A stretch of DNA of 51,252 nt from Thermoplasmatota archaeon. GTDB lineage: Archaea > Thermoplasmatota > Thermoplasmata > Thermoplasmatales > Thermoplasmataceae. Position numbers and translations under genes: made by a program. The stretch spans positions 1 through 51,252 of the forward strand of contig JAMDBT010000035.1 of NCBI GenBank assembly GCA_023487205.1, written 5' to 3'. The stretch's first letter is position 1, and the number at the start of each line of letters is the position of its first letter. Positions 1 to 51,252 of this stretch are shown here, piece after piece. The notes beneath the pieces were generated by a model. That model was given only the letters and a program-made list of their open reading frames with translations. It searched no databases and was not told where the DNA came from.

Positions 1-10
1 CATGACTGAC

Positions 11-18
11 TATAAATA
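11..18 (+). promoter_or_regulatory. TATA box of the tandem-HTH gene
   Basis: TATAAATA lies with its centre about 27 bases before the ATG at position 42. Archaeal transcription normally starts about 25 bases after the TATA box, so the mRNA would begin at or within a few bases of that ATG. This supports a leaderless transcript and the ATG at 42 rather than the upstream TTG at 21. Confidence 0.6.
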
Positions 19-41
19 CTTTGGCTGCATGTAAACAGACT

Positions 42-860
42 ATGGAATCTGGGATCGAACTGAAGGAGAGGAACGAATCCCGTAAGCGTATCCTCTCAAT
101 CTACGTCATACTCAGATTCTTCCATTCCCCAAAGACTTTCCAGCGACTTTCCTTTGAAACGGGCATAGCACCAACGTCGCTTTACTGGTATAAGACCGAA
201 CTGATGACCAGGGGGTACATAGAACCGTTCGACAGGATTTACACCGGAATGAGGACTGTTGCCACCAGGTACAGAATCACCGAGAAGGGCAGAAAGTACA
301 TGGCCAAGCTTGAAAATGTGCTGACTGTACGTAATAATAGGCACAAGAGAAAATCTCCCGTCAGGTATGTGGGGGAGATTCCCTGGGAACGTGTCGAAAA
401 AATGCTTGACCAGGGCCTGGGGTTGACCCAGATCTGCAAGGAACTTGACATTACGGCAGCCGGGTTTTACGGAAGGTGGAAGAATTATCATAGAACGGAG
501 AAGAGAAAGAAGATCCTGGCTGACCTGAAGGAAAAGGGAGAATTGAAATCCGATGTTGACGAGATGTTCATGCGCAGCCCCCGACACAAGTATCCCCTGA
601 TTCCGTGGCCCGAGGTGGAGATATTGATCTCACAGGGCCATTCCCTCCTTTCCATAGCCAGAAAGTATGGAATCGGTTACAGCGCCTTCAAGGGAAGGTT
701 TGACCGGTACGTGAAGGCGGGTGACCGCCAGAAGGTTCTCGAAGACCTGGTAATCGAAGGGAAGATCACGAAAAGGACTACCCCTATCCTGGAGAGGAAC
801 CGCAGGCTGAGGGAAGACCCTCCACGGAGAAAACACGGCAGTACAACCGATGAAGGATAG
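42..860 (+). CDS. DNA-binding protein: winged helix plus two tandem HTH repeats
   Basis: A 272-residue protein of unrecognised family. Residues about 15-90 look like a winged helix: a helical stretch is followed by a Y-W-Y-K-T-E recognition-like helix and a basic wing ending in R-I-T-E-K-G-R-K-Y. Two repeats of about 55 residues follow, at roughly 113-167 and 187-241. Each begins I-P-W-x-x-V-E, continues through a short helix-turn-helix (QICKELDI and SIARKYGI) and ends in a basic E-x-G-x-[IL]-K tail. The repeats are clearly paralogous to each other. No enzymatic or ligand-binding domain is visible, so a DNA-binding regulator or chromatin-associated protein is the best guess. The ATG at 42 is chosen over the in-frame TTG at 21 because the TATA box at 11-18 would start transcription close to 42. 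The target is unknown. The downstream MFS gene has its own TATA-like box. Confidence 0.7.
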   Translation: MESGIELKERNESRKRILSIYVILRFFHSPKTFQRLSFETGIAPTSLYWYKTELMTRGYIEPFDRIYTGMRTVATRYRITEKGRKYMAKLENVLTVRNNRHKRKSPVRYVGEIPWERVEKMLDQGLGLTQICKELDITAAGFYGRWKNYHRTEKRKKILADLKEKGELKSDVDEMFMRSPRHKYPLIPWPEVEILISQGHSLLSIARKYGIGYSAFKGRFDRYVKAGDRQKVLEDLVIEGKITKRTTPILERNRRLREDPPRRKHGSTTDEG

Positions 861-907
861 CCTGAGGGGATTGGATAATTCCACAGGATGGTCTTTTACA
901 GCCTGTC

Positions 908-916
908 TTTTAATAT
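908..916 (+). promoter_or_regulatory. TATA-like box of MFS gene
   Basis: TTTTAATAT lies about 29 bases before the ATG at 941. The spacing fits a leaderless or nearly leaderless transcript for the transporter gene, separate from the regulator upstream. Confidence 0.45.
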
Positions 917-940
917 TCCCGGTCTTCATGACCCCGAAAT

Positions 941-2128
941 ATGGGAAACCATCGATCCGCGCTCCTGGCAATTTATGTTGCTAGCTTTGTAGGCGGCTTT
1001 GCAAGGTTTCCCCTGTGGATTCTGCTGACTCTTTACCTTTCCCAGTACGGGGGAATGAGCTATTTGGAGATAGGCGCCATATTTACTGCCCAGGGATTGG
1101 CTGCAGTTCCTTTCACGCTTTGGGCAGGCGGTGTGGCCGACCGGATGGGGCGCAGGATTCCGATGCTTTCCAGCATAGGGGTTTCAATCGCCTCCTATTC
1201 CGTGATGCTGTTCTCCGTTGTGCTTCAGCTAAGCATAGTGTTCATAATTGTGTCGTTCTTCGCGCAGGGGATCGCAGTCGCAGTGCAGAGACCGTTCAGC
1301 AGCGCGATCGCAACAGACATCTCCGACCCTGAACGGAGAGTCTCCGTTTTTGGAAACCGCAGGATTGCTTCCAACGCAGGAATCGGCGTGGGGATGATTG
1401 CGTCCGGAGTGGCTTACTACGTGAGCGTCTCCGTATTCTTTCTTATACCGGCAGTCGGGTCAGTAATCGAATTCATTCTCTATTTCTGGAAGGTTAAGGA
1501 GTCGCTGCCCTCCCTGGAAGGAAAGCTGCAAAAGCCGGGAAAGACCATTGACCGGAGAATGATCTCCACGTCTGTTGTCTTCTCGTTCGCGCTGCTGGTT
1601 ACTCTCATGTTCCTCACCCCCATGATCCCACTGTATTTCGGGTCCGTTGACGGTTTTTCCCCGATTGAAACCACCGCAATGTACGCGCTCAACACCCTCA
1701 TCGTCGTGGTGTTTCAAATTCCCGTGAACATGCTGGCTGCGAGGATAGGTGAAAACAAGACCGTTACCCTGGGATTGGCCCTCTACGGCATAGGGTACTT
1801 CTGTCTGGGCATTTTCCACGGCCTCGCTGAGGTTTCCATAATCACCGTGATAATGAGCTTTGGCGAGAACATGGTGATGCCCATGATCCAGTCCATCATC
1901 TCCAAGATCGCTCCTCCTGACAGGAGGGGTGCCTATTTCGGCACTTACGGCGCCATATCCGGCCTGGTAAGCCCTTTCGGCAGCATTATCGGAACTTCCA
2001 TGATCCAGTATTTCGCGGCAACGCCGGTACTGACCTGGATAATACTTGCGGTCTTTGCGTTCGTCATGGCTTTGACCGTCACCGGATTCAATGCAATAAC
2101 GAGGAAATCAGCCGCTGACATAATGTGA
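941..2128 (+). CDS. MFS transporter, drug-efflux type
   Basis: A 395-residue integral membrane protein with about twelve hydrophobic segments, the usual size for the major facilitator superfamily. The loop between helices 2 and 3 carries the family motif A as G-G-V-A-D-R-M-G-R-R, near residues 62-72. A larger cytoplasmic loop rich in lysine separates the two six-helix halves (near residues 185-205). By family it should move a small molecule across the cytoplasmic membrane driven by an ion gradient. The substrate cannot be read from sequence; DHA1-like multidrug or sugar exporters are the nearest types. Its 3' end overlaps the convergent kdpC by 21 bases, so the two messages are complementary at their ends. 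Confidence 0.85.
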   Translation: MGNHRSALLAIYVASFVGGFARFPLWILLTLYLSQYGGMSYLEIGAIFTAQGLAAVPFTLWAGGVADRMGRRIPMLSSIGVSIASYSVMLFSVVLQLSIVFIIVSFFAQGIAVAVQRPFSSAIATDISDPERRVSVFGNRRIASNAGIGVGMIASGVAYYVSVSVFFLIPAVGSVIEFILYFWKVKESLPSLEGKLQKPGKTIDRRMISTSVVFSFALLVTLMFLTPMIPLYFGSVDGFSPIETTAMYALNTLIVVVFQIPVNMLAARIGENKTVTLGLALYGIGYFCLGIFHGLAEVSIITVIMSFGENMVMPMIQSIISKIAPPDRRGAYFGTYGAISGLVSPFGSIIGTSMIQYFAATPVLTWIILAVFAFVMALTVTGFNAITRKSAADIM

Positions 2129-2554
2129 ATAAATGCCCGGATAGGTATTGATCAGGTACAGGTTCACCTTGAGAACGTTCATGTATTCGGTGCCGAAGGA
2201 AATCATCGTATACTGGACGAATTTGTCAACCGTATTCATCAGGATCGCACTCGACAGTCCCGTGGCATTGCTTATCCCCGGAATCTGTGAGTATGCGTCC
2301 GAGATCGTTATGTCCGGATCCACCCCGGAGGCGGAGTCGTTCCTGGGATGGAAGAATACGCTTGCGTTGAATTCCTGTGCAATCAGGTAGGACCCCACCG
2401 TATGGTTACCCAGTGTTGCCTGTTCGCCCACAGACTGGTAAGGAAACGCCACCTCTGCGATTCCGGTAACCACCACCGGAAACAGCAGGCCGCAAAGCAC
2501 CATTGAGACTAATGCCATTCTCAGCGGCGCACTGAATTTTTCCGGTATCTTCAT
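2108..2554 (-). CDS. kdpC: Potassium-transporting ATPase subunit C (short form)
   Basis: KdpC is the single-span subunit that helps assemble and raise the affinity of the KdpFABC potassium pump. At 148 residues it is clearly shorter than bacterial KdpC (about 190). It has an N-terminal membrane span (about 11-33), the conserved G-S-Y-L-I-A-Q segment, the F-F-H-P-R motif equivalent to YFHGRP, and the C-terminal S-A-S-G-V-D-P-D-I-T and V-N-L-Y-L motifs. The stretch that normally lies between the FHGRP and ASG-D motifs, about 45 residues with the ASGGSN loop, is missing. The reading frame is intact, so this is a natural short form rather than a frameshift. Its ATG overlaps the kdpB stop as ATGA, indicating translational coupling. 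The 3' end overlaps the convergent MFS gene by 21 bases. Confidence 0.92.
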   Translation of the reverse strand: MKIPEKFSAPLRMALVSMVLCGLLFPVVVTGIAEVAFPYQSVGEQATLGNHTVGSYLIAQEFNASVFFHPRNDSASGVDPDITISDAYSQIPGISNATGLSSAILMNTVDKFVQYTMISFGTEYMNVLKVNLYLINTYPGIYSHYVSG

Positions 2555-4704
2555 ACAATCCCTCCCGGGATCAGGTTCAGAAGGATTCCGATGGCTTCAA
2601 TCCCCGCAAATGGCAATAATATTCCCCCGAAGCCGTAGATCATGGCATTCCTCAGGAAAATGGACATTGTGCTGCGGGGCCTGAAACGCGCACCCCTCAT
2701 AGCCAGCGGTATCAGGAGAGGTATGATGATCGCGTTGAAGATCAGTGCAGCCAGCACTGCAACGTGCGGCGACAGCCCGAGAATGTTGATCCTCTGGAGA
2801 TCCGGAAGTGATGAGAACATTACAGGGACGATGGCGAAATATTTCGCCAGGTCGTTGGCAATGCTGAAAGTTGTAACTGCACCCCGAGTCATCAGGAGCT
2901 GCTTTCCCATCATGACGACGTCGATGATCTTGCCCGGGCTCGACTCCAGGTCCACGAGATTTGCCGCCTCCTTCGCTGCCATTGTGCCTGACGCCATTGC
3001 CAGGCCAACATCCGCAACCGCCAGCGCGGGAGCATCGTTTGTTCCATCGCCAAGCATGGACACAATCTTCCCCCCCTTCTGTTCCTCAGTGACCAGAAGC
3101 ATCTTGGTCTCGGGCTTTGCCTGGGAAACAATCCTGTCTATTCCAACCTCGGAACCTATCTTTCTCGCAGTCAGTTCCTGGTCTCCGGTTATCATAACGG
3201 GGGTTATCCCCATAATCTCGACGTCTTCGATCTTCGCCCTGATCCCGGATTTAACCCTGTCCCGCAGTCGTATGAATCCGACGATTTCCGTGCCTACCGC
3301 AACCGCCATTGCGGTGTCGCCGGAGGCGGAAATCTCGGATGCCATGTCATCGTATCCACTGGGGCATTCCGGCACTGATTCCCGGATTGCGTCCGGCGCC
3401 CCCTTGGATATGTCAATCTCATCGCCGGTATCCGGCCGGATGTACTTGCGTCTCATCCTTCTCCTCTGGAGGATGCCTTTTCCCCCCTTGGGGAGAACAA
3501 ATTCGTCCGCGTCCTCCAGTTTGACGCTGCTCATCCTGGTAGCTGCACTGAATTCCATCGCCTCTGCCCTGTCAATGGAGGCAAACTCCCTGGGGAAATA
3601 CCCCTTGGTGAAGGAGAGATCAATGATGCTCCTTCCCTCCGGCGTGTCGTCGTTCCAGGAGGATAGAAACGCCGCCTCCCCCACCTCCCTCTCGGTGTGA
3701 CCGCCAATGGGAATGTAGGCAACCGCCGTCCTGTTCCCGTAGGTTATGGTGCCGGTCTTGTCCAGCAGGAGCGTGTCGGTGTCGCCGGCTGCCTCGATTG
3801 CCTTCCCGGACTTGGCAATTATACCCCGGGAGGACATCCTGTTTATCCCGGATATCCCGATTGCGGGGAGCAGTGCCCCGATTGTGGTTGGAAGGAGACA
3901 GACGTACAGCGCAAGCAGCACCGAAAGATCCACGCCCAGATGCAGAATCACCGAAAACCAGAGAAGCACTGCAACGATGATGGTGAAGCCTATTGTAAGA
4001 CCAAGCAGCAGTATTGAAATGGCGGTCTCATTGGGCGTCTTGGGCCTCTTGGAGCTTTCCACGATAGCGATAAGGCGGCTGAGGTATGTTTCTCCAGGAT
4101 TTGCGGAAACCATTGCTATCAGCGTGTCGGACCTCAGTATTGAACCGCCGATGAGGCTGTCCGTGGGTGCCTTTTGCACAAGATCCGATTCTCCGGTAAC
4201 CAGGGATTCGTCAACCATTCCAATCCCCTCAAGCACCTCGCAGTCGATTGGGATATGGTCTCCCTTCCGTATCATGATAATGTCGCCCTTCCTGAGATCC
4301 TTTGATGAAACCTCCGAAGGATTCCTGTCCTTATCCAGCTTGATTGCAGTAACTTCCTGCTCAATCTTCCTCAGGCTCGATGCAGTTGCCCGGATCTGGG
4401 CTTCCGCTATGGAATCAGAAAGCGTGCTGAACCAGACGGTTACGAACAGGATTACCGCAACCACCATGTAAAACGGCTGCTCGGAAGGGGTGGTGACCTT
4501 CGGGATAAGCCCCGGGAAAATGGACAGGATCAGTGTCAGGAAGAATGACAGTTCCACCGCAAGCATGACCGGATTGGAAAGGAGCCTGCGGGGGGAAAGC
4601 CTGACCAGGGATTCCTTCACGATCCCGAGATAACCTGCAGACAACGGACCCCCTGTTTCGGCCAGTCTGCCAGTCACATTCCCACCCTTCACACTAGAAT
4701 CCAT
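2551..4704 (-). CDS. kdpB: Potassium-transporting P-type ATPase subunit B
   Basis: The catalytic subunit of the Kdp high-affinity K+ pump hydrolyses ATP to energise K+ uptake through KdpA. The 717 residues match the family (about 680-700). Visible hallmarks are the actuator-domain TGES (170-173), the membrane motif CLLPTTIG (269-276), the phosphorylation motif DKTGT with the acceptor Asp at 315, the hinge motif M-L-G-D-G-T-N-D, and the coupling-helix motif A-N-D-L-A-K-Y-F-A, which carries the charged Asp and Lys typical of KdpB. The N-terminal 30 residues are a variable cytosolic tail. It sits between kdpA and kdpC, overlapping kdpA by 11 bases and kdpC by 4, so the three genes form one operon. 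No kdpF was found between or before them, and no KdpDE sensor pair is present in the window. Confidence 0.97.
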   Translation of the reverse strand: MDSSVKGGNVTGRLAETGGPLSAGYLGIVKESLVRLSPRRLLSNPVMLAVELSFFLTLILSIFPGLIPKVTTPSEQPFYMVVAVILFVTVWFSTLSDSIAEAQIRATASSLRKIEQEVTAIKLDKDRNPSEVSSKDLRKGDIIMIRKGDHIPIDCEVLEGIGMVDESLVTGESDLVQKAPTDSLIGGSILRSDTLIAMVSANPGETYLSRLIAIVESSKRPKTPNETAISILLLGLTIGFTIIVAVLLWFSVILHLGVDLSVLLALYVCLLPTTIGALLPAIGISGINRMSSRGIIAKSGKAIEAAGDTDTLLLDKTGTITYGNRTAVAYIPIGGHTEREVGEAAFLSSWNDDTPEGRSIIDLSFTKGYFPREFASIDRAEAMEFSAATRMSSVKLEDADEFVLPKGGKGILQRRRMRRKYIRPDTGDEIDISKGAPDAIRESVPECPSGYDDMASEISASGDTAMAVAVGTEIVGFIRLRDRVKSGIRAKIEDVEIMGITPVMITGDQELTARKIGSEVGIDRIVSQAKPETKMLLVTEEQKGGKIVSMLGDGTNDAPALAVADVGLAMASGTMAAKEAANLVDLESSPGKIIDVVMMGKQLLMTRGAVTTFSIANDLAKYFAIVPVMFSSLPDLQRINILGLSPHVAVLAALIFNAIIIPLLIPLAMRGARFRPRSTMSIFLRNAMIYGFGGILLPFAGIEAIGILLNLIPGGIV

Positions 4705-6343
4705 TTACGTGTCCCTCCAGGTAAGCCAGCACCGGTCCGATCACCAGGAACGGGAAAAAAGTCAGAACCGCCAGAAGGAGGATGCTCACAACCAGTATGG
4801 CAGCAAAGGTCAGGTTGTCAGTGTGCAAGCCGGGACTGGGGTTTCTAATTCTGCTGCTCATGCTTCCGGAAATGGACAGCATTAACGCAATTGGAATGAA
4901 CCTGCCCAGCCACATCACCGCAGCGGTGGAAATGTTGAAGAAAGCCGTGTTGCCGGCAGTGCCGAGGAAATCGGACCCGTTATTCGCCGCTGCCGACGTA
5001 AACTCATAGAATATCGTGATGAACCCCTCCGGGTTGTTTCCTGCTCCCGCTGCCGCAGCGGCTCCCGTGGAAAACGCAATCGCCGTGGGAATCAGTATCA
5101 GGACCGGGTGCTGCAGGAAAGCAATGAGCGCAAGTTTCACGTCCCTCGGGGTTATTTTCGCACCAAGATACTCTGGAGTTCTGCCTGCCATCAGCCCCAC
5201 AATGAAGATCGTGATTACAATGTACATGATCATGTACATGGTCCCGACTCCAACGCCTCCGGGAACAGACTGGATCATCATTCCAAGGAAAGCTGCGGTG
5301 ATGACGATCTGGTTGAACGCATAGAGGGATGCATTAACCGACCCCGTGGTAAAGGCCGTGGTCGTCACTGTCCAGAATACCGAAGAAAATGCGCCGAACC
5401 TGACTTCCATACCCTGTCCAAGGGTTGTTACAACGGCGAAAGCGGCAATCAGGTTCATTGCATAGATCGCATATGCCGAAATCAGCACAGTGCTTCCCTC
5501 TTTCCTGTTGCCTACCATCTTTCCGAAGAGGAACGGGACCGAGGTCGGGATCAGCATCATCAGGAAGATTTCGAACCAGTTTGAGATAGGGGAAGGGTTC
5601 TCAAAGGGATAGGCCGAATTTGCGCCAAAATATCCTCCGCCGTTGGTACCAATCTGCATTATTGAAGTCATGGAAGCAACCGGACCAATCTGGAGCATCT
5701 GCGAAGAACCTTCCACGGTCTTCACAAGCAGGTAACCGTTCAGGGACTGGGGAACTCCAAGGCCAACCAGCACAACAGAAGCGACCAGGCTCAATGGGAT
5801 CAGTACCCTGGTGAGGCTCCTGACAAAGTCGGAGTAGAAGTTGCCGATGCCTCCGTACTTGCCTGAGAAACCCCTGAAAATGGCAACAGCAGCCGAAAGT
5901 CCGGAGGCAGCGCTGGTGAACTGCAGGAAAGTTATGCCCATCATCTGGCTCAGGTAGGACAGGGTACTCTCACCTGCATAATGCTGAAGATTCGTATTGG
6001 AGGCTATTGACATAACCGTATTCAGCGCAAGGTCCCATCTTACGTCCGGAAATCCCTGGGGATTCAGAGGGAGATAGAGCTGGAAATTCAGTATTACAAA
6101 AGCCAGTGCTGCCTGGAAAACGTTCAGGATGAGAAGATTAAGGAAGTATTCCTTCCAGGTCATCTCCTTCTTTGGGTCCACACCGCCAAGCTTGAAAAGC
6201 AGGTTGTCAACCGGGTCAAATATTCTATCTAGCCTGCTCTTTCTCTTCCCGAATACCGAGAACAGGTGATTAGAAAGGAACCATGCGGAAAGAATGACTG
6301 CTGTAAAAATGCATAGCGTGAAAATCACGTATAGGGGATTCAT
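4694..6343 (-). CDS. kdpA: Potassium-transporting ATPase subunit A (K+ channel subunit)
   Basis: KdpA is the membrane subunit of the Kdp complex that selects and binds K+. The 549 residues have about ten hydrophobic helices and four pore-loop signatures in order: S-N-T-N-L-Q-H-Y-A-G-E, G-T-N-G-G-G-Y-F, G-S-V-N-A-S and N-N-G-S-D-F. These match the four selectivity-filter regions of known KdpA proteins. The gene is first in the kdpABC operon. An AGGAGG Shine-Dalgarno (6353-6358, minus strand) lies 9 bases before the ATG, so unlike many neighbours this gene has a leader and a strong ribosome binding site. That leader also contains an 8-bp perfect hairpin and, further up, a phased direct repeat, both described separately. 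K+ limitation is the usual inducer of this pump, but the regulator is not identifiable here. Confidence 0.97.
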   Translation of the reverse strand: MNPLYVIFTLCIFTAVILSAWFLSNHLFSVFGKRKSRLDRIFDPVDNLLFKLGGVDPKKEMTWKEYFLNLLILNVFQAALAFVILNFQLYLPLNPQGFPDVRWDLALNTVMSIASNTNLQHYAGESTLSYLSQMMGITFLQFTSAASGLSAAVAIFRGFSGKYGGIGNFYSDFVRSLTRVLIPLSLVASVVLVGLGVPQSLNGYLLVKTVEGSSQMLQIGPVASMTSIMQIGTNGGGYFGANSAYPFENPSPISNWFEIFLMMLIPTSVPFLFGKMVGNRKEGSTVLISAYAIYAMNLIAAFAVVTTLGQGMEVRFGAFSSVFWTVTTTAFTTGSVNASLYAFNQIVITAAFLGMMIQSVPGGVGVGTMYMIMYIVITIFIVGLMAGRTPEYLGAKITPRDVKLALIAFLQHPVLILIPTAIAFSTGAAAAAGAGNNPEGFITIFYEFTSAAANNGSDFLGTAGNTAFFNISTAAVMWLGRFIPIALMLSISGSMSSRIRNPSPGLHTDNLTFAAILVVSILLLAVLTFFPFLVIGPVLAYLEGHVNGF

Positions 6344-6373
6344 TTCCTAATGCCTCCTGAAAGTCAGGACGCC

Positions 6374-6396
6374 CGGCAACCTTGCACTGGTTGCCG
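6374..6396 (-). promoter_or_regulatory. Perfect inverted repeat in the kdpA leader
   Basis: The arms CGGCAACC (6374-6381) and GGTTGCCG (6389-6396) are exact complements separated by 7 bases. The repeat ends 15 bases before the kdpA Shine-Dalgarno. As RNA it would form a GC-rich 8-bp stem-loop in the leader. As DNA it could be an operator half-site pair. No known riboswitch is recognised. Confidence 0.5.
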
Positions 6397-6413
6397 CATG
6401 AAGCTGAAGCAAT

Positions 6414-6442
6414 GAATACCAACCTAGAGTCATAGAATACCA
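6414..6442 (-). promoter_or_regulatory. Phased direct repeat upstream of kdpA
   Basis: On the minus strand the octamer TGGTATTC occurs twice (6435-6442 and 6414-6421) with 21 bases from start to start, which is two helical turns. This places both copies on the same DNA face in the likely kdp promoter region, as expected for a regulator-binding site. No regulator is assigned. Confidence 0.4.
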
Positions 6443-6492
6443 CTTGCACGTGTTTCTTGCCTGGTTCCCCCATGTGTCATTGCGGGGAATCG

Positions 6493-6780
6493 CTATTCCG
6501 GATTCAGCGGTTCCGCTTTGTCTATCTTCAGGACTATAGAACTCACCGTACTCTTGATGCCCCTAATCTTAAGAATTCGGTTCTTCAAGATATCCCTAAG
6601 ATCTTCAATATTATCTGCACCGATAAGGGTCACCACGTCAAACTCTCCGGTTACCTCGTACACCTGTAAAACCTTGTCAAGCGCCTTCAGTTCCCGGACC
6701 ACATCATCGATCAGCATGGATTCTACGAAAAGGTCGACGAACGCCAGGACTCTTCCATTCAAACTCTCAACTCTCCCCAA
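6493..6780 (-). CDS. Stand-alone Lrp/AsnC-type RAM (ligand-binding) domain protein
   Basis: A 95-residue protein made of a single RAM domain, the alpha-beta effector-binding fold of Lrp/AsnC regulators, with no helix-turn-helix. The pattern R-V-L-A-F-V-D-L-F-V, then V-L-Q-V-Y-E-V-T-G-E-F-D-V-V, then I-R-G-I-K-S-T-V-S-S-I-V-L is the classic beta-alpha-beta order of the fold. Such proteins assemble into dimers and octamers and bind amino acids or related ligands. They can act as sensors or as partners of full-length Lrp proteins. The start is TTG at 6778-6780, supported by the A/T-rich box at 6805-6816. The gene lies 149 bases upstream of kdpA on the same strand. It could be co-transcribed with kdp or independent. 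A link to potassium control is only suggested by position. Confidence 0.8.
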   Translation of the reverse strand: MGRVESLNGRVLAFVDLFVESMLIDDVVRELKALDKVLQVYEVTGEFDVVTLIGADNIEDLRDILKNRILKIRGIKSTVSSIVLKIDKAEPLNPE

Positions 6781-6804
6781 GTAAGTGCGACTGCATTCAG
6801 CAGG

Positions 6805-6816
6805 AATATTAATATT
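6805..6816 (-). promoter_or_regulatory. TATA box of RAM-domain gene
   Basis: AATATTAATATT is centred about 31 bases before the TTG start at 6780, consistent with a transcript start a few bases upstream of that codon. It is a self-complementary A/T run, so orientation is inferred from the gene. Confidence 0.5.
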
Positions 6817-6895
6817 TGCGCAACAAGGCTTCCCAGGATGAACGATCCATAACGCGTAGAGCCTTGATTTTCCGGGTTTCTCAGGTTATCCACAA

Positions 6896-6904
6896 TTTAT
6901 ATTT
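6896..6904 (+). promoter_or_regulatory. TATA box of nep1
   Basis: TTTATATTT is centred about 27 bases before the ATG at 6927, which implies a leaderless nep1 transcript. A 7-bp inverted repeat, CAAGGCT (6824-6830) and AGCCTTG (6860-6866), lies upstream in the same divergent region; its role is unknown. Confidence 0.6.
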
Positions 6905-6926
6905 GTAGCCCCCTATTACTGCAGGA

Positions 6927-7598
6927 ATGCTTACCATTCTCCTCGCCGACACGGAACTGGAAACCATCCCCGACAGGATGCTGGAAGATCCAGCCATAAG
7001 GCGCAAGGCAAACGAGTCAGGGAAGAAAGCTTCAGATATGATTCTTGACTCGAATTACATGCACACCGCCATTGAAAGGCATTTTCCAGGATACTCCAAC
7101 AGGATGGGCAGGCCAGACATAGTGCATTTTTTTCTTATCACCGCACTTGAATCTGTCCTCAATAAGTCTGGCGAACTCAGGGTCGTGATTCATACCAGAA
7201 ACAATCTGGCTATTTTTGTCAATCCGAAGGTAAGGATCCCGCGGGGATACAACAGATTCATCGGCCTGATGGAGGACATGTTCAGGAAGAGGCTGATAAG
7301 GTCTGGGGACGATGTTTTGCTGGAAGTCAAGGAAATGGACCTCAGCCAGTTGCTTTCCCGGTATGATCATACGCGCAAGATAATGATGTGGCCGAAGGGA
7401 ACCAGGTCTTCACTGGCCTCCATCATTTCAGACAGTTCAGATCTGGTTTGCGTGATAGGCGGTTTCTCAGAGGGGGATTTTCGATCTGACGTGAGCCAGG
7501 TCAATGAGAAGTATTCTATCTTCCCTGAGGAACTGGTTGTCTGGTCGGTAAGTGCCGAGGTTGTAGCGCAGTATGAACGATCACTTCACCTGCTGTAA
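6927..7598 (+). CDS. nep1: Ribosomal RNA small-subunit pseudouridine N1-methyltransferase Nep1
   Basis: Nep1 (Emg1) is a SPOUT-class methyltransferase that methylates a hypermodified pseudouridine in helix 35 of 16S rRNA and assists small-subunit assembly. The 223 residues match the archaeal length. The N-terminal beta strand M-L-T-I-L-L-A-D-T-E-L-E, the R-P-D-I-V-H-F-F-L block (about 62-70), the H-T-R-N-N motif and the signature R-I-P-R-G-Y-N-R-F-I-G-L-M-E are all present. The C-terminal part with V-C-V-I-G-G-F-S-E-G-D-F contains the knotted SAM-binding region. It is followed 51 bases later by rps15, another small-subunit gene, which has its own TATA box and ribosome binding site. Confidence 0.95.
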   Translation: MLTILLADTELETIPDRMLEDPAIRRKANESGKKASDMILDSNYMHTAIERHFPGYSNRMGRPDIVHFFLITALESVLNKSGELRVVIHTRNNLAIFVNPKVRIPRGYNRFIGLMEDMFRKRLIRSGDDVLLEVKEMDLSQLLSRYDHTRKIMMWPKGTRSSLASIISDSSDLVCVIGGFSEGDFRSDVSQVNEKYSIFPEELVVWSVSAEVVAQYERSLHLL

Positions 7599-7641
7599 TA
7601 AAATACATTAATAGAGTGGAAATCAGGTCAAACCATCGGAG
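7596..7641 (+). promoter_or_regulatory. Promoter and Shine-Dalgarno of rps15
   Basis: An A/T-rich TATA-like box, TAATAAAATAC at 7596-7606, starts just before the nep1 stop codon. GGAG at 7638-7641 lies 8 bases before the rps15 ATG. The arrangement predicts a leader of roughly 20 bases with a real ribosome binding site. Confidence 0.5.
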
Positions 7642-7649
7642 ATAAACTA

Positions 7650-8087
7650 ATGGCAAGGATGCATACCAGAAAAAGAGGAAGATCCGGATCCAAGAATGTA
7701 TTTTCTGAATCCGATCACGCTTGGGTTACCGCGACACCGGAGGAAGTGACGCAGACTGTGCTTTCGCTTAGGAGGGAGGGGCTCTCAAAGTCTGTCGTAG
7801 GAATGAGGCTAAGAGATCAATATGGCCTGCCAGGCACCAAGGTCATGCTTGGAAAGAAGCTGGGCACCGTTCTGAACCAGAACAAGCTTGGAGACGATAT
7901 CCCGGAGGACCTGAAGGGTCTGATATCAAAATACAAGAGTATTTCCAGGCACATTGGGTTGAACAGGGCAGACACTGCCGCTTCAAGGAACCGTAATCTT
8001 ATCATGGCCAAGATTCAAAGGTTGGTCAAGTACTACAAGCGAAATAATTACCTTTCAGCCGAATGGAGTCTTTCCAAGGTTCTCTAG
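7650..8087 (+). CDS. rps15: 30S ribosomal protein S15 (uS15)
   Basis: uS15 binds the central domain of 16S rRNA early in small-subunit assembly. The 145 residues include the archaeal/eukaryotic N-terminal extension M-A-R-M-H-T-R-K-R-G-R-S-G-S, rich in basic residues, followed by the helical S15 core. That core contains D-L-K-G-L-I-S-K-Y, H-I-G-L-N-R-A-D-T-A-A-S-R-N-R and the C-terminal L-V-K-Y-Y-K-R-N-N. The stop codon directly abuts the ATG of the RecJ-like gene, so the two are co-transcribed. An S15 and RecJ-like pair is a common arrangement in archaea. Confidence 0.97.
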   Translation: MARMHTRKRGRSGSKNVFSESDHAWVTATPEEVTQTVLSLRREGLSKSVVGMRLRDQYGLPGTKVMLGKKLGTVLNQNKLGDDIPEDLKGLISKYKSISRHIGLNRADTAASRNRNLIMAKIQRLVKYYKRNNYLSAEWSLSKVL

Positions 8088-9434
8088 ATGCTCTCCAGAG
8101 TCCTGGAAAAGGAGCTTATCGACGAGCTTAGGACACTGAAAGACAAAATATCAGAAGAGGAATTTATCAGGGTCATCGCCCATTATGACGGTGACGGAAC
8201 CAGCGCTGCCATTGTGCTTGCCAAGGCGTTGATCAGGGAAAAGAAGAAGATCCACCTGAGCTACATCAAGAATCTTGACGGGAGCAATTTTCGGGAGAGG
8301 ATAGAGGAGTATCCGGACACATTCACTGTTGTGGTTGACGCAGGATCGGAACAGTGCAGGTTTGTGCCTGAAAAGGAAAACCTTGCGATTCTGGACCACC
8401 ATTTCTACCAGAAAGGTTCGTACAAAGCTCTCAATATCAATGCCCGGAACCACGGAATTGACGGGACCAGGGGGGCGTGCGGGGCAACAATGGCCTATAT
8501 CGCATCCCTTGCCCTCAACGAGAAGAACAGCGATCTTTTTCCGTTTTTCCTCTCTGGCGCGATTGCGGACAAACAGGACATCGGTGGTTTCTCCGGACTT
8601 AATGTCAGGTTGATAGAGGAATATGGCCAGAAGTACAAGAAGGCAAGAACGCTGAACCTTGAGGGGAAAGACATGGTGGAATCCCTTTCCTACTCTACGG
8701 ACCCGTTCTTTGAAAGTATTTCCGGCAACGCTGAAAATTCAAAGAAATTGCTCCTTAAGGCGAAAGTTGACCCTAACAGGAAAGCCGTCGACCTTACGGA
8801 AGACGAGAAGAGATCCCTGGAAAAGCTGCTTGCGGTTAAGTTAATTTCACAGGGGGTCGGCCCGGAAGCTCTTGTGTACCTGGAAACGGACATTTACACT
8901 TTCCCCGGAATCGATTTTTCCTCCAAGGAAATCAGTTCGATCATCGACGGGAACGCCAAGCTTGACAAGAATGCCATTCCGGTTCAGTTCTTTCTTGGTG
9001 ACGAATCAATGAGAGGGGAGTGTGTAAGCAACTGGCGCAAATACAAGAGCAGACTCATTGACTATTCATACCGCGCTTTTAAGGAACTTTTCGAAGAATC
9101 GCATTTGAGATATTTCTATGCCCCGGAATCCGAAATGGCTGGGTCCATTAGCGGTCTTCTGGCCCTTTACCTCGCTCCACAGGACAAGCCACTCATAGGG
9201 TTCAATGTTAGCGACGAAATAACAAAAGTTTCGGGCCGCGCCGGGAGGAAATTGGTCAATAAAGGGCTGAATTTATCCGTTGTCATGCGAAGTGCTTCAG
9301 AGACCGTTGGAGGAAGCGGTGGCGGACACGACATCGCTGCCGGTGCGACAATCCCGAAGGGAAAAGAATCACAATTTATCCACGCGGCTAACGCAATAGT
9401 GAAGGATCAGCTGGATCCTAAGGCTGCTGCCTGA
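8088..9434 (+). CDS. RecJ-like DHH/DHHA1 phosphoesterase or exonuclease
   Basis: A 448-residue DHH-superfamily enzyme. Motif I appears as A-H-Y-D-G-D-G (His32, Asp34, Asp36), motif II as V-V-V-D-A-G (Asp84) and motif III as L-D-H-H (103-105). Together these form the two-metal phosphoesterase centre. The C-terminal DHHA1 domain shows its substrate-binding signature G-G-S-G-G-G-H-D-I-A-A-G. Archaeal members act as single-strand-specific nucleases, some as the GAN exonuclease bound to the GINS replication complex, others in RNA decay. The sequence alone does not decide between these roles. The ATG follows the rps15 stop with no gap, implying translational coupling. A RuvC/YqgF-like gene follows on the same strand after about 180 bases. 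Confidence 0.88.
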   Translation: MLSRVLEKELIDELRTLKDKISEEEFIRVIAHYDGDGTSAAIVLAKALIREKKKIHLSYIKNLDGSNFRERIEEYPDTFTVVVDAGSEQCRFVPEKENLAILDHHFYQKGSYKALNINARNHGIDGTRGACGATMAYIASLALNEKNSDLFPFFLSGAIADKQDIGGFSGLNVRLIEEYGQKYKKARTLNLEGKDMVESLSYSTDPFFESISGNAENSKKLLLKAKVDPNRKAVDLTEDEKRSLEKLLAVKLISQGVGPEALVYLETDIYTFPGIDFSSKEISSIIDGNAKLDKNAIPVQFFLGDESMRGECVSNWRKYKSRLIDYSYRAFKELFEESHLRYFYAPESEMAGSISGLLALYLAPQDKPLIGFNVSDEITKVSGRAGRKLVNKGLNLSVVMRSASETVGGSGGGHDIAAGATIPKGKESQFIHAANAIVKDQLDPKAAA

Positions 9435-9617
9435 GTTCGTCACTCCCGTTGTCGACATTTACCAGAATATTGCGGTCGTTGAACCCACGGATAGCCCTCG
9501 ATGCAATGGAGAAATTCCGTTTCCTCGGCTTATTTCCTATTGCAGGCCACGCCGGGTTCCGGCATGATCTGGAAAATCCGGCAAAAGATTAAACGTGAAA
9601 TTGCAATAAGTTATCGA

Positions 9618-10265
9618 ATGAGAAGGGTGGGTGTCTATACCCAGGACTTCAAGTTTTACCGCGATGTTATTGACCTGCTTAGGAGATGGGGGATTCCCTT
9701 CGTGAGCCTTGAGCATCCGCATGCCTTTTCCGGGGATGTTGTCATAGTGCTGAGTTCTTTCAAGGACCCGGATTATGGATCACTGCAGGAGAGGTTCTAT
9801 AATCCCAGAAAGGCGGTTAGATTCGCGTTTGCCAGGCTCCTCGGCAAGAGTGCTTTCTCCATGGTTGTGGTGGGGATAGATCCGGGTCCCAGGCCGGGGC
9901 TTGCTGTTGTGTGCGACGGAGTCCTCACGGAAGCGACAGAGTGTCCCGGTATTGATGCACTGGCAGCGGAAGTCGGGGATATACTGAATCACTACCTTTA
10001 CCGGGATGTGGTGGTGAGAATTGGAAATGGGGACCGACCTAACAGGGAGGCCATCATATCATCATTGAAAGGATTGAATGTCCTGACCTATCAGGTCGAT
10101 GAGTCAGGAACCACAATTAAGTACAGAAACGAGAACAATGCCATTTCCGCTGCGAAAATAGCGATGGCGGTGGCGCTCCCTGACGGCGCTGGCAGGAAAC
10201 AGAAAAAGCGGGCAAACTTCGTAGAAAGGAACTTTATTACGATAAGGGGAGTGCTCGGCGCCTAG
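9618..10265 (+). CDS. RNase H-fold (RuvC/YqgF-like) protein, putative nuclease
   Basis: A 215-residue protein. The C-terminal half carries an RNase H-fold signature: strand V-V-V-G-I-D-P-G-P-R-P-G-L-A-V (Asp88), then V-V-R-I-G-N-G-D-R-P-N-R, then Y-Q-V-D-E-S-G-T-T, which resembles the V-D-E-R-x-T-T motif of YqgF, and finally N-A-I-S-A-A-K-I-A. The pattern suggests a metal-dependent nuclease of the RuvC or YqgF group, acting on branched DNA or on RNA. The N-terminal 80 residues form a separate domain beginning M-R-R-V-G-V-Y-T-Q-D. The open frame extends upstream to 9501, but the extension is low in conserved-looking features. The ATG at 9618 is preferred because an A/T box (ATTAAA near 9587) lies about 28 bases before it. 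The stop overlaps the convergent surface-protein gene by 4 bases (CTAG). Confidence 0.7.
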   Translation: MRRVGVYTQDFKFYRDVIDLLRRWGIPFVSLEHPHAFSGDVVIVLSSFKDPDYGSLQERFYNPRKAVRFAFARLLGKSAFSMVVVGIDPGPRPGLAVVCDGVLTEATECPGIDALAAEVGDILNHYLYRDVVVRIGNGDRPNREAIISSLKGLNVLTYQVDESGTTIKYRNENNAISAAKIAMAVALPDGAGRKQKKRANFVERNFITIRGVLGA

Positions 10266-11041
10266 GATTTCTTCTTCCGCCACTTCGGAATGCTGAACTT
10301 GGTTTTCCTTTTCCCCCCGCCAAGAATAATGAGTATCGCAAAAGCTATACCGGCCGCAGCCAGGTAGTAGATCCAGTCGTAGTTGGGTGGAGTCCCGTAG
10401 TAAAACGCGGTATTGCCCGTAGCCGAAACCTGGGAATTGCTGACCTTGACTGATATTGTGTGTTCACCATCGGAAAGACTGGGGTATGCCAAGTCCATGG
10501 TAATGTTTTCAGAACCATATGGCCCCAGGCTTGGGACGGTCTTCTCTGCAACTTGAGTCCCGTCGATATAGAACATAACGGTAAAGTTGTAAATGGCGAC
10601 GGGTCCGTTGTTGGTCAGAGTAGCGTGAAGTACAATCGGGCTCAGAACATTAACCAGCACTGTGCTGTTGGAAACCACATAATCGCCGCCAACTGTGGCT
10701 GTGGCTACAACATGTATAATGAGGGTCTGAGCGGCATCAGGAGATACCACGTTTACCTTGAAATACGGAGAATTCGGACTGAGAGAGTGGTTGGTAGTAG
10801 TTGGACTAATCCCCGTGAGATTGTACCCTGCGGTGTAGACTGTGACGCTGTAGTTTGCCCAGCCGTAGGTGCAGTTGATGTAGAGGCTGAAATTCTCCCC
10901 GGTGTACACATAAGCTGGTGCAGTGGTGGTCGCATGGAATATGCTTGGATGTGGCGTTGCGGCCGCAGTGCTTCCGGCGATCGCAGGAACAAAAGCAAAT
11001 AACGAAACCGCCAGGAGGACTATGATCTTAGCGGGATTCAC
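10262..11041 (-). CDS. Exported, membrane-anchored CARDB-like surface protein
   Basis: A 259-residue protein with an N-terminal signal peptide (about 1-23, A-I-A-G-S-T-A-A-A) and a C-terminal membrane helix (about 224-242). The helix is followed by a strongly basic cytosolic tail, so the bulk faces the outside. The ectodomain is rich in Asn, Ser and Thr with many N-x-S/T glycosylation sequons. Its second half (about 130-215) resembles a CARDB or similar beta-sandwich with L-T-N-N-G-P-V-A-I-Y-N-F-T-V and D-G-E-H-T-I-S-V-K-V. Its start codon overlaps the aglB stop by 4 bases, so the two are translated together. It is probably a partner or substrate of the glycosylation machinery, but this is inferred from position only. 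Confidence 0.75.
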   Translation of the reverse strand: MNPAKIIVLLAVSLFAFVPAIAGSTAAATPHPSIFHATTTAPAYVYTGENFSLYINCTYGWANYSVTVYTAGYNLTGISPTTTNHSLSPNSPYFKVNVVSPDAAQTLIIHVVATATVGGDYVVSNSTVLVNVLSPIVLHATLTNNGPVAIYNFTVMFYIDGTQVAEKTVPSLGPYGSENITMDLAYPSLSDGEHTISVKVSNSQVSATGNTAFYYGTPPNYDWIYYLAAAGIAFAILIILGGGKRKTKFSIPKWRKKKS

Positions 11042-14000
11042 TTTTTCCGCCCCCGTATGCTTGCGACAACGAGGCCACCGACCACGGAACCGATTGTGAT
11101 GATTATGCCTATGAACAGCGTCATCTCCGGGTTTCCACTATAATTGGCAATCACGGAATTTCCGGTGGGATATGTCGTGAGCACGGGAATATTAGGATAT
11201 TGCGGAATAAGGTGAAGACTCTTCGTGGAATTCTGCAAAGTGGCATAGACGGTGACGGACGGCGGAGTAGACTGGGAAGTCCCATTAGGCGAAAGAACGA
11301 GATAAACTGTGGCAGTCTGGTTCATTATCAATGTCAGTTTCGACTCGGTGATGTTATTATATGAGAAGCTCAGGTTCCAGCCAGTATACAGTGACTTGTT
11401 CGCGGATAAGTTTACAGTTTCCTTTCCATTGCCAGTGTTCCCTACCTGGAACTGAACATAAATGTCCTTCTGGTGAGGCTCTCCCACAGTATTGATTGTC
11501 GTCAACGTGAAATTGTAAACCTGAACTACATTAACGCTCAAGTCGCCGGTATAATTGTCAATCCCATAATTTACCGTAACCGGGATGCTATCCTTACCTG
11601 CCGGGGCATACCTGGAGATGTTGACCGTAACGTTGACCGTTATGTTCTTACCGGGTGACATGGATTTAGACGTGGTCTTGTTGAAGACCATCCCCCACGA
11701 ACCGTTTCCCGAGGAAAATGTCACGTTAGCAAAAGATTTGCCCGTATTGTTCAGGTAAAAGGTAAAGTTTGCCTCTGACCCGGGGAGAACGCTAGACTTT
11801 GGCCCGGCAAGCTGGCCCAAGTCGAAGGCATATCCGTAATTCCTCTGCAGGCCCAATGTGATATACGTACCGTATGACACGACAGCAGTAATGTCACTTT
11901 GGTACGTCGTGGTGAAATTAACACCGTCGTAGGTGGCATTGTATGATTCGGATGCCGAGAATCCATAAGATTGCAATCCAAGGAATATGCTTCCGACGGA
12001 ACTGTTGATCATCATTTTGAAGTTGCCTCTAATTATAGTCACATCAGTATTGATCAACTTGGTACCTACTGAAACCGCAATACCTGCCACCGTACCCGGA
12101 CTCATTGTTAAATTGAGCGGATTTGTTCCAGAGAAAGCGGAAATCTGGTCAGTTCCGGTGAATATCGTGCCCGCAGAGGGATTGATCGCATAGATGGAGT
12201 ACGATCCCGACATAACCCCCACGCTGTACCATCCGCTTGCGTTAGCTATCGTGGAGTTAACGTAGAGTCCGCTTGAATTGAGAACGGTTACATTGGTATA
12301 GGGAACAACAGCGAGGCCATTCAGCGCATATCCATCCATGTAATCAATGAATTTGTTCGCAGCAACGCTTACGTTAATCCTTTCTGCGCCCGACACGGAA
12401 AAGAGTGTCGTTCCGAGTATCTTGAAGTCTCCAGAGCGATTGGATTCCAGGAACTGGAACAGGACCGAATACGAACCTCCGGGAAGACTGTAGGAGCCAC
12501 CAGTCAGATTGAGCCTGGCGTTTCCGTAATTGAGGTAATAATTACCACTCTGGATGCTCTTGGAGTTCGTGAATTGCACGCTGTACGAGGTGCCGAACGG
12601 TAAGGAAAGTGTGGCGTTCTTGTTCAGGCTAAGTTCCTTGATCGCAGATCCGGAGGGCCCCGAAGCATACACAGTATAGTTACCGATTGGAACCGGTTCT
12701 GCCTTGCTGAACCGGGTTCCAGTGGCATTGAACAGGGTAATGTTTGTTGCGCCATTCACGCCCACGGAAATGTCTACGCTTACCTGTATGTTAGTAGATT
12801 CGTTCGCCCCCTGAACTGCAATCAGTGCTGGCGTTGGATCCAGATATGCCTCACTGCTTGAGAATGCGAGAGTGTAAATTCCCGGGGAAACGCTTCCCGA
12901 AAACGTCCCATCTGTCATTGGAATGGAGTAGTTAGACGTACCCGAAAGTCTAGCATTTCCGGTATAGTTGGCAATCCCATCTCCAATCAGCAGGTCCGCT
13001 GAAATCTGGTACGTGCGAAGGCTCGCGTGGACTGCAATTGCAGGTGACGATACCGACGCTGATGAAGTGTAGAAGTAGGGACTGACATAGACGGCCCGGA
13101 GCCCCGAACTTATCGAAGATGGGTAGTACAATGCTACCGTTCCGGATGCAGGTACTCTCTGGAAGGAGTACATCGTTCCTCCTCCCCACACTTCAATTAC
13201 ACCGGAATCCAAAAGGCTCGTTCCACCGCTTGTTGAAGAATATACGGACACGGACAGGTTTGCGTTTAGATTCATGGTTATATTCATCGAAATACTGGAG
13301 TAGATGCTGATGACTTTCGTTCTCGAATAAACGACACCCACCGATACACCCTGGGACTCTACCGTGTAGGTACCCTTTGGAATAAGGATAGAGGTCTGAC
13401 TGTACGGACTTAGGTAATAATCCTGAAGCCACCCATCTGATCCAATTATCTCATAATACCCGCTGAACGTCCCATTTCCTGGGACACCAGCAGTGAGATT
13501 AACAAACACTCCTTGCGAAAGGCTCATTGAAATGTAGGTGGATGAATTCAGAATGAAACTATCCAAGGCAACGCTGCTTCCACGTACGGCATATAGAGTA
13601 TATACTCCCAGCGGAAGAGAGATCGCAAATGACCCGTTCGAAGTAGTTGTTGTGTTCCAAGAGGTCCCTGTTACGCCATTCTGGAAAAATTGGATGCCCG
13701 TCGGGCTGCTAATCCCACCAATAATTCCACTAACTGTCGCCGTGGGCAAAGGGGTAAGATTCACGGTCTCATTCAGATTCCATGCCGCGAAGGTAGCCTG
13801 CTGGATTCCAGATACCAGGCCTTTGTCTGATAGGTAAATGCCATAGGTGCCGGGGTTAACCCAGAAGTTTGCAAATCCCGTTGCATTCGTGACATTATAC
13901 GCGGTTCCTGACGGACCTTGCAACGCTACACGTACATCAGGGAGACTTTTGGCACCCAGCTGCGCGCTGACAAAGATAGAGTTTTTCTCAATGATCAAGT

Positions 14001-17000
14001 TCTGATTCAGGGTCAATCCGTTGCTGACTAAAATGTTGTTAATCCCACTGTACGTTGACCCGCCCGTGGTTATGTTAACAGAGTAGTTGTAAAGCGGAAG
14101 ATTCGCAAAATTGTAAGATCCTCCCACAATGGGCACCGAGAACGAGACGTCATTGGATGCATTGTAAAAAGTGACGGACCCGGAATCAATGGTTCTGGTA
14201 AAGTCAGGAGCTACTTTTTCTCCTTTCTGGTAAGGCGCAGCCTGAAACTGAAACTCTACAGCCCCGGAGACCTTGGTGGATCGTAACTGAAAATTCTTCA
14301 CTATGAAATAACTGGGCAACCCGTCGTTAGAGTTAACCCCCAGTGAGGTTCTTTCGGCCTGGGCCTGACTCACATAAACCTTGCTGTACTGAAGCGAGGT
14401 GGTTCCAGCGTCGAATACCTTGTTATACTTCCCAGTGCTGAAAAGCAGGGTATCATTTCCAGGCACTGCTGTAAGGTTGTAATATCCATTGGCATTCGTG
14501 GCAACTGTGTCGTGCGGAATTCCGTACTGGTCGAAAAGTGTGGCGTATATGCCTCCGTCAGGCTGCCCATTGGGCAACGTAACCCTGCCGGTGACTGTGG
14601 CTCCCGGATAGTACCCCACAATCGTATCCGATCCGCTGACAATCTGGTTTGTTGGCGGGAAGATGTATGTCGTACCAATATTCTTCGTGTGATAATAGTA
14701 GGCCTGCTGCAATGGAATGATCTGCCACGCGCCAGTATGGTTCTGGTAGTTCGTGTAAGGATTCCACGGGATTCCCATGTAAAGGATTTCGAAATGGCTC
14801 ATGTTGTGCGCGGGCATTATGGAGTATGTGCCCTGCCCGAACGTGAGTCCTGGAATACCCGAAGTATTCCCTGTATCGTATGGGGAATAACCGAAGAAGA
14901 ACCGATATATGGAAGTGTTGTAGAAGTCCGGTTTGTAATTTATATTATAGTTCACGGGAACCGCACCGTTTGGAAGTTTGTTGAGTGAATAAGTTGATCC
15001 GTTGGCAACTATTGCCGTGATCTGATAGTAATTATATGGAACGACTTCACCGTTGCTGGTATAGCTCGGCCTATCCGTAAGGTACGTCGGAGCATAAAAT
15101 ATGCCGGGGTTTCCTCCAGACAGGGGAATAAGGGAGTGATCGATTCCCACGTATTTTATGTTGTAACCCGTAATTCTTTCCAGTAAAGTGTAAAGATTGA
15201 CGATGGTGGAAGTTGGGTACATATAAGAGAGCTGCCCTGCGACGAGGGCAAAATATGCATTCTCACTGGAAATGCTTGAAATGAATGGACCGTATTCCTT
15301 GGGGTTTTCCGAGATCAGGTTCGAGAAACCGAGCGGGTTGGCCGCAATACGGGATATATTACTAGCCTCTTTCCAGCCGAGGTACTGGGACAAAGCATTC
15401 ATTATGGTCTGGTTATAGGAGGAACCGCTGTGGACATATGCTCCTTCCAGGACACGTGCAGTGAAAAGGGATATGTCCTGGCTCTGGTTCTGTGCTAGAA
15501 GTACCTGGCCTGCAACTTCATATCCCTGCTGGAAGTCGTCGGCAACACTGGGATGATGTCCCTGTGACATCTCCTGAAATCCATAATCCCACCACGAGAC
15601 ATATGCCGGTCTCTGGTTCATAGGCACATTCGTATCTTGCGTCGATAGCCACGAAAATGCCCGGGACAGCGGTGTGGTTGAATTAGTTATGAAAAACCCT
15701 GATGCCCCAGCAAACTGCGGATTGGACGAGGAATAATTCGCAGGCTTCAGGAACGACGGCAAATCATTGTAAATTTGTTGATTTATTGGGTTTGCTGAAT
15801 TCGCAGGAACCCCCGAAGTTACGGTTTCGAAGCCCGATGGTATTACCAGCAGAACAACTATCGATATCGAGAACAGTGCAGTAATCCAGTTGTGCCCGCC
15901 CTTGAGCTTTCTGAAACCGGTTCTTGTAGTATCCCTCTTGGATAGTTGTTTGTCCACCTGGAGAATCCCGATAAAGTAGGAAAGCAAGGCTGCCCCCAGG
16001 ATTGCGTATGCAGGAGCTGCGGTTACGTTGAACCGTGCCGCAGCAAAGCTCATATAAATAGAAACAAGTGAAAACACCAGGAGATACGTCTGGGTATCCT
16101 TTCTCTGCCTCACGAACTGATACGCAAGATAAGCGACTCCCCCCATTCCCAGGATGAATTGCGCGGCGCCAAATCCGGAAATGTACTGACCGAGCTGTGG
16201 GGCAGCAGCCTCAGCAATTGTCGCGTATACCCTGGACTTTATGAAGTAGCCTTCCCCACTGAGCAGGGACTGAAGTAGTGCAGGTTTGAAAACCTCAGCA
16301 GCACCTATGATTGCCAGAAAAACGATCGCGAATGAAGGAAGACTCAGGAGCCAGGGTCTTCCAGATAAAAGGGACATAAATAATCCAAACAGGATAACAC
16401 CGAGTCCGAGGTACAGGGCCGGGTAGTACCAGTAATTGGCGAATCCAGTTGAGACTCCGTCATAATAGTAGAGCGACATCAGAAACGAAATGGAGACGTA
16501 CAGAATTGTCAGGACATTGATGTAGACAAAACTACGCTTCATGAAAATGTTGACTATAATCTGTACAAACGCGTAAATCAGCACTATGGCCTCTATGTAC
16601 GCATATCCCTGCCAGGAAAGCATCAGCCCCCCCATAGAAGCGCCAGACAGGGCACCATATATCAAACCGAGCCGGTTATTTGCGAGATATGCCATTAGTG
16701 CAGATGGCATCTTCCGAATTTCACGCAAGCTGGGGCCCAGAAAATCTTTGGACATGGTGTTTATGGCCTTTCCGAAGAAATAAATGGTAAAAAAGGCAAA
16801 TATTAGTTCTGGAGTATGCATTCTTCCATCCGACAGGACCCCTGAGGAAAGGTTGCTGGGCATCAATGTGTACAGTATCGCAGCGATCGCCCCGGTCTTT
16901 TTCCCAAAGACCTCAGCCGCAATGAGATATACCGGGATGATCAGGAGCGCCCCGAAGACCGCGTCAAATTCAAGGAATGTGAGTTTCGCCGGATACAGAG

Positions 17001-17337
17001 CACCGCCCATGAAAGGCGCCAGCACCTCAGCTATGAATACTATGAAAAGGTGAAAGAAAGGCGGCCTCGGATTTAGAGCGCCTATTGGGTAATTTAGAGA
17101 ATAATCGTAGTAAATCCAGTGATGGTCCTGGATAAAAGTGGAGATTAACCTGAAATTGTAGTATGGATCACTTCCCCCCGAAACATACAGCCCGGCACCC
17201 AGGGAAGAGGAAACCGAGAAATAGTTCGCAAGGAACAGGTAGAGTGTCATAAGGAGTGCGAGAATTGCCACTTCCGGGTTGCGACCAAAAAAATTCTGCA
17301 ATCTTTGCAGCGAAGATTCGTGAGCGTCTTCCATCAA
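11038..17337 (-). CDS. aglB: Oligosaccharyltransferase AglB/STT3 fused to a giant beta-sandwich ectodomain
   Basis: A 2099-residue protein. Residues 1-905 are an archaeal STT3/AglB, which transfers a lipid-linked glycan to Asn in N-x-S/T sequons on the outer face of the membrane. It has about 12-13 membrane helices (to about 502) and the first-loop acidic motif S-D-P-Y-Y-N-F (56-62). The T-I-A-E motif lies at 373-376 and the hallmark W-W-D-Y-G at 582-586. A possible DK-type motif, G-I-D-H-S-L-I-P, lies at 731-738. From about 910 onward come roughly 1150 extra residues of repeated beta-sandwich segments: carboxypeptidase-regulatory-like units (V-T-G-R-V-T-L-P-N-G) and PEGA or CNA-B-like units (G-x-Y-x-[VL]). 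NEW3/CARDB-like modules near 1820-2050 come before a final membrane helix and R-G-R-K-K. Usual AglB length is 800-1000, so this is more than double. The extension is dense in sequons, so the enzyme may modify itself. Confidence 0.93.
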   Translation of the reverse strand: MMEDAHESSLQRLQNFFGRNPEVAILALLMTLYLFLANYFSVSSSLGAGLYVSGGSDPYYNFRLISTFIQDHHWIYYDYSLNYPIGALNPRPPFFHLFIVFIAEVLAPFMGGALYPAKLTFLEFDAVFGALLIIPVYLIAAEVFGKKTGAIAAILYTLMPSNLSSGVLSDGRMHTPELIFAFFTIYFFGKAINTMSKDFLGPSLREIRKMPSALMAYLANNRLGLIYGALSGASMGGLMLSWQGYAYIEAIVLIYAFVQIIVNIFMKRSFVYINVLTILYVSISFLMSLYYYDGVSTGFANYWYYPALYLGLGVILFGLFMSLLSGRPWLLSLPSFAIVFLAIIGAAEVFKPALLQSLLSGEGYFIKSRVYATIAEAAAPQLGQYISGFGAAQFILGMGGVAYLAYQFVRQRKDTQTYLLVFSLVSIYMSFAAARFNVTAAPAYAILGAALLSYFIGILQVDKQLSKRDTTRTGFRKLKGGHNWITALFSISIVVLLVIPSGFETVTSGVPANSANPINQQIYNDLPSFLKPANYSSSNPQFAGASGFFITNSTTPLSRAFSWLSTQDTNVPMNQRPAYVSWWDYGFQEMSQGHHPSVADDFQQGYEVAGQVLLAQNQSQDISLFTARVLEGAYVHSGSSYNQTIMNALSQYLGWKEASNISRIAANPLGFSNLISENPKEYGPFISSISSENAYFALVAGQLSYMYPTSTIVNLYTLLERITGYNIKYVGIDHSLIPLSGGNPGIFYAPTYLTDRPSYTSNGEVVPYNYYQITAIVANGSTYSLNKLPNGAVPVNYNINYKPDFYNTSIYRFFFGYSPYDTGNTSGIPGLTFGQGTYSIMPAHNMSHFEILYMGIPWNPYTNYQNHTGAWQIIPLQQAYYYHTKNIGTTYIFPPTNQIVSGSDTIVGYYPGATVTGRVTLPNGQPDGGIYATLFDQYGIPHDTVATNANGYYNLTAVPGNDTLLFSTGKYNKVFDAGTTSLQYSKVYVSQAQAERTSLGVNSNDGLPSYFIVKNFQLRSTKVSGAVEFQFQAAPYQKGEKVAPDFTRTIDSGSVTFYNASNDVSFSVPIVGGSYNFANLPLYNYSVNITTGGSTYSGINNILVSNGLTLNQNLIIEKNSIFVSAQLGAKSLPDVRVALQGPSGTAYNVTNATGFANFWVNPGTYGIYLSDKGLVSGIQQATFAAWNLNETVNLTPLPTATVSGIIGGISSPTGIQFFQNGVTGTSWNTTTTSNGSFAISLPLGVYTLYAVRGSSVALDSFILNSSTYISMSLSQGVFVNLTAGVPGNGTFSGYYEIIGSDGWLQDYYLSPYSQTSILIPKGTYTVESQGVSVGVVYSRTKVISIYSSISMNITMNLNANLSVSVYSSTSGGTSLLDSGVIEVWGGGTMYSFQRVPASGTVALYYPSSISSGLRAVYVSPYFYTSSASVSSPAIAVHASLRTYQISADLLIGDGIANYTGNARLSGTSNYSIPMTDGTFSGSVSPGIYTLAFSSSEAYLDPTPALIAVQGANESTNIQVSVDISVGVNGATNITLFNATGTRFSKAEPVPIGNYTVYASGPSGSAIKELSLNKNATLSLPFGTSYSVQFTNSKSIQSGNYYLNYGNARLNLTGGSYSLPGGSYSVLFQFLESNRSGDFKILGTTLFSVSGAERINVSVAANKFIDYMDGYALNGLAVVPYTNVTVLNSSGLYVNSTIANASGWYSVGVMSGSYSIYAINPSAGTIFTGTDQISAFSGTNPLNLTMSPGTVAGIAVSVGTKLINTDVTIIRGNFKMMINSSVGSIFLGLQSYGFSASESYNATYDGVNFTTTYQSDITAVVSYGTYITLGLQRNYGYAFDLGQLAGPKSSVLPGSEANFTFYLNNTGKSFANVTFSSGNGSWGMVFNKTTSKSMSPGKNITVNVTVNISRYAPAGKDSIPVTVNYGIDNYTGDLSVNVVQVYNFTLTTINTVGEPHQKDIYVQFQVGNTGNGKETVNLSANKSLYTGWNLSFSYNNITESKLTLIMNQTATVYLVLSPNGTSQSTPPSVTVYATLQNSTKSLHLIPQYPNIPVLTTYPTGNSVIANYSGNPEMTLFIGIIITIGSVVGGLVVASIRGRKK

Positions 17338-17370
17338 AGCCTAACCTAGGGAAGCGTAATGCAATCACTC

Positions 17371-17379
17371 TATAAAATA
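17371..17379 (-). promoter_or_regulatory. TATA box of aglB
   Basis: On the minus strand the box reads TATTTTATA, centred about 38 bases before the aglB ATG at 17337. The predicted transcript would carry a leader of about 10 bases. This is the only promoter-like element before the aglB and surface-protein operon. Confidence 0.55.
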
Positions 17380-17433
17380 CTACTTTTGCAGTGGAAAGCG
17401 TAAAATACTGAAGAATATACGAATCGCGCTTAT

Positions 17434-17904
17434 TCAGGAAACTAACGATAGAGTTTCCGAATCGCTGTCGTATTCCATGAGCTTTGAATAACGTCCCCAG
17501 TTCACAACAATACCGAATGTCTTCTCGTTGTTGTCGGATGGGAAGTTTTCCTCTATGAATTTCAAGAGGTCCTCCTTGGTCATTTCCCTGCGGTTCTTGG
17601 TCTTAAGGGAGTTCAGGAGAGTATTGAATGGCTCAACCCTTCTGATTTGTTTTCCAATGATCTTCCTTCTTCCTTCAATACCCTCCGAAAGAAATTTCTT
17701 TCCGGTTTCTGTCAGGGCTACGTCCCCCTTGGCTATCTCCACCAGATCAAGGGCCTGGGTATCCCTCAGAAGGTTCATCAGAGTAGTCCTCTCTTCGTCC
17801 AGGGAATCGTCCAGCCTTGCTATATCCACGGCCTTTCCCATATCTTCCAATATTTCCAGAAGGCCCACCAGATCGCCAGTTCCCCTGGTCTCTATCATGT
17901 GCAT
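17434..17904 (-). CDS. Stand-alone AAA-associated C-terminal domain protein
   Basis: A 156-residue protein that matches the AAA-associated C-terminal domain (AAA_assoc_C). This domain is normally the tail of ATP-binding subunits in nitrate/sulfonate/taurine-type ABC transporters. Hallmarks are the opening L-V-G-L-L-E-I-L-E-D-M-G-K, the middle V-A-L-T-E-T-G-K-K-F, and the end V-N-W-G-R-Y-S-K-L-M-E-Y-D. No Walker A or B motif is present, so there is no ATPase domain: the protein is the tail alone. The start may be the first ATG (17904) or the second (17898). The gene is divergent from an HTH/substrate-binding-fold regulator, with a palindrome between them. A sensory or adaptor function is inferred. 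Confidence 0.8.
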   Translation of the reverse strand: MHMIETRGTGDLVGLLEILEDMGKAVDIARLDDSLDEERTTLMNLLRDTQALDLVEIAKGDVALTETGKKFLSEGIEGRRKIIGKQIRRVEPFNTLLNSLKTKNRREMTKEDLLKFIEENFPSDNNEKTFGIVVNWGRYSKLMEYDSDSETLSLVS

Positions 17905-17922
17905 ACTTGTTGGCGACCCATA

Positions 17923-17940
17923 TTATCCCTAATAGGATAA
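17923..17940. promoter_or_regulatory. Palindrome between divergent sensor genes (candidate operator)
   Basis: TTATCC (17923-17928) and GGATAA (17935-17940) are perfect complements separated by six bases. The palindrome sits in the 68-base gap between the divergent genes at 17904 and 17973. Its left arm overlaps the TATA-like TAATAT of the minus-strand gene (about 17921-17926). A TTTTAT box at 17944-17949 serves the plus-strand gene. This placement is typical of an autoregulatory operator. Confidence 0.5.
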
Positions 17941-17972
17941 ATCTTTTATCGTCCAAATGATGGTTCCACAAC

Positions 17973-18974
17973 TTGGGTCGTTATAGAGGAAGCACCGAGA
18001 ACCGAATCATTGCGCACCTAAAATCCAGGAGGGAAGAGGGGATAACTCAGAAAGAGATGTACGAGTTCTTGGGCATCTCAAAATCTTACCTGTCCGAAAC
18101 ACTCACGGCTCTTGAAGAGGAAGGCGTGATCGTCAGAACCCTCGGGCCTGGGTCTATTAAGAGAATCTGGTCATCACGATACTACCCCTTCCCAATAAGC
18201 GGAGTGCTTCGCGTTGGTCTGCTCAGGTCGTCAGAATATCTTCCAGTCTTACATGGAGTGAAAAAAAATGCTGCCGTCCTGAAAAAAAAGACGCATGTTT
18301 ATGTGTACGCAGATGCGATTTCCCTGTTGTCTGACCTCAGAGCCGGAGTGCTTGAAATAGCATTTGCTCCCCTGTACACCACGGCGATCTCCTCGCTTAC
18401 ATATGCGGACGTAAGGATCTTGCACCTGATTGCCTCTGGCGGTGCATCCGTATTTCGTAGCACGCTGAACAGAGACCAGGCCTGGCTCAGCACGGAGGTG
18501 TCAACTATGGTCCTGATGCTCAGGAATTACCTGCAGGATTCCAATTCCATCTCCCGGCTAGTACCTTTTTCTGATCCTTGCACCGGAATGAGGAAATTTC
18601 AGAAGGGTAAGTATGGAAACATATGCATCTGGGAGCCGTTTGCTTCAGAATTGAGAGGAAAAGCCTCAGTGGTAGAGCTTGCCACCTACCAGGAGCTTCT
18701 TGGAGAACTTCCGTGCTGCGGGGTTGTGACTAGGAGCAGCCTCGTCCACGAGGTGAAAGACGTGGTCACGGGAACAGGCGAAATCGCGTATGATGTGTCC
18801 GATATCAAGGACATCGGTTTCTGTGGTTATGAGAAGGATGTCGGTGAGTCAATGGGCCACTATAACTTTGACATAGACAGAAGCTTCGCGGCATTCACGC
18901 GTTACCTGAACAAACTGGGCATCACTGTGCCAGTGAAATCTGCCAGGATCCTTTACACAGGCCCGTTGAAATAG
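17973..18974 (+). CDS. Transcription regulator: winged HTH fused to a substrate-binding (NMT1/SsuA-like) fold
   Basis: A 333-residue protein. Residues about 8-65 form a winged helix-turn-helix: I-T-Q-K-E-M-Y-E-F-L-G-I-S-K-S-Y-L-S-E is followed by E-E-E-G-V-I-V-R. From about 78 on, G-V-L-R-V-G-L-L-R-S-S-E-Y-L-P begins a region like the periplasmic-binding fold of nitrate/sulfonate transporters. It includes L-R-A-G-V-L-E-I-A-F-A-P and S-G-G-A-S-V-F-R. There is no signal peptide, so the fold is used inside the cell, probably as the effector sensor of the regulator. The start must be TTG at 17973, because an in-frame stop lies at 17958-17960 and no other start codon is near. The divergent neighbour encodes another ABC-transporter-derived domain. 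The end overlaps the convergent pheT by 22 bases. Confidence 0.75.
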   Translation: MGRYRGSTENRIIAHLKSRREEGITQKEMYEFLGISKSYLSETLTALEEEGVIVRTLGPGSIKRIWSSRYYPFPISGVLRVGLLRSSEYLPVLHGVKKNAAVLKKKTHVYVYADAISLLSDLRAGVLEIAFAPLYTTAISSLTYADVRILHLIASGGASVFRSTLNRDQAWLSTEVSTMVLMLRNYLQDSNSISRLVPFSDPCTGMRKFQKGKYGNICIWEPFASELRGKASVVELATYQELLGELPCCGVVTRSSLVHEVKDVVTGTGEIAYDVSDIKDIGFCGYEKDVGESMGHYNFDIDRSFAAFTRYLNKLGITVPVKSARILYTGPLK

Positions 18975-20575
18975 AGTTTTTCCAGTGTTATTTCCATCAT
19001 TGATACCGGATTTTGCAGTTCAAATCTTTCCAGTGTTTCCGGATGAACCTCTCCTATCACACCGATGCCCTTTCCATCCAGTTTTATGGTGCCACATCTT
19101 CCGCCGATTAGGCCTGCAACGGGAGAGCCATGGACTGTCACTTCGCCTGCAGCAATTCTGCCAATGAAATAGTCCATTTCCTTTCTGATAACACTGAAAT
19201 CTGATATGCTGTCCTCAATCATAACGCAAAGGTGTGTTTCCTGTGTTCCGCCAGACACCACGTCACCGATTTCAAATATTCTTTGGGGCAAAGGGCGTCT
19301 CTTGTTAATCCTGAGAAGGTTCAGCATATTCGGGTACAACTTATCACGCAACACCGAACTCTCCTCACTCTTTGGATTCAAGACTTCATATCCGGAGTTT
19401 GAACCTATACCCCGGAAGAACTTTTCAGAAGTGATTGCAAACGACTTTGTTTCCTGCAGCCCCGCACCTGCGAGAACAGTCCTGCAGAGCTGGGCAAAAT
19501 CCCTCGCATTGTCAGACTCGCCCGTTGTGCTCAAGTGCATGGCCCTCTCCGGGATATTTGAAAGGCCAACAGCTTTCATGATATCTTCAATCGCGTCAAT
19601 TTCACCCATAACATCAATTCGGTACCCTGGAACCCTGGGGGGATCCGAACTGCGACCGGAGGGGGGGAGATATCCCATTTTCTTCAGGGCATTCATTGAT
19701 TCCCGGGTTGAAATTCTCGTGCCCAGGGCTTTTTCTATTGATCCCTGTGAGATCCTGACATCCCTCAAGTGGAACTTTTCCAGATTGCACTTCTGCCCGT
19801 TCGAGAGAACAGGAAACAGTTCAACGGAATAGCGCATGCAGGAGAAGGATCTTGCCAGCAGAAACATGGAGTTTTTGACTGCCTGGATGTCTGTGCCGGT
19901 CACGTCCACGACGAAGTTGCGTGTAGACCCGGCAATTCTGGAAACAACGCCGTTGACGACAGGCGGGACAGACATAATCCTGCCTTCTGCGTCCCTTATT
20001 ACTGGGGAATGTGTTGGCGAGGGGATAAGTGATGCATATTTCCTGCCGACCTCGTGCTTTTCCAGTATGTCCTGCAAGGTTCCATCCATTCCGTCGTAGG
20101 TGGTCATTCTGGTGATCTGATTCTCCTCGGACGACATGGAAAATGGGAGGACGATGTTGTCCATATCGTGAATACCTATTGATGAGAGAGATCTTCCCTT
20201 CCCAACCGTATCGTGGATCTTTTCCTGGTAGGTGATAAGCCTCTGCAGTCCACTGCCGATTGGCTTGCCCCGCGCGATAAGCGTTCCCACAACTGATCTC
20301 AGCCCATAAGCTTCAGGAGATGCTGAAAATATTGAATTTCTGTGAAATTTAAATTTATCGTTTGCAGTTCCGCTGGAGTAAAAGATTCTGAGACTTTCGA
20401 CCAATGAATCCAGCGAACAAAGGTCGAGCCTGTCTGGATTGAGTTCAATCTTGACGTCGTCTCCGGAAACCTCGACTGAGTACCCAAAGGTCTCCACGCC
20501 GTTGCGAATTAATTCCAGAGTACCGGCAGGAAAGTCACTCTCAAGTTCAGGGCGAGATGTCCTTACTACGACCAT
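18953..20575 (-). CDS. pheT: Phenylalanine--tRNA ligase beta subunit (archaeal type)
   Basis: PheT is the beta subunit of the heterotetrameric class II phenylalanyl-tRNA synthetase. It supports the catalytic alpha subunit and edits mischarged Tyr-tRNA(Phe). The 540 residues fit the archaeal/eukaryotic form, which lacks the N-terminal tRNA-binding extension of bacterial PheT. The N-terminal motif D-V-K-I-E-L-N-P-D-R-L-D-L is recognisable. The B3/B4 editing region includes S-P-V-I-R-D-A-E-G and V-V-N-G-V-V-S-R-I. The B5 region has G-Y-R-I-D-V-M-G-E-I-D-A-I-E-D-I. The catalytic-like core ends with I-G-V-I-G-E-V-H-P-E-T-L-E-R-F. pheS is not in the window. The gene is downstream of a ribbon-helix-helix gene on the same strand, with 33 bases between. 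Confidence 0.95.
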   Translation of the reverse strand: MVVVRTSRPELESDFPAGTLELIRNGVETFGYSVEVSGDDVKIELNPDRLDLCSLDSLVESLRIFYSSGTANDKFKFHRNSIFSASPEAYGLRSVVGTLIARGKPIGSGLQRLITYQEKIHDTVGKGRSLSSIGIHDMDNIVLPFSMSSEENQITRMTTYDGMDGTLQDILEKHEVGRKYASLIPSPTHSPVIRDAEGRIMSVPPVVNGVVSRIAGSTRNFVVDVTGTDIQAVKNSMFLLARSFSCMRYSVELFPVLSNGQKCNLEKFHLRDVRISQGSIEKALGTRISTRESMNALKKMGYLPPSGRSSDPPRVPGYRIDVMGEIDAIEDIMKAVGLSNIPERAMHLSTTGESDNARDFAQLCRTVLAGAGLQETKSFAITSEKFFRGIGSNSGYEVLNPKSEESSVLRDKLYPNMLNLLRINKRRPLPQRIFEIGDVVSGGTQETHLCVMIEDSISDFSVIRKEMDYFIGRIAAGEVTVHGSPVAGLIGGRCGTIKLDGKGIGVIGEVHPETLERFELQNPVSMMEITLEKLYFNGPV

Positions 20576-20608
20576 GCTTGTGGTATTAGAGTTCCGCTGG
20601 TAAAAAAT

Positions 20609-20953
20609 CTATTCGTCGAGTCCCTCAATGTCGTCGGATTCGGAAGAGGTCAGCCTTTGCGCCTCTTTGTCCAGCTGCCGCGAGGTATATTCCCTGAGCA
20701 CGGCTCGTATCAGATCGTCAAGCGACACGGAAGACCGGGAACTGAGATCCTCGGCCAGGGTATCGAGCACCTTGCGTGGTATCATAACGTCAACTTTCTT
20801 CGGTTTCTCGCGGTAATTCCTGTCTACAAACTCATCAATTGCTTTTCTGATGATGTCTGATACGCTTTCGTAATCATAACTCTCCACCAGCTTCTCTAGC
20901 TTCCGAAGCGTGTCTTGTGCCACCCTGATTGTAATCCTATACGGAACAGGCAT
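20609..20953 (-). CDS. Double ribbon-helix-helix DNA-binding protein
   Basis: A 114-residue protein with two ribbon-helix-helix-like units in one chain. The first (about 4-48) has the beta strand Y-R-I-T-I-R-V-A and helices ending in S-V-S-D-I-I-R-K-A-I-D-E-F-V. The second (about 52-95) has K-V-D-V-M-I-P, then R-K-V-L-D-T-L and L-D-D-L-I-R-A-V-L-R-E-Y. An acidic tail follows. RHH proteins normally dimerise to build one DNA-binding ribbon, so two units in one chain could make an intramolecular dimer or link two operator sites. By family it is a CopG/MetJ-type repressor. It is placed just before pheT, with GGAGA about 10 bases upstream of its ATG. The target is unknown. Confidence 0.8.
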   Translation of the reverse strand: MPVPYRITIRVAQDTLRKLEKLVESYDYESVSDIIRKAIDEFVDRNYREKPKKVDVMIPRKVLDTLAEDLSSRSSVSLDDLIRAVLREYTSRQLDKEAQRLTSSESDDIEGLDE

Positions 20954-21018
20954 TTGCCATTCTCCAATTAATATTCAAAGGTTTTTCTTTTGTCAGACAT
21001 GTACTGAATTGGCTAATA

Positions 21019-22107
21019 TTATACTTTGGTTTTTCCTCCGCCGTGCAGAGAGTAGGTCCTGTCCCGCCACGTAATTTCTTTCATCCTGGACGCGGTGATC
21101 AGGTTTGCCACGTACACGAAAGGGAGCAGGAACGTCCCCGGCACCAAGAGAGGAAATCTGAAAGGTATCCTGCGGAAAGACACGATCACGGCCAGAGCAT
21201 ATGGTGCCAGAAACAAGGCATAGAGGGGCGACACGATAATGGTAAGAGCAATTGCGCTGACGTATAAGAGACACTGGTTGAGGTAGATAGCTATGCCGAC
21301 CGTTATTATCCCCCTTCCGGTGGTACCGAGTAAAGCAGTTTGCCTGTTGCTCCATTCCGAAAACCGGCTGAAATCTTCGTTAGAAAGTATATATGGAGCA
21401 GCCCTTGATTCGTAGTATATGGCGAGTCCAGCCTCATTGCACTTACGTGTAAGGAAGGTATCGTCCGAAACCATCCCGAGGAACTCTTCCAATTTTCCCT
21501 CGATCAACGATTTCCTGAAGGCCAGTGAACCACCCCAGCCAAACCTGGTGAGAGAAGTTTCCATCATTCCCTGCCCGATTTGCCCCCAAACTGATTTGAA
21601 TCGTGACCAGAATCCAGCCACGGGCTTGAACACGGGGAAAGTGGTTGACACGCCATAAGACGGGTCAGAGAAAGGAGCTACCAGGAACGATAGCCAGTCC
21701 CTTCTTACGGTAATGTCCGAATCGGCAATGACGATCACGTCTTCCGTGGCCTTCGTAATTGCCGTTGCTATTGCCTTGACTTTTCCGCTTCCCGAGTATT
21801 CCTGGAATCCTGCGACCAGATGATCTAGACCCGCGTCCGTTATTGCCTGGGTCGCAGGATCATCCTCTGAGTCCACAACGGCCACAACCTTGAAGTTTGA
21901 GTAGTCCTGATTTTTTATGCACTCTAGGTTAGCCTTAAGCTCCAGATCCAGTCCCCTGCAGGGAATTATCACCCTGACGGCAAGATTCACAGTCTTGAAC
22001 TGTCTAGGCTTGTACCTTGGCAAGGAAGACGCGATGAAAAATATGGAAACTAATACAAGATACAGTAGAAATACGCAAGATAAAACGCCCGGCCAATAGA
22101 TGGTCAC
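21019..22107 (-). CDS. Membrane glycosyltransferase, GT2 / ceramide-glucosyltransferase-like
   Basis: A 362-residue inverting glycosyltransferase with one N-terminal membrane helix (about 7-29), a cytosolic GT-A domain, and three or four C-terminal helices. The nucleotide-sugar site shows V-I-I-P-C-R-G at the start of the domain, V-V-D-S-E-D-D, and the metal-binding D-S-D-I-T-V. A catalytic-type S-D-D-T-F-L and an N-R-Q-T-A-L-L motif, where ceramide glucosyltransferases carry Q-x-x-R-W, complete the layout. This suggests transfer of a sugar from a nucleotide donor to a membrane lipid. The product is likely a glycolipid of the archaeal membrane, but the sugar and acceptor are not readable. The start is GTG at 22105-22107, overlapping the aEF1B stop as GTGA, so it is translationally coupled to a translation-factor gene. 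Confidence 0.85.
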   Translation of the reverse strand: MTIYWPGVLSCVFLLYLVLVSIFFIASSLPRYKPRQFKTVNLAVRVIIPCRGLDLELKANLECIKNQDYSNFKVVAVVDSEDDPATQAITDAGLDHLVAGFQEYSGSGKVKAIATAITKATEDVIVIADSDITVRRDWLSFLVAPFSDPSYGVSTTFPVFKPVAGFWSRFKSVWGQIGQGMMETSLTRFGWGGSLAFRKSLIEGKLEEFLGMVSDDTFLTRKCNEAGLAIYYESRAAPYILSNEDFSRFSEWSNRQTALLGTTGRGIITVGIAIYLNQCLLYVSAIALTIIVSPLYALFLAPYALAVIVSFRRIPFRFPLLVPGTFLLPFVYVANLITASRMKEITWRDRTYSLHGGGKTKV

Positions 22108-22370
22108 ACGAGTGTCACGTCTTCGGTGTCGATCTGTGAAATCCCGGGGATGCCCCTCATTATGTCCTCGACACTGCCAATCTTCCCTTCCTCGTCTTTC
22201 AGGATGGTTTCCAGACGAAGCGACTTAAGCCCGAACGCCACTTCCTCCACCGTGATCCTGTTAATCTCGCACTCCTTCGACACGGACTCGCGGATTCTCT
22301 GTTCGAGTTCTCCCAGATTAACATCTACATCTTCAGGAAGTATCCTGAAAACAACAGCCACGTCGCCCAA
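22104..22370 (-). CDS. ef1b: Elongation factor 1-beta (aEF1B)
   Basis: aEF1B is the guanine-nucleotide exchange factor that recharges aEF1A with GTP during translation elongation. From the TTG at 22368-22370 the protein is 88 residues, the usual archaeal size: it opens with G-D-V-A-V-V-F-R-I-L-P-E and ends D-T-E-D-V-T-L-V. The C-terminal core V-E-E-V-A-F-G-L-K-S-L is conserved. The open frame extends upstream to 22436, but that part overlaps the zinc-ribbon gene in another frame and is not conserved, so the TTG start is chosen. The gene lies 8 bases after the zinc-ribbon gene and overlaps the GT2 gene by 4, forming a three-gene operon. Confidence 0.93.
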   Translation of the reverse strand: MGDVAVVFRILPEDVDVNLGELEQRIRESVSKECEINRITVEEVAFGLKSLRLETILKDEEGKIGSVEDIMRGIPGISQIDTEDVTLV

Positions 22371-22378
22371 TGCTGCAC

Positions 22379-22546
22379 CTACGGCCCTACAAAACCGCAC
22401 TTCTGGCAGACGTAGGAAGTTGAATGCTCTCTGCATTCACCGCATCTTCCCAACTCGGACTCACCGCAGCTCGGACATGCAAAAACGGAGTAATCCCTTT
22501 CCACAAGCCCGATTCCACACGAACTGCATTCATTAACGGAATTCAA
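22379..22546 (-). CDS. Small zinc-ribbon RNA-binding-type protein upstream of aEF1B
   Basis: A 55-residue protein with four paired-cysteine knuckles: C-S-S-C-G, C-P-S-C-G, C-G-E-C and C-Q-K-C-G-F-V-G-P. This fits the small archaeal zinc-finger family encoded next to aEF1B in many archaea (HVO_2753-like), thought to bind RNA or ribosomes. It is short and starts with TTG (22544-22546), so automatic gene calling may miss it. The start is supported by a Shine-Dalgarno GGTGAT at 22552-22557, five bases upstream. In-frame stops rule out a longer form. It is the first gene of the operon with aEF1B and the GT2 gene. Confidence 0.88.
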   Translation of the reverse strand: MNSVNECSSCGIGLVERDYSVFACPSCGESELGRCGECREHSTSYVCQKCGFVGP

Positions 22547-22551
22547 AGCAC

Positions 22552-22609
22552 ATCACCACCTATTTCAACTGATTTACGGGATTTCCCTCATGCTGCGGAA
22601 CTTATAATG
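22552..22609 (-). promoter_or_regulatory. Promoter and ribosome binding site of the zinc-ribbon operon
   Basis: On the minus strand CATTATAAG (22601-22609) is a TATA-like box. GGTGAT (22552-22557) matches the 3' end of archaeal 16S rRNA and lies 5 bases before the TTG start. Predicted leader length is about 30 bases, so this operon is leadered. Confidence 0.5.
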
Positions 22610-22683
22610 CTTTTTGGGAAGGGGGATTGGGATGTTAATATGCTGCATAACTTCTTATTACTCAATGAATATTTCGCAGCAGA

Positions 22684-22956
22684 ATGGAGATCACCCTGAT
22701 CCTGCCGGGAAACGAAAGCGGTGCCGAAGTCAGGCTGAAGAACAGTTTCATAGCTTCAAGGAATCCACTATTCATTGGATTCATAGTCAACCCGGGAGAG
22801 CCTGCCTGGCAGGTGTTTCAGGCATCAAAGAACGTGCTTCTCGCAATTAGCGGAAATAAGTACTCCTTTAGGGTCGAGTACAGGATAGACATCGGGGAGA
22901 ACACTCTATTTTTCGCACGGCCTGAGGAAGGGTCTTCCATCAGCCTGGCCGATTAG
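22684..22956 (+). CDS. Small protein of unknown function
   Basis: A 90-residue protein not matched to any family I recognise. The sequence alternates hydrophobic beta-like stretches (I-T-L-I-L-P-G, F-I-G-F-I-V, V-L-L-A-I, Y-S-F-R-V-E-Y, N-T-L-F-F) with short polar turns, and no long helix or membrane span is visible. A small all-beta or alpha/beta domain is likely. The amino-acid mix looks like a real protein rather than random frame. A weak TATA-like TCTTATTA (22653-22660) precedes the ATG by about 27 bases. It is single, divergent from the zinc-ribbon operon, and its stop overlaps the convergent site-2 protease by 4 bases. Confidence 0.5.
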   Translation: MEITLILPGNESGAEVRLKNSFIASRNPLFIGFIVNPGEPAWQVFQASKNVLLAISGNKYSFRVEYRIDIGENTLFFARPEEGSSISLAD

Positions 22957-23549
22957 AGGAATTGGTCTATGACATTCATGACAACGGCGAATGCCATGAC
23001 TACCAGGTAGACCTCCTTGTTCCATTTCCAGACCTTGAGGCCGTCAAGCATCCATATGGGAATCATATTGAAGAGCCCAAACCAGAGGTTGAGGGCGCCG
23101 ACATAATACAGGAAGTACCCTGGAAGCCCGCCCACAAAATATACCGAGATAATGAACAGGGTGGTGCCCACCGAAATATTCCACACCGGACCCGCCAGGG
23201 CCACCTTCCCTACCCTGTCATTCTCGAACACTCCTGAAAAGTAAACCGCACCCGGCGCCGCAAAAATAAGTCCGAAGAAAGAGGTGACCAGCGCTAGAAG
23301 CGCCCCTGTGGGCCATAGCTTGAAGCGGGAATATCCGCCAAAGTATCTTGCTAAATGTCTGTGCATGAGTTCATGGCCGAGAAAGGCGGTCAGGGCAACT
23401 ACTACTGCAAGGGAAAGGGCATATTCCAGTGAAAGACCGCTTCTCGTAATAAGGCCGTAAAACAGTATTGTTAGCGCAGCAGCCAGGACAGCGAACGCGA
23501 CTGCGATGTCCTTTACTTCGTCCCGACTGAAGGGCTCAATAAAATTCAA
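22953..23549 (-). CDS. Site-2 protease family (M50) intramembrane metalloprotease
   Basis: A compact 198-residue M50-type zinc protease with about five or six membrane helices. The zinc ligands are visible as H-E-L-M-H (59-63), and the third ligand as N-M-I-P-I-W-M-L-D-G (Asn161 to Gly170, Asp169). Catalytic residues are therefore intact. Enzymes of this group cut transmembrane segments, usually to release regulators or clear signal-peptide remnants. There is no PDZ, CBS or HTH domain. The TTG start (23547-23549) overlaps the stop of the large TPR gene as TTGA, so the protease is translated in step with that protein. The TPR protein could be its adaptor, but this is only suggested by coupling. 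Confidence 0.88.
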   Translation of the reverse strand: MNFIEPFSRDEVKDIAVAFAVLAAALTILFYGLITRSGLSLEYALSLAVVVALTAFLGHELMHRHLARYFGGYSRFKLWPTGALLALVTSFFGLIFAAPGAVYFSGVFENDRVGKVALAGPVWNISVGTTLFIISVYFVGGLPGYFLYYVGALNLWFGLFNMIPIWMLDGLKVWKWNKEVYLVVMAFAVVMNVIDQFL

Positions 23550-26500
23550 GTTCCGCCACCGGGCCGATTGATAGAATACAGATAGTTCATTAGCGCAAGG
23601 ATGTCCATTGCCTGTGAGATTCCAATCCTCAAGGCATATGCGATTTCAAGGGGATTTGGCTTCACTCCCAGCCTTACGGCAGACCTCAGGAGCTTGCTGT
23701 TCTCCGAATTGTTTGGGTCCGGGCTCCTTTTCGCCTTTGCCTTCTTTCGTATATATGTGTACAGATTCTTCGCGACAATTATGTCCTTGCTGTCCAGATT
23801 GGCATAAATTACGTTTATTTTCAGGTCTGGCACACCCGCTGCTTTTCCTTTCTTCACTGCTTTCTGTATGATGTCCCTGGACAGGATTTCGTACTTGTCC
23901 TCATTGATGTCCGAGTAGTAACCCTCCTCATCAAGAAAAGCATAGATCCGATCCACCGTGTCTATGGGGATTCCCGCAAACGATACGGCCTTGTCCGGGT
24001 CGAGCACCTTCCTCACTCTGTATTCCGTGAGGAGCAATTTTTCAGCGTAGGAGGTGATCTTAAAGAAGTTCCTTCTCACGGACATTTCCTCATTCAGTTC
24101 GTCAAATGTCTCCTGGTTGAGAACGCCCCCCTGGTTCGAACCCATCAGCTTTTCCGCCATATCGAACTCGTTCCTTTCCATGTAGCTCCTGATCACGAAT
24201 CCCGCGTTCTCCCCGGTAAGTGGCTCTTTCATTGTCTCGAACAGGGAAGTGACCTCTGTAAAATAACCGTTGCCAAAATAGGTCTTGATAAGTGTGTTTA
24301 ACGCCGACTTGCTGTCTTCCTGATTTCTTGCTGACTTGACCGCTTTCTTCAGCACTTCTATTGAGTTCTCGGTCCTGCCCAGATAATCGTAGAGCCTTGC
24401 AAGCGCCAGGCTGTTTTCTATTTCACCCGGATATGCCTTCATGAGCGCTTTTCTTACGTCGATCGAACCCCTTATGTCGTTGGACTTTTCCTGCTTCTCG
24501 GCAATGATAGATCCCAGGCGGTAATCCTTTGTCCTCTTGTAAATGGCAAAAGCCGTTTCCCTTATTTCCCGGTTGGCCCACAGCTTCTCGCAGATGATCT
24601 CAAAACCTTCCAGAAAACCGTCACTTTTCCAGTCTTCCGCCTCCATGAATTCCTTAATGTGGTCGATTCGCAAAGCGGATACAAGCAACCTGGCTAGCAG
24701 CGGCAAATTTGGACTCATGCTAGCCAGCAGTTTTTCAGCCTCATCGTACCTCTTCAGGTCGATCAGGGCTTCCGCATATTCGGGCATCATGGACGGGTGT
24801 CCCCCCTTATCCACTGCCCTCTGGAAATACCTGAGGGCGTCTTTCTTCTTCCCGTTGAGGTAATACAACTGACCCAGCGATCTCTCAACGTGCATCGTAT
24901 CGAATCTCGGCTCAAGCGCCTTCAGGACCGTGATTGCGTGATCGTACTGCCCAATTGAGACCGACACGGACGCCAGGCGTAGGAGGTCCCATTCAATGAC
25001 ATCCTCGGAACCGCACAGCGAGTCAATGATCCTGGCAGCGTTAAGGTAGTCCCCGGACCAGGCATAGCCCTCCGCCACCATGCGAGCCACCCATGGCGAA
25101 TCGGATTCATGATCCTTGATTACGTCAAAAGAATCCGTGATAATGGATCTCAGGTTCCTTTCCTGCAATATTATTATAGCCTTATCCCCCGGGATCCCAG
25201 ATAGCGTTCCAATGGATGAAAATGAAGATAAGCACAACTTGGCCTCCGCTACATCGGCATCGTCAACGCTGATGCTGAACATCGCTGCCAGGAAGTGCGC
25301 ATTTGTCAGATTCCTAAGTGCCCGCTCAAGATGCTTTCTTGCCTGAATCTTGTTGCCACCACCCTGGGAGATCAATGCCCTTTCGTATTGCACGAACGCG
25401 CTCTCGCTCTTGGGGTCGGCCGTCAGATCGAGAACTGTTTCTGCTTCCTTGAGGCGCTTAAGCCCCACAAGTCTTTCCACCATGGGGAACATGAAAAACT
25501 CCGAGTCTCGCAAGTCTGCAAGATCTTTTTCCGTTTCCAGGGACCGGACCAGCTCCACCATTGATAGGACAGAAACAAATTGCCGCCTTGTCAGGAGTTC
25601 ATGCAATTCTGTACCCGGCGCACCTTGAAGAACCGTGTATTTAGCCAGCGCCCATGCAAGGGCTACTGACCCGGTTTCACGGATCATTGACGTTAGATCC
25701 TCCAGATTTGGAGCATGTACACCCCGGATTTCCCAGATCAGGCGCGAGATTATCTCCCTTGACCTCCCCGACACATTAAGCCCGAGAAGGCCGGAAATGT
25801 GTTCGTTGGTCCTGAAAATGAGGAAAATGGCATCAAGGATCTGGCCCTTCATCAACAATGATGGCTCCTTTTCCAACGCGTAAAGTGCCTCATCCTTTTT
25901 TCCAAGAAATATGGACGCGGACACATAGAAGACAGTCTGGGATTCAGTATGCGAGGAGGCCCGCTCGTACCTTTCAACGAGCTTGTCGTACTCCCTGAGG
26001 CTGTAAAGCGTGGAGATTACCAGATCCATGGATTTCTCATTTGAAACGTCAAGCGACAGAATTTTTTCAGCGGTTTCCATCGCGGAATTCTGGTCGCCGA
26101 GCGTCATCTCGAGGTCCAGCTTGAGTTCCAGGTAAGCTTTATCTTCGCCGAACCTCTGGGCACAGACCATAAGCTCTTTTTTTGCATCTTCGAACCTGGA
26201 AAGGGCCATCTCGGCAGCAATGCGGCTCTTAAGGGCTTCCAGATCGGCAGTCTCAACAGGAGGCGCCATCTGGAGAACGCCGTCATAATCGTTGAGTTTC
26301 AGCTTGACAAGGAGCAATTTTGGGACTATATCCTGACGATCGCCCCCAAGTGATAGAGCCTTCTCGTAGCACGCTGAACTGTCAGCATATCTCCGCTGCT
26401 CATAGAACACTTCAGCAAGGTCGATCAGGGGACCCGGCTTGTCAGGTTCCAGTTCTGCCTCTCTTCTTGCAGCCCTGAGTGAAATTTCAAGGTCTCCGAT

Positions 26501-27229
26501 TTTCTTGCCCGCCTCGATCGCTACCTCCAGCAGTCTGCCCCTCATCGAATTGACGGGGATTTCTCCGAGGTATTTCCTGAGAAAATCGGTGTTGTTAAGT
26601 GCCAGAAACATCGAAACGAGAGAAATGAGCAGGTCCTCATCGTTCCAGCGGGCATACATGGCCTCCAGTACTTTTGCCGATTCACTGGACGGCACACCGG
26701 AAGTAATCCTCTTCAAGATGCCATCAACCTGTTCGCGGGATTCTGCCTGGCCTACTGCCCTCAGGTAAAGTTCAACCGAGACCACGCCGTTGGAAGCGAG
26801 GAATTCCGCTGCCCTTACAAAATCCTTTTCGCTGGTTGCAGCCCTATCTACGATTGAAATAAATCTCGCATAATTTGCGAATCTCCTGTCTGATAAAATC
26901 TTGTGGAAGGCTTCCTTCCTTCTCCCCTCACCAATCAGCGATTCAACCTCAAGAACTGAAGAAAAGAAGTTCAACTTCTCACTGGACTTCAACACCTTCA
27001 TAACGTCGCTTTTCTCGTTGCTGCTTACCAGGGGAGATTCCATGAAAACAATGAGCGAATCCAGGAGATATTGATCGGCCTGCTCATCCTGTGTTCTGAT
27101 CAATTCATTTATGGACTCTACCAGCTTTTCAAATTTCCGCCTGGACAGTTTTTCCGGTTCACCAACTGTGAGACCGGTGATCGACGTTACAATCTTCCTG
27201 GATACCTTGGTCTGTTTCTGATCTGCCAT
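23546..27229 (-). CDS. Giant TPR-repeat protein (1227 residues)
   Basis: A long soluble protein built almost wholly of helical tetratricopeptide-like repeats. Typical units include P-L-I-D-L-A-E-V-F-Y-E-Q-R-R-Y-A-D-S (about 268-285) and L-G-Q-L-Y-Y-L-N-G-K-K-K-D-A-L-R-Y-F-Q-R-A (about 788-808). Another is R-L-Y-D-Y-L-G-R-T-E-N-S-I-E-V-L-K-K-A. The last 250 residues look different, with a winged-helix-like part (T-V-D-R-I-Y-A-F-L-D-E-E-G-Y-Y) and an ending I-G-I-S-Q-A-M-D-I-L-A-L-M-N-Y-L. No signal peptide or membrane helix is seen. TPR solenoids are protein-binding scaffolds, and no enzymatic motif is visible. An SD-like GGAG lies about 8 bases before the ATG. A long inverted repeat sits just upstream (27248-27281). 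It is followed by the coupled S2P gene. Confidence 0.8.
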   Translation of the reverse strand: MADQKQTKVSRKIVTSITGLTVGEPEKLSRRKFEKLVESINELIRTQDEQADQYLLDSLIVFMESPLVSSNEKSDVMKVLKSSEKLNFFSSVLEVESLIGEGRRKEAFHKILSDRRFANYARFISIVDRAATSEKDFVRAAEFLASNGVVSVELYLRAVGQAESREQVDGILKRITSGVPSSESAKVLEAMYARWNDEDLLISLVSMFLALNNTDFLRKYLGEIPVNSMRGRLLEVAIEAGKKIGDLEISLRAARREAELEPDKPGPLIDLAEVFYEQRRYADSSACYEKALSLGGDRQDIVPKLLLVKLKLNDYDGVLQMAPPVETADLEALKSRIAAEMALSRFEDAKKELMVCAQRFGEDKAYLELKLDLEMTLGDQNSAMETAEKILSLDVSNEKSMDLVISTLYSLREYDKLVERYERASSHTESQTVFYVSASIFLGKKDEALYALEKEPSLLMKGQILDAIFLIFRTNEHISGLLGLNVSGRSREIISRLIWEIRGVHAPNLEDLTSMIRETGSVALAWALAKYTVLQGAPGTELHELLTRRQFVSVLSMVELVRSLETEKDLADLRDSEFFMFPMVERLVGLKRLKEAETVLDLTADPKSESAFVQYERALISQGGGNKIQARKHLERALRNLTNAHFLAAMFSISVDDADVAEAKLCLSSFSSIGTLSGIPGDKAIIILQERNLRSIITDSFDVIKDHESDSPWVARMVAEGYAWSGDYLNAARIIDSLCGSEDVIEWDLLRLASVSVSIGQYDHAITVLKALEPRFDTMHVERSLGQLYYLNGKKKDALRYFQRAVDKGGHPSMMPEYAEALIDLKRYDEAEKLLASMSPNLPLLARLLVSALRIDHIKEFMEAEDWKSDGFLEGFEIICEKLWANREIRETAFAIYKRTKDYRLGSIIAEKQEKSNDIRGSIDVRKALMKAYPGEIENSLALARLYDYLGRTENSIEVLKKAVKSARNQEDSKSALNTLIKTYFGNGYFTEVTSLFETMKEPLTGENAGFVIRSYMERNEFDMAEKLMGSNQGGVLNQETFDELNEEMSVRRNFFKITSYAEKLLLTEYRVRKVLDPDKAVSFAGIPIDTVDRIYAFLDEEGYYSDINEDKYEILSRDIIQKAVKKGKAAGVPDLKINVIYANLDSKDIIVAKNLYTYIRKKAKAKRSPDPNNSENSKLLRSAVRLGVKPNPLEIAYALRIGISQAMDILALMNYLYSINRPGGGT

Positions 27230-27247
27230 TTAGCACTCCAGCCAACT

Positions 27248-27281
27248 GCACCTGGGCATTAGAGAGCCTATGCACAGGTGC
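27248..27281. promoter_or_regulatory. 34-bp imperfect inverted repeat upstream of TPR gene
   Basis: The left arm GCACCTGGGCAT (27248-27259) and right arm ATGCACAGGTGC (27270-27281) pair at 11 of 12 positions around a 10-base loop. It begins 19 bases before the TPR ATG in the 133-base gap before the divergent phosphohexomutase gene. It could be an operator or a hairpin in the TPR mRNA leader. Confidence 0.55.
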
Positions 27282-27332
27282 CTTAATCATTTTTGCTCAG
27301 GCGAAGCCACTGGTATATGATACATTCCCGTG

Positions 27333-27341
27333 TTTTTATAC
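27333..27341 (+). promoter_or_regulatory. TATA box of phosphohexomutase gene
   Basis: TTTTTATAC is centred about 26 bases before the ATG at 27363, which predicts a leaderless transcript. The spacing favours 27363 over the out-of-frame ATG at 27359. Confidence 0.55.
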
Positions 27342-27362
27342 TGCCCACCGATATGCCTATGA

Positions 27363-28724
27363 ATGCAGGCTTCCGGCAACGCACATGGGAGACTCTTTGG
27401 CACAAACGGGATCAGGGGAAAGCCAAACGAACTCCTGACAACGGACTTTGTTTCATCGATTGGGAAGGCCGCAGCGACCATGTTCCTGTCTAAGAGAATT
27501 GCCATTGGTCGTGATACAAGGACCAGCGGTGCCATGGTAATGTCTGCGCTTGTTTCCGGCATCATGTCGACCGGTACCGATGCCATTGATCTCGGTGTTC
27601 TCCCCACCCCCGGACTGCAATATTACTGCCTGTTGAATTCCTTACCCGGCGTCATGATCACTGCATCTCATAACCCCGCAGAGTACAACGGAATTAAGTG
27701 CATAGATATCGACGGAACTGAATTGTCCCAGGAAAAGGAGATTGAAATCGAGAAGATACATTTCACCGGAAAGTACAAAGTTTCAGGCTGGCAATCAGTT
27801 GGAGTCGCTTTGCAGGACAATACAGCTGCAAGAACGTACATTGAGGCCGTCCTGTCAAAGGTAAAACGCGACGTAGTAGTATCTGCAGGATTCAGGGTTG
27901 CTGCAGATCCTGCTTGCGGAGGCGCTTACTATACCACCCCGTTTCTGTTAAGAGAACTTGGCTGTTCTCTCACCACCATTAACGGTTTTCCCGATGGGAT
28001 GTTCACCTCAAGAAATCCCGAGCCCCGCCCGGAGAACCTTTCCGCTCTTCTGACTCTTATGAAAGACGGGTCCTATGACATCGGGATAGCCCACGACGGT
28101 GATGCAGACCGGGCAGCTTTCGTCGATTCGAGTGGGAAGTTTGTTGAAGGCGATTTGATCCTCAGCCTGCTTATCAAACACCGTTCCAGGAAGGGCGACG
28201 TAATAGTCACCCCCATAAGCACCTCCGATTCTGTTGATGATTCTGCAAGTGAAGTCGGGGCAACTGTCATCAGGACAAAAGTCGGCGCGCCAATTGTTGC
28301 CAGGACAATGATAGACGGGAAGGCCTCCCTGGGAGGTGAGGAGAATGGCGGGATGATTTTCGGCGACCATCAGTACTGCCGCGACGGAGCAATGACTGTG
28401 GCCAGAGTGCTGGAGATAATGGCCGAGACTGGAAAGAGCCTGTCGGAGTTGCTTTCCGAAGTCAAGCGTTACCACATGAAGAAAGGATCTGCACATTTCA
28501 GCGGAAAATGGGAGTCCCTGGAGAAGTTCATCGTGGAGAGGTCCAACCCGGAGAGAGTGGACAGGACTGACGGGATCAAGATCTACGTTAAGGATGGCTG
28601 GGCGCTGGTGCGTAAGTCTGGCACAGAACCGATTGTCAGGGTATATGCGCATTCCAGGACCGAGGCTGGATGTACCAGGATCTTCTCCGAGTTCTCTTCA
28701 CTTGTCCATGATTTTAGGCCCTAA
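27363..28724 (+). CDS. Phosphohexomutase (phosphoglucosamine / phosphomannomutase family)
   Basis: An alpha-D-phosphohexomutase of 453 residues that moves a phosphate between C6 and C1 of a hexose via a phosphoserine. All four active-site loops are present: T-A-S-H-N-P with the phosphoserine at 102, the metal loop D-G-D-A-D-R, the sugar loop G-E-E-N-G-G, and the phosphate loop R-K-S-G-T-E-P. The N-terminal L-F-G-T-N-G-I-R-G motif is typical of the GlmM/ManB group. Whether the substrate is glucosamine, mannose or glucose phosphate is not decidable by eye. The product would feed nucleotide-sugar synthesis for glycosylation (aglB and GT2 are nearby). The stop overlaps the convergent CDP-alcohol transferase gene by 27 bases. 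Confidence 0.93.
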   Translation: MQASGNAHGRLFGTNGIRGKPNELLTTDFVSSIGKAAATMFLSKRIAIGRDTRTSGAMVMSALVSGIMSTGTDAIDLGVLPTPGLQYYCLLNSLPGVMITASHNPAEYNGIKCIDIDGTELSQEKEIEIEKIHFTGKYKVSGWQSVGVALQDNTAARTYIEAVLSKVKRDVVVSAGFRVAADPACGGAYYTTPFLLRELGCSLTTINGFPDGMFTSRNPEPRPENLSALLTLMKDGSYDIGIAHDGDADRAAFVDSSGKFVEGDLILSLLIKHRSRKGDVIVTPISTSDSVDDSASEVGATVIRTKVGAPIVARTMIDGKASLGGEENGGMIFGDHQYCRDGAMTVARVLEIMAETGKSLSELLSEVKRYHMKKGSAHFSGKWESLEKFIVERSNPERVDRTDGIKIYVKDGWALVRKSGTEPIVRVYAHSRTEAGCTRIFSEFSSLVHDFRP

Positions 28725-29309
28725 ATTCCTGTACGCATTGCCGAATCTGAGAAATGCGGTTCCAAATCCTCCGAGAAAGAACCACAGGAGCACAATGGTT
28801 GTGACATCCACCGGGAAGTACCACGCGAAGGTATACGGAACAAAGAATTGCACGATGGTAGCAACCATTACCACCACCAGTCTGTAAGCCCGCCCCATTG
28901 GTCCCGAATAGTCTCTGCCGAGCCCAAGCGCCTGCGACTGCGTGCCCATGTAACTGGTCATCATTATACCGGTTACAGCGCCAATGCAAAGGTACGGATT
29001 GGAATAGAAGCTCAGACCCATCCCCACAATGATCATCAGGTCCGAATACCTGTCAACGGTATGATCGAGGAGATCGCCCCTGGGAGATGTCTTCCCCTGG
29101 TGCCTTGCTGCCTCCCCGTCCGCGGCATCGAGGTACGATGAAAACAGTATTGCAAGGAATGAGAATATTAGAAAAATGCTTCCAAAGTAATAGAGTAAAC
29201 CGCCGATCCCTGCGAGCAACAGGGAAAGGACGGTGAGAGCCTGCGGGTTGGCATTCAGAAGCGGTTTCGCCAGAGTGTGTGCAACGCCCGCGCCCTTGCG
29301 ATCCTCCAT
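28698..29309 (-). CDS. CDP-alcohol phosphatidyltransferase (probable archaetidylinositol-phosphate synthase)
   Basis: A 203-residue integral membrane enzyme with about six helices. The CDP-alcohol phosphotransferase signature is complete: D-A-A-D-G-E-A-A-R, then eight residues, then G-D-L-L-D-H-T-V-D (about 61-86). Enzymes of this class move a phosphoalcohol from CDP-archaeol or similar to a second alcohol, building phospholipid head groups. Euryarchaeal proteins of this size in comparable operons are archaetidylinositol-phosphate synthases, so that product is plausible. The exact acceptor is not readable. It is the last gene of the six-gene minus-strand operon that starts with hel308, 19 bases after the AK6 gene. 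Its end overlaps the phosphohexomutase gene. Confidence 0.88.
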   Translation of the reverse strand: MEDRKGAGVAHTLAKPLLNANPQALTVLSLLLAGIGGLLYYFGSIFLIFSFLAILFSSYLDAADGEAARHQGKTSPRGDLLDHTVDRYSDLMIIVGMGLSFYSNPYLCIGAVTGIMMTSYMGTQSQALGLGRDYSGPMGRAYRLVVVMVATIVQFFVPYTFAWYFPVDVTTIVLLWFFLGGFGTAFLRFGNAYRNLGPKIMDK

Positions 29310-29328
29310 GCCACGGTAATTGCAGTGT

Positions 29329-29781
29329 CTATTTTTGCCTTGTCTTCAATGCTATGTTCCTTATCTCTCTTGCAATGTCCAGGATGCTCTTTCCGGAAGT
29401 ATTGAGAATGGTGACTCTGGAAGAAGGCAGATTCTGCAGGGCTTCGTAGTATATGGCCCCGGACCTCTGCGTTTCAATATTGTCGGAAATCTTCTCCTGT
29501 GGATAGCCCCGGCTCCTCATCCTCGCCTCCAGATCGTCTTCGCTGGAGGTAAGAATTATTACGCTCTGGCAGTTCAACAGGTGCGAGAAATGCGATTCGC
29601 ATACCTCCGTCTCCCGGTCTGTGATTTTCCGCATACAATCGATGTCTGCTTCTCCGTCCTGCACACAGTCTGGATATAATTCCTCCGCGGAAACACAATT
29701 TATTCCCATCTTCGACAGCTCCCTGCATACCGATGTTTTTCCGGTACCGGGTACCCCGGACAGGCAGATCAGCCTAAGCAC
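29329..29781 (-). CDS. Adenylate kinase-like NTPase of the AK6/Fap7 family
   Basis: From the GTG at 29779-29781 the protein is 150 residues. It has a P-loop G-V-P-G-T-G-K-T-S at 9-17 and the AK6-type features E-S-H-F-S-H-L-L (the G-H-L-x-H-L-L lid region), L-E-A-R-M-R-S-R-G-Y and K-I-S-D-N-I-E-T. AK6/Fap7 (hCINAP) enzymes bind ribosomal protein uS11 and help maturation of small-subunit rRNA, besides having adenylate kinase activity. A longer open frame to 29937 exists but lies inside the tiaS gene. The P-loop starts almost at residue 1 from the GTG, as usual for this family, so the short form is chosen. It overlaps tiaS by 8 bases. Confidence 0.85.
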   Translation of the reverse strand: MLRLICLSGVPGTGKTSVCRELSKMGINCVSAEELYPDCVQDGEADIDCMRKITDRETEVCESHFSHLLNCQSVIILTSSEDDLEARMRSRGYPQEKISDNIETQRSGAIYYEALQNLPSSRVTILNTSGKSILDIAREIRNIALKTRQK

Positions 29782-31063
29782 TCTCCGCCAAATCCAGGCC
29801 CACCGGCCTGTACAGGTGCCGTTGAGAAGATGGCGGCGCCTGGAACCATCCTCTGGCCAGCTCCCTTTGATCCTCAATGAATGAATTGAAATCACACGTG
29901 TTTCCGCACGAAACACATTTCCTTGTTCCCTTTCCAACGTTCCTCATCTGCGAATCACATCTCCTGCATCTTCCCGAAGACCGGCTGAACGATCTGGAGG
30001 CTGAGACGACCTCCATCTTTTCCAGATTCAGGACTCCAGAATTGTATGATCCAAAGATCCTGATCAGGTCACCCGGTTCAAGACTGGAAAAGGCATGCCT
30101 CAATCGCTTGGATGGCTCAAAAGCAGCCACTTCCACCTTATTGCCCTTCCAGTCAACGGTGCAGAACCAGTGGCCTCCGGTCCTGGACACAGGAGTCGAA
30201 CTGACGACGCAGGTAATGCTGCAGGAAATCATGTCTGTCAGGCGATCCGGATTTTCCACGATGTGATCGTCCGTCCCCTGGTTCGTCTCGAATATGAGGC
30301 TGCTGGAACAAGCCATGGTTTCGTTGAATGCCGCGGAGGAATTCATCTCCAGCAGCGACTGGAAGTTGATGGATCTGATCCCGGCAAAGACAGGCGTTCT
30401 CGGCGACGGAAAAATAAGGGGGGTGTTACGATCCCCGTCTGTCGAATTGAATACCCCCTGGAAGGTTTCTGTCCAGTTTGCGATCTTCATTCTCTGCGTC
30501 CGGGAAAGAGCGGGACCAGTCCGGTCATACACTATGAGCTCAAAAGTTCTCCTCCTCTTCCTCCATGCCAGGGCCGCGGATGCCCCAATGATCCCCCGAC
30601 CGTTGCCGAATTCCCTGTATGCAGCACCGTGATCCCTGATCGCCGCCAGGGCCTCTTCTTTCTGCATTTCCCGCTGTAATGTATCATGATAGAGTTTCTC
30701 CGGGAACGCCTTTTCCGAGACCACTATTCCCGGGTTCGTGTTCTCATCTCTTTCGTACATACCCCCCACGATGGACGCGGCAATGTCTGCGACTTCTTCC
30801 GGGTCCCCGTCCAGGTGGCCTCCCGGCCAGCTATATATGGGATTTCCCATCCAGGTTCCGACCTGAGTCTTCGATCCATTTCCTTCCCCGAACTCCGCGC
30901 ACAGGGCTGCATTGCCTCGCGTCTTGTACCTGATATTGGGATTGAGCCTGACAAGTCCCGGAAGACCAATAAGATCCAGGCCTATCTCATGAATTAGCCG
31001 CACCATGAGGTAGGTAGTGCACATCCCGCGCGGGGAATCAGTGTCGTCTATTGCCAGGAGCAA
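29774..31063 (-). CDS. tiaS: tRNA(Ile2) 2-agmatinylcytidine synthetase TiaS
   Basis: TiaS attaches agmatine to C34 of tRNA(Ile2) using ATP, which lets the anticodon read AUA. The 429 residues match the family. The N terminus shows the kinase-like motif A-I-D-D-T-D-S-P-R-G-M-C-T-T-Y. After the central catalytic region comes an OB-like domain (V-S-S-T-P-V-S-R-T-G-G-H-W). A C-terminal zinc ribbon follows with C-R-R-C and C-V-S-C-G. Start is TTG at 31061-31063, directly abutting the uppS stop. The 3' end overlaps the AK6 gene. It belongs to a cluster of tRNA- and rRNA-processing genes with trm5 and AK6. Confidence 0.94.
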   Translation of the reverse strand: MLLAIDDTDSPRGMCTTYLMVRLIHEIGLDLIGLPGLVRLNPNIRYKTRGNAALCAEFGEGNGSKTQVGTWMGNPIYSWPGGHLDGDPEEVADIAASIVGGMYERDENTNPGIVVSEKAFPEKLYHDTLQREMQKEEALAAIRDHGAAYREFGNGRGIIGASAALAWRKRRRTFELIVYDRTGPALSRTQRMKIANWTETFQGVFNSTDGDRNTPLIFPSPRTPVFAGIRSINFQSLLEMNSSAAFNETMACSSSLIFETNQGTDDHIVENPDRLTDMISCSITCVVSSTPVSRTGGHWFCTVDWKGNKVEVAAFEPSKRLRHAFSSLEPGDLIRIFGSYNSGVLNLEKMEVVSASRSFSRSSGRCRRCDSQMRNVGKGTRKCVSCGNTCDFNSFIEDQRELARGWFQAPPSSQRHLYRPVGLDLAESA

Positions 31064-31846
31064 TCAGGAACCAAACCTCCTCTTTCTGGTCTGGTAGGAG
31101 TGGATGGCCTTCAGAAAATCGATCTTCTTCAGGTCGGGCCAGTTTACTTCCGAGAAGTAAAGTTCCGAATAAGCCGATTGCCAAAGCAGGAAGTTGGAAA
31201 CCCTCTCCTCCCCGCTGGTTCTCAGGACGAGGTCCGGGTCTGGAATTGTCCCGTCGTACAGGTATTTGCGAAAAGTAGCCTCAGAAATGTCAGCGGATTC
31301 CATCTTCCCGGCCTTCACGTCCTCGGAGATCTGTTTAACTGCATCCAGAATTTCAGTCCTGCCCCCGTACCCGATTGCCAGGTTAAGCCGGAAGTCATTG
31401 TATTCCTTGGTCCTGTCTTCCGCAAGTGCGATCGCTTTTCTCAGGTCCGGGGGCAATGAGTCAATCCTTCCGAGCACCTTAACGCGAATCCTGTTTTCTG
31501 TCACCCGCTTATCATCGACAAGCTCGTTCAGGGAATCCGTGAGAAGATCGAAGAGAAACTGGACCTCCTCTGGATTTCGCCTGAAGTTCTCCGTGGAAAA
31601 ACCATAGACGGTAACTACCTTTATTCCTATTTCCCTGCACCAGTCAAGCACATCTTCGAGTTTTTCCTTTCCCTTAAGGTGCCCTTCATTGGCGCTTATT
31701 CCCGTCAGGGAAGCGTATCTCCTGTTTCCATCGGTGATGATGGCAACGTGGTTGGGAACTGGCATGGATTTAACCTCTTCCCAGACTACTTTTTCGTAGA
31801 TTTCGGAAGCGATGTCCCCAATCTTCTCAGTTATGGTCAATGACAA
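31064..31846 (-). CDS. uppS: Cis-prenyltransferase (undecaprenyl/dolichyl diphosphate synthase type)
   Basis: A 260-residue cis-isoprenyl diphosphate synthase that adds isopentenyl units in cis to make the long polyprenyl diphosphate from which the lipid carrier for N-glycosylation is formed. Motifs in order are I-I-T-D-G-N-R-R-Y (catalytic Asp), G-H-L-K-G, V-Y-G-F-S-T-E-N-F, L-R-T-S-G-E-E-R-V-S-N-F-L-L-W-Q and S-E-L-Y-F. The product is expected to be long-chain (C55-C60 range in archaea), but chain length is not readable. Start is TTG at 31844-31846 or a nearby second TTG. It is coupled to tiaS, whose TTG follows the stop without gap. The aglB product elsewhere in the window uses such a carrier. 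Confidence 0.93.
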   Translation of the reverse strand: MSLTITEKIGDIASEIYEKVVWEEVKSMPVPNHVAIITDGNRRYASLTGISANEGHLKGKEKLEDVLDWCREIGIKVVTVYGFSTENFRRNPEEVQFLFDLLTDSLNELVDDKRVTENRIRVKVLGRIDSLPPDLRKAIALAEDRTKEYNDFRLNLAIGYGGRTEILDAVKQISEDVKAGKMESADISEATFRKYLYDGTIPDPDLVLRTSGEERVSNFLLWQSAYSELYFSEVNWPDLKKIDFLKAIHSYQTRKRRFGS

Positions 31847-31862
31847 GAAAATAGCTGAAAAT

Positions 31863-32825
31863 CTAATTAATTTTGCCCGTTCTTTTTTTCAGCTCAAGAG
31901 AAAACATGAATTCCGTCTTTGACAGCGAGTGAACCTGCCTCTTCGAGACAAGATCGAACCCCTCTTCCCTCATGGACTCCATCCTCTCCTCAAGATTTTC
32001 CACCTTCATGTTCTCGTAGTAATTTATCAATCCACCTTCTTTCAATGCTGACGAGGCCAGCTGTAAATAATCTCCCGAGCTCTCGGGCAGGTTCATTAAG
32101 ATCCTGTCGAATCCCTTCATGCCGGGAACCACTGCCGCTGCATCTCCCAATATAGGATGTATTGTTCCGATGAGGCGGTTGTGCTTGATATTTTCATTGA
32201 GCAGCTGTATTGCAGTGGGGTTCTTGTCTATGGCAGACACTTCACAACTGTGGTATTTTGCAATAGTAAGGGAAAATGGCCCAACTCCACAGAACATGTC
32301 CAGGATTTTTTCGCCGTCTTTCACCTTTTTTGAAAGCAACAGTCTCTCGGTGGCAAGCCTTGGGGAGAAGTATACCGTCTCCAGGTCCACGATCATCTCC
32401 ACTCCGTTCTCTCTGTGGATGGCCCTCCTGTTTTCCTCCCCTGAAACCAGCAGCAGATTCCTCAGCCTGTATTCTCCGCTTATTCCGGTGTCCATGTAGA
32501 CCGATCTAATCCCCCTGTTATCCTCCAGAATAGATTTTGCAAGACGCAATGCAGAATCACGGTCCTTGGTCTTGATTATTGCTATGGACCCGATGGCGTC
32601 GAAAGAACCGGATACCTTCTGGGGCCTTGCGAGTGACTCCCTTTGTTTTCCTTTGGTCCTTACGGACTCGATTCCCTCGATCTGAGCATCGTCCTTCACC
32701 GGGATATATACAAAATCCCCTTCGCTGAAGACCGAGAAGTCCATTAGCCTCTGGCCATGTCTGCGGGCACTTGCCATAACGGAGTTAGCGCTTGACTTGG
32801 GAACCTTCAGATGCCTTACTTCCAA
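31863..32825 (-). CDS. trm5: tRNA (guanine37-N1)-methyltransferase Trm5
   Basis: Trm5 methylates N1 of G37 next to the anticodon of several tRNAs, preventing +1 frameshifting, and uses SAM. The 320 residues include a D1-like N-terminal part and a Rossmann-fold methyltransferase domain. The SAM-binding motif is I-L-D-M-F-C-G-V-G-P-F-S-L and the catalytic motif N-L-P-E-S-S, equivalent to the N-P-P-Y-type motif. S-A-I-D-K-N-P-T-A is motif II. The start is TTG (32823-32825), overlapping the hel308 stop by 10 bases. It is followed by uppS after a 16-base gap. Confidence 0.92.
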   Translation of the reverse strand: MEVRHLKVPKSSANSVMASARRHGQRLMDFSVFSEGDFVYIPVKDDAQIEGIESVRTKGKQRESLARPQKVSGSFDAIGSIAIIKTKDRDSALRLAKSILEDNRGIRSVYMDTGISGEYRLRNLLLVSGEENRRAIHRENGVEMIVDLETVYFSPRLATERLLLSKKVKDGEKILDMFCGVGPFSLTIAKYHSCEVSAIDKNPTAIQLLNENIKHNRLIGTIHPILGDAAAVVPGMKGFDRILMNLPESSGDYLQLASSALKEGGLINYYENMKVENLEERMESMREEGFDLVSKRQVHSLSKTEFMFSLELKKRTGKIN

Positions 32826-34870
32826 GTGCCTTCAACCCTTCTGGCCTGGGCTATTACGTCTTCAGCAAGTGACTTTGAGAATCCGGGCAGTTCTGATATC
32901 GCTTCGGGCGTTGCGGATGCAATAACCTGAAGAGATGAGTAACCTGCCCGGTACAGCCTTCTTCCCCTGACCCGACCAATACCGCGCAGCCTCGTAAGCG
33001 CAAGTATGTCAGATCCAACACCGTCTTTCACCCTCAGCGCCAGGGCATCGATCTCTGCTGCTATTTCCGGCCTGAACAGGACTGCGAGCCTGGACATTGA
33101 GTACAGGATCCATTCTGCTGCAGTTGCCCTCGCCTGAATGTCCCCGTGTCCAACATTATAATCCTCCGATATTACAGGTACTGATTTCTCCGAGATCCAA
33201 TCGCGCAGCATCATTGCGGTTTTGGCAGCCGAATAAAGGTCTGGATCATCCTCGTAACCGTTCCGTTCCAGGAAACCCGTATAATCCAGAATTTCCGATC
33301 CATACGTGGTGAGCTTGGGCATATCCTCCGACGCGGACGCGGTCATGAGTGCCCTTTCCTCTCCATATTCGCCAGACTGGAGGTACTCCCGTATCGTAAG
33401 GGCAGTTCTCGGATCAATGTACAGGTTACTGGAAGCTTCTCCGAACTTTGTAACTCTATATCTGCCACCAGCCTCCAGTACGAAGTCGTTTTCAATCAGG
33501 AAATCCAGGGAATCTCTCCCGATTTCCACAAGTTTGTCGGCACCGTTCTGGGAGGCATAAAGCGTTTGCCCGAAGAAAGACTCCAAGGACGCGGTATTAG
33601 TCACTAAACCTGTTGACACGGCTCCAAGAACACAGAATCTCACTTTCGCTTCATTCCCCAATTTTGAAATTATGGGCTCTGGATCAGATTCGATGTAGTC
33701 TTTCGCAGCGGAGACGCCTGAGGGACTGGATGCGTAGATAAGTCCGTAGCCTATCCTGTCGAAATCAGGCCGCCCGGCTCGACCAAGCATCTGCCTGACC
33801 TCCGATACCGGCAGGTAGGTGCTGTATCCGGAACTGTAGCGTGTAATGTCCCTCACAAGTACTGCCCTGGCAGGAAGGTTGACCCCGGAAGCAAGGGACG
33901 GAGTTGCACATATGACCTTTATCCTTCCGGCCCTGAATCCGCTTTCTATTTTCTCCCTCATGTTTGAAGATAGTCCCGCGTGATGAAATGCGATTCCCTT
34001 GCGCATCAATGAATCGAGGAGTTCTTCGTGCCGATCGGTTTCGTCATCCCTCTCGCCACGCTGTTGCTTCGAGCTGGAGAAATCGAACGACTCCGAGAGT
34101 AATTGTGCCTCATCCTCGGCCTTCTTCCTGGAACCCCGGAATATCAGGACCTGCCCCCCTTCTCCACACTGCTTTCCCACGACGTGCCGTACGATATCTC
34201 CCTCCACCGATTCTTCTTCGTTATCGTCGTACACAATGGTCTGTTTATTCAGTATCCCGTATCGCATTGGAACTGGCCTAAAATCGCTTAGCACCACCTC
34301 AGCATTCAGCCAGCTGGCAATTTCCTGCCTGTTTGAAATCGTGGCGGAAAGGCACACGAATTGCAGGTCCGGGTTTACAATCCTGCTTGCCGTGATGAAA
34401 CCCTCCAGAATGGGGCCCCTTTTTTCCTCCCCAAGAAGCTGGGTTTCGTCGATCACCATGACTCGGAAGTCGTTGAAGAAGCCTGGGTCATGCCTCAGGA
34501 TGGAGTCCGCTTTCTCGGATGTGCTAACAAGCACCTGCATCCTGGAAAGCGTTTCAGTATCCACCTCGTAATCCCCGATGAGCAGTCCTACCCTTATCCC
34601 GTCCTCCCTGAGGCGTCTCAGTTCCCTGAATTTCTCCGAAGCAAGCGCTTTGAGCGGAACAACGTACATGGCCTTCCCTCCCTGGGAAAGTGCCTTGGCG
34701 ATTGCGTGATAGGCAACCACGGTTTTCCCGGCAGCAGTGGGAACTGAAAGAACCACGTTCCTACCCCTGTCGATATGACCTATGGCCTTCACCTGGTGGT
34801 CATAGAGATCATAGTCCTTCCCGGATATTTTCAGAAGCGTTCCGGAATATGCGGTTTCACTCGACTTCAA
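32816..34870 (-). CDS. hel308: Hel308-type Ski2-like DNA helicase
   Basis: Hel308 is a 3'-5' SF2 helicase that acts on stalled replication forks and unwinds branched DNA. The 684 residues fit. The Q-motif region is Y-D-H-Q, Walker A is P-T-A-A-G-K-T (44-50), and motif Ia is V-P-L-K-A-L-A. Motif III is S-A-T-I-S-N and motif VI Q-M-L-G-R-A-G-R-P. A C-terminal helix-hairpin-helix has L-R-G-I-G-R-V-R-G-R and L-P-G-F-S-K-S-L-A-E. Motif II reads D-E-T-Q (141-144), where Hel308 proteins normally have DE-x-H. Start is TTG (34868-34870). A weak A/T box (AAAATA near 34893) lies about 25 bases upstream. It heads the operon hel308-trm5-uppS-tiaS-AK6-CDP-alcohol transferase. Confidence 0.92.
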   Translation of the reverse strand: MKSSETAYSGTLLKISGKDYDLYDHQVKAIGHIDRGRNVVLSVPTAAGKTVVAYHAIAKALSQGGKAMYVVPLKALASEKFRELRRLREDGIRVGLLIGDYEVDTETLSRMQVLVSTSEKADSILRHDPGFFNDFRVMVIDETQLLGEEKRGPILEGFITASRIVNPDLQFVCLSATISNRQEIASWLNAEVVLSDFRPVPMRYGILNKQTIVYDDNEEESVEGDIVRHVVGKQCGEGGQVLIFRGSRKKAEDEAQLLSESFDFSSSKQQRGERDDETDRHEELLDSLMRKGIAFHHAGLSSNMREKIESGFRAGRIKVICATPSLASGVNLPARAVLVRDITRYSSGYSTYLPVSEVRQMLGRAGRPDFDRIGYGLIYASSPSGVSAAKDYIESDPEPIISKLGNEAKVRFCVLGAVSTGLVTNTASLESFFGQTLYASQNGADKLVEIGRDSLDFLIENDFVLEAGGRYRVTKFGEASSNLYIDPRTALTIREYLQSGEYGEERALMTASASEDMPKLTTYGSEILDYTGFLERNGYEDDPDLYSAAKTAMMLRDWISEKSVPVISEDYNVGHGDIQARATAAEWILYSMSRLAVLFRPEIAAEIDALALRVKDGVGSDILALTRLRGIGRVRGRRLYRAGYSSLQVIASATPEAISELPGFSKSLAEDVIAQARRVEGTWK

Positions 34871-34941
34871 CTGGATTTCTTACTCCCCGTTATTTTGGAT
34901 TGCAGCGACAATCATAAGAATTCCGCGTGCTGATTTTACAC

Positions 34942-34967
34942 GAACCACAAAAACACTTTAATGGTTC
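34942..34967. promoter_or_regulatory. Inverted repeat over the ribD-like promoter
   Basis: GAACCA (34942-34947) and TGGTTC (34962-34967) are complementary with a 14-base spacer. They bracket the A/T box CTTTAAT near 34957, which is upstream of the TTG at 34997. The site could be an operator, but six bases per arm is weak evidence. Confidence 0.3.
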
Positions 34968-34996
34968 CCACAATTCAATAGCAAGTGGATTAGCCC

Positions 34997-35617
34997 TTGG
35001 AAATAATAGTTAACGTTGCCCAGAGCCTCAATGGTTTCATTTCTGGACCGGGCGGGAAAACTGCCAGGATATCCTCCCCTTCCGACCAGATCAGGGTGCA
35101 CATGCTAAGGGCATCCGTTGACGGAATTCTGGTGGGCGCCAACACCGTCATTTGCGACAATCCTGATCTCACCGCCAGACCGGAGGACGGGACGGTCGTG
35201 AGACCAGCCAGAATCATACTTGATGGGGGGCTGAGGATCCCACGGGATTCCAAAGTGCTTGATTCCAGGTCCAGGACCCTTGTTTTCACTTCCGTAAGGG
35301 ACAGGGAAATCGATGGTGCTGAGCTCCTGGTGTCGCCGCGTGTGGAACTCACGGTTCCCCACATTATTGACGTTCTTCAGGAACTGGGAATGAAGAAGAT
35401 TCTCATCGAGGGGGGCGCAAACGTGATTTCTCAATTTGTCGAATCCCTTGCCGTGACCCGGTTCTACCTGTTTATAGGACAAGTTATAATGCCGGAAGGG
35501 GGAGTCAGGCTGTTCTCGCCAAACAAAGAAATAGAAGGAGCCATAATGAGTTCCAGAATTGAACCGGGAGGAATCTTGCTGGAACTTGACCCGGAGAAGC
35601 TGGTGAATGCCAAATGA
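34997..35617 (+). CDS. 2,5-diamino-6-ribosylamino-4(3H)-pyrimidinone 5'-phosphate reductase
   Basis: A 206-residue protein of the RibD C-terminal / dihydrofolate-reductase-like family. It reduces the ribosyl group of the riboflavin precursor with NAD(P)H in archaeal and fungal flavin synthesis (ArfC/Rib7). The start M-E-I-I-V-N-V-A-Q-S-L-N-G-F-I and the D-G-I-L-V-G-A-N-T-V motif are typical, as are the strand R-I-I-L-D-G and the glycine-rich I-L-I-E-G-G-A-N-V. The last of these binds the nucleotide. No deaminase domain is fused, as expected for archaea. The start is TTG at 34997. The stop overlaps the ahcY ATG as ATGA. Confidence 0.9.
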   Translation: MEIIVNVAQSLNGFISGPGGKTARISSPSDQIRVHMLRASVDGILVGANTVICDNPDLTARPEDGTVVRPARIILDGGLRIPRDSKVLDSRSRTLVFTSVRDREIDGAELLVSPRVELTVPHIIDVLQELGMKKILIEGGANVISQFVESLAVTRFYLFIGQVIMPEGGVRLFSPNKEIEGAIMSSRIEPGGILLELDPEKLVNAK

Positions 35618-36843
35618 AGACAGAGGGACAACTGAAACTTGAATGGGCAAGGGACCACATGCCCGTATGCAATGAAATTCGCAGGAGATTCGTGAAGGAA
35701 GTGCCGTTCAAGGGCATTAAGATCTCAATGGCCCTGCACGTTGAAGCAAAGACTGGAGTGCTTGCATTACTGCTCAAGGAAGGGGGAGCTGAAATTTCAC
35801 TTGCATCCTGCAACCCCCTGAGTTCAGACGATTCTGTCGTCCTTGCACTCAAGGAAATCCATTCCCTGAACGTTTATGCCAAGAAGGGAATAGACGATGC
35901 AACATATTACGAATTTCTAAACAAGACCCTGGATCTGAATCCCGACATTGTGATCGATGACGGTGCTGACCTCGTGAACCTGCTTCATACAAAGAGGAAA
36001 GACGCTTCCGGAAACATCATCGGAGGAAATGAAGAAACTACCACGGGCGTAGTGAGGCTCCGGGCAATGGAGAAACAAGGAGTTCTGAAATTCCCAATGA
36101 TTGACGTCAACGACGCAATGATGAAACATCTCTTTGATAACAGGTATGGAACGGGACAGAGCACGCTGGACGGTTTCATGCATGCTACGAACCTGCTTAT
36201 CGCCGGCAAGAGAGTCACCGTGGCTGGTTATGGATACTGCGGCAGAGGAATTGCCATGAGGATGCGGGGAATGGGGGGGATTGTTACAGTGACGGAGGTA
36301 GACCCGGTGAAGGCGGTGGAAGCTGTGATGGACGGATTTAACGTTTCCACCATGAATGATTCGATCAGGGATGCTGACATAGTGGTAACGGCCACTGGAA
36401 TGAAGGAAGTGGTAACCTACCAGGATATGCTGGTTGCCAAGGATGGTGTAGTCCTTTGCAACGCCGGGCACTTCAACAACGAAATCTCGGTGGCACAGCT
36501 TGAGGAAAAGTCCATGTGGAAAGGGGAAGTCAGGAATGAGGTCAGAAGGTACAGGCTCGACAACGGGAATACCGTTAACCTGATTTCAGATGGAAGGCTG
36601 GTGAACCTGGCATCCGGGCAGGGACACCCCGTCGAAATTATGGATATGAGCTTTGCAATCCAGGCGCTGTCCGCAGAATTCCTTCTGAAAAACCACAAGA
36701 AGATGACGAATAAGGTTTACAGCGTTCCCCGGGAGATTGATCTTGCGGTGGCATCGGTAAAGATCGGTTCTCTTGGGACCAAGATCGATTCATTGACCAA
36801 GTCTCAGATGGAATACCTTGACTCCTGGGGAGAGGGGACCTGA
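35614..36843 (+). CDS. ahcY: Adenosylhomocysteinase (S-adenosylhomocysteine hydrolase)
   Basis: AhcY splits S-adenosylhomocysteine, the by-product of SAM methylation, into adenosine and homocysteine using bound NAD. The 409 residues fit the archaeal form. The N-terminal region has M-A-L-H-V-E-A-K-T-G and S-C-N-P-L-S-S, like other SAHHs. The substrate-binding region has N-E-E-T-T-T-G-V-V-R-L. The NAD-binding Rossmann motif is V-A-G-Y-G-Y-C-G-R-G. V-V-L-C-N-A-G-H-F-N-N-E is the conserved motif near the C terminus. Its ATG overlaps the flavin-pathway gene upstream by 4 bases, so both are one operon. Several methyltransferases in the window (Nep1, Trm5, FlpA) generate its substrate. Confidence 0.96.
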   Translation: MKTEGQLKLEWARDHMPVCNEIRRRFVKEVPFKGIKISMALHVEAKTGVLALLLKEGGAEISLASCNPLSSDDSVVLALKEIHSLNVYAKKGIDDATYYEFLNKTLDLNPDIVIDDGADLVNLLHTKRKDASGNIIGGNEETTTGVVRLRAMEKQGVLKFPMIDVNDAMMKHLFDNRYGTGQSTLDGFMHATNLLIAGKRVTVAGYGYCGRGIAMRMRGMGGIVTVTEVDPVKAVEAVMDGFNVSTMNDSIRDADIVVTATGMKEVVTYQDMLVAKDGVVLCNAGHFNNEISVAQLEEKSMWKGEVRNEVRRYRLDNGNTVNLISDGRLVNLASGQGHPVEIMDMSFAIQALSAEFLLKNHKKMTNKVYSVPREIDLAVASVKIGSLGTKIDSLTKSQMEYLDSWGEGT

Positions 36844-36883
36844 TTGCATCGGGTCTGGTAAGATCCAATCGCCCTAATCCAAC

Positions 36884-36892
36884 TTTTAAATA
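36884..36892 (+). promoter_or_regulatory. TATA box of tRNA-Thr
   Basis: TTTTAAATA lies about 51 bases before the tRNA 5' end at 36939. With the usual 25-base spacing the primary transcript would begin near 36914 and carry a leader of about 25 bases for RNase P removal. Confidence 0.55.
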
Positions 36893-36938
36893 GATCGGAA
36901 CCATAAATGCGAACCGTTGTTTCTAAGTTTGTGGAAAC

Positions 36939-37012
36939 GCCGCCGTAGCTCAGCCTGGTAGAGCGCGTGCTTGGTAAGCACGAGGTCGCGGGATCGAACC
37001 CCGTCGGCGGCT
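36939..37012 (+). tRNA. tRNA-Thr (anticodon GGT)
   Basis: A complete cloverleaf of 74 bases. The acceptor arms are GCCGCCG and CGGCGGC, the D stem GCTC/GAGC, and the anticodon stem CGTGC/GCACG. The seven-base loop TTGGTAA gives anticodon GGT. The T arm is GCGGG-ATCGAAC-CCCGT, with one G-U pair. The discriminator is T, as common for archaeal tRNA-Thr, and the 3' CCA is not encoded. No intron is seen. It decodes ACC and, by wobble, ACU. Confidence 0.96.
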
Positions 37013-37026
37013 TCTCTTTCTTGTTT
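37013..37026 (+). terminator. T-rich run after tRNA-Thr
   Basis: TCTCTTTCTTGTTT directly follows the tRNA. Archaeal termination uses pyrimidine or T-rich tracts rather than hairpins, so this is a plausible stop for the tRNA transcript. Confidence 0.35.
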
Positions 37027-37188
37027 CAAACGTTTCTGCGTATCCCGCATATAGAGGCAGCAACTTGTCCGCAGGGTCAGGACACGAATAAGCAATGTCA
37101 CCGATTGCGTCTCCGTCCGGAATATTGCTTATCGCGCACAAGCGTTAAGTTCCCACAGGGATTTAGTGCGAAAGCGGCTGGTGATACT

Positions 37189-38028
37189 TTGATTGAAACT
37201 TATGATCTCAGGAAGCGTTACAAGGACGGTACCTGGGCGCTCAACGGTATCAGCCTTGTGGCTGATAAGAGGGTCACATCAATTATCGGCAGGAATGGAG
37301 CTGGAAAAACTACCTTCATAAGGATACTTTCGACCCAGCTTGCTGCAACATCTGGATCGGCATTCATAAATGGCCTTAATGTGATGGGAGAGGCAGAAAA
37401 GATCAGGAAATTCATAGTCAGCATCCCGCAGGAGGCAGCCCCCATAGGCGTTCTAACCCCACAGGAGCTGATCAGCCTGTATCTCGTCGGAAGAGGAAAT
37501 TCACTGCAGGATGCCAATAGGAATTCCAAGATCGCAATGGCTGAACTCGGAATAGACGAGTTCAGAAACAGGCCAACTGATACCCTATCTGGTGGAACAA
37601 AGAGAAAGGTGTTCGTGGCGATGGCCATTGCGTCAAATGCAGATTTTATTTTTCTGGATGAACCAACCACGGGGTTAGATCCAATCTCCAGACTCGAGGT
37701 ATGGTCCGCAATAAGGAAAATAGAGGGTAAAATAGTCCTCACCACACATTACATGGAGGAAGCCAGCGAACTCTCAGACATGGTCTTGCTTGTTGATGGC
37801 GGCCTGGTCCTGGAGAAGGGTACTGTCCAGGAGCTTATGGCCAGATTCGACGGAAAAGTGAGGATAGAGGGAACGATGGTTGAAGATCCTGATCTAAAGA
37901 TCGGGACAACCATGATAAAGTACGTTAACAGGCAAGATGCCCAGAATTATGTTGACCTGGGCAACGCAGCAAAGCAGGTTTCCCTGGATGACGTTTTCAT
38001 TACGCACGGTGTTGAAATTGAATCTTAG
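37189..38028 (+). CDS. ABC transporter ATP-binding protein (ABC-2 exporter type)
   Basis: From the TTG at 37189 the protein is 279 residues. It has Walker A as G-R-N-G-A-G-K-T-T, the Q-loop region S-I-P-Q-E-A, the signature L-S-G-G-T-K-R-K, Walker B with I-F-L-D-E-P-T-T-G-L-D-P and the switch H in T-T-H-Y-M-E-E-A. This matches ATPases of ABC-2-type exporters (drugs, lipids or polysaccharides). An open frame runs upstream to 36967, but it crosses the tRNA-Thr and is not coding. The TTG start has a GGTGAT Shine-Dalgarno at 37180-37185, three bases before it. The stop lies inside the following permease gene, so the pair are coupled. What it moves is unknown. Confidence 0.9.
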   Translation: MIETYDLRKRYKDGTWALNGISLVADKRVTSIIGRNGAGKTTFIRILSTQLAATSGSAFINGLNVMGEAEKIRKFIVSIPQEAAPIGVLTPQELISLYLVGRGNSLQDANRNSKIAMAELGIDEFRNRPTDTLSGGTKRKVFVAMAIASNADFIFLDEPTTGLDPISRLEVWSAIRKIEGKIVLTTHYMEEASELSDMVLLVDGGLVLEKGTVQELMARFDGKVRIEGTMVEDPDLKIGTTMIKYVNRQDAQNYVDLGNAAKQVSLDDVFITHGVEIES

Positions 38029-38740
38029 ATTTATCCTGACGTTTGCGTGGTACTATGGTTTCAGAACCATAGGCCGTGGCCCATCGTATGTAGTTGCCAG
38101 TATGAGCGCCCCACTTACACTGCTATTCCTGGTGTTCATACTGAGCCATGGATCGCTCCTTGGCTATGCAATCGTGGGAGGATTCCTGACGCTGATTGCC
38201 AACGTGACTCTGCAGAGCTCTGGCGATGCGGCGTTCCTGAGGATACAGTTGAGAATTCAGGACCTGTTTGTCGCGAGTTCGATGAGTTCCACCGACTACA
38301 TGATCGGGCTTACATTGAGCTATCTGGTCTTCTCTTCTCCGGGAATCATACTCTACACTATCCTCGGGATTGCGCTGGGAGTGTTTGTTCCATATGGAGT
38401 TGCAGTTCTGGCGATATGCCTTCTTCTCCTTCTGGTGGGGACTGCAGCCATTTCCTTCATCATTTCTGGTGCAGTGGCACATGTGAGAAACGTCTGGGGG
38501 ATTGCTGGAATACTCTCGGTCGTGATGACTATTCTCCCGCCAACGTTTTACCCGTACACATACATTCCTTCGTACGCTCTTTATGGACTATCCCTTTCAC
38601 CAGTGACACCCGCAGCAGTACTGGTGCAGGGGTACATGGGGCTGGCACCCGTAATGCCTGTAATGTGGGTCGTTCTGATCTTGGACGTAATCGGATATTA
38701 CCTGCTTGCAAGAATAATGACAAAATGGAGAGAGTCTTGA
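38009..38740 (+). CDS. ABC-2 type transporter permease
   Basis: A membrane protein of about 243 residues with six predicted hydrophobic segments, the form of an ABC-2 permease. The open frame reaches 37937, but that part overlaps the ATPase gene in another frame. The start is likely GTG at 38009 or TTG at 38012, overlapping the ATPase stop by about 17-20 bases. The protein opens L-K-L-N-L-R-F-I-L-T-F and ends with a basic tail. Together with the upstream ATPase it should form an exporter of unknown substrate. A 44-base gap separates it from the convergent ROK kinase. Confidence 0.85.
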   Translation: MLKLNLRFILTFAWYYGFRTIGRGPSYVVASMSAPLTLLFLVFILSHGSLLGYAIVGGFLTLIANVTLQSSGDAAFLRIQLRIQDLFVASSMSSTDYMIGLTLSYLVFSSPGIILYTILGIALGVFVPYGVAVLAICLLLLLVGTAAISFIISGAVAHVRNVWGIAGILSVVMTILPPTFYPYTYIPSYALYGLSLSPVTPAAVLVQGYMGLAPVMPVMWVVLILDVIGYYLLARIMTKWRES

Positions 38741-38784
38741 TCTTTTGCCCGACAATCAAGTGGAGACCAGGTACTACAATGAGT

Positions 38785-39732
38785 CTAATTCTTGCGGTGA
38801 CCGTAGAATGCAGGAAGTGAGATTGCAGCCAGGTCCGCGACGTCTGGCATGGACTTAACAATGTCCAATTTTCTGAACATTCCATCCATTTCCCTTTCAA
38901 AAGAGGCTTTGACTTCGACTAAGAATTGATCTCTGTTTTGCATTATTCCTCCGCCAAGAATTATCGTCTCCGGGTCAAAGAGTATTGCCAGATTCGCCAG
39001 CCCTATGCCCAGGTAGTGTATGGTCTCTTGAAGGATTTCCTCTGCGAGTTTGTCTCCCGCGTACGCTGCGTTGAGAATATTCTTTGCGCTAAGCTCTGCC
39101 AGCGGCATCTTCCTGAGTGTGCTCTGTGCCTTGCTTGATGCCATTCTTCCGATGGTTCTCCTCACAATCCCTGCCCCACCCGCAGCAGCCTCAAAGCATC
39201 CAGTTCTTCCGCATCCGCAGATAAAAGGCTTGTCTGTTACCTTCATGTGCCCGACTTCGCCCCCCAGGCCATTTTTTCCAGTCAGCAGCTTTCCGTTGGC
39301 GAAAATTCCTGCGCCTATCCCGGTACTCAGGGTTACGTATACAAAATCTCGTTTTCCGATGCCGGATCCGAATACGTGTTCTGCGATTGCCGCAGCGTTT
39401 GCATCATTCTCCAGGTATACCTTGGACTGAAAGAAGTCCGAAACTATGCTAGAAACCGGGAAATTCTTTATTCCGGGAATGTTTGGCGAGGAGATAACCA
39501 TCCCTTTCCTGAAGTCTATAAATCCGGCAAATGTGATACCCACGGAGTCGGGAAGATCAATTCCCGCCAAGCGCATTACCTCGCTTCCCAGATCAACAAG
39601 GGTTCTGGTCATCTCGTTTCCGTCCATCGTGTCAGTGGTGGGAACCTCCGTCCTTTGGACAATTGTGCCGTTCTCTTCTCCGATAGACGCGGAAATCTTC
39701 GTGCCTCCAACATCGAATCCGAGGATCTTCAT
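38785..39732 (-). CDS. ROK-family sugar kinase (probable glucokinase)
   Basis: A 315-residue ROK kinase that phosphorylates a hexose with ATP. Visible motifs are the N-terminal G-F-D-V-G-G-T-K-I (phosphate 1), E-N-D-A-N-A-A-A, the G-T-G-I-G-A-G-I glycine turn (as S-T-G-I-G-A-G-I), and the zinc-binding block G-E-V-G-H-M-K-V followed by C-G-C-G-R-T-G-C-F-E. That block marks ROK enzymes with a structural zinc. L-G-G-G-I near the end completes the ATP site. No N-terminal HTH is present, so it is an enzyme rather than a NagC-type repressor. Glucose is the most likely substrate in archaea, but others are possible. Its ATG overlaps the upstream NfeD/ClpP gene stop as ATGA. Confidence 0.92.
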   Translation of the reverse strand: MKILGFDVGGTKISASIGEENGTIVQRTEVPTTDTMDGNEMTRTLVDLGSEVMRLAGIDLPDSVGITFAGFIDFRKGMVISSPNIPGIKNFPVSSIVSDFFQSKVYLENDANAAAIAEHVFGSGIGKRDFVYVTLSTGIGAGIFANGKLLTGKNGLGGEVGHMKVTDKPFICGCGRTGCFEAAAGGAGIVRRTIGRMASSKAQSTLRKMPLAELSAKNILNAAYAGDKLAEEILQETIHYLGIGLANLAILFDPETIILGGGIMQNRDQFLVEVKASFEREMDGMFRKLDIVKSMPDVADLAAISLPAFYGHRKN

Positions 39733-41051
39733 TCTTTACCGGTAATTCTCTTCACTTTAAGGACAAGCCCTTCAGAAGATACAACCTCCACTTTTTCCCG
39801 TGCCTTGATTTCAGAACCATCTTCCGAAATTGCTTCCCATTGCTGGCCCTCAACAGACACCCAGCCCTTGGGAGTAAGATCCTTTGTTACCGTGGCAGGT
39901 TTTCCCTTGATTGCCTCCAGACCGGTATACCTCTTCAGTTTGAAGCCCCGAAGCAACTGGACAAGATAGAATGCAACCAGGATCGTAATTAAGATCACTA
40001 CAACGGCGACTATCAGGTTCCCCGTGTTGAAGGGGTTAGCCGGATTGGAAGAATTATTGGAACCAGAGCTTATGTACTCAGGAGAAAGGAGAAACGCACC
40101 AATAACTGCCAGTATAGCCCCGGACACTAGAGCAATGCCGTGACCAGTCTTGAACTCGAACACCATAACTATCGCCCCGATCAGTATGAAGAATAAGCCA
40201 ACGTCCTGAATGTTGTTGAGGCCGATCACTTCAAGACCGATTGCACCGAGCGCAATAGCAGCAATGCCTACAACCGAAAGGATCACCGACCCATGGTAAA
40301 GGTCCAGGATTATCGCCAGAGTTCCCAGCGTTATCAGGAGACCATCTACGAAGGAGTTACTCAATAAGCTGAGGAAATTGTCGTAGGGTGAGGGAGTGAC
40401 GGTAACTTGTGGGTACCCTGAAAGTCCCTCCAATGCAATGAAGTCACTGAGATTGCTGCTGACGCCATTCACGACGCCCAGAGAGCTTGCCTGAGCAGCA
40501 CTGTATGCCGTGTTGTTATTGACCATGGCTTCGATCGCAGAAGTTGCGGTCGTGGAATTCCTTCCGTGGGATCCTGCCTGGCCAAGCATTACCTGCAAGC
40601 TGGCATTCTGGATGTGTTGCTGCTCTCCTGGGGCGCCGCCTCCAACAATATAGGGAGTGGATGGTCCGATAAATGTTCCGGGGGCCATATAGATTATATC
40701 GCACGATTCGGCAACGTATGATCCGGCAGAGGCAGCCATTCCACCAGGAGTAACATAGGTATATATAGGTATCCCGTTTTTCTCAGCCAGGTTTGTTGCA
40801 TTTATCATTTCTAACATATCGCTCAGCGTTCCGCCTGGCGTGTTCATCACAATTATTACAGCGGCAGTGCTGGAAGCCGATAGGGATGACAGAGAACTCT
40901 GGAACAGGGCGGCAGACCCCGGATCTATAGCTTCGTCCAGCTGGAGGAGCACTACATCTTTTGATTGAGCCTGAGAAGTTGAGCTTCCCAGCGTGCACAG
41001 TACGAGCAGGGAGGCAATGCCGACCAGTAAGGCGACTCCAAATAGCTTCAC
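39729..41051 (-). CDS. Membrane NfeD/ClpP-type protein lacking the expected catalytic lysine
   Basis: A 440-residue protein with a signal peptide (1-29, ending S-T-S-Q-A-Q), an extracytoplasmic ClpP-like domain (about 31-205), several membrane helices (about 232-395) and a C-terminal NfeD beta-barrel (about 400-440, G-K-P-A-T-V-T-K-D-L and G-W-V-S-V-E-G-Q-Q-W). This is the layout of stomatin-partner proteases like the PH1510 group. The serine nucleophile region P-G-G-M-A-A-S-A-G-S has Ser108. In that family a lysine about 40 residues later completes a Ser/Lys pair. Here no lysine occurs between Lys91 and the middle of the membrane region. The start is GTG (41049-41051), with an A/T-rich box near 41073-41083. 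No stomatin gene lies in the window. Confidence 0.85.
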   Translation of the reverse strand: MKLFGVALLVGIASLLVLCTLGSSTSQAQSKDVVLLQLDEAIDPGSAALFQSSLSSLSASSTAAVIIVMNTPGGTLSDMLEMINATNLAEKNGIPIYTYVTPGGMAASAGSYVAESCDIIYMAPGTFIGPSTPYIVGGGAPGEQQHIQNASLQVMLGQAGSHGRNSTTATSAIEAMVNNNTAYSAAQASSLGVVNGVSSNLSDFIALEGLSGYPQVTVTPSPYDNFLSLLSNSFVDGLLITLGTLAIILDLYHGSVILSVVGIAAIALGAIGLEVIGLNNIQDVGLFFILIGAIVMVFEFKTGHGIALVSGAILAVIGAFLLSPEYISSGSNNSSNPANPFNTGNLIVAVVVILITILVAFYLVQLLRGFKLKRYTGLEAIKGKPATVTKDLTPKGWVSVEGQQWEAISEDGSEIKAREKVEVVSSEGLVLKVKRITGKE

Positions 41052-41072
41052 GTCCGAATATCTCCAGAGGCC

Positions 41073-41083
41073 TATTTTATTTT
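41073..41083 (-). promoter_or_regulatory. TATA-like box of NfeD/ClpP gene
   Basis: On the minus strand an AAAATAAAATA run is centred about 27 bases before the GTG at 41051, predicting a leaderless or very short leader transcript for the two-gene NfeD/ROK operon. Confidence 0.5.
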
Positions 41084-41161
41084 AGGATGGCCAGCCGAAA
41101 AATACCCGATATTGTCTTGTCATTGTACACCTTGAAAGTGTAGGGGCATGAGCAAAAACGA

Positions 41162-41170
41162 CTTTAATAC
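41162..41170 (+). promoter_or_regulatory. TATA box of aspS
   Basis: CTTTAATAC is centred 28 bases before the aspS ATG at 41194, consistent with a leaderless mRNA. A short inverted repeat TACAC/GTGTA (41126-41142) lies upstream in the divergent region. Confidence 0.55.
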
Positions 41171-41193
41171 AGAATTCGCCATTCAGTACTTCG

Positions 41194-42480
41194 ATGGAAT
41201 TCTTTACGGTTTCGGGGCTCCGGTCCCTCAAGAATGATACGGACGTCAGGCTGAGTGGCTGGATTCAGGATGTAAGGGTGACAAAGAACCTGGTATTCCT
41301 GATCTTCAGGGATTATACCGGACTGGCTCAGTTGACCGTAAAGAGAGATGGCTGGGCAGGAATTGACGTTACATCTATTTCGAGGGAAAGTGCCGTTTCT
41401 GTGCAGGGGAAGTACCTGGTGAAGGGAATGAGCAAACTTGGAGTCGAGATATTGCTCAGCGGTATTTCGGTTCTGAACGCTGCCGGGACACCACTCCCAC
41501 TCGCGATATCAGACCCAGTGATTTCCGACGTGGAAACAAGATTGGATCACCGATCTCTCGATTTGAGAAAAAGGGAAGTTTCGAGGATCTTTCGCGCAAA
41601 GAGTACTCTACTTTGGGGAATAAGAAAATTCCTTCGCGAAAACGGTTTCGAGGAGGTCCAGACCCCTAAGATCGTTGCTGCCTCAACTGAAGGTGGAGCG
41701 GACCTATTCAACGTGAAGTATTTCGAAAAGGAAGCTTACCTCAGCCAGTCTCCCCAGTTGTACAAGGAAATGCTGGTTTCTTCCGGAATTAACAGAGTTT
41801 TTGAGGTAGGCCCAGCTTTCAGGGCTGAAAAACACAACACGGTCAGGCACATTAACGAATTCACATCAATTGACATCGAGATGGCGTTCTCCGACCATGA
41901 GGATGCAATGAGGATGCTGGAAGGAAGCGTTTCTGGCGCCATAGATGAAGTAATGAATGAAATGGGCGACGAACTGCGCGAGATCGGCTTGAAAATTCCT
42001 TCTGCAAAAGCACCATTCCCCAGAATTACCTACCGGGAAGCGCTCGACTATTTGCATAAGAAAGGTGACGCCCCTCCATTCGGGGAAGATTTCACACCGG
42101 AACAATTGAGGTCGCTCGGTGAGAAATTTGACGGATTTTACTTCATAACAAAATGGCCCTCAGCATTAAGACCGTTTTACACAATGCCTGACCCCGAAGA
42201 TCCGAGCGTTACCAACTCGTTTGACCTTCAGTTCCAGGAGAAGGAAATAACGTCGGGAGCACAGAGGGTTCATGACCCGGAGATGCTCTTGGAACGATTC
42301 AAGAGCAAGGGACTCGACAGCAAGGATTTCTCATTTTACCTGGAGTCGTTCATGTATGGGATGCCTCCCCACGCAGGCTGGGCTATTGGGCTCGAAAGGC
42401 TTTGCATGATCATCCTCAACCTGTCCAACATCAGGGAAGCGACACTATTCCCGCGGGACAGAAACAGACTCGTTCCTTGA
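41194..42480 (+). CDS. aspS: Aspartate--tRNA ligase (archaeal type, Asp or Asp/Asn specific)
   Basis: A class IIb aminoacyl-tRNA synthetase of 428 residues that charges Asp onto tRNA. The N-terminal OB anticodon-binding domain has L-S-G-W-I-Q-D-V-R. Class II motif 1 is near R-L-D-H-R-S-L-D-L-R. Motif 2 is F-E-V-G-P-A-F-R-A-E with the archaeal H-N-T-V-R-H-I-N-E-F-T. Motif 3 is G-W-A-I-G-L-E-R-L. No GAD insertion is present, as expected for archaea. Whether it also misacylates tRNA-Asn is uncertain: the OB residue after the conserved G-W-I is Gln, and the P-K pair used as a marker in some archaeal enzymes is not evident. Leaderless start at ATG. Confidence 0.95.
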   Translation: MEFFTVSGLRSLKNDTDVRLSGWIQDVRVTKNLVFLIFRDYTGLAQLTVKRDGWAGIDVTSISRESAVSVQGKYLVKGMSKLGVEILLSGISVLNAAGTPLPLAISDPVISDVETRLDHRSLDLRKREVSRIFRAKSTLLWGIRKFLRENGFEEVQTPKIVAASTEGGADLFNVKYFEKEAYLSQSPQLYKEMLVSSGINRVFEVGPAFRAEKHNTVRHINEFTSIDIEMAFSDHEDAMRMLEGSVSGAIDEVMNEMGDELREIGLKIPSAKAPFPRITYREALDYLHKKGDAPPFGEDFTPEQLRSLGEKFDGFYFITKWPSALRPFYTMPDPEDPSVTNSFDLQFQEKEITSGAQRVHDPEMLLERFKSKGLDSKDFSFYLESFMYGMPPHAGWAIGLERLCMIILNLSNIREATLFPRDRNRLVP

Positions 42481-42495
42481 AGAGGCAGGAACCTT

Positions 42496-42783
42496 CTACC
42501 GCCTCTCCCTCTGTGTTTGCACGCGCTTCTTCAAGAGGACAACTGTCGGTTCCACCACATATTTCTTAGCGGAGACTCTCGCCAAGGAAAAGAGGGCACT
42601 GCTTTGATGCTCGTTGTGAAACGCGCCCCTTATTGCTGCGAGCATTGACTGGTTAACCTGCAATTCAACGTATATTGGTTCTCCCAGATGATACCAAGTC
42701 GCTATGATCGAGTTGCCTGCCATATTTTCCAGGTCTTCCCGATCCACCTCCAGATCCAGCCTTTGACCTACTGCTATTCTCAT
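42496..42783 (-). CDS. Small basic protein of unknown function
   Basis: A 95-residue protein I do not recognise. It has alternating hydrophobic segments (I-A-V-G, I-I-A-T-W-Y, I-Y-V-E-L-Q-V, A-L-F-S-L-A-R-V) and a strongly basic end (L-L-K-K-R-V-Q-T-Q-R-E-R-R). No signal peptide or membrane helix is seen. It may be a small nucleic-acid-associated protein on charge alone. It lies convergent to aspS (15-base gap) and downstream of mbf1 on the same strand, with an IS605-end-like hairpin between. Coding status is plausible but not proven. Confidence 0.5.
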   Translation of the reverse strand: MRIAVGQRLDLEVDREDLENMAGNSIIATWYHLGEPIYVELQVNQSMLAAIRGAFHNEHQSSALFSLARVSAKKYVVEPTVVLLKKRVQTQRERR

Positions 42784-42840
42784 TTAGGACACCGCTATTC
42801 TGATACCCTTGAAATGGTTCAATGAATCATGGTTCATGAA

Positions 42841-42880
42841 GATTCCGACATCCTCCCACGAATGAATTCGTGGGCTTGCG
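42841..42880 (-). mobile_element. Lone IS200/IS605-type end hairpin (relic or recruited element)
   Basis: CCCACGAAT (42855-42863) and ATTCGTGGG (42866-42874) are perfect complements with a 2-base loop. On the minus strand the hairpin is followed at once by AGGATGTC (42847-42854). A GTGGGAGGATGTC-type ending is how many IS200/IS605-family elements with TnpB, and their guide RNAs, end, as I recall it. No TnpA or TnpB gene is present in the window. It lies 14-40 bases after the mbf1 stop, so it could also act as the 3' end of that message. Confidence 0.5.
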
Positions 42881-42893
42881 CTTAGTTAGATCG

Positions 42894-43334
42894 TCACAGA
42901 GTTTCCAGCAAACTGACACCAAGTATCTTCTCCAGCTTCCTTGCAGTCTTCACGTCGGGCCGCAAGACGCCTCTTTCCATTGAGGAAAGAACGTTCTTTT
43001 TTTCCATCATCTTTGAAGCAAGGTCGTCCTGTGTCCAGGACATTTTCTCTCTTGCAGATTTTATGATGCTGGCAAAATCTGGGTTTATCTCGACGTGTTC
43101 GACATCCGGCTGCCTTGCCACTGGCTTTGCCGGTCTCTTCTGAATTGGAACCTTCTTCGGAGGGGGATTGAAAACGGGCGACGGAATCTTGACCTGATAC
43201 TGTGCCGGTTCCTTGCGGGGGGGATCGACCGGCGTGCCGAGTCTTGCGCACTTCTCGCATGCCTCCATCACCGCTCCTTCTACCCTTATTCGAATAACTT
43301 TGTTGGTCTGCTGCCCGCACATCTCACAAAACAT
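42894..43334 (-). CDS. mbf1: Archaeal multiprotein bridging factor 1 (aMBF1)
   Basis: aMBF1 is a small transcription/translation-linked factor; in archaea it binds the small ribosomal subunit, while the eukaryotic homologue bridges activators and TBP. The 146 residues have an N-terminal zinc ribbon with C-E-M-C-G and C-E-K-C, a proline- and lysine-rich linker (about 35-80) and a C-terminal Cro/C1 helix-turn-helix. The HTH includes I-K-S-A-R-E-K-M-S-W-T-Q-D-D-L-A-S-K and S-S-M-E-R-G-V. All three parts are typical of archaeal MBF1. It is transcribed divergently from flpA from an intergenic gap of only 33 bases. Confidence 0.95.
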   Translation of the reverse strand: MFCEMCGQQTNKVIRIRVEGAVMEACEKCARLGTPVDPPRKEPAQYQVKIPSPVFNPPPKKVPIQKRPAKPVARQPDVEHVEINPDFASIIKSAREKMSWTQDDLASKMMEKKNVLSSMERGVLRPDVKTARKLEKILGVSLLETL

Positions 43335-43367
43335 ACTTTCTATTTATCAGTGAAGGATATATCAAGG
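43335..43367. promoter_or_regulatory. 33-bp divergent promoter of mbf1 and flpA
   Basis: The gap contains a TATA-like TATTTATC (43341-43348) suited to flpA (start at 43368) and GATATATCC (minus strand, about 43356-43364) suited to mbf1 (start at 43334). Each box lies about 25 bases from its start codon, so the two core promoters overlap almost completely and both transcripts would be leaderless. Confidence 0.55.
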
Positions 43368-44057
43368 TTGAGTAGTCGTAAATTCCGTAGAGGAATTCCG
43401 AGTCACCAGTACACTAATCCAAGGCTCGTCCTCAGAAGCGGATCGCTGCATACTGTCTCGGAGTCAGGACGAAGCGTTTACGGGGAGAATGTCAGGAAAG
43501 AAAATGGCAATTACCTGAGAGAATGGGAAACGCGCCGGAACAAACTGAGTTCCGCGATTTCCTCCGGCCTTCGAAATCCTGTTGTGCTGCCCGGAATGAA
43601 TGTGCTCTATTTGGGTGCATCTTTCGGAACTGGTGTGAGCCACATTGCAGATCTTTGTTTTCCCGGAAAAGTGTTTGCAGTGGAAGTTGCATACGAGCCA
43701 TTCCTGAAGCTTCTGGATCTGTCTCGGTCGCGGACAAACGTCTATCCCATTCTTGATGATGCCAATTCCCCGGAGAGATACAGGCCTTTCATTGACGGTA
43801 CTGATCTAATATATCAGGACGTTTCCCAGAGGAACCAGGTGCAGATTTTCATGCGGAATTCGCAGGTGTTTCCTGAAGCGAAATCAGGGCTCCTGGTGTT
43901 GAAACTCCGTTCAATTTCCTCTTCGGTTTCTGACAGAGAAGTACTCGAGAAATCCATAAGCGGCCTTTCGGGATTCGAGATAGACCAGCAGGTGAATCTG
44001 GACAGATTTCACCGTGGACACGTGCTCATACAGATGCAAAGGACAAAATCACCTTAA
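43368..44057 (+). CDS. flpA: Fibrillarin-like rRNA/tRNA 2'-O-methyltransferase
   Basis: FlpA is the catalytic subunit of archaeal C/D-box RNPs. It methylates ribose 2'-OH groups on rRNA and tRNA at sites chosen by guide RNAs, using SAM. The protein from the TTG at 43368 is 229 residues, as usual. Y-L-R-E-W and R-R-N-K-L-S-S-A-I precede the SAM-binding motif V-L-Y-L-G-A-S-F-G-T-G-V-S-H-I. The acidic V-F-A-V-E and L-I-Y-Q-D-V-S-Q are conserved. The open frame continues upstream to 43095 but overlaps mbf1 on the other strand, so the TTG is chosen. The divergent TATA box at 43341-43348 sits 24 bases before it. Nop5 and L7Ae genes are not in the window. Confidence 0.93.
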   Translation: MSSRKFRRGIPSHQYTNPRLVLRSGSLHTVSESGRSVYGENVRKENGNYLREWETRRNKLSSAISSGLRNPVVLPGMNVLYLGASFGTGVSHIADLCFPGKVFAVEVAYEPFLKLLDLSRSRTNVYPILDDANSPERYRPFIDGTDLIYQDVSQRNQVQIFMRNSQVFPEAKSGLLVLKLRSISSSVSDREVLEKSISGLSGFEIDQQVNLDRFHRGHVLIQMQRTKSP

Positions 44058-44093
44058 TATCAGGAAACACAATCACGACACAGTGCCTGTATT

Positions 44094-46628
44094 ATGGAAA
44101 AAAATAATGCACTGACCCTTGACTTCTTCATCGGGAATGATTTCGAACGCAAGAAATGCCCAAAATGCGGATCAATCTTCTGGACTCGGGACAAGAAAAG
44201 GGTCACGTGCGGGGAGTATCCGTGTGACCAGTACTCGTTCATAGGCAATTCCCCGTGTAGCAAGAACTATGATGTGGATGGAATGAGAGACCTCTTCATC
44301 TCATTCTTCTCAGATACTCATAAGGTGGTGAAAAACTATCCCGTTGTTCCCAGGTGGAGGGACGACGTTCTACTCGTAAACGCGTCCATTTACGACTTCC
44401 AACCGCACGTAACGATGGGGTATGCAAAACCTCCAGGAAATCCAATAGTGATGTCTCAGCCATGCGTCCGCATGACCGACCTGGACGAAGTGGGCAGGAG
44501 TTTGAGGCACACTACGGGTTTCGAAATGATGTGCCATGATGCCTTCAATTACCCCGGGAACAGGGTGTACTGGAAGGAAGAGACAACGGAGTACTGTGAC
44601 CGGTTCCTCACGGAAGCGCTGGGAGTTGACCGAATGAGAATCACGTACAAGGAGAATCCGTGGGCCGGCGGAGGAAATGCCGGCAACGCAATTGAGGTCA
44701 TAGTTGATGGACTGGAGGTAGCAACCCTGGTTTTCATGGACCTTGTAGAAGACCCTCAGGGGAGCATCGAGATGGATGGAATCAAGTATTCCAAAATGCC
44801 GCTAGAGGTCGTGGACACGGGATATGGATTGGAGAGGCTTTCGTGGTTGTCCAAGGGATCAGCCAACGTACTGGAAGCTGTTTATCCTGCAATACTTTCG
44901 TTCCTCAGGTCTCGAATGGGTGGCGAAGAAGAATCACCGGAAACTCAAAGGGAGCTTTCGATTCTGGCTGATCACTCAAGAACCATTCTTTTTCTCCTTT
45001 CGGATTCCGTCATACCAAGCAACGTCAAGGTCGGATATCTCGCAAGGCTTCTGATAAGGAGGAGTTTCAGAAGCATAGATGCTTCGGGGGTGAAATGCAG
45101 TGTTATGGACCTGATCCGCGAACAACTCAAGGCCTACGGCAAGATTCTGCCTGGCTACTCCGATAGCTTTGCCGAATCGATAATTAAGGCGGAGGAGGAG
45201 AAATACGTAAGCAGCGTCGCGAACGGAACCGCAGCAGTTGAAAGAATTTTCAGGAAAAAGAAGTCTATTTCTCCTGATGACCTGGTAACTCTATACGACT
45301 CCAACGGACTACCTCCCGATTTGGTGAAGTCCTTGCTGGAAGAGAAGTTTCACTATACCGTCAAGATTCCCGAGGATTTCCACAAGAGGGTTGTCTCGCT
45401 ACACGCTATCTCGAAGAAGGAAAAGCCAGCCAAGATAGGCTTTCCCGCCATAGAAACTAGGCCGCTCTACTATGACGATACCTCAATCAAGGATTTCACT
45501 GCCATAGTCCTTGCTTCGGGCGACGGATTTGTTATTCTGAATCAGACGGCATTCTACCCTGAGGGAGGAGGCCAGCCCTGCGATCTGGGTTATCTGAGGG
45601 TTGGAAACCGGGATATCGAGGTGACCAGCGTCCAGAAAATCGGAAAGGCGATATTCCATTACGTAAAGGAAACCATCCCCGAAAAAAGCAGGGTTCACGG
45701 ATACATAGATTACGGCAGGAGACGCCAACTGATGATCCACCATTCCGCCACTCACCTTATCCTGGGAGTCATGAGGGAACTATTGGGCAATCACGTTTGG
45801 CAGAGCGGAGTACAGAAGGAGGTGGATTATTCAAGAATTGATATTACCCACTTTTCGAAACTCAGCAGAGAAGACATTGAAAGGATCGAGGCACGATGCC
45901 TGGAAATTATCGGCCAGGACAGGATCATAAAGGTCATGAACCTTGAATGGAACAAGGGACTCGAAAAGTACGGGTTCAGACTTTTCCAGGGTGGCGTGCC
46001 ACTCAGTGACAAGATACGCATCGTGGAGATCGACGGAATAGACGTCGAAGGATGCGGTGGGACACACCTTTCGCACACTTCCGATATGAACATGGTCAAG
46101 ATCGTATCAACGGAGTCCATTCAAGAAGGCATCCAGAGAGTGATATTTGTGGCCGGGCCGGCTGCGCTCAGGAACTTCAGGAACACACTTGAGATTTCCA
46201 AACAGATACAGGACATTGTTCACTCCAGGGTTGACGACATGCCCGGAAGGATTATGAGCATCATCGAAGGATCTGCCCAGCAAAAAAGGGAGTCCGCGGT
46301 ATTGAAGAATAAATTGCTGGATAGCTATTTCAATGGATCGGGCAGCCACAGGATTGGGGAGATCAGCGTCTATGTGAACGAGAGCGTCCTCCCCGAAGAG
46401 GTTGAAGACCTGTTCATACCCAGGGTTCTGGGCATGAAGAATTCTGTAGGAATTGCGCGAACGGAAAGTAAAGACTTGCTGGTTGTCTCCTCGGTCTCAA
46501 CCGCTAAAGAAATATGTAAGAAGATCGCCGACGGCAAGAATACCAATGTTACCGGAACCGACAGGGTCGCGAGAGTTGCATTGAGCGACATTCCCACTGA
46601 AAAGATAATAAGCAGGATTTCTGATTGA
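44094..46628 (+). CDS. alaS: Alanine--tRNA ligase (archaeal type)
   Basis: AlaRS charges tRNA-Ala and edits Ser/Gly mistakes. At 844 residues it is slightly shorter than many archaeal forms (about 900). An N-terminal zinc ribbon C-P-K-C-G-S-I-F-W is typical of archaeal AlaRS. Class II motif regions include R-M-T-D-L-D-E-V-G and G-Y-G-L-E-R-L-S-W. The editing domain has H-H-S-A-T-H and C-G-G-T-H-L-S-H, which supply zinc ligands. The C-terminal C-Ala domain ends I-S-R-I-S-D. A TATA-like CCTTAATAT (44052-44060) lies about 38 bases before the ATG, leaving a short leader. It is followed by the degenerate S2P gene 12 bases later. Confidence 0.96.
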   Translation: MEKNNALTLDFFIGNDFERKKCPKCGSIFWTRDKKRVTCGEYPCDQYSFIGNSPCSKNYDVDGMRDLFISFFSDTHKVVKNYPVVPRWRDDVLLVNASIYDFQPHVTMGYAKPPGNPIVMSQPCVRMTDLDEVGRSLRHTTGFEMMCHDAFNYPGNRVYWKEETTEYCDRFLTEALGVDRMRITYKENPWAGGGNAGNAIEVIVDGLEVATLVFMDLVEDPQGSIEMDGIKYSKMPLEVVDTGYGLERLSWLSKGSANVLEAVYPAILSFLRSRMGGEEESPETQRELSILADHSRTILFLLSDSVIPSNVKVGYLARLLIRRSFRSIDASGVKCSVMDLIREQLKAYGKILPGYSDSFAESIIKAEEEKYVSSVANGTAAVERIFRKKKSISPDDLVTLYDSNGLPPDLVKSLLEEKFHYTVKIPEDFHKRVVSLHAISKKEKPAKIGFPAIETRPLYYDDTSIKDFTAIVLASGDGFVILNQTAFYPEGGGQPCDLGYLRVGNRDIEVTSVQKIGKAIFHYVKETIPEKSRVHGYIDYGRRRQLMIHHSATHLILGVMRELLGNHVWQSGVQKEVDYSRIDITHFSKLSREDIERIEARCLEIIGQDRIIKVMNLEWNKGLEKYGFRLFQGGVPLSDKIRIVEIDGIDVEGCGGTHLSHTSDMNMVKIVSTESIQEGIQRVIFVAGPAALRNFRNTLEISKQIQDIVHSRVDDMPGRIMSIIEGSAQQKRESAVLKNKLLDSYFNGSGSHRIGEISVYVNESVLPEEVEDLFIPRVLGMKNSVGIARTESKDLLVVSSVSTAKEICKKIADGKNTNVTGTDRVARVALSDIPTEKIISRISD

Positions 46629-46640
46629 AGCGATGATTGA

Positions 46641-48365
46641 TTGATAACGCGACAAGACCTTGAAATCATAAGGAAGGTGGTTTCGAAACACTACAGGATA
46701 ACTGAGCCCGACGAGGTTTCATACCCGGTCTCGTACAGGATCAAGGACCTGGACGTTCTACCTGAATCCATGTTTCGTGGACTGCTGGACGACCTTGAGA
46801 AGTACGGATTTGTTGCGTTCACCGATGAGGCGGATGAGAACAAAATTTACATAATCAGGGGATCTGAAGGGGAAAACCGGGAGCTGATCAGGCTCTTGCT
46901 TTTCTTTCTGACTATCCTCAGCGTACTTTATGCAGGTTACCATTATAGCTCGCTCTATTTCTCAAACAGTCCCTCATTTATTCTATTTGCTTATTCATCC
47001 CTGCTTTTCTTCGTGCCCATCTACTGCATCCTGATGTCGCGAGAATTCGCAAGGTATATCATAACAAGAAAACACAATCTCGAATACTCATTCCCGATAT
47101 TTATTCCGGATCCAATATTCTTTGGCTGCCTTGGATCCATTCCGGTGGTCAGGCAGGGTTTCAGGGACAGGGAGACAATGATGGAAACCGGGCTGTATCC
47201 GTTGATTACCGGTTTCCTGGTCTCGATCGCCATCGTGATGATTGGTACTCTGTCCAGTTTGACACCGGTTCTAAACGCCCCCTCAAATTTCCCCACCAGT
47301 TCCTGGGGGTTCCCGGTCATCCTTTCTCCTGCGATTGCCATGGTTTCCGGCAGCTATGGTGTCCTGAACCCAATACAGTTCGCTGGATGGTCGGGGATCA
47401 TAATGAGCGGTTTCAATGCTCTTCCTCTGGGATATCTGGACGGTGGCCTTGTCTGGAAGGGACTGGCAGGCAGGAAAACGCTGATGGCTAGATACCCAGT
47501 AATGATCTCCCTGATAGTTCTTGGACTGTTCTTTCCAGAGTTCGTGATATTGCCTTTGGTTGTGTTGGTTCTTGGCCTGAGAGGGCCTGAGCCCCTGATA
47601 ATTTCTTCACCTTCAAAATTCGGCAGGCTGGCTGTACTCGCCATATGCGGAATCATACTGGCGGGCGGATTAATCCCGTTTCATTATAGCCCTCCTTCGA
47701 ACAAGTTCAGCGCTTACGTCCTTGAGCCGGTCTCGATAGTTTATCTGAATTCTGACAGGAACGCGAGCTTCGACCTGATGGTGGAGAATCTTGGCACGTC
47801 GTCCATACAGCCATACTTTACAATATTGAATCTCCAGAATGGAATTAATGTGTCAGGTCCGCCTGGTTCGCTGACCCCCCAAGGTAATGGTCTATACGCG
47901 GTGCAATTCAGGCCGCCGCAAGAAAGCACTGTTGGTATCACTAATTACACTCTGGCAGTATCCTCAGGGATTAACACCGAGAACCTGGGGGTTTCAGTGC
48001 TGACAATAAACCTGTCCAACGATTATCTTCTCGATGGGAAAAATGGTCCTCTGAAGATGGAGTCTGCCACTAGCACAGATTTCAATTTTACCCTGTCTGC
48101 TAATTATTCCGGGTCTCGCAATCTCTCGCTTTTTATAATACCGGAGGTCTATTCCAATTACTCAGTGCTGATTTCAAACATGAGCCTTAGGATACCTTCC
48201 GGGACGCTGGGTTCCGTGTATCCTTATTCCGACAGTTTTCAGCTTGCCGGGAGAAAAACCATTTCCCTGGATATCAAAGTTAGCGGGGGGCAGAATGAGA
48301 TAGACATTTTCTTTGTCGATATGCACTATCAGGGGGCAGCCTCTTACGTGACCTTCAAGTTATGA
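46641..48365 (+). CDS. Site-2 protease homologue without catalytic histidines
   Basis: A 574-residue membrane protein with an N-terminal helical domain (about 1-75) like that of archaeal S2P homologues. A membrane region (about 82-340) matches M50 proteases, and an extracytoplasmic C-terminal domain (about 345-574) has Asn-rich, CARDB/NEW3-like beta strands. The expected HExxH reads R-E-F-A-R (134-138): both histidines are arginine while the glutamate remains. The second motif F-N-A-L-P-L-G-Y-L-D-G-G is intact with Asp267. Zinc binding is therefore unlikely and the protein is probably a non-catalytic relative. Start is TTG at 46641. The DUF2070 gene follows after seven bases. Confidence 0.8.
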   Translation: MITRQDLEIIRKVVSKHYRITEPDEVSYPVSYRIKDLDVLPESMFRGLLDDLEKYGFVAFTDEADENKIYIIRGSEGENRELIRLLLFFLTILSVLYAGYHYSSLYFSNSPSFILFAYSSLLFFVPIYCILMSREFARYIITRKHNLEYSFPIFIPDPIFFGCLGSIPVVRQGFRDRETMMETGLYPLITGFLVSIAIVMIGTLSSLTPVLNAPSNFPTSSWGFPVILSPAIAMVSGSYGVLNPIQFAGWSGIIMSGFNALPLGYLDGGLVWKGLAGRKTLMARYPVMISLIVLGLFFPEFVILPLVVLVLGLRGPEPLIISSPSKFGRLAVLAICGIILAGGLIPFHYSPPSNKFSAYVLEPVSIVYLNSDRNASFDLMVENLGTSSIQPYFTILNLQNGINVSGPPGSLTPQGNGLYAVQFRPPQESTVGITNYTLAVSSGINTENLGVSVLTINLSNDYLLDGKNGPLKMESATSTDFNFTLSANYSGSRNLSLFIIPEVYSNYSVLISNMSLRIPSGTLGSVYPYSDSFQLAGRKTISLDIKVSGGQNEIDIFFVDMHYQGAASYVTFKL

Positions 48366-48372
48366 CCCGAGA

Positions 48373-50130
48373 ATGCCCGGTGAGCCAACAAATATAAGCG
48401 ATAACCGACTTGCAGGGAAATTGAACAGGGACCTCAGCGATCTCACAAGATTCATAATGTCTTCCCCCCGGTACAGGTTCTATGCCATTCCACTCCCTGT
48501 AATTTTCGCACTTGACTCGATCTTTCTTCTTAATTTCTACGAGATAACAGCAATCCTGGCATCCTTTTTCGGAGGAATATTGCTTGACCAGATTATGATC
48601 AGGGCGACGAGAGTGTTCTTTCCTTTAAGGAGAACGGTATTTCTCAATTTCTTTCTGCTTTCGTCCTGGAGCCTGCTCTTTATTCTGGCTTCTGCATTCG
48701 GCTATCTTTTTCGGCTACCTTACCCATTCATCGCGTTTTTCATACCTTTGACCGCAATGGTAAGGGCCATTGTCCTGTATCCATATTTCTCGGAACGACC
48801 CTATAGTGAAATTGTTCCGTCATTCAATTCCGTAATTCCGTTTGCCCTGGTTTACTTCATTTTTATTCCCAACACCGATCTATTTGAGAAGGTCGTCGCT
48901 GTCTCGCTTATATTCGCCTTCGCAGGTGTTTTGTTCACAAATGTGAGCGTCCTTCCGTTCGTGAAAAAGTATGCCGTCAGCCCGGTTAAAGCAATGAATT
49001 TTGTCCTTAATTTCAGGTCTAGCAAAGACGTGAGAGATCGGGGACACGAATTCTTTCAAGAACTCTATTCAAGAGAGAGGGAAGTGCCGGTCAAGGTTGT
49101 CGACGTGCTGAAGACTGACGGCACCAGAAAGGTTGCCATGATCTTTCCATACGTCCATCCGGGACCTTTCGGGAACTATGGTTCAAGCAATCTTCCGCGC
49201 AGGCTTGCGGAAAAACTTGGTTACTCAGGGGGACCCTTGATGGTTTTTCACACCGCCACCACCAACAGCAACAACTGCAGGGGAGACGATGATGTGGAGA
49301 GTGTTGCAGACGCAGTTAGAAGGGCATTGGCAAATGCAGTAAATGTGGAACTGGTTTCATCCTACAAACGCATAAAAGTTGCTGGGCACTACGTTGGGTT
49401 GTTAAGACTTGGAGAATCCCTCATCGTTTCGTTCATACCTGAAGAGAGACACTTTGACGATGTCTATCTTGATGAGGCACTTGGATTTGAAGCCTCCCTG
49501 AAAGGTGCAGGCATTAAGGAAGTAATATGCGTGGACGCACAGAATTCGTTCACTGAGAGGGCTACTTCGCTGGGAGAACTTGGAAGGTTTGTCTCCGGCG
49601 TAACTAGGGAATATTCCAGGCTGAGTGAAGCAGTCAATCCCGAAGTAGGATACGGCAGTTCCTCATTGTCCACCCCAGGTCTTGGGCCAATGGGTGTAAG
49701 TGCGATTACATTCAGGTCCGGAAGAAAGTCCACGGTCATTGTCCTGACCGACTCCAACAACATAATGTCAGGAGTCATGAGCAAGGTCAGGGAAAGAAAG
49801 GGACCCGAATTTGATCACATAGAACTTTTCACTACAGATAACCACTACGTCAACGAAAACACCCTTGACATGAACCCGCTCGGAAAGAGAGACAATCAAG
49901 ACTTGGTGGTTGATGCCATTGTCGCTGCCATAGACCAGTCTCTGGCAGACGCCGGACCAGCGGTGGTGAAGATGGGCAGGTCCTCTGCGGTGGTGCATAT
50001 GGGAGAAGAAGGAATGTTCAGCGACCTTCAGGAAACTGTTTTCCAGTCCCTCAGGCTTGCAAAGAGGATGATAGCCGTAAGCTCGGTCCTGGGGATTGTC
50101 CTCTCAATTGCAGCCTTCTACTTCATCTGA
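48373..50130 (+). CDS. DUF2070 membrane protein
   Basis: A 585-residue protein of the archaeal DUF2070 family. Function is not known. The N-terminal 220 residues contain about six or seven membrane helices. The soluble remainder is a single large domain with conserved-looking polar motifs: Y-V-H-P-G-P-F-G-N-Y-G-S-S-N, then F-H-T-A-T-T-N-S-N-N, V-D-A-Q-N-S-F, L-T-D-S-N-N-I and T-D-N-H-Y-V-N. Clustered His, Asp and Asn of this type often line a metal-dependent active site, so an enzymatic role is a reasonable guess. The last residues form another membrane helix. ATG is chosen, 7 bases after the degenerate S2P gene. The stop overlaps the convergent aroC by 8 bases. Confidence 0.85.
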   Translation: MPGEPTNISDNRLAGKLNRDLSDLTRFIMSSPRYRFYAIPLPVIFALDSIFLLNFYEITAILASFFGGILLDQIMIRATRVFFPLRRTVFLNFFLLSSWSLLFILASAFGYLFRLPYPFIAFFIPLTAMVRAIVLYPYFSERPYSEIVPSFNSVIPFALVYFIFIPNTDLFEKVVAVSLIFAFAGVLFTNVSVLPFVKKYAVSPVKAMNFVLNFRSSKDVRDRGHEFFQELYSREREVPVKVVDVLKTDGTRKVAMIFPYVHPGPFGNYGSSNLPRRLAEKLGYSGGPLMVFHTATTNSNNCRGDDDVESVADAVRRALANAVNVELVSSYKRIKVAGHYVGLLRLGESLIVSFIPEERHFDDVYLDEALGFEASLKGAGIKEVICVDAQNSFTERATSLGELGRFVSGVTREYSRLSEAVNPEVGYGSSSLSTPGLGPMGVSAITFRSGRKSTVIVLTDSNNIMSGVMSKVRERKGPEFDHIELFTTDNHYVNENTLDMNPLGKRDNQDLVVDAIVAAIDQSLADAGPAVVKMGRSSAVVHMGEEGMFSDLQETVFQSLRLAKRMIAVSSVLGIVLSIAAFYFI

Positions 50131-51217
50131 ACTTTATCCTGAACTCTGGTTCTCTGGCCGACATCATGAGGTCAAGAATCGCCATAGAAGATAAGGTTTG
50201 AACCACGGGAACTGCCCTGATGGCTATGCACGGGTCGTGCCTGCCCTCCACTCTGATATCGTGGGCTTCACCTGAAACAATGCTTACAGACTTCTGGCTT
50301 ATTCTTATGGAAGAGGTGGGCTTCATAGCAATCCTGAATACAACTGGCATCCCGTTCGTTATTCCTCCCAGTATTCCGCCATTGTTGTTGTTTCTTGTAA
50401 GGATCCTCCCTTCCTCGTAGTAAAATTCGTCCTTCACTTCCGAACCCCTCCTGGACGGAAAACCAAAACCCGTTCCGAATTCCAGCCCCTTGACTCCAGG
50501 AATGGAGAAAAGGAAACGCGCCAGATGGCTTTCCACCGAATCAAAAAATGGCTCCCCAAGGCCGGGTTTCAGTCCCATAATTACAGTCGTGATTGTGGCA
50601 CCCAGGCTGTCGCCTTCTCCCATCACCTTCTTCAGCAGGTTCTGTGCCCGGGAATCGGCCCCCTTGTCGGGGATGCGTGATGGAAACGAGTAGGCATCAT
50701 ATGGCCCGAACAGGATGTTTTGGTCGATAGCTATTCCATCCATAGAATCTATATAGGATGCAACAGAAACGCCGCTCCTCTCCAGGACCCTCAGTGGTAT
50801 GGAGGCAAGACCCACAATTGGCGCGGTCATCCTGCCGGAAAAGAATCCGCCGCCTGATTGGCTCCTGAACTCCCCATACTTGTAGAACTGGGTTATGTCT
50901 GCGTGTCCAGGTCTTGGATATTCCCTGTGCTGAGCATAGTGAGAGGGCATGGCATCCAAATTCCTTATGGTCATGGTAACTGGCCCACCGTCCGTATGAT
51001 CCCCACTTACCCCTGACACAATCTCGAAGTCGTCTGCCTCCTTCCTCTGGCTTGTATAAATTGAGCCGGAAGGTCTTCTGAAGTCAAGCCACTTCCTGAT
51101 CTCGTCCGGTTCCACTAGAGTGCCAGACGGAAGCCCGTCCAGGGTCCCTCCCACCAACTTTCCGTGCGATGATCCAAATACCGACAGTTTCAGGATAAGC
51201 CCGGCGGAGAACGTCAT
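50123..51217 (-). CDS. aroC: Chorismate synthase (divergent archaeal form)
   Basis: AroC converts 5-enolpyruvylshikimate-3-phosphate to chorismate, the branch point to aromatic amino acids, using reduced FMN. The 364 residues fit. Recognisable signatures are F-G-S-S-H-G (G-E-S-H-G in most relatives), R-R-P-S-G-S, E-I-V-S-G-V, R-P-G-H-A-D-I-T, S-G-G-G-F-F-S-G-R-M-T-A and N-N-N-N-G-G-I-L-G-G-I-T-N-G. The last is the C-terminal N-x-G-G-I-x-G-G-I-S-x-G type signature. The Glu-to-Ser change in GESHG is the main departure. Other shikimate genes are not in the window, so the locus does not show operon context. The ATG has a TATA-like box about 24 bases upstream. Confidence 0.93.
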   Translation of the reverse strand: MTFSAGLILKLSVFGSSHGKLVGGTLDGLPSGTLVEPDEIRKWLDFRRPSGSIYTSQRKEADDFEIVSGVSGDHTDGGPVTMTIRNLDAMPSHYAQHREYPRPGHADITQFYKYGEFRSQSGGGFFSGRMTAPIVGLASIPLRVLERSGVSVASYIDSMDGIAIDQNILFGPYDAYSFPSRIPDKGADSRAQNLLKKVMGEGDSLGATITTVIMGLKPGLGEPFFDSVESHLARFLFSIPGVKGLEFGTGFGFPSRRGSEVKDEFYYEEGRILTRNNNNGGILGGITNGMPVVFRIAMKPTSSIRISQKSVSIVSGEAHDIRVEGRHDPCIAIRAVPVVQTLSSMAILDLMMSAREPEFRIKFR

Positions 51218-51236
51218 CGAATATTATCTATTCCCC

Positions 51237-51244
51237 ATATAAAA
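51237..51244 (-). promoter_or_regulatory. TATA box of aroC
   Basis: On the minus strand TTTTATAT is centred about 24 bases before the aroC ATG at 51217, predicting a leaderless transcript. Confidence 0.55.
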
Positions 51245-51252
51245 GGAAATTC

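Follow-up and report, generated by a model that had tools for sequence, protein, structure and literature searches.

An AglB oligosaccharyltransferase with a long beta-sandwich tail and an adjacent partner gene in the class Thermoplasmata, and its motif-eroded relatives in methanogens

Archaeal oligosaccharyltransferases (OSTs) are treated as single-subunit enzymes of about 900 residues. The gene considered here, which lies in a stretch of 51,252 nucleotides from a Thermoplasmatota archaeon (contig JAMDBT010000035.1, henceforth the window), is open over 2,099 codons, raising the question of whether an enzyme of this kind and a long chain of surface domains truly form one protein and, if so, what the added part is for. 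The original prediction had described the product as AglB extended by a beta-sandwich tail with a C-terminal membrane helix, a description which Pfam, conserved motifs, AlphaFold2, the Foldseek match to PDB entry 7e9s and hydropathy bear out. The strand had to be corrected, as the interval 11038-17337 is open on the minus strand, the plus strand of the same interval containing many stops. The features referred to below are the following.

10262..11041, minus strand: partner gene, 259 aa, with N-terminal hydrophobic segment, CARDB domain (residues 133-201), C-terminal transmembrane segment and basic PKWRKKKS end (Pfam, sequence)
11038..17337, minus strand: AglB/STT3 oligosaccharyltransferase gene of 2,099 codons (TTG start, ATG as next codon), including the long beta-sandwich tail
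15817..17334, minus strand: multi-helix membrane region of AglB, residues ~2-507, including DPYYNF (57-62) and TIAE (373-376) (motifs, Pfam, AlphaFold2)
17152..17169, minus strand: first DXD-type motif region, D57-P-Y-Y-N-F (sequence/alignment)
16210..16221, minus strand: TIXE motif, T373-I-A-E376 (sequence/alignment)
15580..15594, minus strand: WWDYG motif, residues 582-586, W582-WDYG (sequence/alignment)
14623..15816, minus strand: extracytoplasmic globular domain of AglB, residues 508-905 (AlphaFold2 model and fold match)
11188..14622, minus strand: tail of ~13 beta-sandwich modules, residues 906-2050 (Pfam, conservation, AlphaFold2)
14422..14598, minus strand: first CarboxypepD_reg-like sandwich, residues 914-972 (Pfam, class alignment)
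11566..11781, minus strand: NEW3/NPCBM_assoc-like module, residues 1853-1924 (Pfam match below cut-off)
11041..11130, minus strand: C-terminal transmembrane helix and basic cytosolic end (...ASIRGRKK), residues 2070-2099 (hydropathy, AlphaFold2)

Elsewhere in the window, three consecutive genes at 2108-6343 (minus strand) resemble, on inspection by eye alone, an operon for Kdp potassium transport (KdpC, KdpB, KdpA).

With TTG followed directly by ATG the product counts 2,098 or 2,099 residues, which are laid out as an AglB/STT3 head (~1-905), a series of sandwich modules (~912-2045) and, at ~2070-2099, a membrane helix that ends in basic residues on the cytosolic side. Residues 33-459 match Pfam STT3 (PF02516) with 34.7 bits at a cut-off of 24.5, the NCBIfam model archaeo_STT3 (TIGR04154, archaeosortase-associated STT3) gives E 3e-52 and 178 bits, which is below its curated cut-off of 450, and A. 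fulgidus AglB was found as a sequence match of the head. A genome search identified the protein as the sole STT3 in its 1.56-Mb genome. The AlphaFold2 model of residues 2-1190 (pLDDT 85.7, pTM 0.79) has A. fulgidus AglB (7e9s) as its best solved match (Foldseek E 7.4e-27, TM 0.67 by target), with eukaryotic STT3 and bacterial PglB ranking next. The first DXD Asp, TIXE and WWDYG motifs, the roles of which in OSTs have been described (PMC8342417), are all present. The second DXD-type motif (D-x-H/D in EL2) reads DGRMHTP in the window (residues 169-175; 16813-16833, minus strand), where most AglBs outside the window's family read e.g. NADHDAM (D-H-H/D-H-D elsewhere), and its metal ligands may be rearranged or shifted in this family. 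By fold and motifs the protein is thus an AglB/STT3 oligosaccharyltransferase, for which glycan transfer is predicted. With the archaeal enzyme as represented by A. fulgidus AglB-L (PDB 7e9s, 3waj, 5gmy) it shares the membrane fold, TIXE and WWDYG motifs and the globular catalytic domain; however, A. fulgidus AglB has ~870 aa, without a sandwich chain and without a C-terminal anchor, whereas the window AglB possesses 1,200 further residues and a linked partner gene.

For the tail, CarboxypepD_reg was found above the Pfam cut-off at three stretches, the best being residues 914-972. The AlphaFold2 model of residues 905-2099 (pLDDT 86.0, pTM 0.50), in which the modules are good and their mutual placement is uncertain, is all-beta to ~2043, with an unbroken sandwich series at ~912-2045, a low-confidence linker and a C-terminal helix, agreeing with the chain of sandwiches that the original prediction had envisaged. 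The number of modules is estimated by us, from conserved Gly/Tyr positions, at ~13, of which ~11 are transthyretin/CarboxypepD_reg-like and two are NEW3-like. Hydropathy places a strong transmembrane helix at 2074-2092, followed by the C-terminal residues RGRKK, and since the globular domain of AglB is extracytoplasmic, the tail is expected outside the cell as well, with the last residues inside. Foldseek searches with the tail returned many generic beta-sandwich chains (TM 0.06-0.14 by query), which are uninformative on function.

Long-tailed AglB is the rule in the class Thermoplasmata and common in the phylum, hence it is no peculiarity of the window genome. The comparison of AglB length and tail covered genomes within the phylum, whereby the tail was found class-wide and its first sandwich in the long AglBs sampled from the phylum. 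The whole-protein query matched 188 of 200 class genomes (122 of 126 among those of good quality), nearly all matches being single unbroken frames of ~2,050-2,430 aa, or 1,830-2,430 aa overall when the methanogen family f8 (1,829-2,029 aa) is included. Genomes with the class-type AglB include Ferroplasma acidarmanus Fer1 (NC_021592, G052), Thermoplasma spp., Acidiplasma aeolicum VT and DHVE2 archaea. A frameshift, an assembly join or close relatives with two genes had been named as what would speak against the fusion: in the same-family sample 23 of 26 genomes carry one frame (2,053-2,127 aa), and a frameshift did turn up in one case, the E-plasma MAG scaffold G158, which alone looks split and in which the two resulting frames of 1,232 and 893 aa overlap, so that separate genes in close relatives were rejected. 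Except for this frameshifted protein, every complete class protein carries a transmembrane helix that lies 4-14 residues before its C-terminus. Across the other classes of the phylum, the open frames of AglB range from ~1,120 to ~3,220 aa, those below ~1,430 aa being without a C-terminal transmembrane helix. Distances computed for head and tail correlate (Spearman 0.85, Mantel p 0.001), from which it follows that both were inherited together. A natural deletion mutant is provided by Acidiplasma (G166, G182; L053, L054), the other two exceptions among the 26 same-family genomes, in which AglB is shortened to 1,425-1,442 aa by a clean internal deletion of ~650-700 residues (about residues 1180-1890) that spares the first modules, the last NEW3-like region with the end modules, and the transmembrane helix.

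Further variation was observed at the other end of the protein, as the ~3,200-aa AglBs of families f44 and f52 (L072, L073, L074, L091) carry ~350 residues ahead of the STT3 domain, an extension for which no Pfam match was found, and L076 carries ~250. In five genomes of other classes (G211, G219, G227, G237, G240) STT3 was matched twice, usually by a short protein of canonical type (~900-1,000 aa) together with a longer one.

Within the class alignment, conservation at residues 901-950 equals that of the catalytic globular domain. All long phylum AglBs sampled have a recognisable first sandwich (residues ~900-1000), which was not seen in the short 903-aa AglB of G240. Beyond ~residue 1050 conservation of the tail is low, gaps are few and length is near-constant. 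The density of the tail in sequons, which the original prediction had noted, proved to be a true enrichment: 52 N-x-S/T sites (x not P) occur in residues 906-2070 of the window AglB, where shuffled sequences give 21.9 +/- 3.9 (z = 7.7). Likewise, the tails of 36 class representatives with intact OST motifs gave a pooled observed-to-expected ratio (O/E) of 2.17, that of the reversed motif being 1.14, and 37 partners from class loci with intact OST gave 2.68 (reversed 0.97). Controls were drawn from the window and the examined loci; the 24 other window ORFs gave 0.96. Chance density resulting from N/S/T-rich composition is ruled out by the shuffles, the reversed motif and the other window ORFs. 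The tail is thus likely a glycosylated ectodomain, with glycans being predicted and their actual occupancy presumed. It may be modified in cis by its own enzyme, or it may tether the enzyme to the glycocalyx, as the original prediction had suggested; from sequence, glycosylation in cis cannot be told apart from that in trans.

The second surface protein that had been proposed to be coupled to AglB was confirmed at 10262-11041 (minus strand). Its GTG start overlaps the stop of the window AglB by 4 nt, its CARDB domain scores 39.5 bits (Pfam cut-off 22.7) and a transmembrane segment follows. In 55 of 55 class loci examined, a profile built from 24 AglB-adjacent neighbour genes places the start of homology to the partner between -21 and +21 nt from the AglB stop, and a phylum-wide search gave a strong match in 37 of 37 class genomes sampled. 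Judged by coordinates, G203 and G214, which belong to another class, likewise have the partner next to AglB. Co-transcription of both genes and a physical complex of the two proteins are assumed. Archaeal CARDB/NEW3 surface proteins have in common with this pair the CARDB domain of the partner, the NEW3-like modules of the tail and a membrane-anchored ectodomain; those are free-standing, however, whereas the partner is held in locked synteny with AglB in the class. In G209, G204 and G236, AglB itself ends in a module resembling the CARDB-transmembrane part of the partner, and as a consequence the partner may derive from the tail or may have been absorbed into it. For the AglBs L076, L078 and L079, the last ~120-190 residues were seen to match the CARDB-transmembrane profile of the partner, which hints that the tail and the partner gene have undergone fission or fusion.

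A different state of the enzyme was identified in family f8, which is methanogenic by mcrA and presumably represents Methanomethylophilaceae. According to our own reading of the alignment, an intact WWDYG is absent from 20 of 20 full-length f8 proteins examined, and in 18 of these the DXD Asp, the TIXE Glu or both are missing as well; D57- and E376-like residues are kept in L176 and L178, and motifs are intact in the divergent genus g69 (G125), the exception in this family. A separate STT3 was not found in the f8 genomes scanned. The enzyme part of f8 seems to have lost catalytic residues; as the window AglB likewise has an atypical second DXD motif, reading of motifs is not decisive for OST activity. 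The eroded genes show dN/dS < 1 in all three regions of six out of six pairs, mostly 0.09-0.66, with one pair so close that it counts for little, and both the eroded AglB gene and its partner are kept under purifying selection. Sequon ratios are low in f8, amounting to 1.19 for 18 tails (reversed 1.08) and to 1.28 for partners (reversed 1.04). The Mann-Whitney comparison of intact and eroded tails (p = 1e-8) is overstated, since the contrast essentially represents about two evolutionary events (f8; G160 in f29) and not 21 independent points. From low sequon ratios in f8 and retention of both genes, the simplest reading is that tail and partner would be OST substrates where the OST works and would fulfil a second task where it does not, which suggests a job beyond glycan transfer. 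The motif-eroded AglBs (L172-L189, L191 and L192 of f8, and L062 of G160 in f29) have intact long frames with the partner adjacent, and form a candidate pseudo-OST clade.

As to known proteins resembling the tail, a search of its profile against all PDB sequences returned NOMO2, a component of the BOS complex of the ER multipass translocon, with E 1.6e-30, the next match being SdrD (1.2e-8). NOMO (nodal modulator) consists of 12 Ig-like domains in a chain, one C-terminal transmembrane helix and a short cytosolic tail (PMC12262048). As the closest solved relative by sequence it has in common with the tail a beta-sandwich chain outside the cytosol and the C-terminal helix; NOMO is a separate protein in eukaryotes and a BOS subunit of the translocon, whereas the tail is fused to AglB in one frame. 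The Pfam model NOMO_5th (PF23194) found no match in the window genome, and in 23 phylum genomes the best reached 22.9 bits (cut-off 27), all four such sub-cut-off matches being AglB proteins. A scan of L062 with the NOMO model gave 46 bits summed over the protein, with no single qualifying stretch, and NOMO is not among the 50 listed fold matches of the tail. Membership in NOMO is not claimed, as its Pfam model was not reached in the whole-genome search and the likeness is distributed among several modules of a generic transthyretin-like type; the tail is described here as built like NOMO. In the eukaryotic OST complex, catalytic STT3 works together with companions such as ribophorin I and OST48, which span the membrane once and are beta-rich outside the cytosol; shared with the present case is an STT3 accompanied by beta-rich extracytosolic parts, here with the largest companion fused in cis. 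General searches with tail and partner gave no sequence match and no listed fold match to eukaryotic OST subunits.

Considering these data, the standard OST of the class Thermoplasmata is probably a two-anchor enzyme which, with its partner, forms a glycosylated extracytoplasmic scaffold. The AglB head would transfer lipid-linked glycans onto sequons outside the cell, while its polypeptide would run on as a glycan-decorated chain of ~13 sandwiches and return to the membrane via the C-terminal helix. The presumably co-transcribed CARDB type-I membrane protein would serve as dedicated partner, and the arm and the partner, both glycosylated, would constitute a scaffold on mostly wall-less cells, which would either belong to the glycoprotein coat or serve as a platform keeping emerging surface proteins close to the OST. 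A role of this scaffold beyond that of a substrate is suggested because tail and partner persist where the OST motifs are eroded. A further-reaching version, which we put forward tentatively, sees a bifunctional OST and NOMO-like glycosylated scaffold with its partner, whereby in the methanogen family the scaffold may have outlived the enzyme, giving a pseudo-OST that is retained for a structural role in cells without N-glycosylation.

The tail might instead act purely as a passive spacer or as a carrier of glycans in cis, i.e., as a fused surface glycoprotein ectodomain that is retained because it is long and hydrophilic and that neither forms a scaffold nor handles clients. This idea is suggested because conservation is low beyond ~residue 1050 and length varies (proteins of 1,425-2,430 aa); poor sequence conservation with near-constant length past this point, sequon enrichment and the large natural deletion tolerated by Acidiplasma would all agree with it. 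We nevertheless regard it as rather unlikely, as the first sandwich (905-1000) is conserved like a globular domain and occurs in all long phylum AglBs tested, the linkage to a dedicated partner is strict, and tail and partner are kept where OST motifs are eroded. It appears quite improbable that tail and partner are an intramolecular accessory arm of the OST, feeding or holding acceptors or binding the Sec translocon in the way of separate ER subunits or translocon factors. NOMO2 as best PDB sequence match, the restriction of NOMO_5th matches, all below cut-off, to AglB proteins and the strongly conserved first sandwich would fit such an arm, but the likeness to NOMO is that of a generic transthyretin-like module adding up over repeats, NOMO is absent from the listed fold matches, and an accessory role makes less sense where the scaffold is kept with eroded OST motifs. 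Fusion of two genes by assembly join or frameshift, for which the unusual length and the two frames of G158 might be quoted, has practically no probability left, as the one continuous frame is found again in independent genomes, some of them single-contig, and G158 is a frameshifted metagenome scaffold.

For long AglBs in Thermoplasmata and an OST in Methanomassiliicoccales, the literature covered, which was limited, gave only mentions of AglB homologues; Thermoplasmatales papers mention such homologues, size or tail not being noted (PMC5155288, PMC3750248). According to PMC8993221, citing Nikolayev 2020, all sequenced archaea but two have AglB, a statement which would need to be qualified if the f8 proteins are inactive. 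Under the preferred reading of a two-anchor enzyme with a partner, the glycosylation machinery of the class may be a multi-part complex, a description not found in the literature searched. A whole class and much of its phylum possess OSTs of two to three times the usual size to which an ectodomain is fused, and within the class a dedicated gene lies next to that of the enzyme. Family f8 offers a natural control, in which it can be asked whether N-glycosylation was lost or not and which role the non-catalytic part of the OST fulfils alone.

What the first reader, a model, noticed from the sequence alone, without database searches (positions are those of the whole stretch)
46641..48365. Site-2 protease relative with both zinc-binding histidines replaced
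HExxH reads R-E-F-A-R while the partner motif with Asp267 is kept. The protein also carries an N-terminal helical domain and an external beta domain. Loss of both histidines but retention of the fold recalls inactive rhomboid relatives that control membrane proteins without cutting. A second, intact S2P occurs in the same window (22953-23549).
Basis: partly seen in the sequence, partly recalled or inferred. Interest (0 to 1): 0.65.

Follow-up and report, generated by a model that had tools for sequence, protein, structure and literature searches.

The report
Archaeal zinc-less site-2 protease relative
A whole family of acid-loving archaea carries a membrane-protease relative whose two zinc-holding histidines have both been fixed as positively charged residues, so it probably binds membrane proteins without cutting them while a separate shorter copy keeps the cutting site.

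Summary
Confirmed and enlarged. The 574-aa protein at 46641-48365 reads R134-E-F-A-R138 where active site-2 proteases (M50) have HExxH, and keeps D267 of the LDGG motif. It is neither a sequencing error nor a recent mutation. In the window's family (77 genomes, 19 genera, Thermoplasmatales) 75 of 77 carry this long form with [RK]-E-x-x-[RK]; none carries HExxH in it. E135 and D267 never vary. Outside the family, 92 of 92 relatives read in 86 genomes have HExxH. The gene sits directly behind AlaRS, the place held by the intact long S2P in related families, and shares its N-terminal domain and glycosylation-prone Ig-like ectodomain. A second, shorter paralogue elsewhere in the genome keeps HExxH and lacks the ectodomain. 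The AlphaFold core matches solved S2Ps best, and the gene is under strong purifying selection. The likely reading is a non-cutting client-binding pseudoprotease that arose in archaea, analogous to plant EGY3 and animal iRhoms. Client and partner are unknown, and a rate-covariation test gave no support for pairing with the short paralogue. One EGY3 paper calls EGY3 the only S2P pseudoenzyme; my searches found no archaeal one in print.

The parts
46641..48365 (+). Gene of the zinc-less S2P relative (574 aa, TTG start, 12 bases behind the AlaRS stop codon)
46641..46871 (+). N-terminal cytosolic-type alpha/beta domain (residues 1-77), shared with intact long S2Ps of other families and with the short paralogue
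   Evidence: hhalign 97.6% / E 1.4e-11 against out-family forms; helices and strands in the model
46872..47684 (+). S2P membrane core (residues 78-348)
   Evidence: AlphaFold core pLDDT 82, pTM 0.82; M. jannaschii S2P 3b4r Z 10.8, 184 aligned, rmsd 4.6
47040..47054 (+). Former HExxH: R134-E135-F136-A137-R138
47094..47141 (+). Re-entrant beta hairpin (residues 152-167), the part that holds substrate in SpoIVFB; P152, P156, P158, G162, G165 kept at 90% or more
   Evidence: strands 153-157 and 162-167; conservation; role in SpoIVFB from PMC11486902
47415..47447 (+). Partner motif N259-A-L-P-L-G-Y-L-D267-G-G; D267 invariant, while Q265 and H270 of active forms are lost
47685..48362 (+). External tandem Ig-like domain (residues 349-574; modules about 349-457 and 461-574), rich in N-x-S/T sequons
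   Evidence: homologous to the ectodomain of intact long S2Ps (99.4%, E 5.5e-21)
44094..46628 (+). Context: alanyl-tRNA synthetase, the conserved upstream neighbour

Best explanation
This is a family-wide, selected S2P pseudoprotease. SHOWN: the ancestor-like gene (N-domain, S2P core, Ig-like ectodomain, behind AlaRS) is an intact-motif S2P in related families; in this family the gene in that place has lost both zinc histidines and other active-site residues, while a shorter copy without the ectodomain keeps HExxH. INFERRED: it binds no catalytic zinc and does not cut. The buried charge of the site is kept in another way: Zn2+ plus Glu plus Asp becomes two basic side chains plus the same Glu and Asp, so the two Arg/Lys probably form an ionic lock that ties the old HExxH helix to the LDGG turn. 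The kept re-entrant hairpin and cleft, with the outward ectodomain, then serve to catch and hold membrane-protein clients (shield them, chaperone them, or hold them for another factor) without hydrolysis, as iRhoms and EGY3 do in other folds or lineages.
For: 75 of 77 family genomes with [RK]ExxR/K, E135 in 75 of 75 rows, D in 77 of 77 rows, pairs RK 42, RR 31, KK 2. One clade, support 100/100, in a tree without the motif columns. Of 65 columns at 95% or more in 54 active forms, 17 are kept at 90% or more (E135, D267, G268, G269 and the hairpin P/G among them) and 19 are lost, including H134, H138, Q265, H270, H315. dN/dS 0.045-0.23 in the 8 of 13 close pairs where dS could be computed; in all 8 the TM core has lower dN than the ectodomain. 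S2P fold. AlaRS behind-placement 35 of 35 and 22 of 24 in intact long forms of related families. Ectodomain homologous and sequon-rich, 4.35 per 100 aa against 0.37-0.57 elsewhere. Zinc-free SpoIVFB still holds its substrate through the hairpin (PMC11486902, passages).
Against: No biochemistry: zinc content and proteolysis untested. No client, partner or phenotype is known. Mean column identity is lower than in active forms (36% against 57% and 50%), so constraint on surfaces is looser. The rate-covariation control gave no support for pairing with the short paralogue (partial r -0.12).
Confidence: 0.6

Rival explanations
1. Split system: the ancestral enzyme was divided in two. The short HExxH paralogue does the cutting, and the zinc-less long form is its recognition or gating subunit that brings the ectodomain.
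For: Complementary loss: one keeps the motif and has no ectodomain, the other the reverse. Both occur together in nearly all genomes: short HExxH read in 70 of 77, and the seven genomes with no short match are 62-84% complete.
Against: After control for AlaRS, DUF2070 and an unlinked M50, pairwise distances of the zinc-less core and the short form are not correlated (partial r -0.12, 30 genomes). The genes are not neighbours (short next to AlaRS 0 of 32). The tree neither shows nor rejects that they are sister clades (AU p 0.394).
Confidence: 0.2
2. It is an enzyme with a new, zinc-independent activity that uses the invariant Glu135 and Asp267 with the two basic residues.
For: E135 and D267 invariant; the cluster would be an unusual set of buried ionisable groups.
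Against: No newly conserved nucleophile (Ser, Thr, Cys, His) among the 19 invariant columns; Q265, H270 and H315 lost; retention of Glu and Asp is explained by charge balance.
Confidence: 0.08
3. It still binds a metal through other ligands and is an active protease.
For: Glu and the LDG Asp remain; PMC10354927 lists S2Ps of E-plasma simply as zinc proteases (passage).
Against: Both His ligands are replaced by basic residues in every readable row (75 of 75) and no His or Cys is newly invariant.
Confidence: 0.05
4. It is a decaying relic without function.
For: Faster evolution than the active forms (stem branch 1.48).
Against: Intact frame in 72 of the 77 genomes or more (one search lists the open frames), dN/dS 0.045-0.23 where computable, TM core dN lowest, 19 invariant columns.
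Confidence: 0.02

Closest known systems
Intact long S2P of related Thermoplasmatales families (for example the Aciduliprofundum-sized genomes G040 and G044; name recalled from genome length)
   Same: N-domain, S2P core, LDGG Asp, Ig-like ectodomain, place behind AlaRS
   Different: Has HExxH and Q-L-D-G-G-H in 22 of 22 aligned rows; the window protein has neither
Short HExxH paralogue of the same family (own genome: contig C31, 356 aa)
   Same: N-domain and S2P core
   Different: Zinc site intact (32 of 32 in A2), no ectodomain, other gene place
EGY3 of plants (S2P pseudoprotease)
   Same: S2P relative without the zinc motif; kept across a large clade beside active S2Ps (PMC10978774 and PMC9355673, passages)
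   Different: Chloroplast protein of plants; PMC9355673 calls it the only pseudoenzyme of this family and found only in plants. The residues that replace HExxH in EGY3 were not compared here
iRhoms (rhomboid pseudoproteases)
   Same: Catalytically dead intramembrane-protease relative thought to control membrane clients (PMC3149277, start of abstract in a search listing)
   Different: Rhomboid fold and serine-protease ancestry; this protein is an S2P homologue
SpoIVFB and M. jannaschii S2P (solved S2Ps)
   Same: Fold of the core and the re-entrant hairpin
   Different: Zinc ligands His, His, Asp present (PMC11486902, passages)

Membership tests
S2P / peptidase M50 superfamily (homology) | S2P membrane fold | tested here: met
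   Foldseek top four are 3b4r and SpoIVFB (best E 7.7e-4, prob 1.00); VIA top seven all S2Ps, 3b4r_B Z 10.8, 184 aligned, rmsd 4.6
S2P / peptidase M50 superfamily (homology) | Sequence match to M50 | tested here: met
   33 of 33 members hit PF02163 at E <= 0.1, best 7.9e-9; the window protein alone is just under the curated cut-off
Active M50 peptidase | HExxH zinc-binding motif | tested here: not met
   R-E-F-A-R; [RK]ExxR/K in 75 of 77 family genomes
Active M50 peptidase | LDG motif with the third ligand Asp | tested here: met
   D in 77 of 77 rows
Active M50 peptidase | Bound zinc and proteolysis | not testable with these tools
   Needs purified protein
EGY3-type S2P pseudoprotease | S2P homologue lacking the zinc motif | tested here: met
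EGY3-type S2P pseudoprotease | Common descent with plant EGY3 | not tested
   No EGY3 sequence was fetched; the nearest relatives found are archaeal HExxH forms of the same order, which argues for a separate origin
iRhom / rhomboid pseudoprotease | Rhomboid fold | tested here: inconclusive
   No rhomboid among the 50 rows, which is not an exclusion; the S2P homology is positive

The most novel reading that the evidence does not exclude
An archaeal S2P was split by duplication: the copy in the ancestral place gave up zinc and turned its metal site into a permanent ionic lock (two basic residues standing in for Zn2+ at unchanged net charge) and became a client receptor with its ectodomain, while the relocated copy kept catalysis without the ectodomain, so that regulated intramembrane proteolysis in these acidophiles is run by a dead receptor and a bare enzyme.
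Probability: 0.25. Interest if true: 0.8.

Novelty: new variant of a known kind. Interest (0 to 1): 0.6.

Why it matters
Dead relatives of intramembrane proteases (iRhoms, Derlins; recalled) became important in cell biology, but for S2Ps a 2022 paper names plant EGY3 as the only pseudoenzyme, found only in plants (PMC9355673, passage). A second, archaeal case that is universal in a family, has its intact ancestor type still living in sister families at the same gene place, and has both metal ligands changed to basic residues, gives a clean natural experiment on what an S2P does without cutting. It also means that automatic annotation of these genes as zinc proteases is wrong, and it makes the question testable in culturable species such as Thermoplasma, Ferroplasma and Acidiplasma.

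Tried and rejected
Sequencing error or recent mutation: rejected. Misplaced motif: no other HExxH in the protein (read by eye). Replacement metal ligands: no newly invariant His or Cys. Pseudogene: rejected.

Co-evolution with the short paralogue: a first test with one control looked positive (partial r 0.42 given AlaRS, 0 of 2000 permutations as high). With DUF2070 and an unlinked M50 added as controls it vanished (partial r -0.12). I count this against the split-system reading.

Position of the zinc-less clade: the rooted tree leaves the branching order of zinc-less, short and out-family forms open. Zinc-less plus short as one clade costs 4.33 log units and is not rejected (p 0.394); short plus out-family forms together has only 78/87. 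So a duplication on the stem of the family is compatible but not shown. The zinc-less stem is very long (1.48), so attraction of long branches is possible.

Thermoplasma: in the T. acidophilum-sized genome (G151; identity recalled from its length 1,564,906) the upstream gene is a Cdc48-type AAA ATPase instead of AlaRS. An ERAD-like link (dead membrane protease plus Cdc48) was considered, but AlaRS stands there in the two other genomes of that genus examined with enough flank (L012, L013), so I do not rely on it.

The full-length model matched only Ig-like domains in the PDB, because the ectodomain fills the list; the core was therefore modelled alone. The weak sequence hits in the PDB (best E 0.013) are not informative apart from a marginal sialidase Ig-domain hit. 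Of the newer long-form loci (41 read), 12 show no AlaRS upstream, 11 of them with under 750 bases of upstream sequence held, so they were not used in the synteny count; L158 is the real exception.

Absence from print: searches, 92 of an open-licence library only; subscription papers and UniProt or MEROPS entries were not seen.

Full report
Observation. The gene at 46641-48365 encodes 574 aa. At the place of HExxH it reads R134-E-F-A-R138, and the partner motif is N-A-L-P-L-G-Y-L-D267-G-G. Pfam M50 covers only the second half. The gene lies between AlaRS (44094-46628) and DUF2070 (48373-50130), with chorismate synthase beyond. The genome holds four M50 places: this one, the small intact S2P at 22953-23549 (HELMH and MLDG), a 522-aa S2P on C34 (HEVMH) and a 356-aa S2P on C31 (HELGH).

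How widely fixed. A search of 61 genomes showed two classes in the window's family: a long form of about 550-600 aa and a short form of about 360 aa; genomes of other families of the order mostly have one long form. Reading the motif in 91 aligned proteins showed [RK]ExxR/K in all readable long forms of the family and HExxH in all short forms and all out-family long forms. A profile search of the family matched 77 of 77 genomes. After fetching the missing ones, 75 of 77 have a long form with [RK]ExxR/K (74, G036). The other two are G026 (motif reads N) and G021 (no long form found; 79% complete). No long form in the family has HExxH. Over 75 readable rows the pair 134/138 is R/K 42, R/R 31 and K/K 2, and 135 is always Glu; Asp267 is present in 77 of 77 rows. 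The short form with HExxH was read in 64 genomes and six more, partly in pieces; the seven genomes with no short match (G023, G024, G170, G177, G182, G189, G200) are 62-84% complete. Outside the family, 92 of 92 rows in 86 genomes have HExxH (phylum search of 116 genomes, of which 77 matched, and the out-family part).

Identity of the lineage. A scan of public genomes with a 13-row subset found 32 long forms in records named Thermoplasmata, Thermoplasmatales or Candidatus Thermoplasmatota, among them E-plasma, Acidiplasma aeolicum and clone ASS_A1, plus one unrelated actinobacterial hit. Contig lengths equate these three with G004, G035 and G010. NCBI places Acidiplasma in Ferroplasmaceae, Thermoplasmatales. 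The names Thermoplasma volcanium, T. acidophilum and Aciduliprofundum for G025, G151 and G040/G044 are recalled from genome sizes.

Origin. AlaRS lies directly upstream, same strand, in 35 of 35 long-form loci of the family, and in 22 of 24 out-family intact long forms (of the two exceptions one lies at a contig end); it does so in 0 of 32 short-form loci and 0 of 64 loci elsewhere in the phylum. Most of the out-family gene pairs overlap. The ectodomains of the two long types are homologous (hhalign 99.4%, E 5.5e-21), as are the N-domains (97.6%, E 1.4e-11), and the short form shares the N-domain. So the zinc-less gene holds the ancestral gene place and domain set. In a tree of the core with the motif columns left out, zinc-less (21 rows) and short (20 rows) are each one clade at 100/100; their order relative to the out-family forms is not resolved.

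Selection. Where synonymous distance could be computed, dN/dS of the zinc-less gene is 0.045-0.23 (8 of 13 pairs), against 0.040-0.043 for the short form (3 of 6 pairs) and 0.019-0.096 for out-family long forms (4 of 5 pairs). In the zinc-less gene the core has lower dN than the ectodomain in all 13 pairs. Of 65 columns conserved at 95% or more in 54 active forms, 17 remain at 90% or more and 19 are lost, among them H134, H138, Q265, H270, H315 and N84 (now Lys or Arg in 32 of 33). This is a changed and kept set of constraints, not decay.

Structure. AlphaFold on 33 sequences gave pLDDT 81.4 and pTM 0.64 for the whole chain, with a C-terminal tandem Ig-like domain that matches sialidase, pilus-chaperone and integrin Ig modules (best Z 10.1 over 97 residues, rmsd 2.4). 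The core alone gave pLDDT 82.0 and pTM 0.82; its best structural matches are M. jannaschii S2P (Z 10.8, 184 aligned, rmsd 4.6), SpoIVFB (Z 9.2 and 7.8) and the RseP/RasP entries (Z 6.8-7.4); the eighth row, not an S2P, has Z 5.5. The hairpin between helices 2 and 3 is predicted (153-157, 162-167). Sequons are ten times denser in the ectodomain than in the rest, as fits an outside position in these glycosylating archaea.

Mechanism. In S2Ps two His and the LDG Asp hold zinc and the HExxH Glu activates water (PMC11486902, passages, and established knowledge). Here both His are basic residues in every readable row while Glu and Asp never change. Zn2+, Glu and Asp sum to zero; Arg/Lys, Arg/Lys, Glu and Asp also sum to zero. 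I infer an ionic lock that replaces the metal as a structural pin. The same paper shows that zinc-free SpoIVFB still holds its substrate, which adds a strand to the re-entrant hairpin; the hairpin is kept here. The most likely work is therefore holding membrane clients without cutting. What the clients are, and whether the held client is protected, matured or passed on, is not known.

Tests against this reading. Rate covariation with the short paralogue is absent once three controls are used, so a fixed two-subunit protease is not supported by that test. The strongest residual covariation of the core is with DUF2070 (partial r 0.56), a neighbour in many genomes, which may reflect shared membrane or regional effects.

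What is in print. EGY3 is described as a pseudoprotease without the zinc motif (PMC10978774, passages) and as the only pseudoenzyme of the S2P family, found only in plants (PMC9355673, passages). A Thermoplasmatales genome paper lists the S2Ps of E-plasma as zinc metalloproteases (PMC10354927, one passage). A review of archaeal membrane proteases mentions S2Ps without noting inactive forms in the passages I saw (PMC4343526). Seven searches listed no archaeal S2P pseudoprotease. NCBIfam has no model that matches it.

Verdict. The finding is real, old and family-wide. It is a new variant of a known kind (dead relatives of intramembrane proteases), in a family where one plant case was thought to be alone. 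The inactivity itself is very likely; the client-holding mechanism is inference.

Noticed in passing
window 11041-17337 (-): A 2099-aa ORF with an STT3 oligosaccharyl-transferase N-terminal part (PF02516, E 1.9e-8) and a carboxypeptidase-regulatory-like domain (PF13620): an unusually long STT3.
   Followed up: partly
window 22953-27229 (-): The small intact S2P (HELMH) stands directly behind a 1227-aa TPR-repeat protein whose stop codon overlaps its start.
   Followed up: no
window 48373-50130 (+): DUF2070 membrane protein: its pairwise distances follow those of the zinc-less S2P core better than AlaRS, the short S2P or an unlinked M50 do (partial r 0.56, 30 genomes), also where the genes are not neighbours in some genomes.
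   Followed up: partly
L158 3398-5653 (-): In the T. acidophilum-sized genome the gene upstream of the zinc-less S2P is a Cdc48-type AAA ATPase (CDC48_N, two AAA domains) instead of AlaRS.
   Followed up: partly
L292 and L293 (G027:C1 1934722-1935210 and 695456-696109): The short HExxH paralogue of G027 is in two pieces far apart, one ending at the contig end, with overlapping coverage: assembly fault or real break.
   Followed up: partly
G028 (C1 and C15), G198 (C115 and C66): Two zinc-less copies in one genome: recent duplication or mixed bins.
   Followed up: no
L042 and L039 (G054, family f3): Two intact long S2P copies in one genome; the copy in L039 has no AlaRS upstream although 1.5 kb is held.
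   Followed up: no
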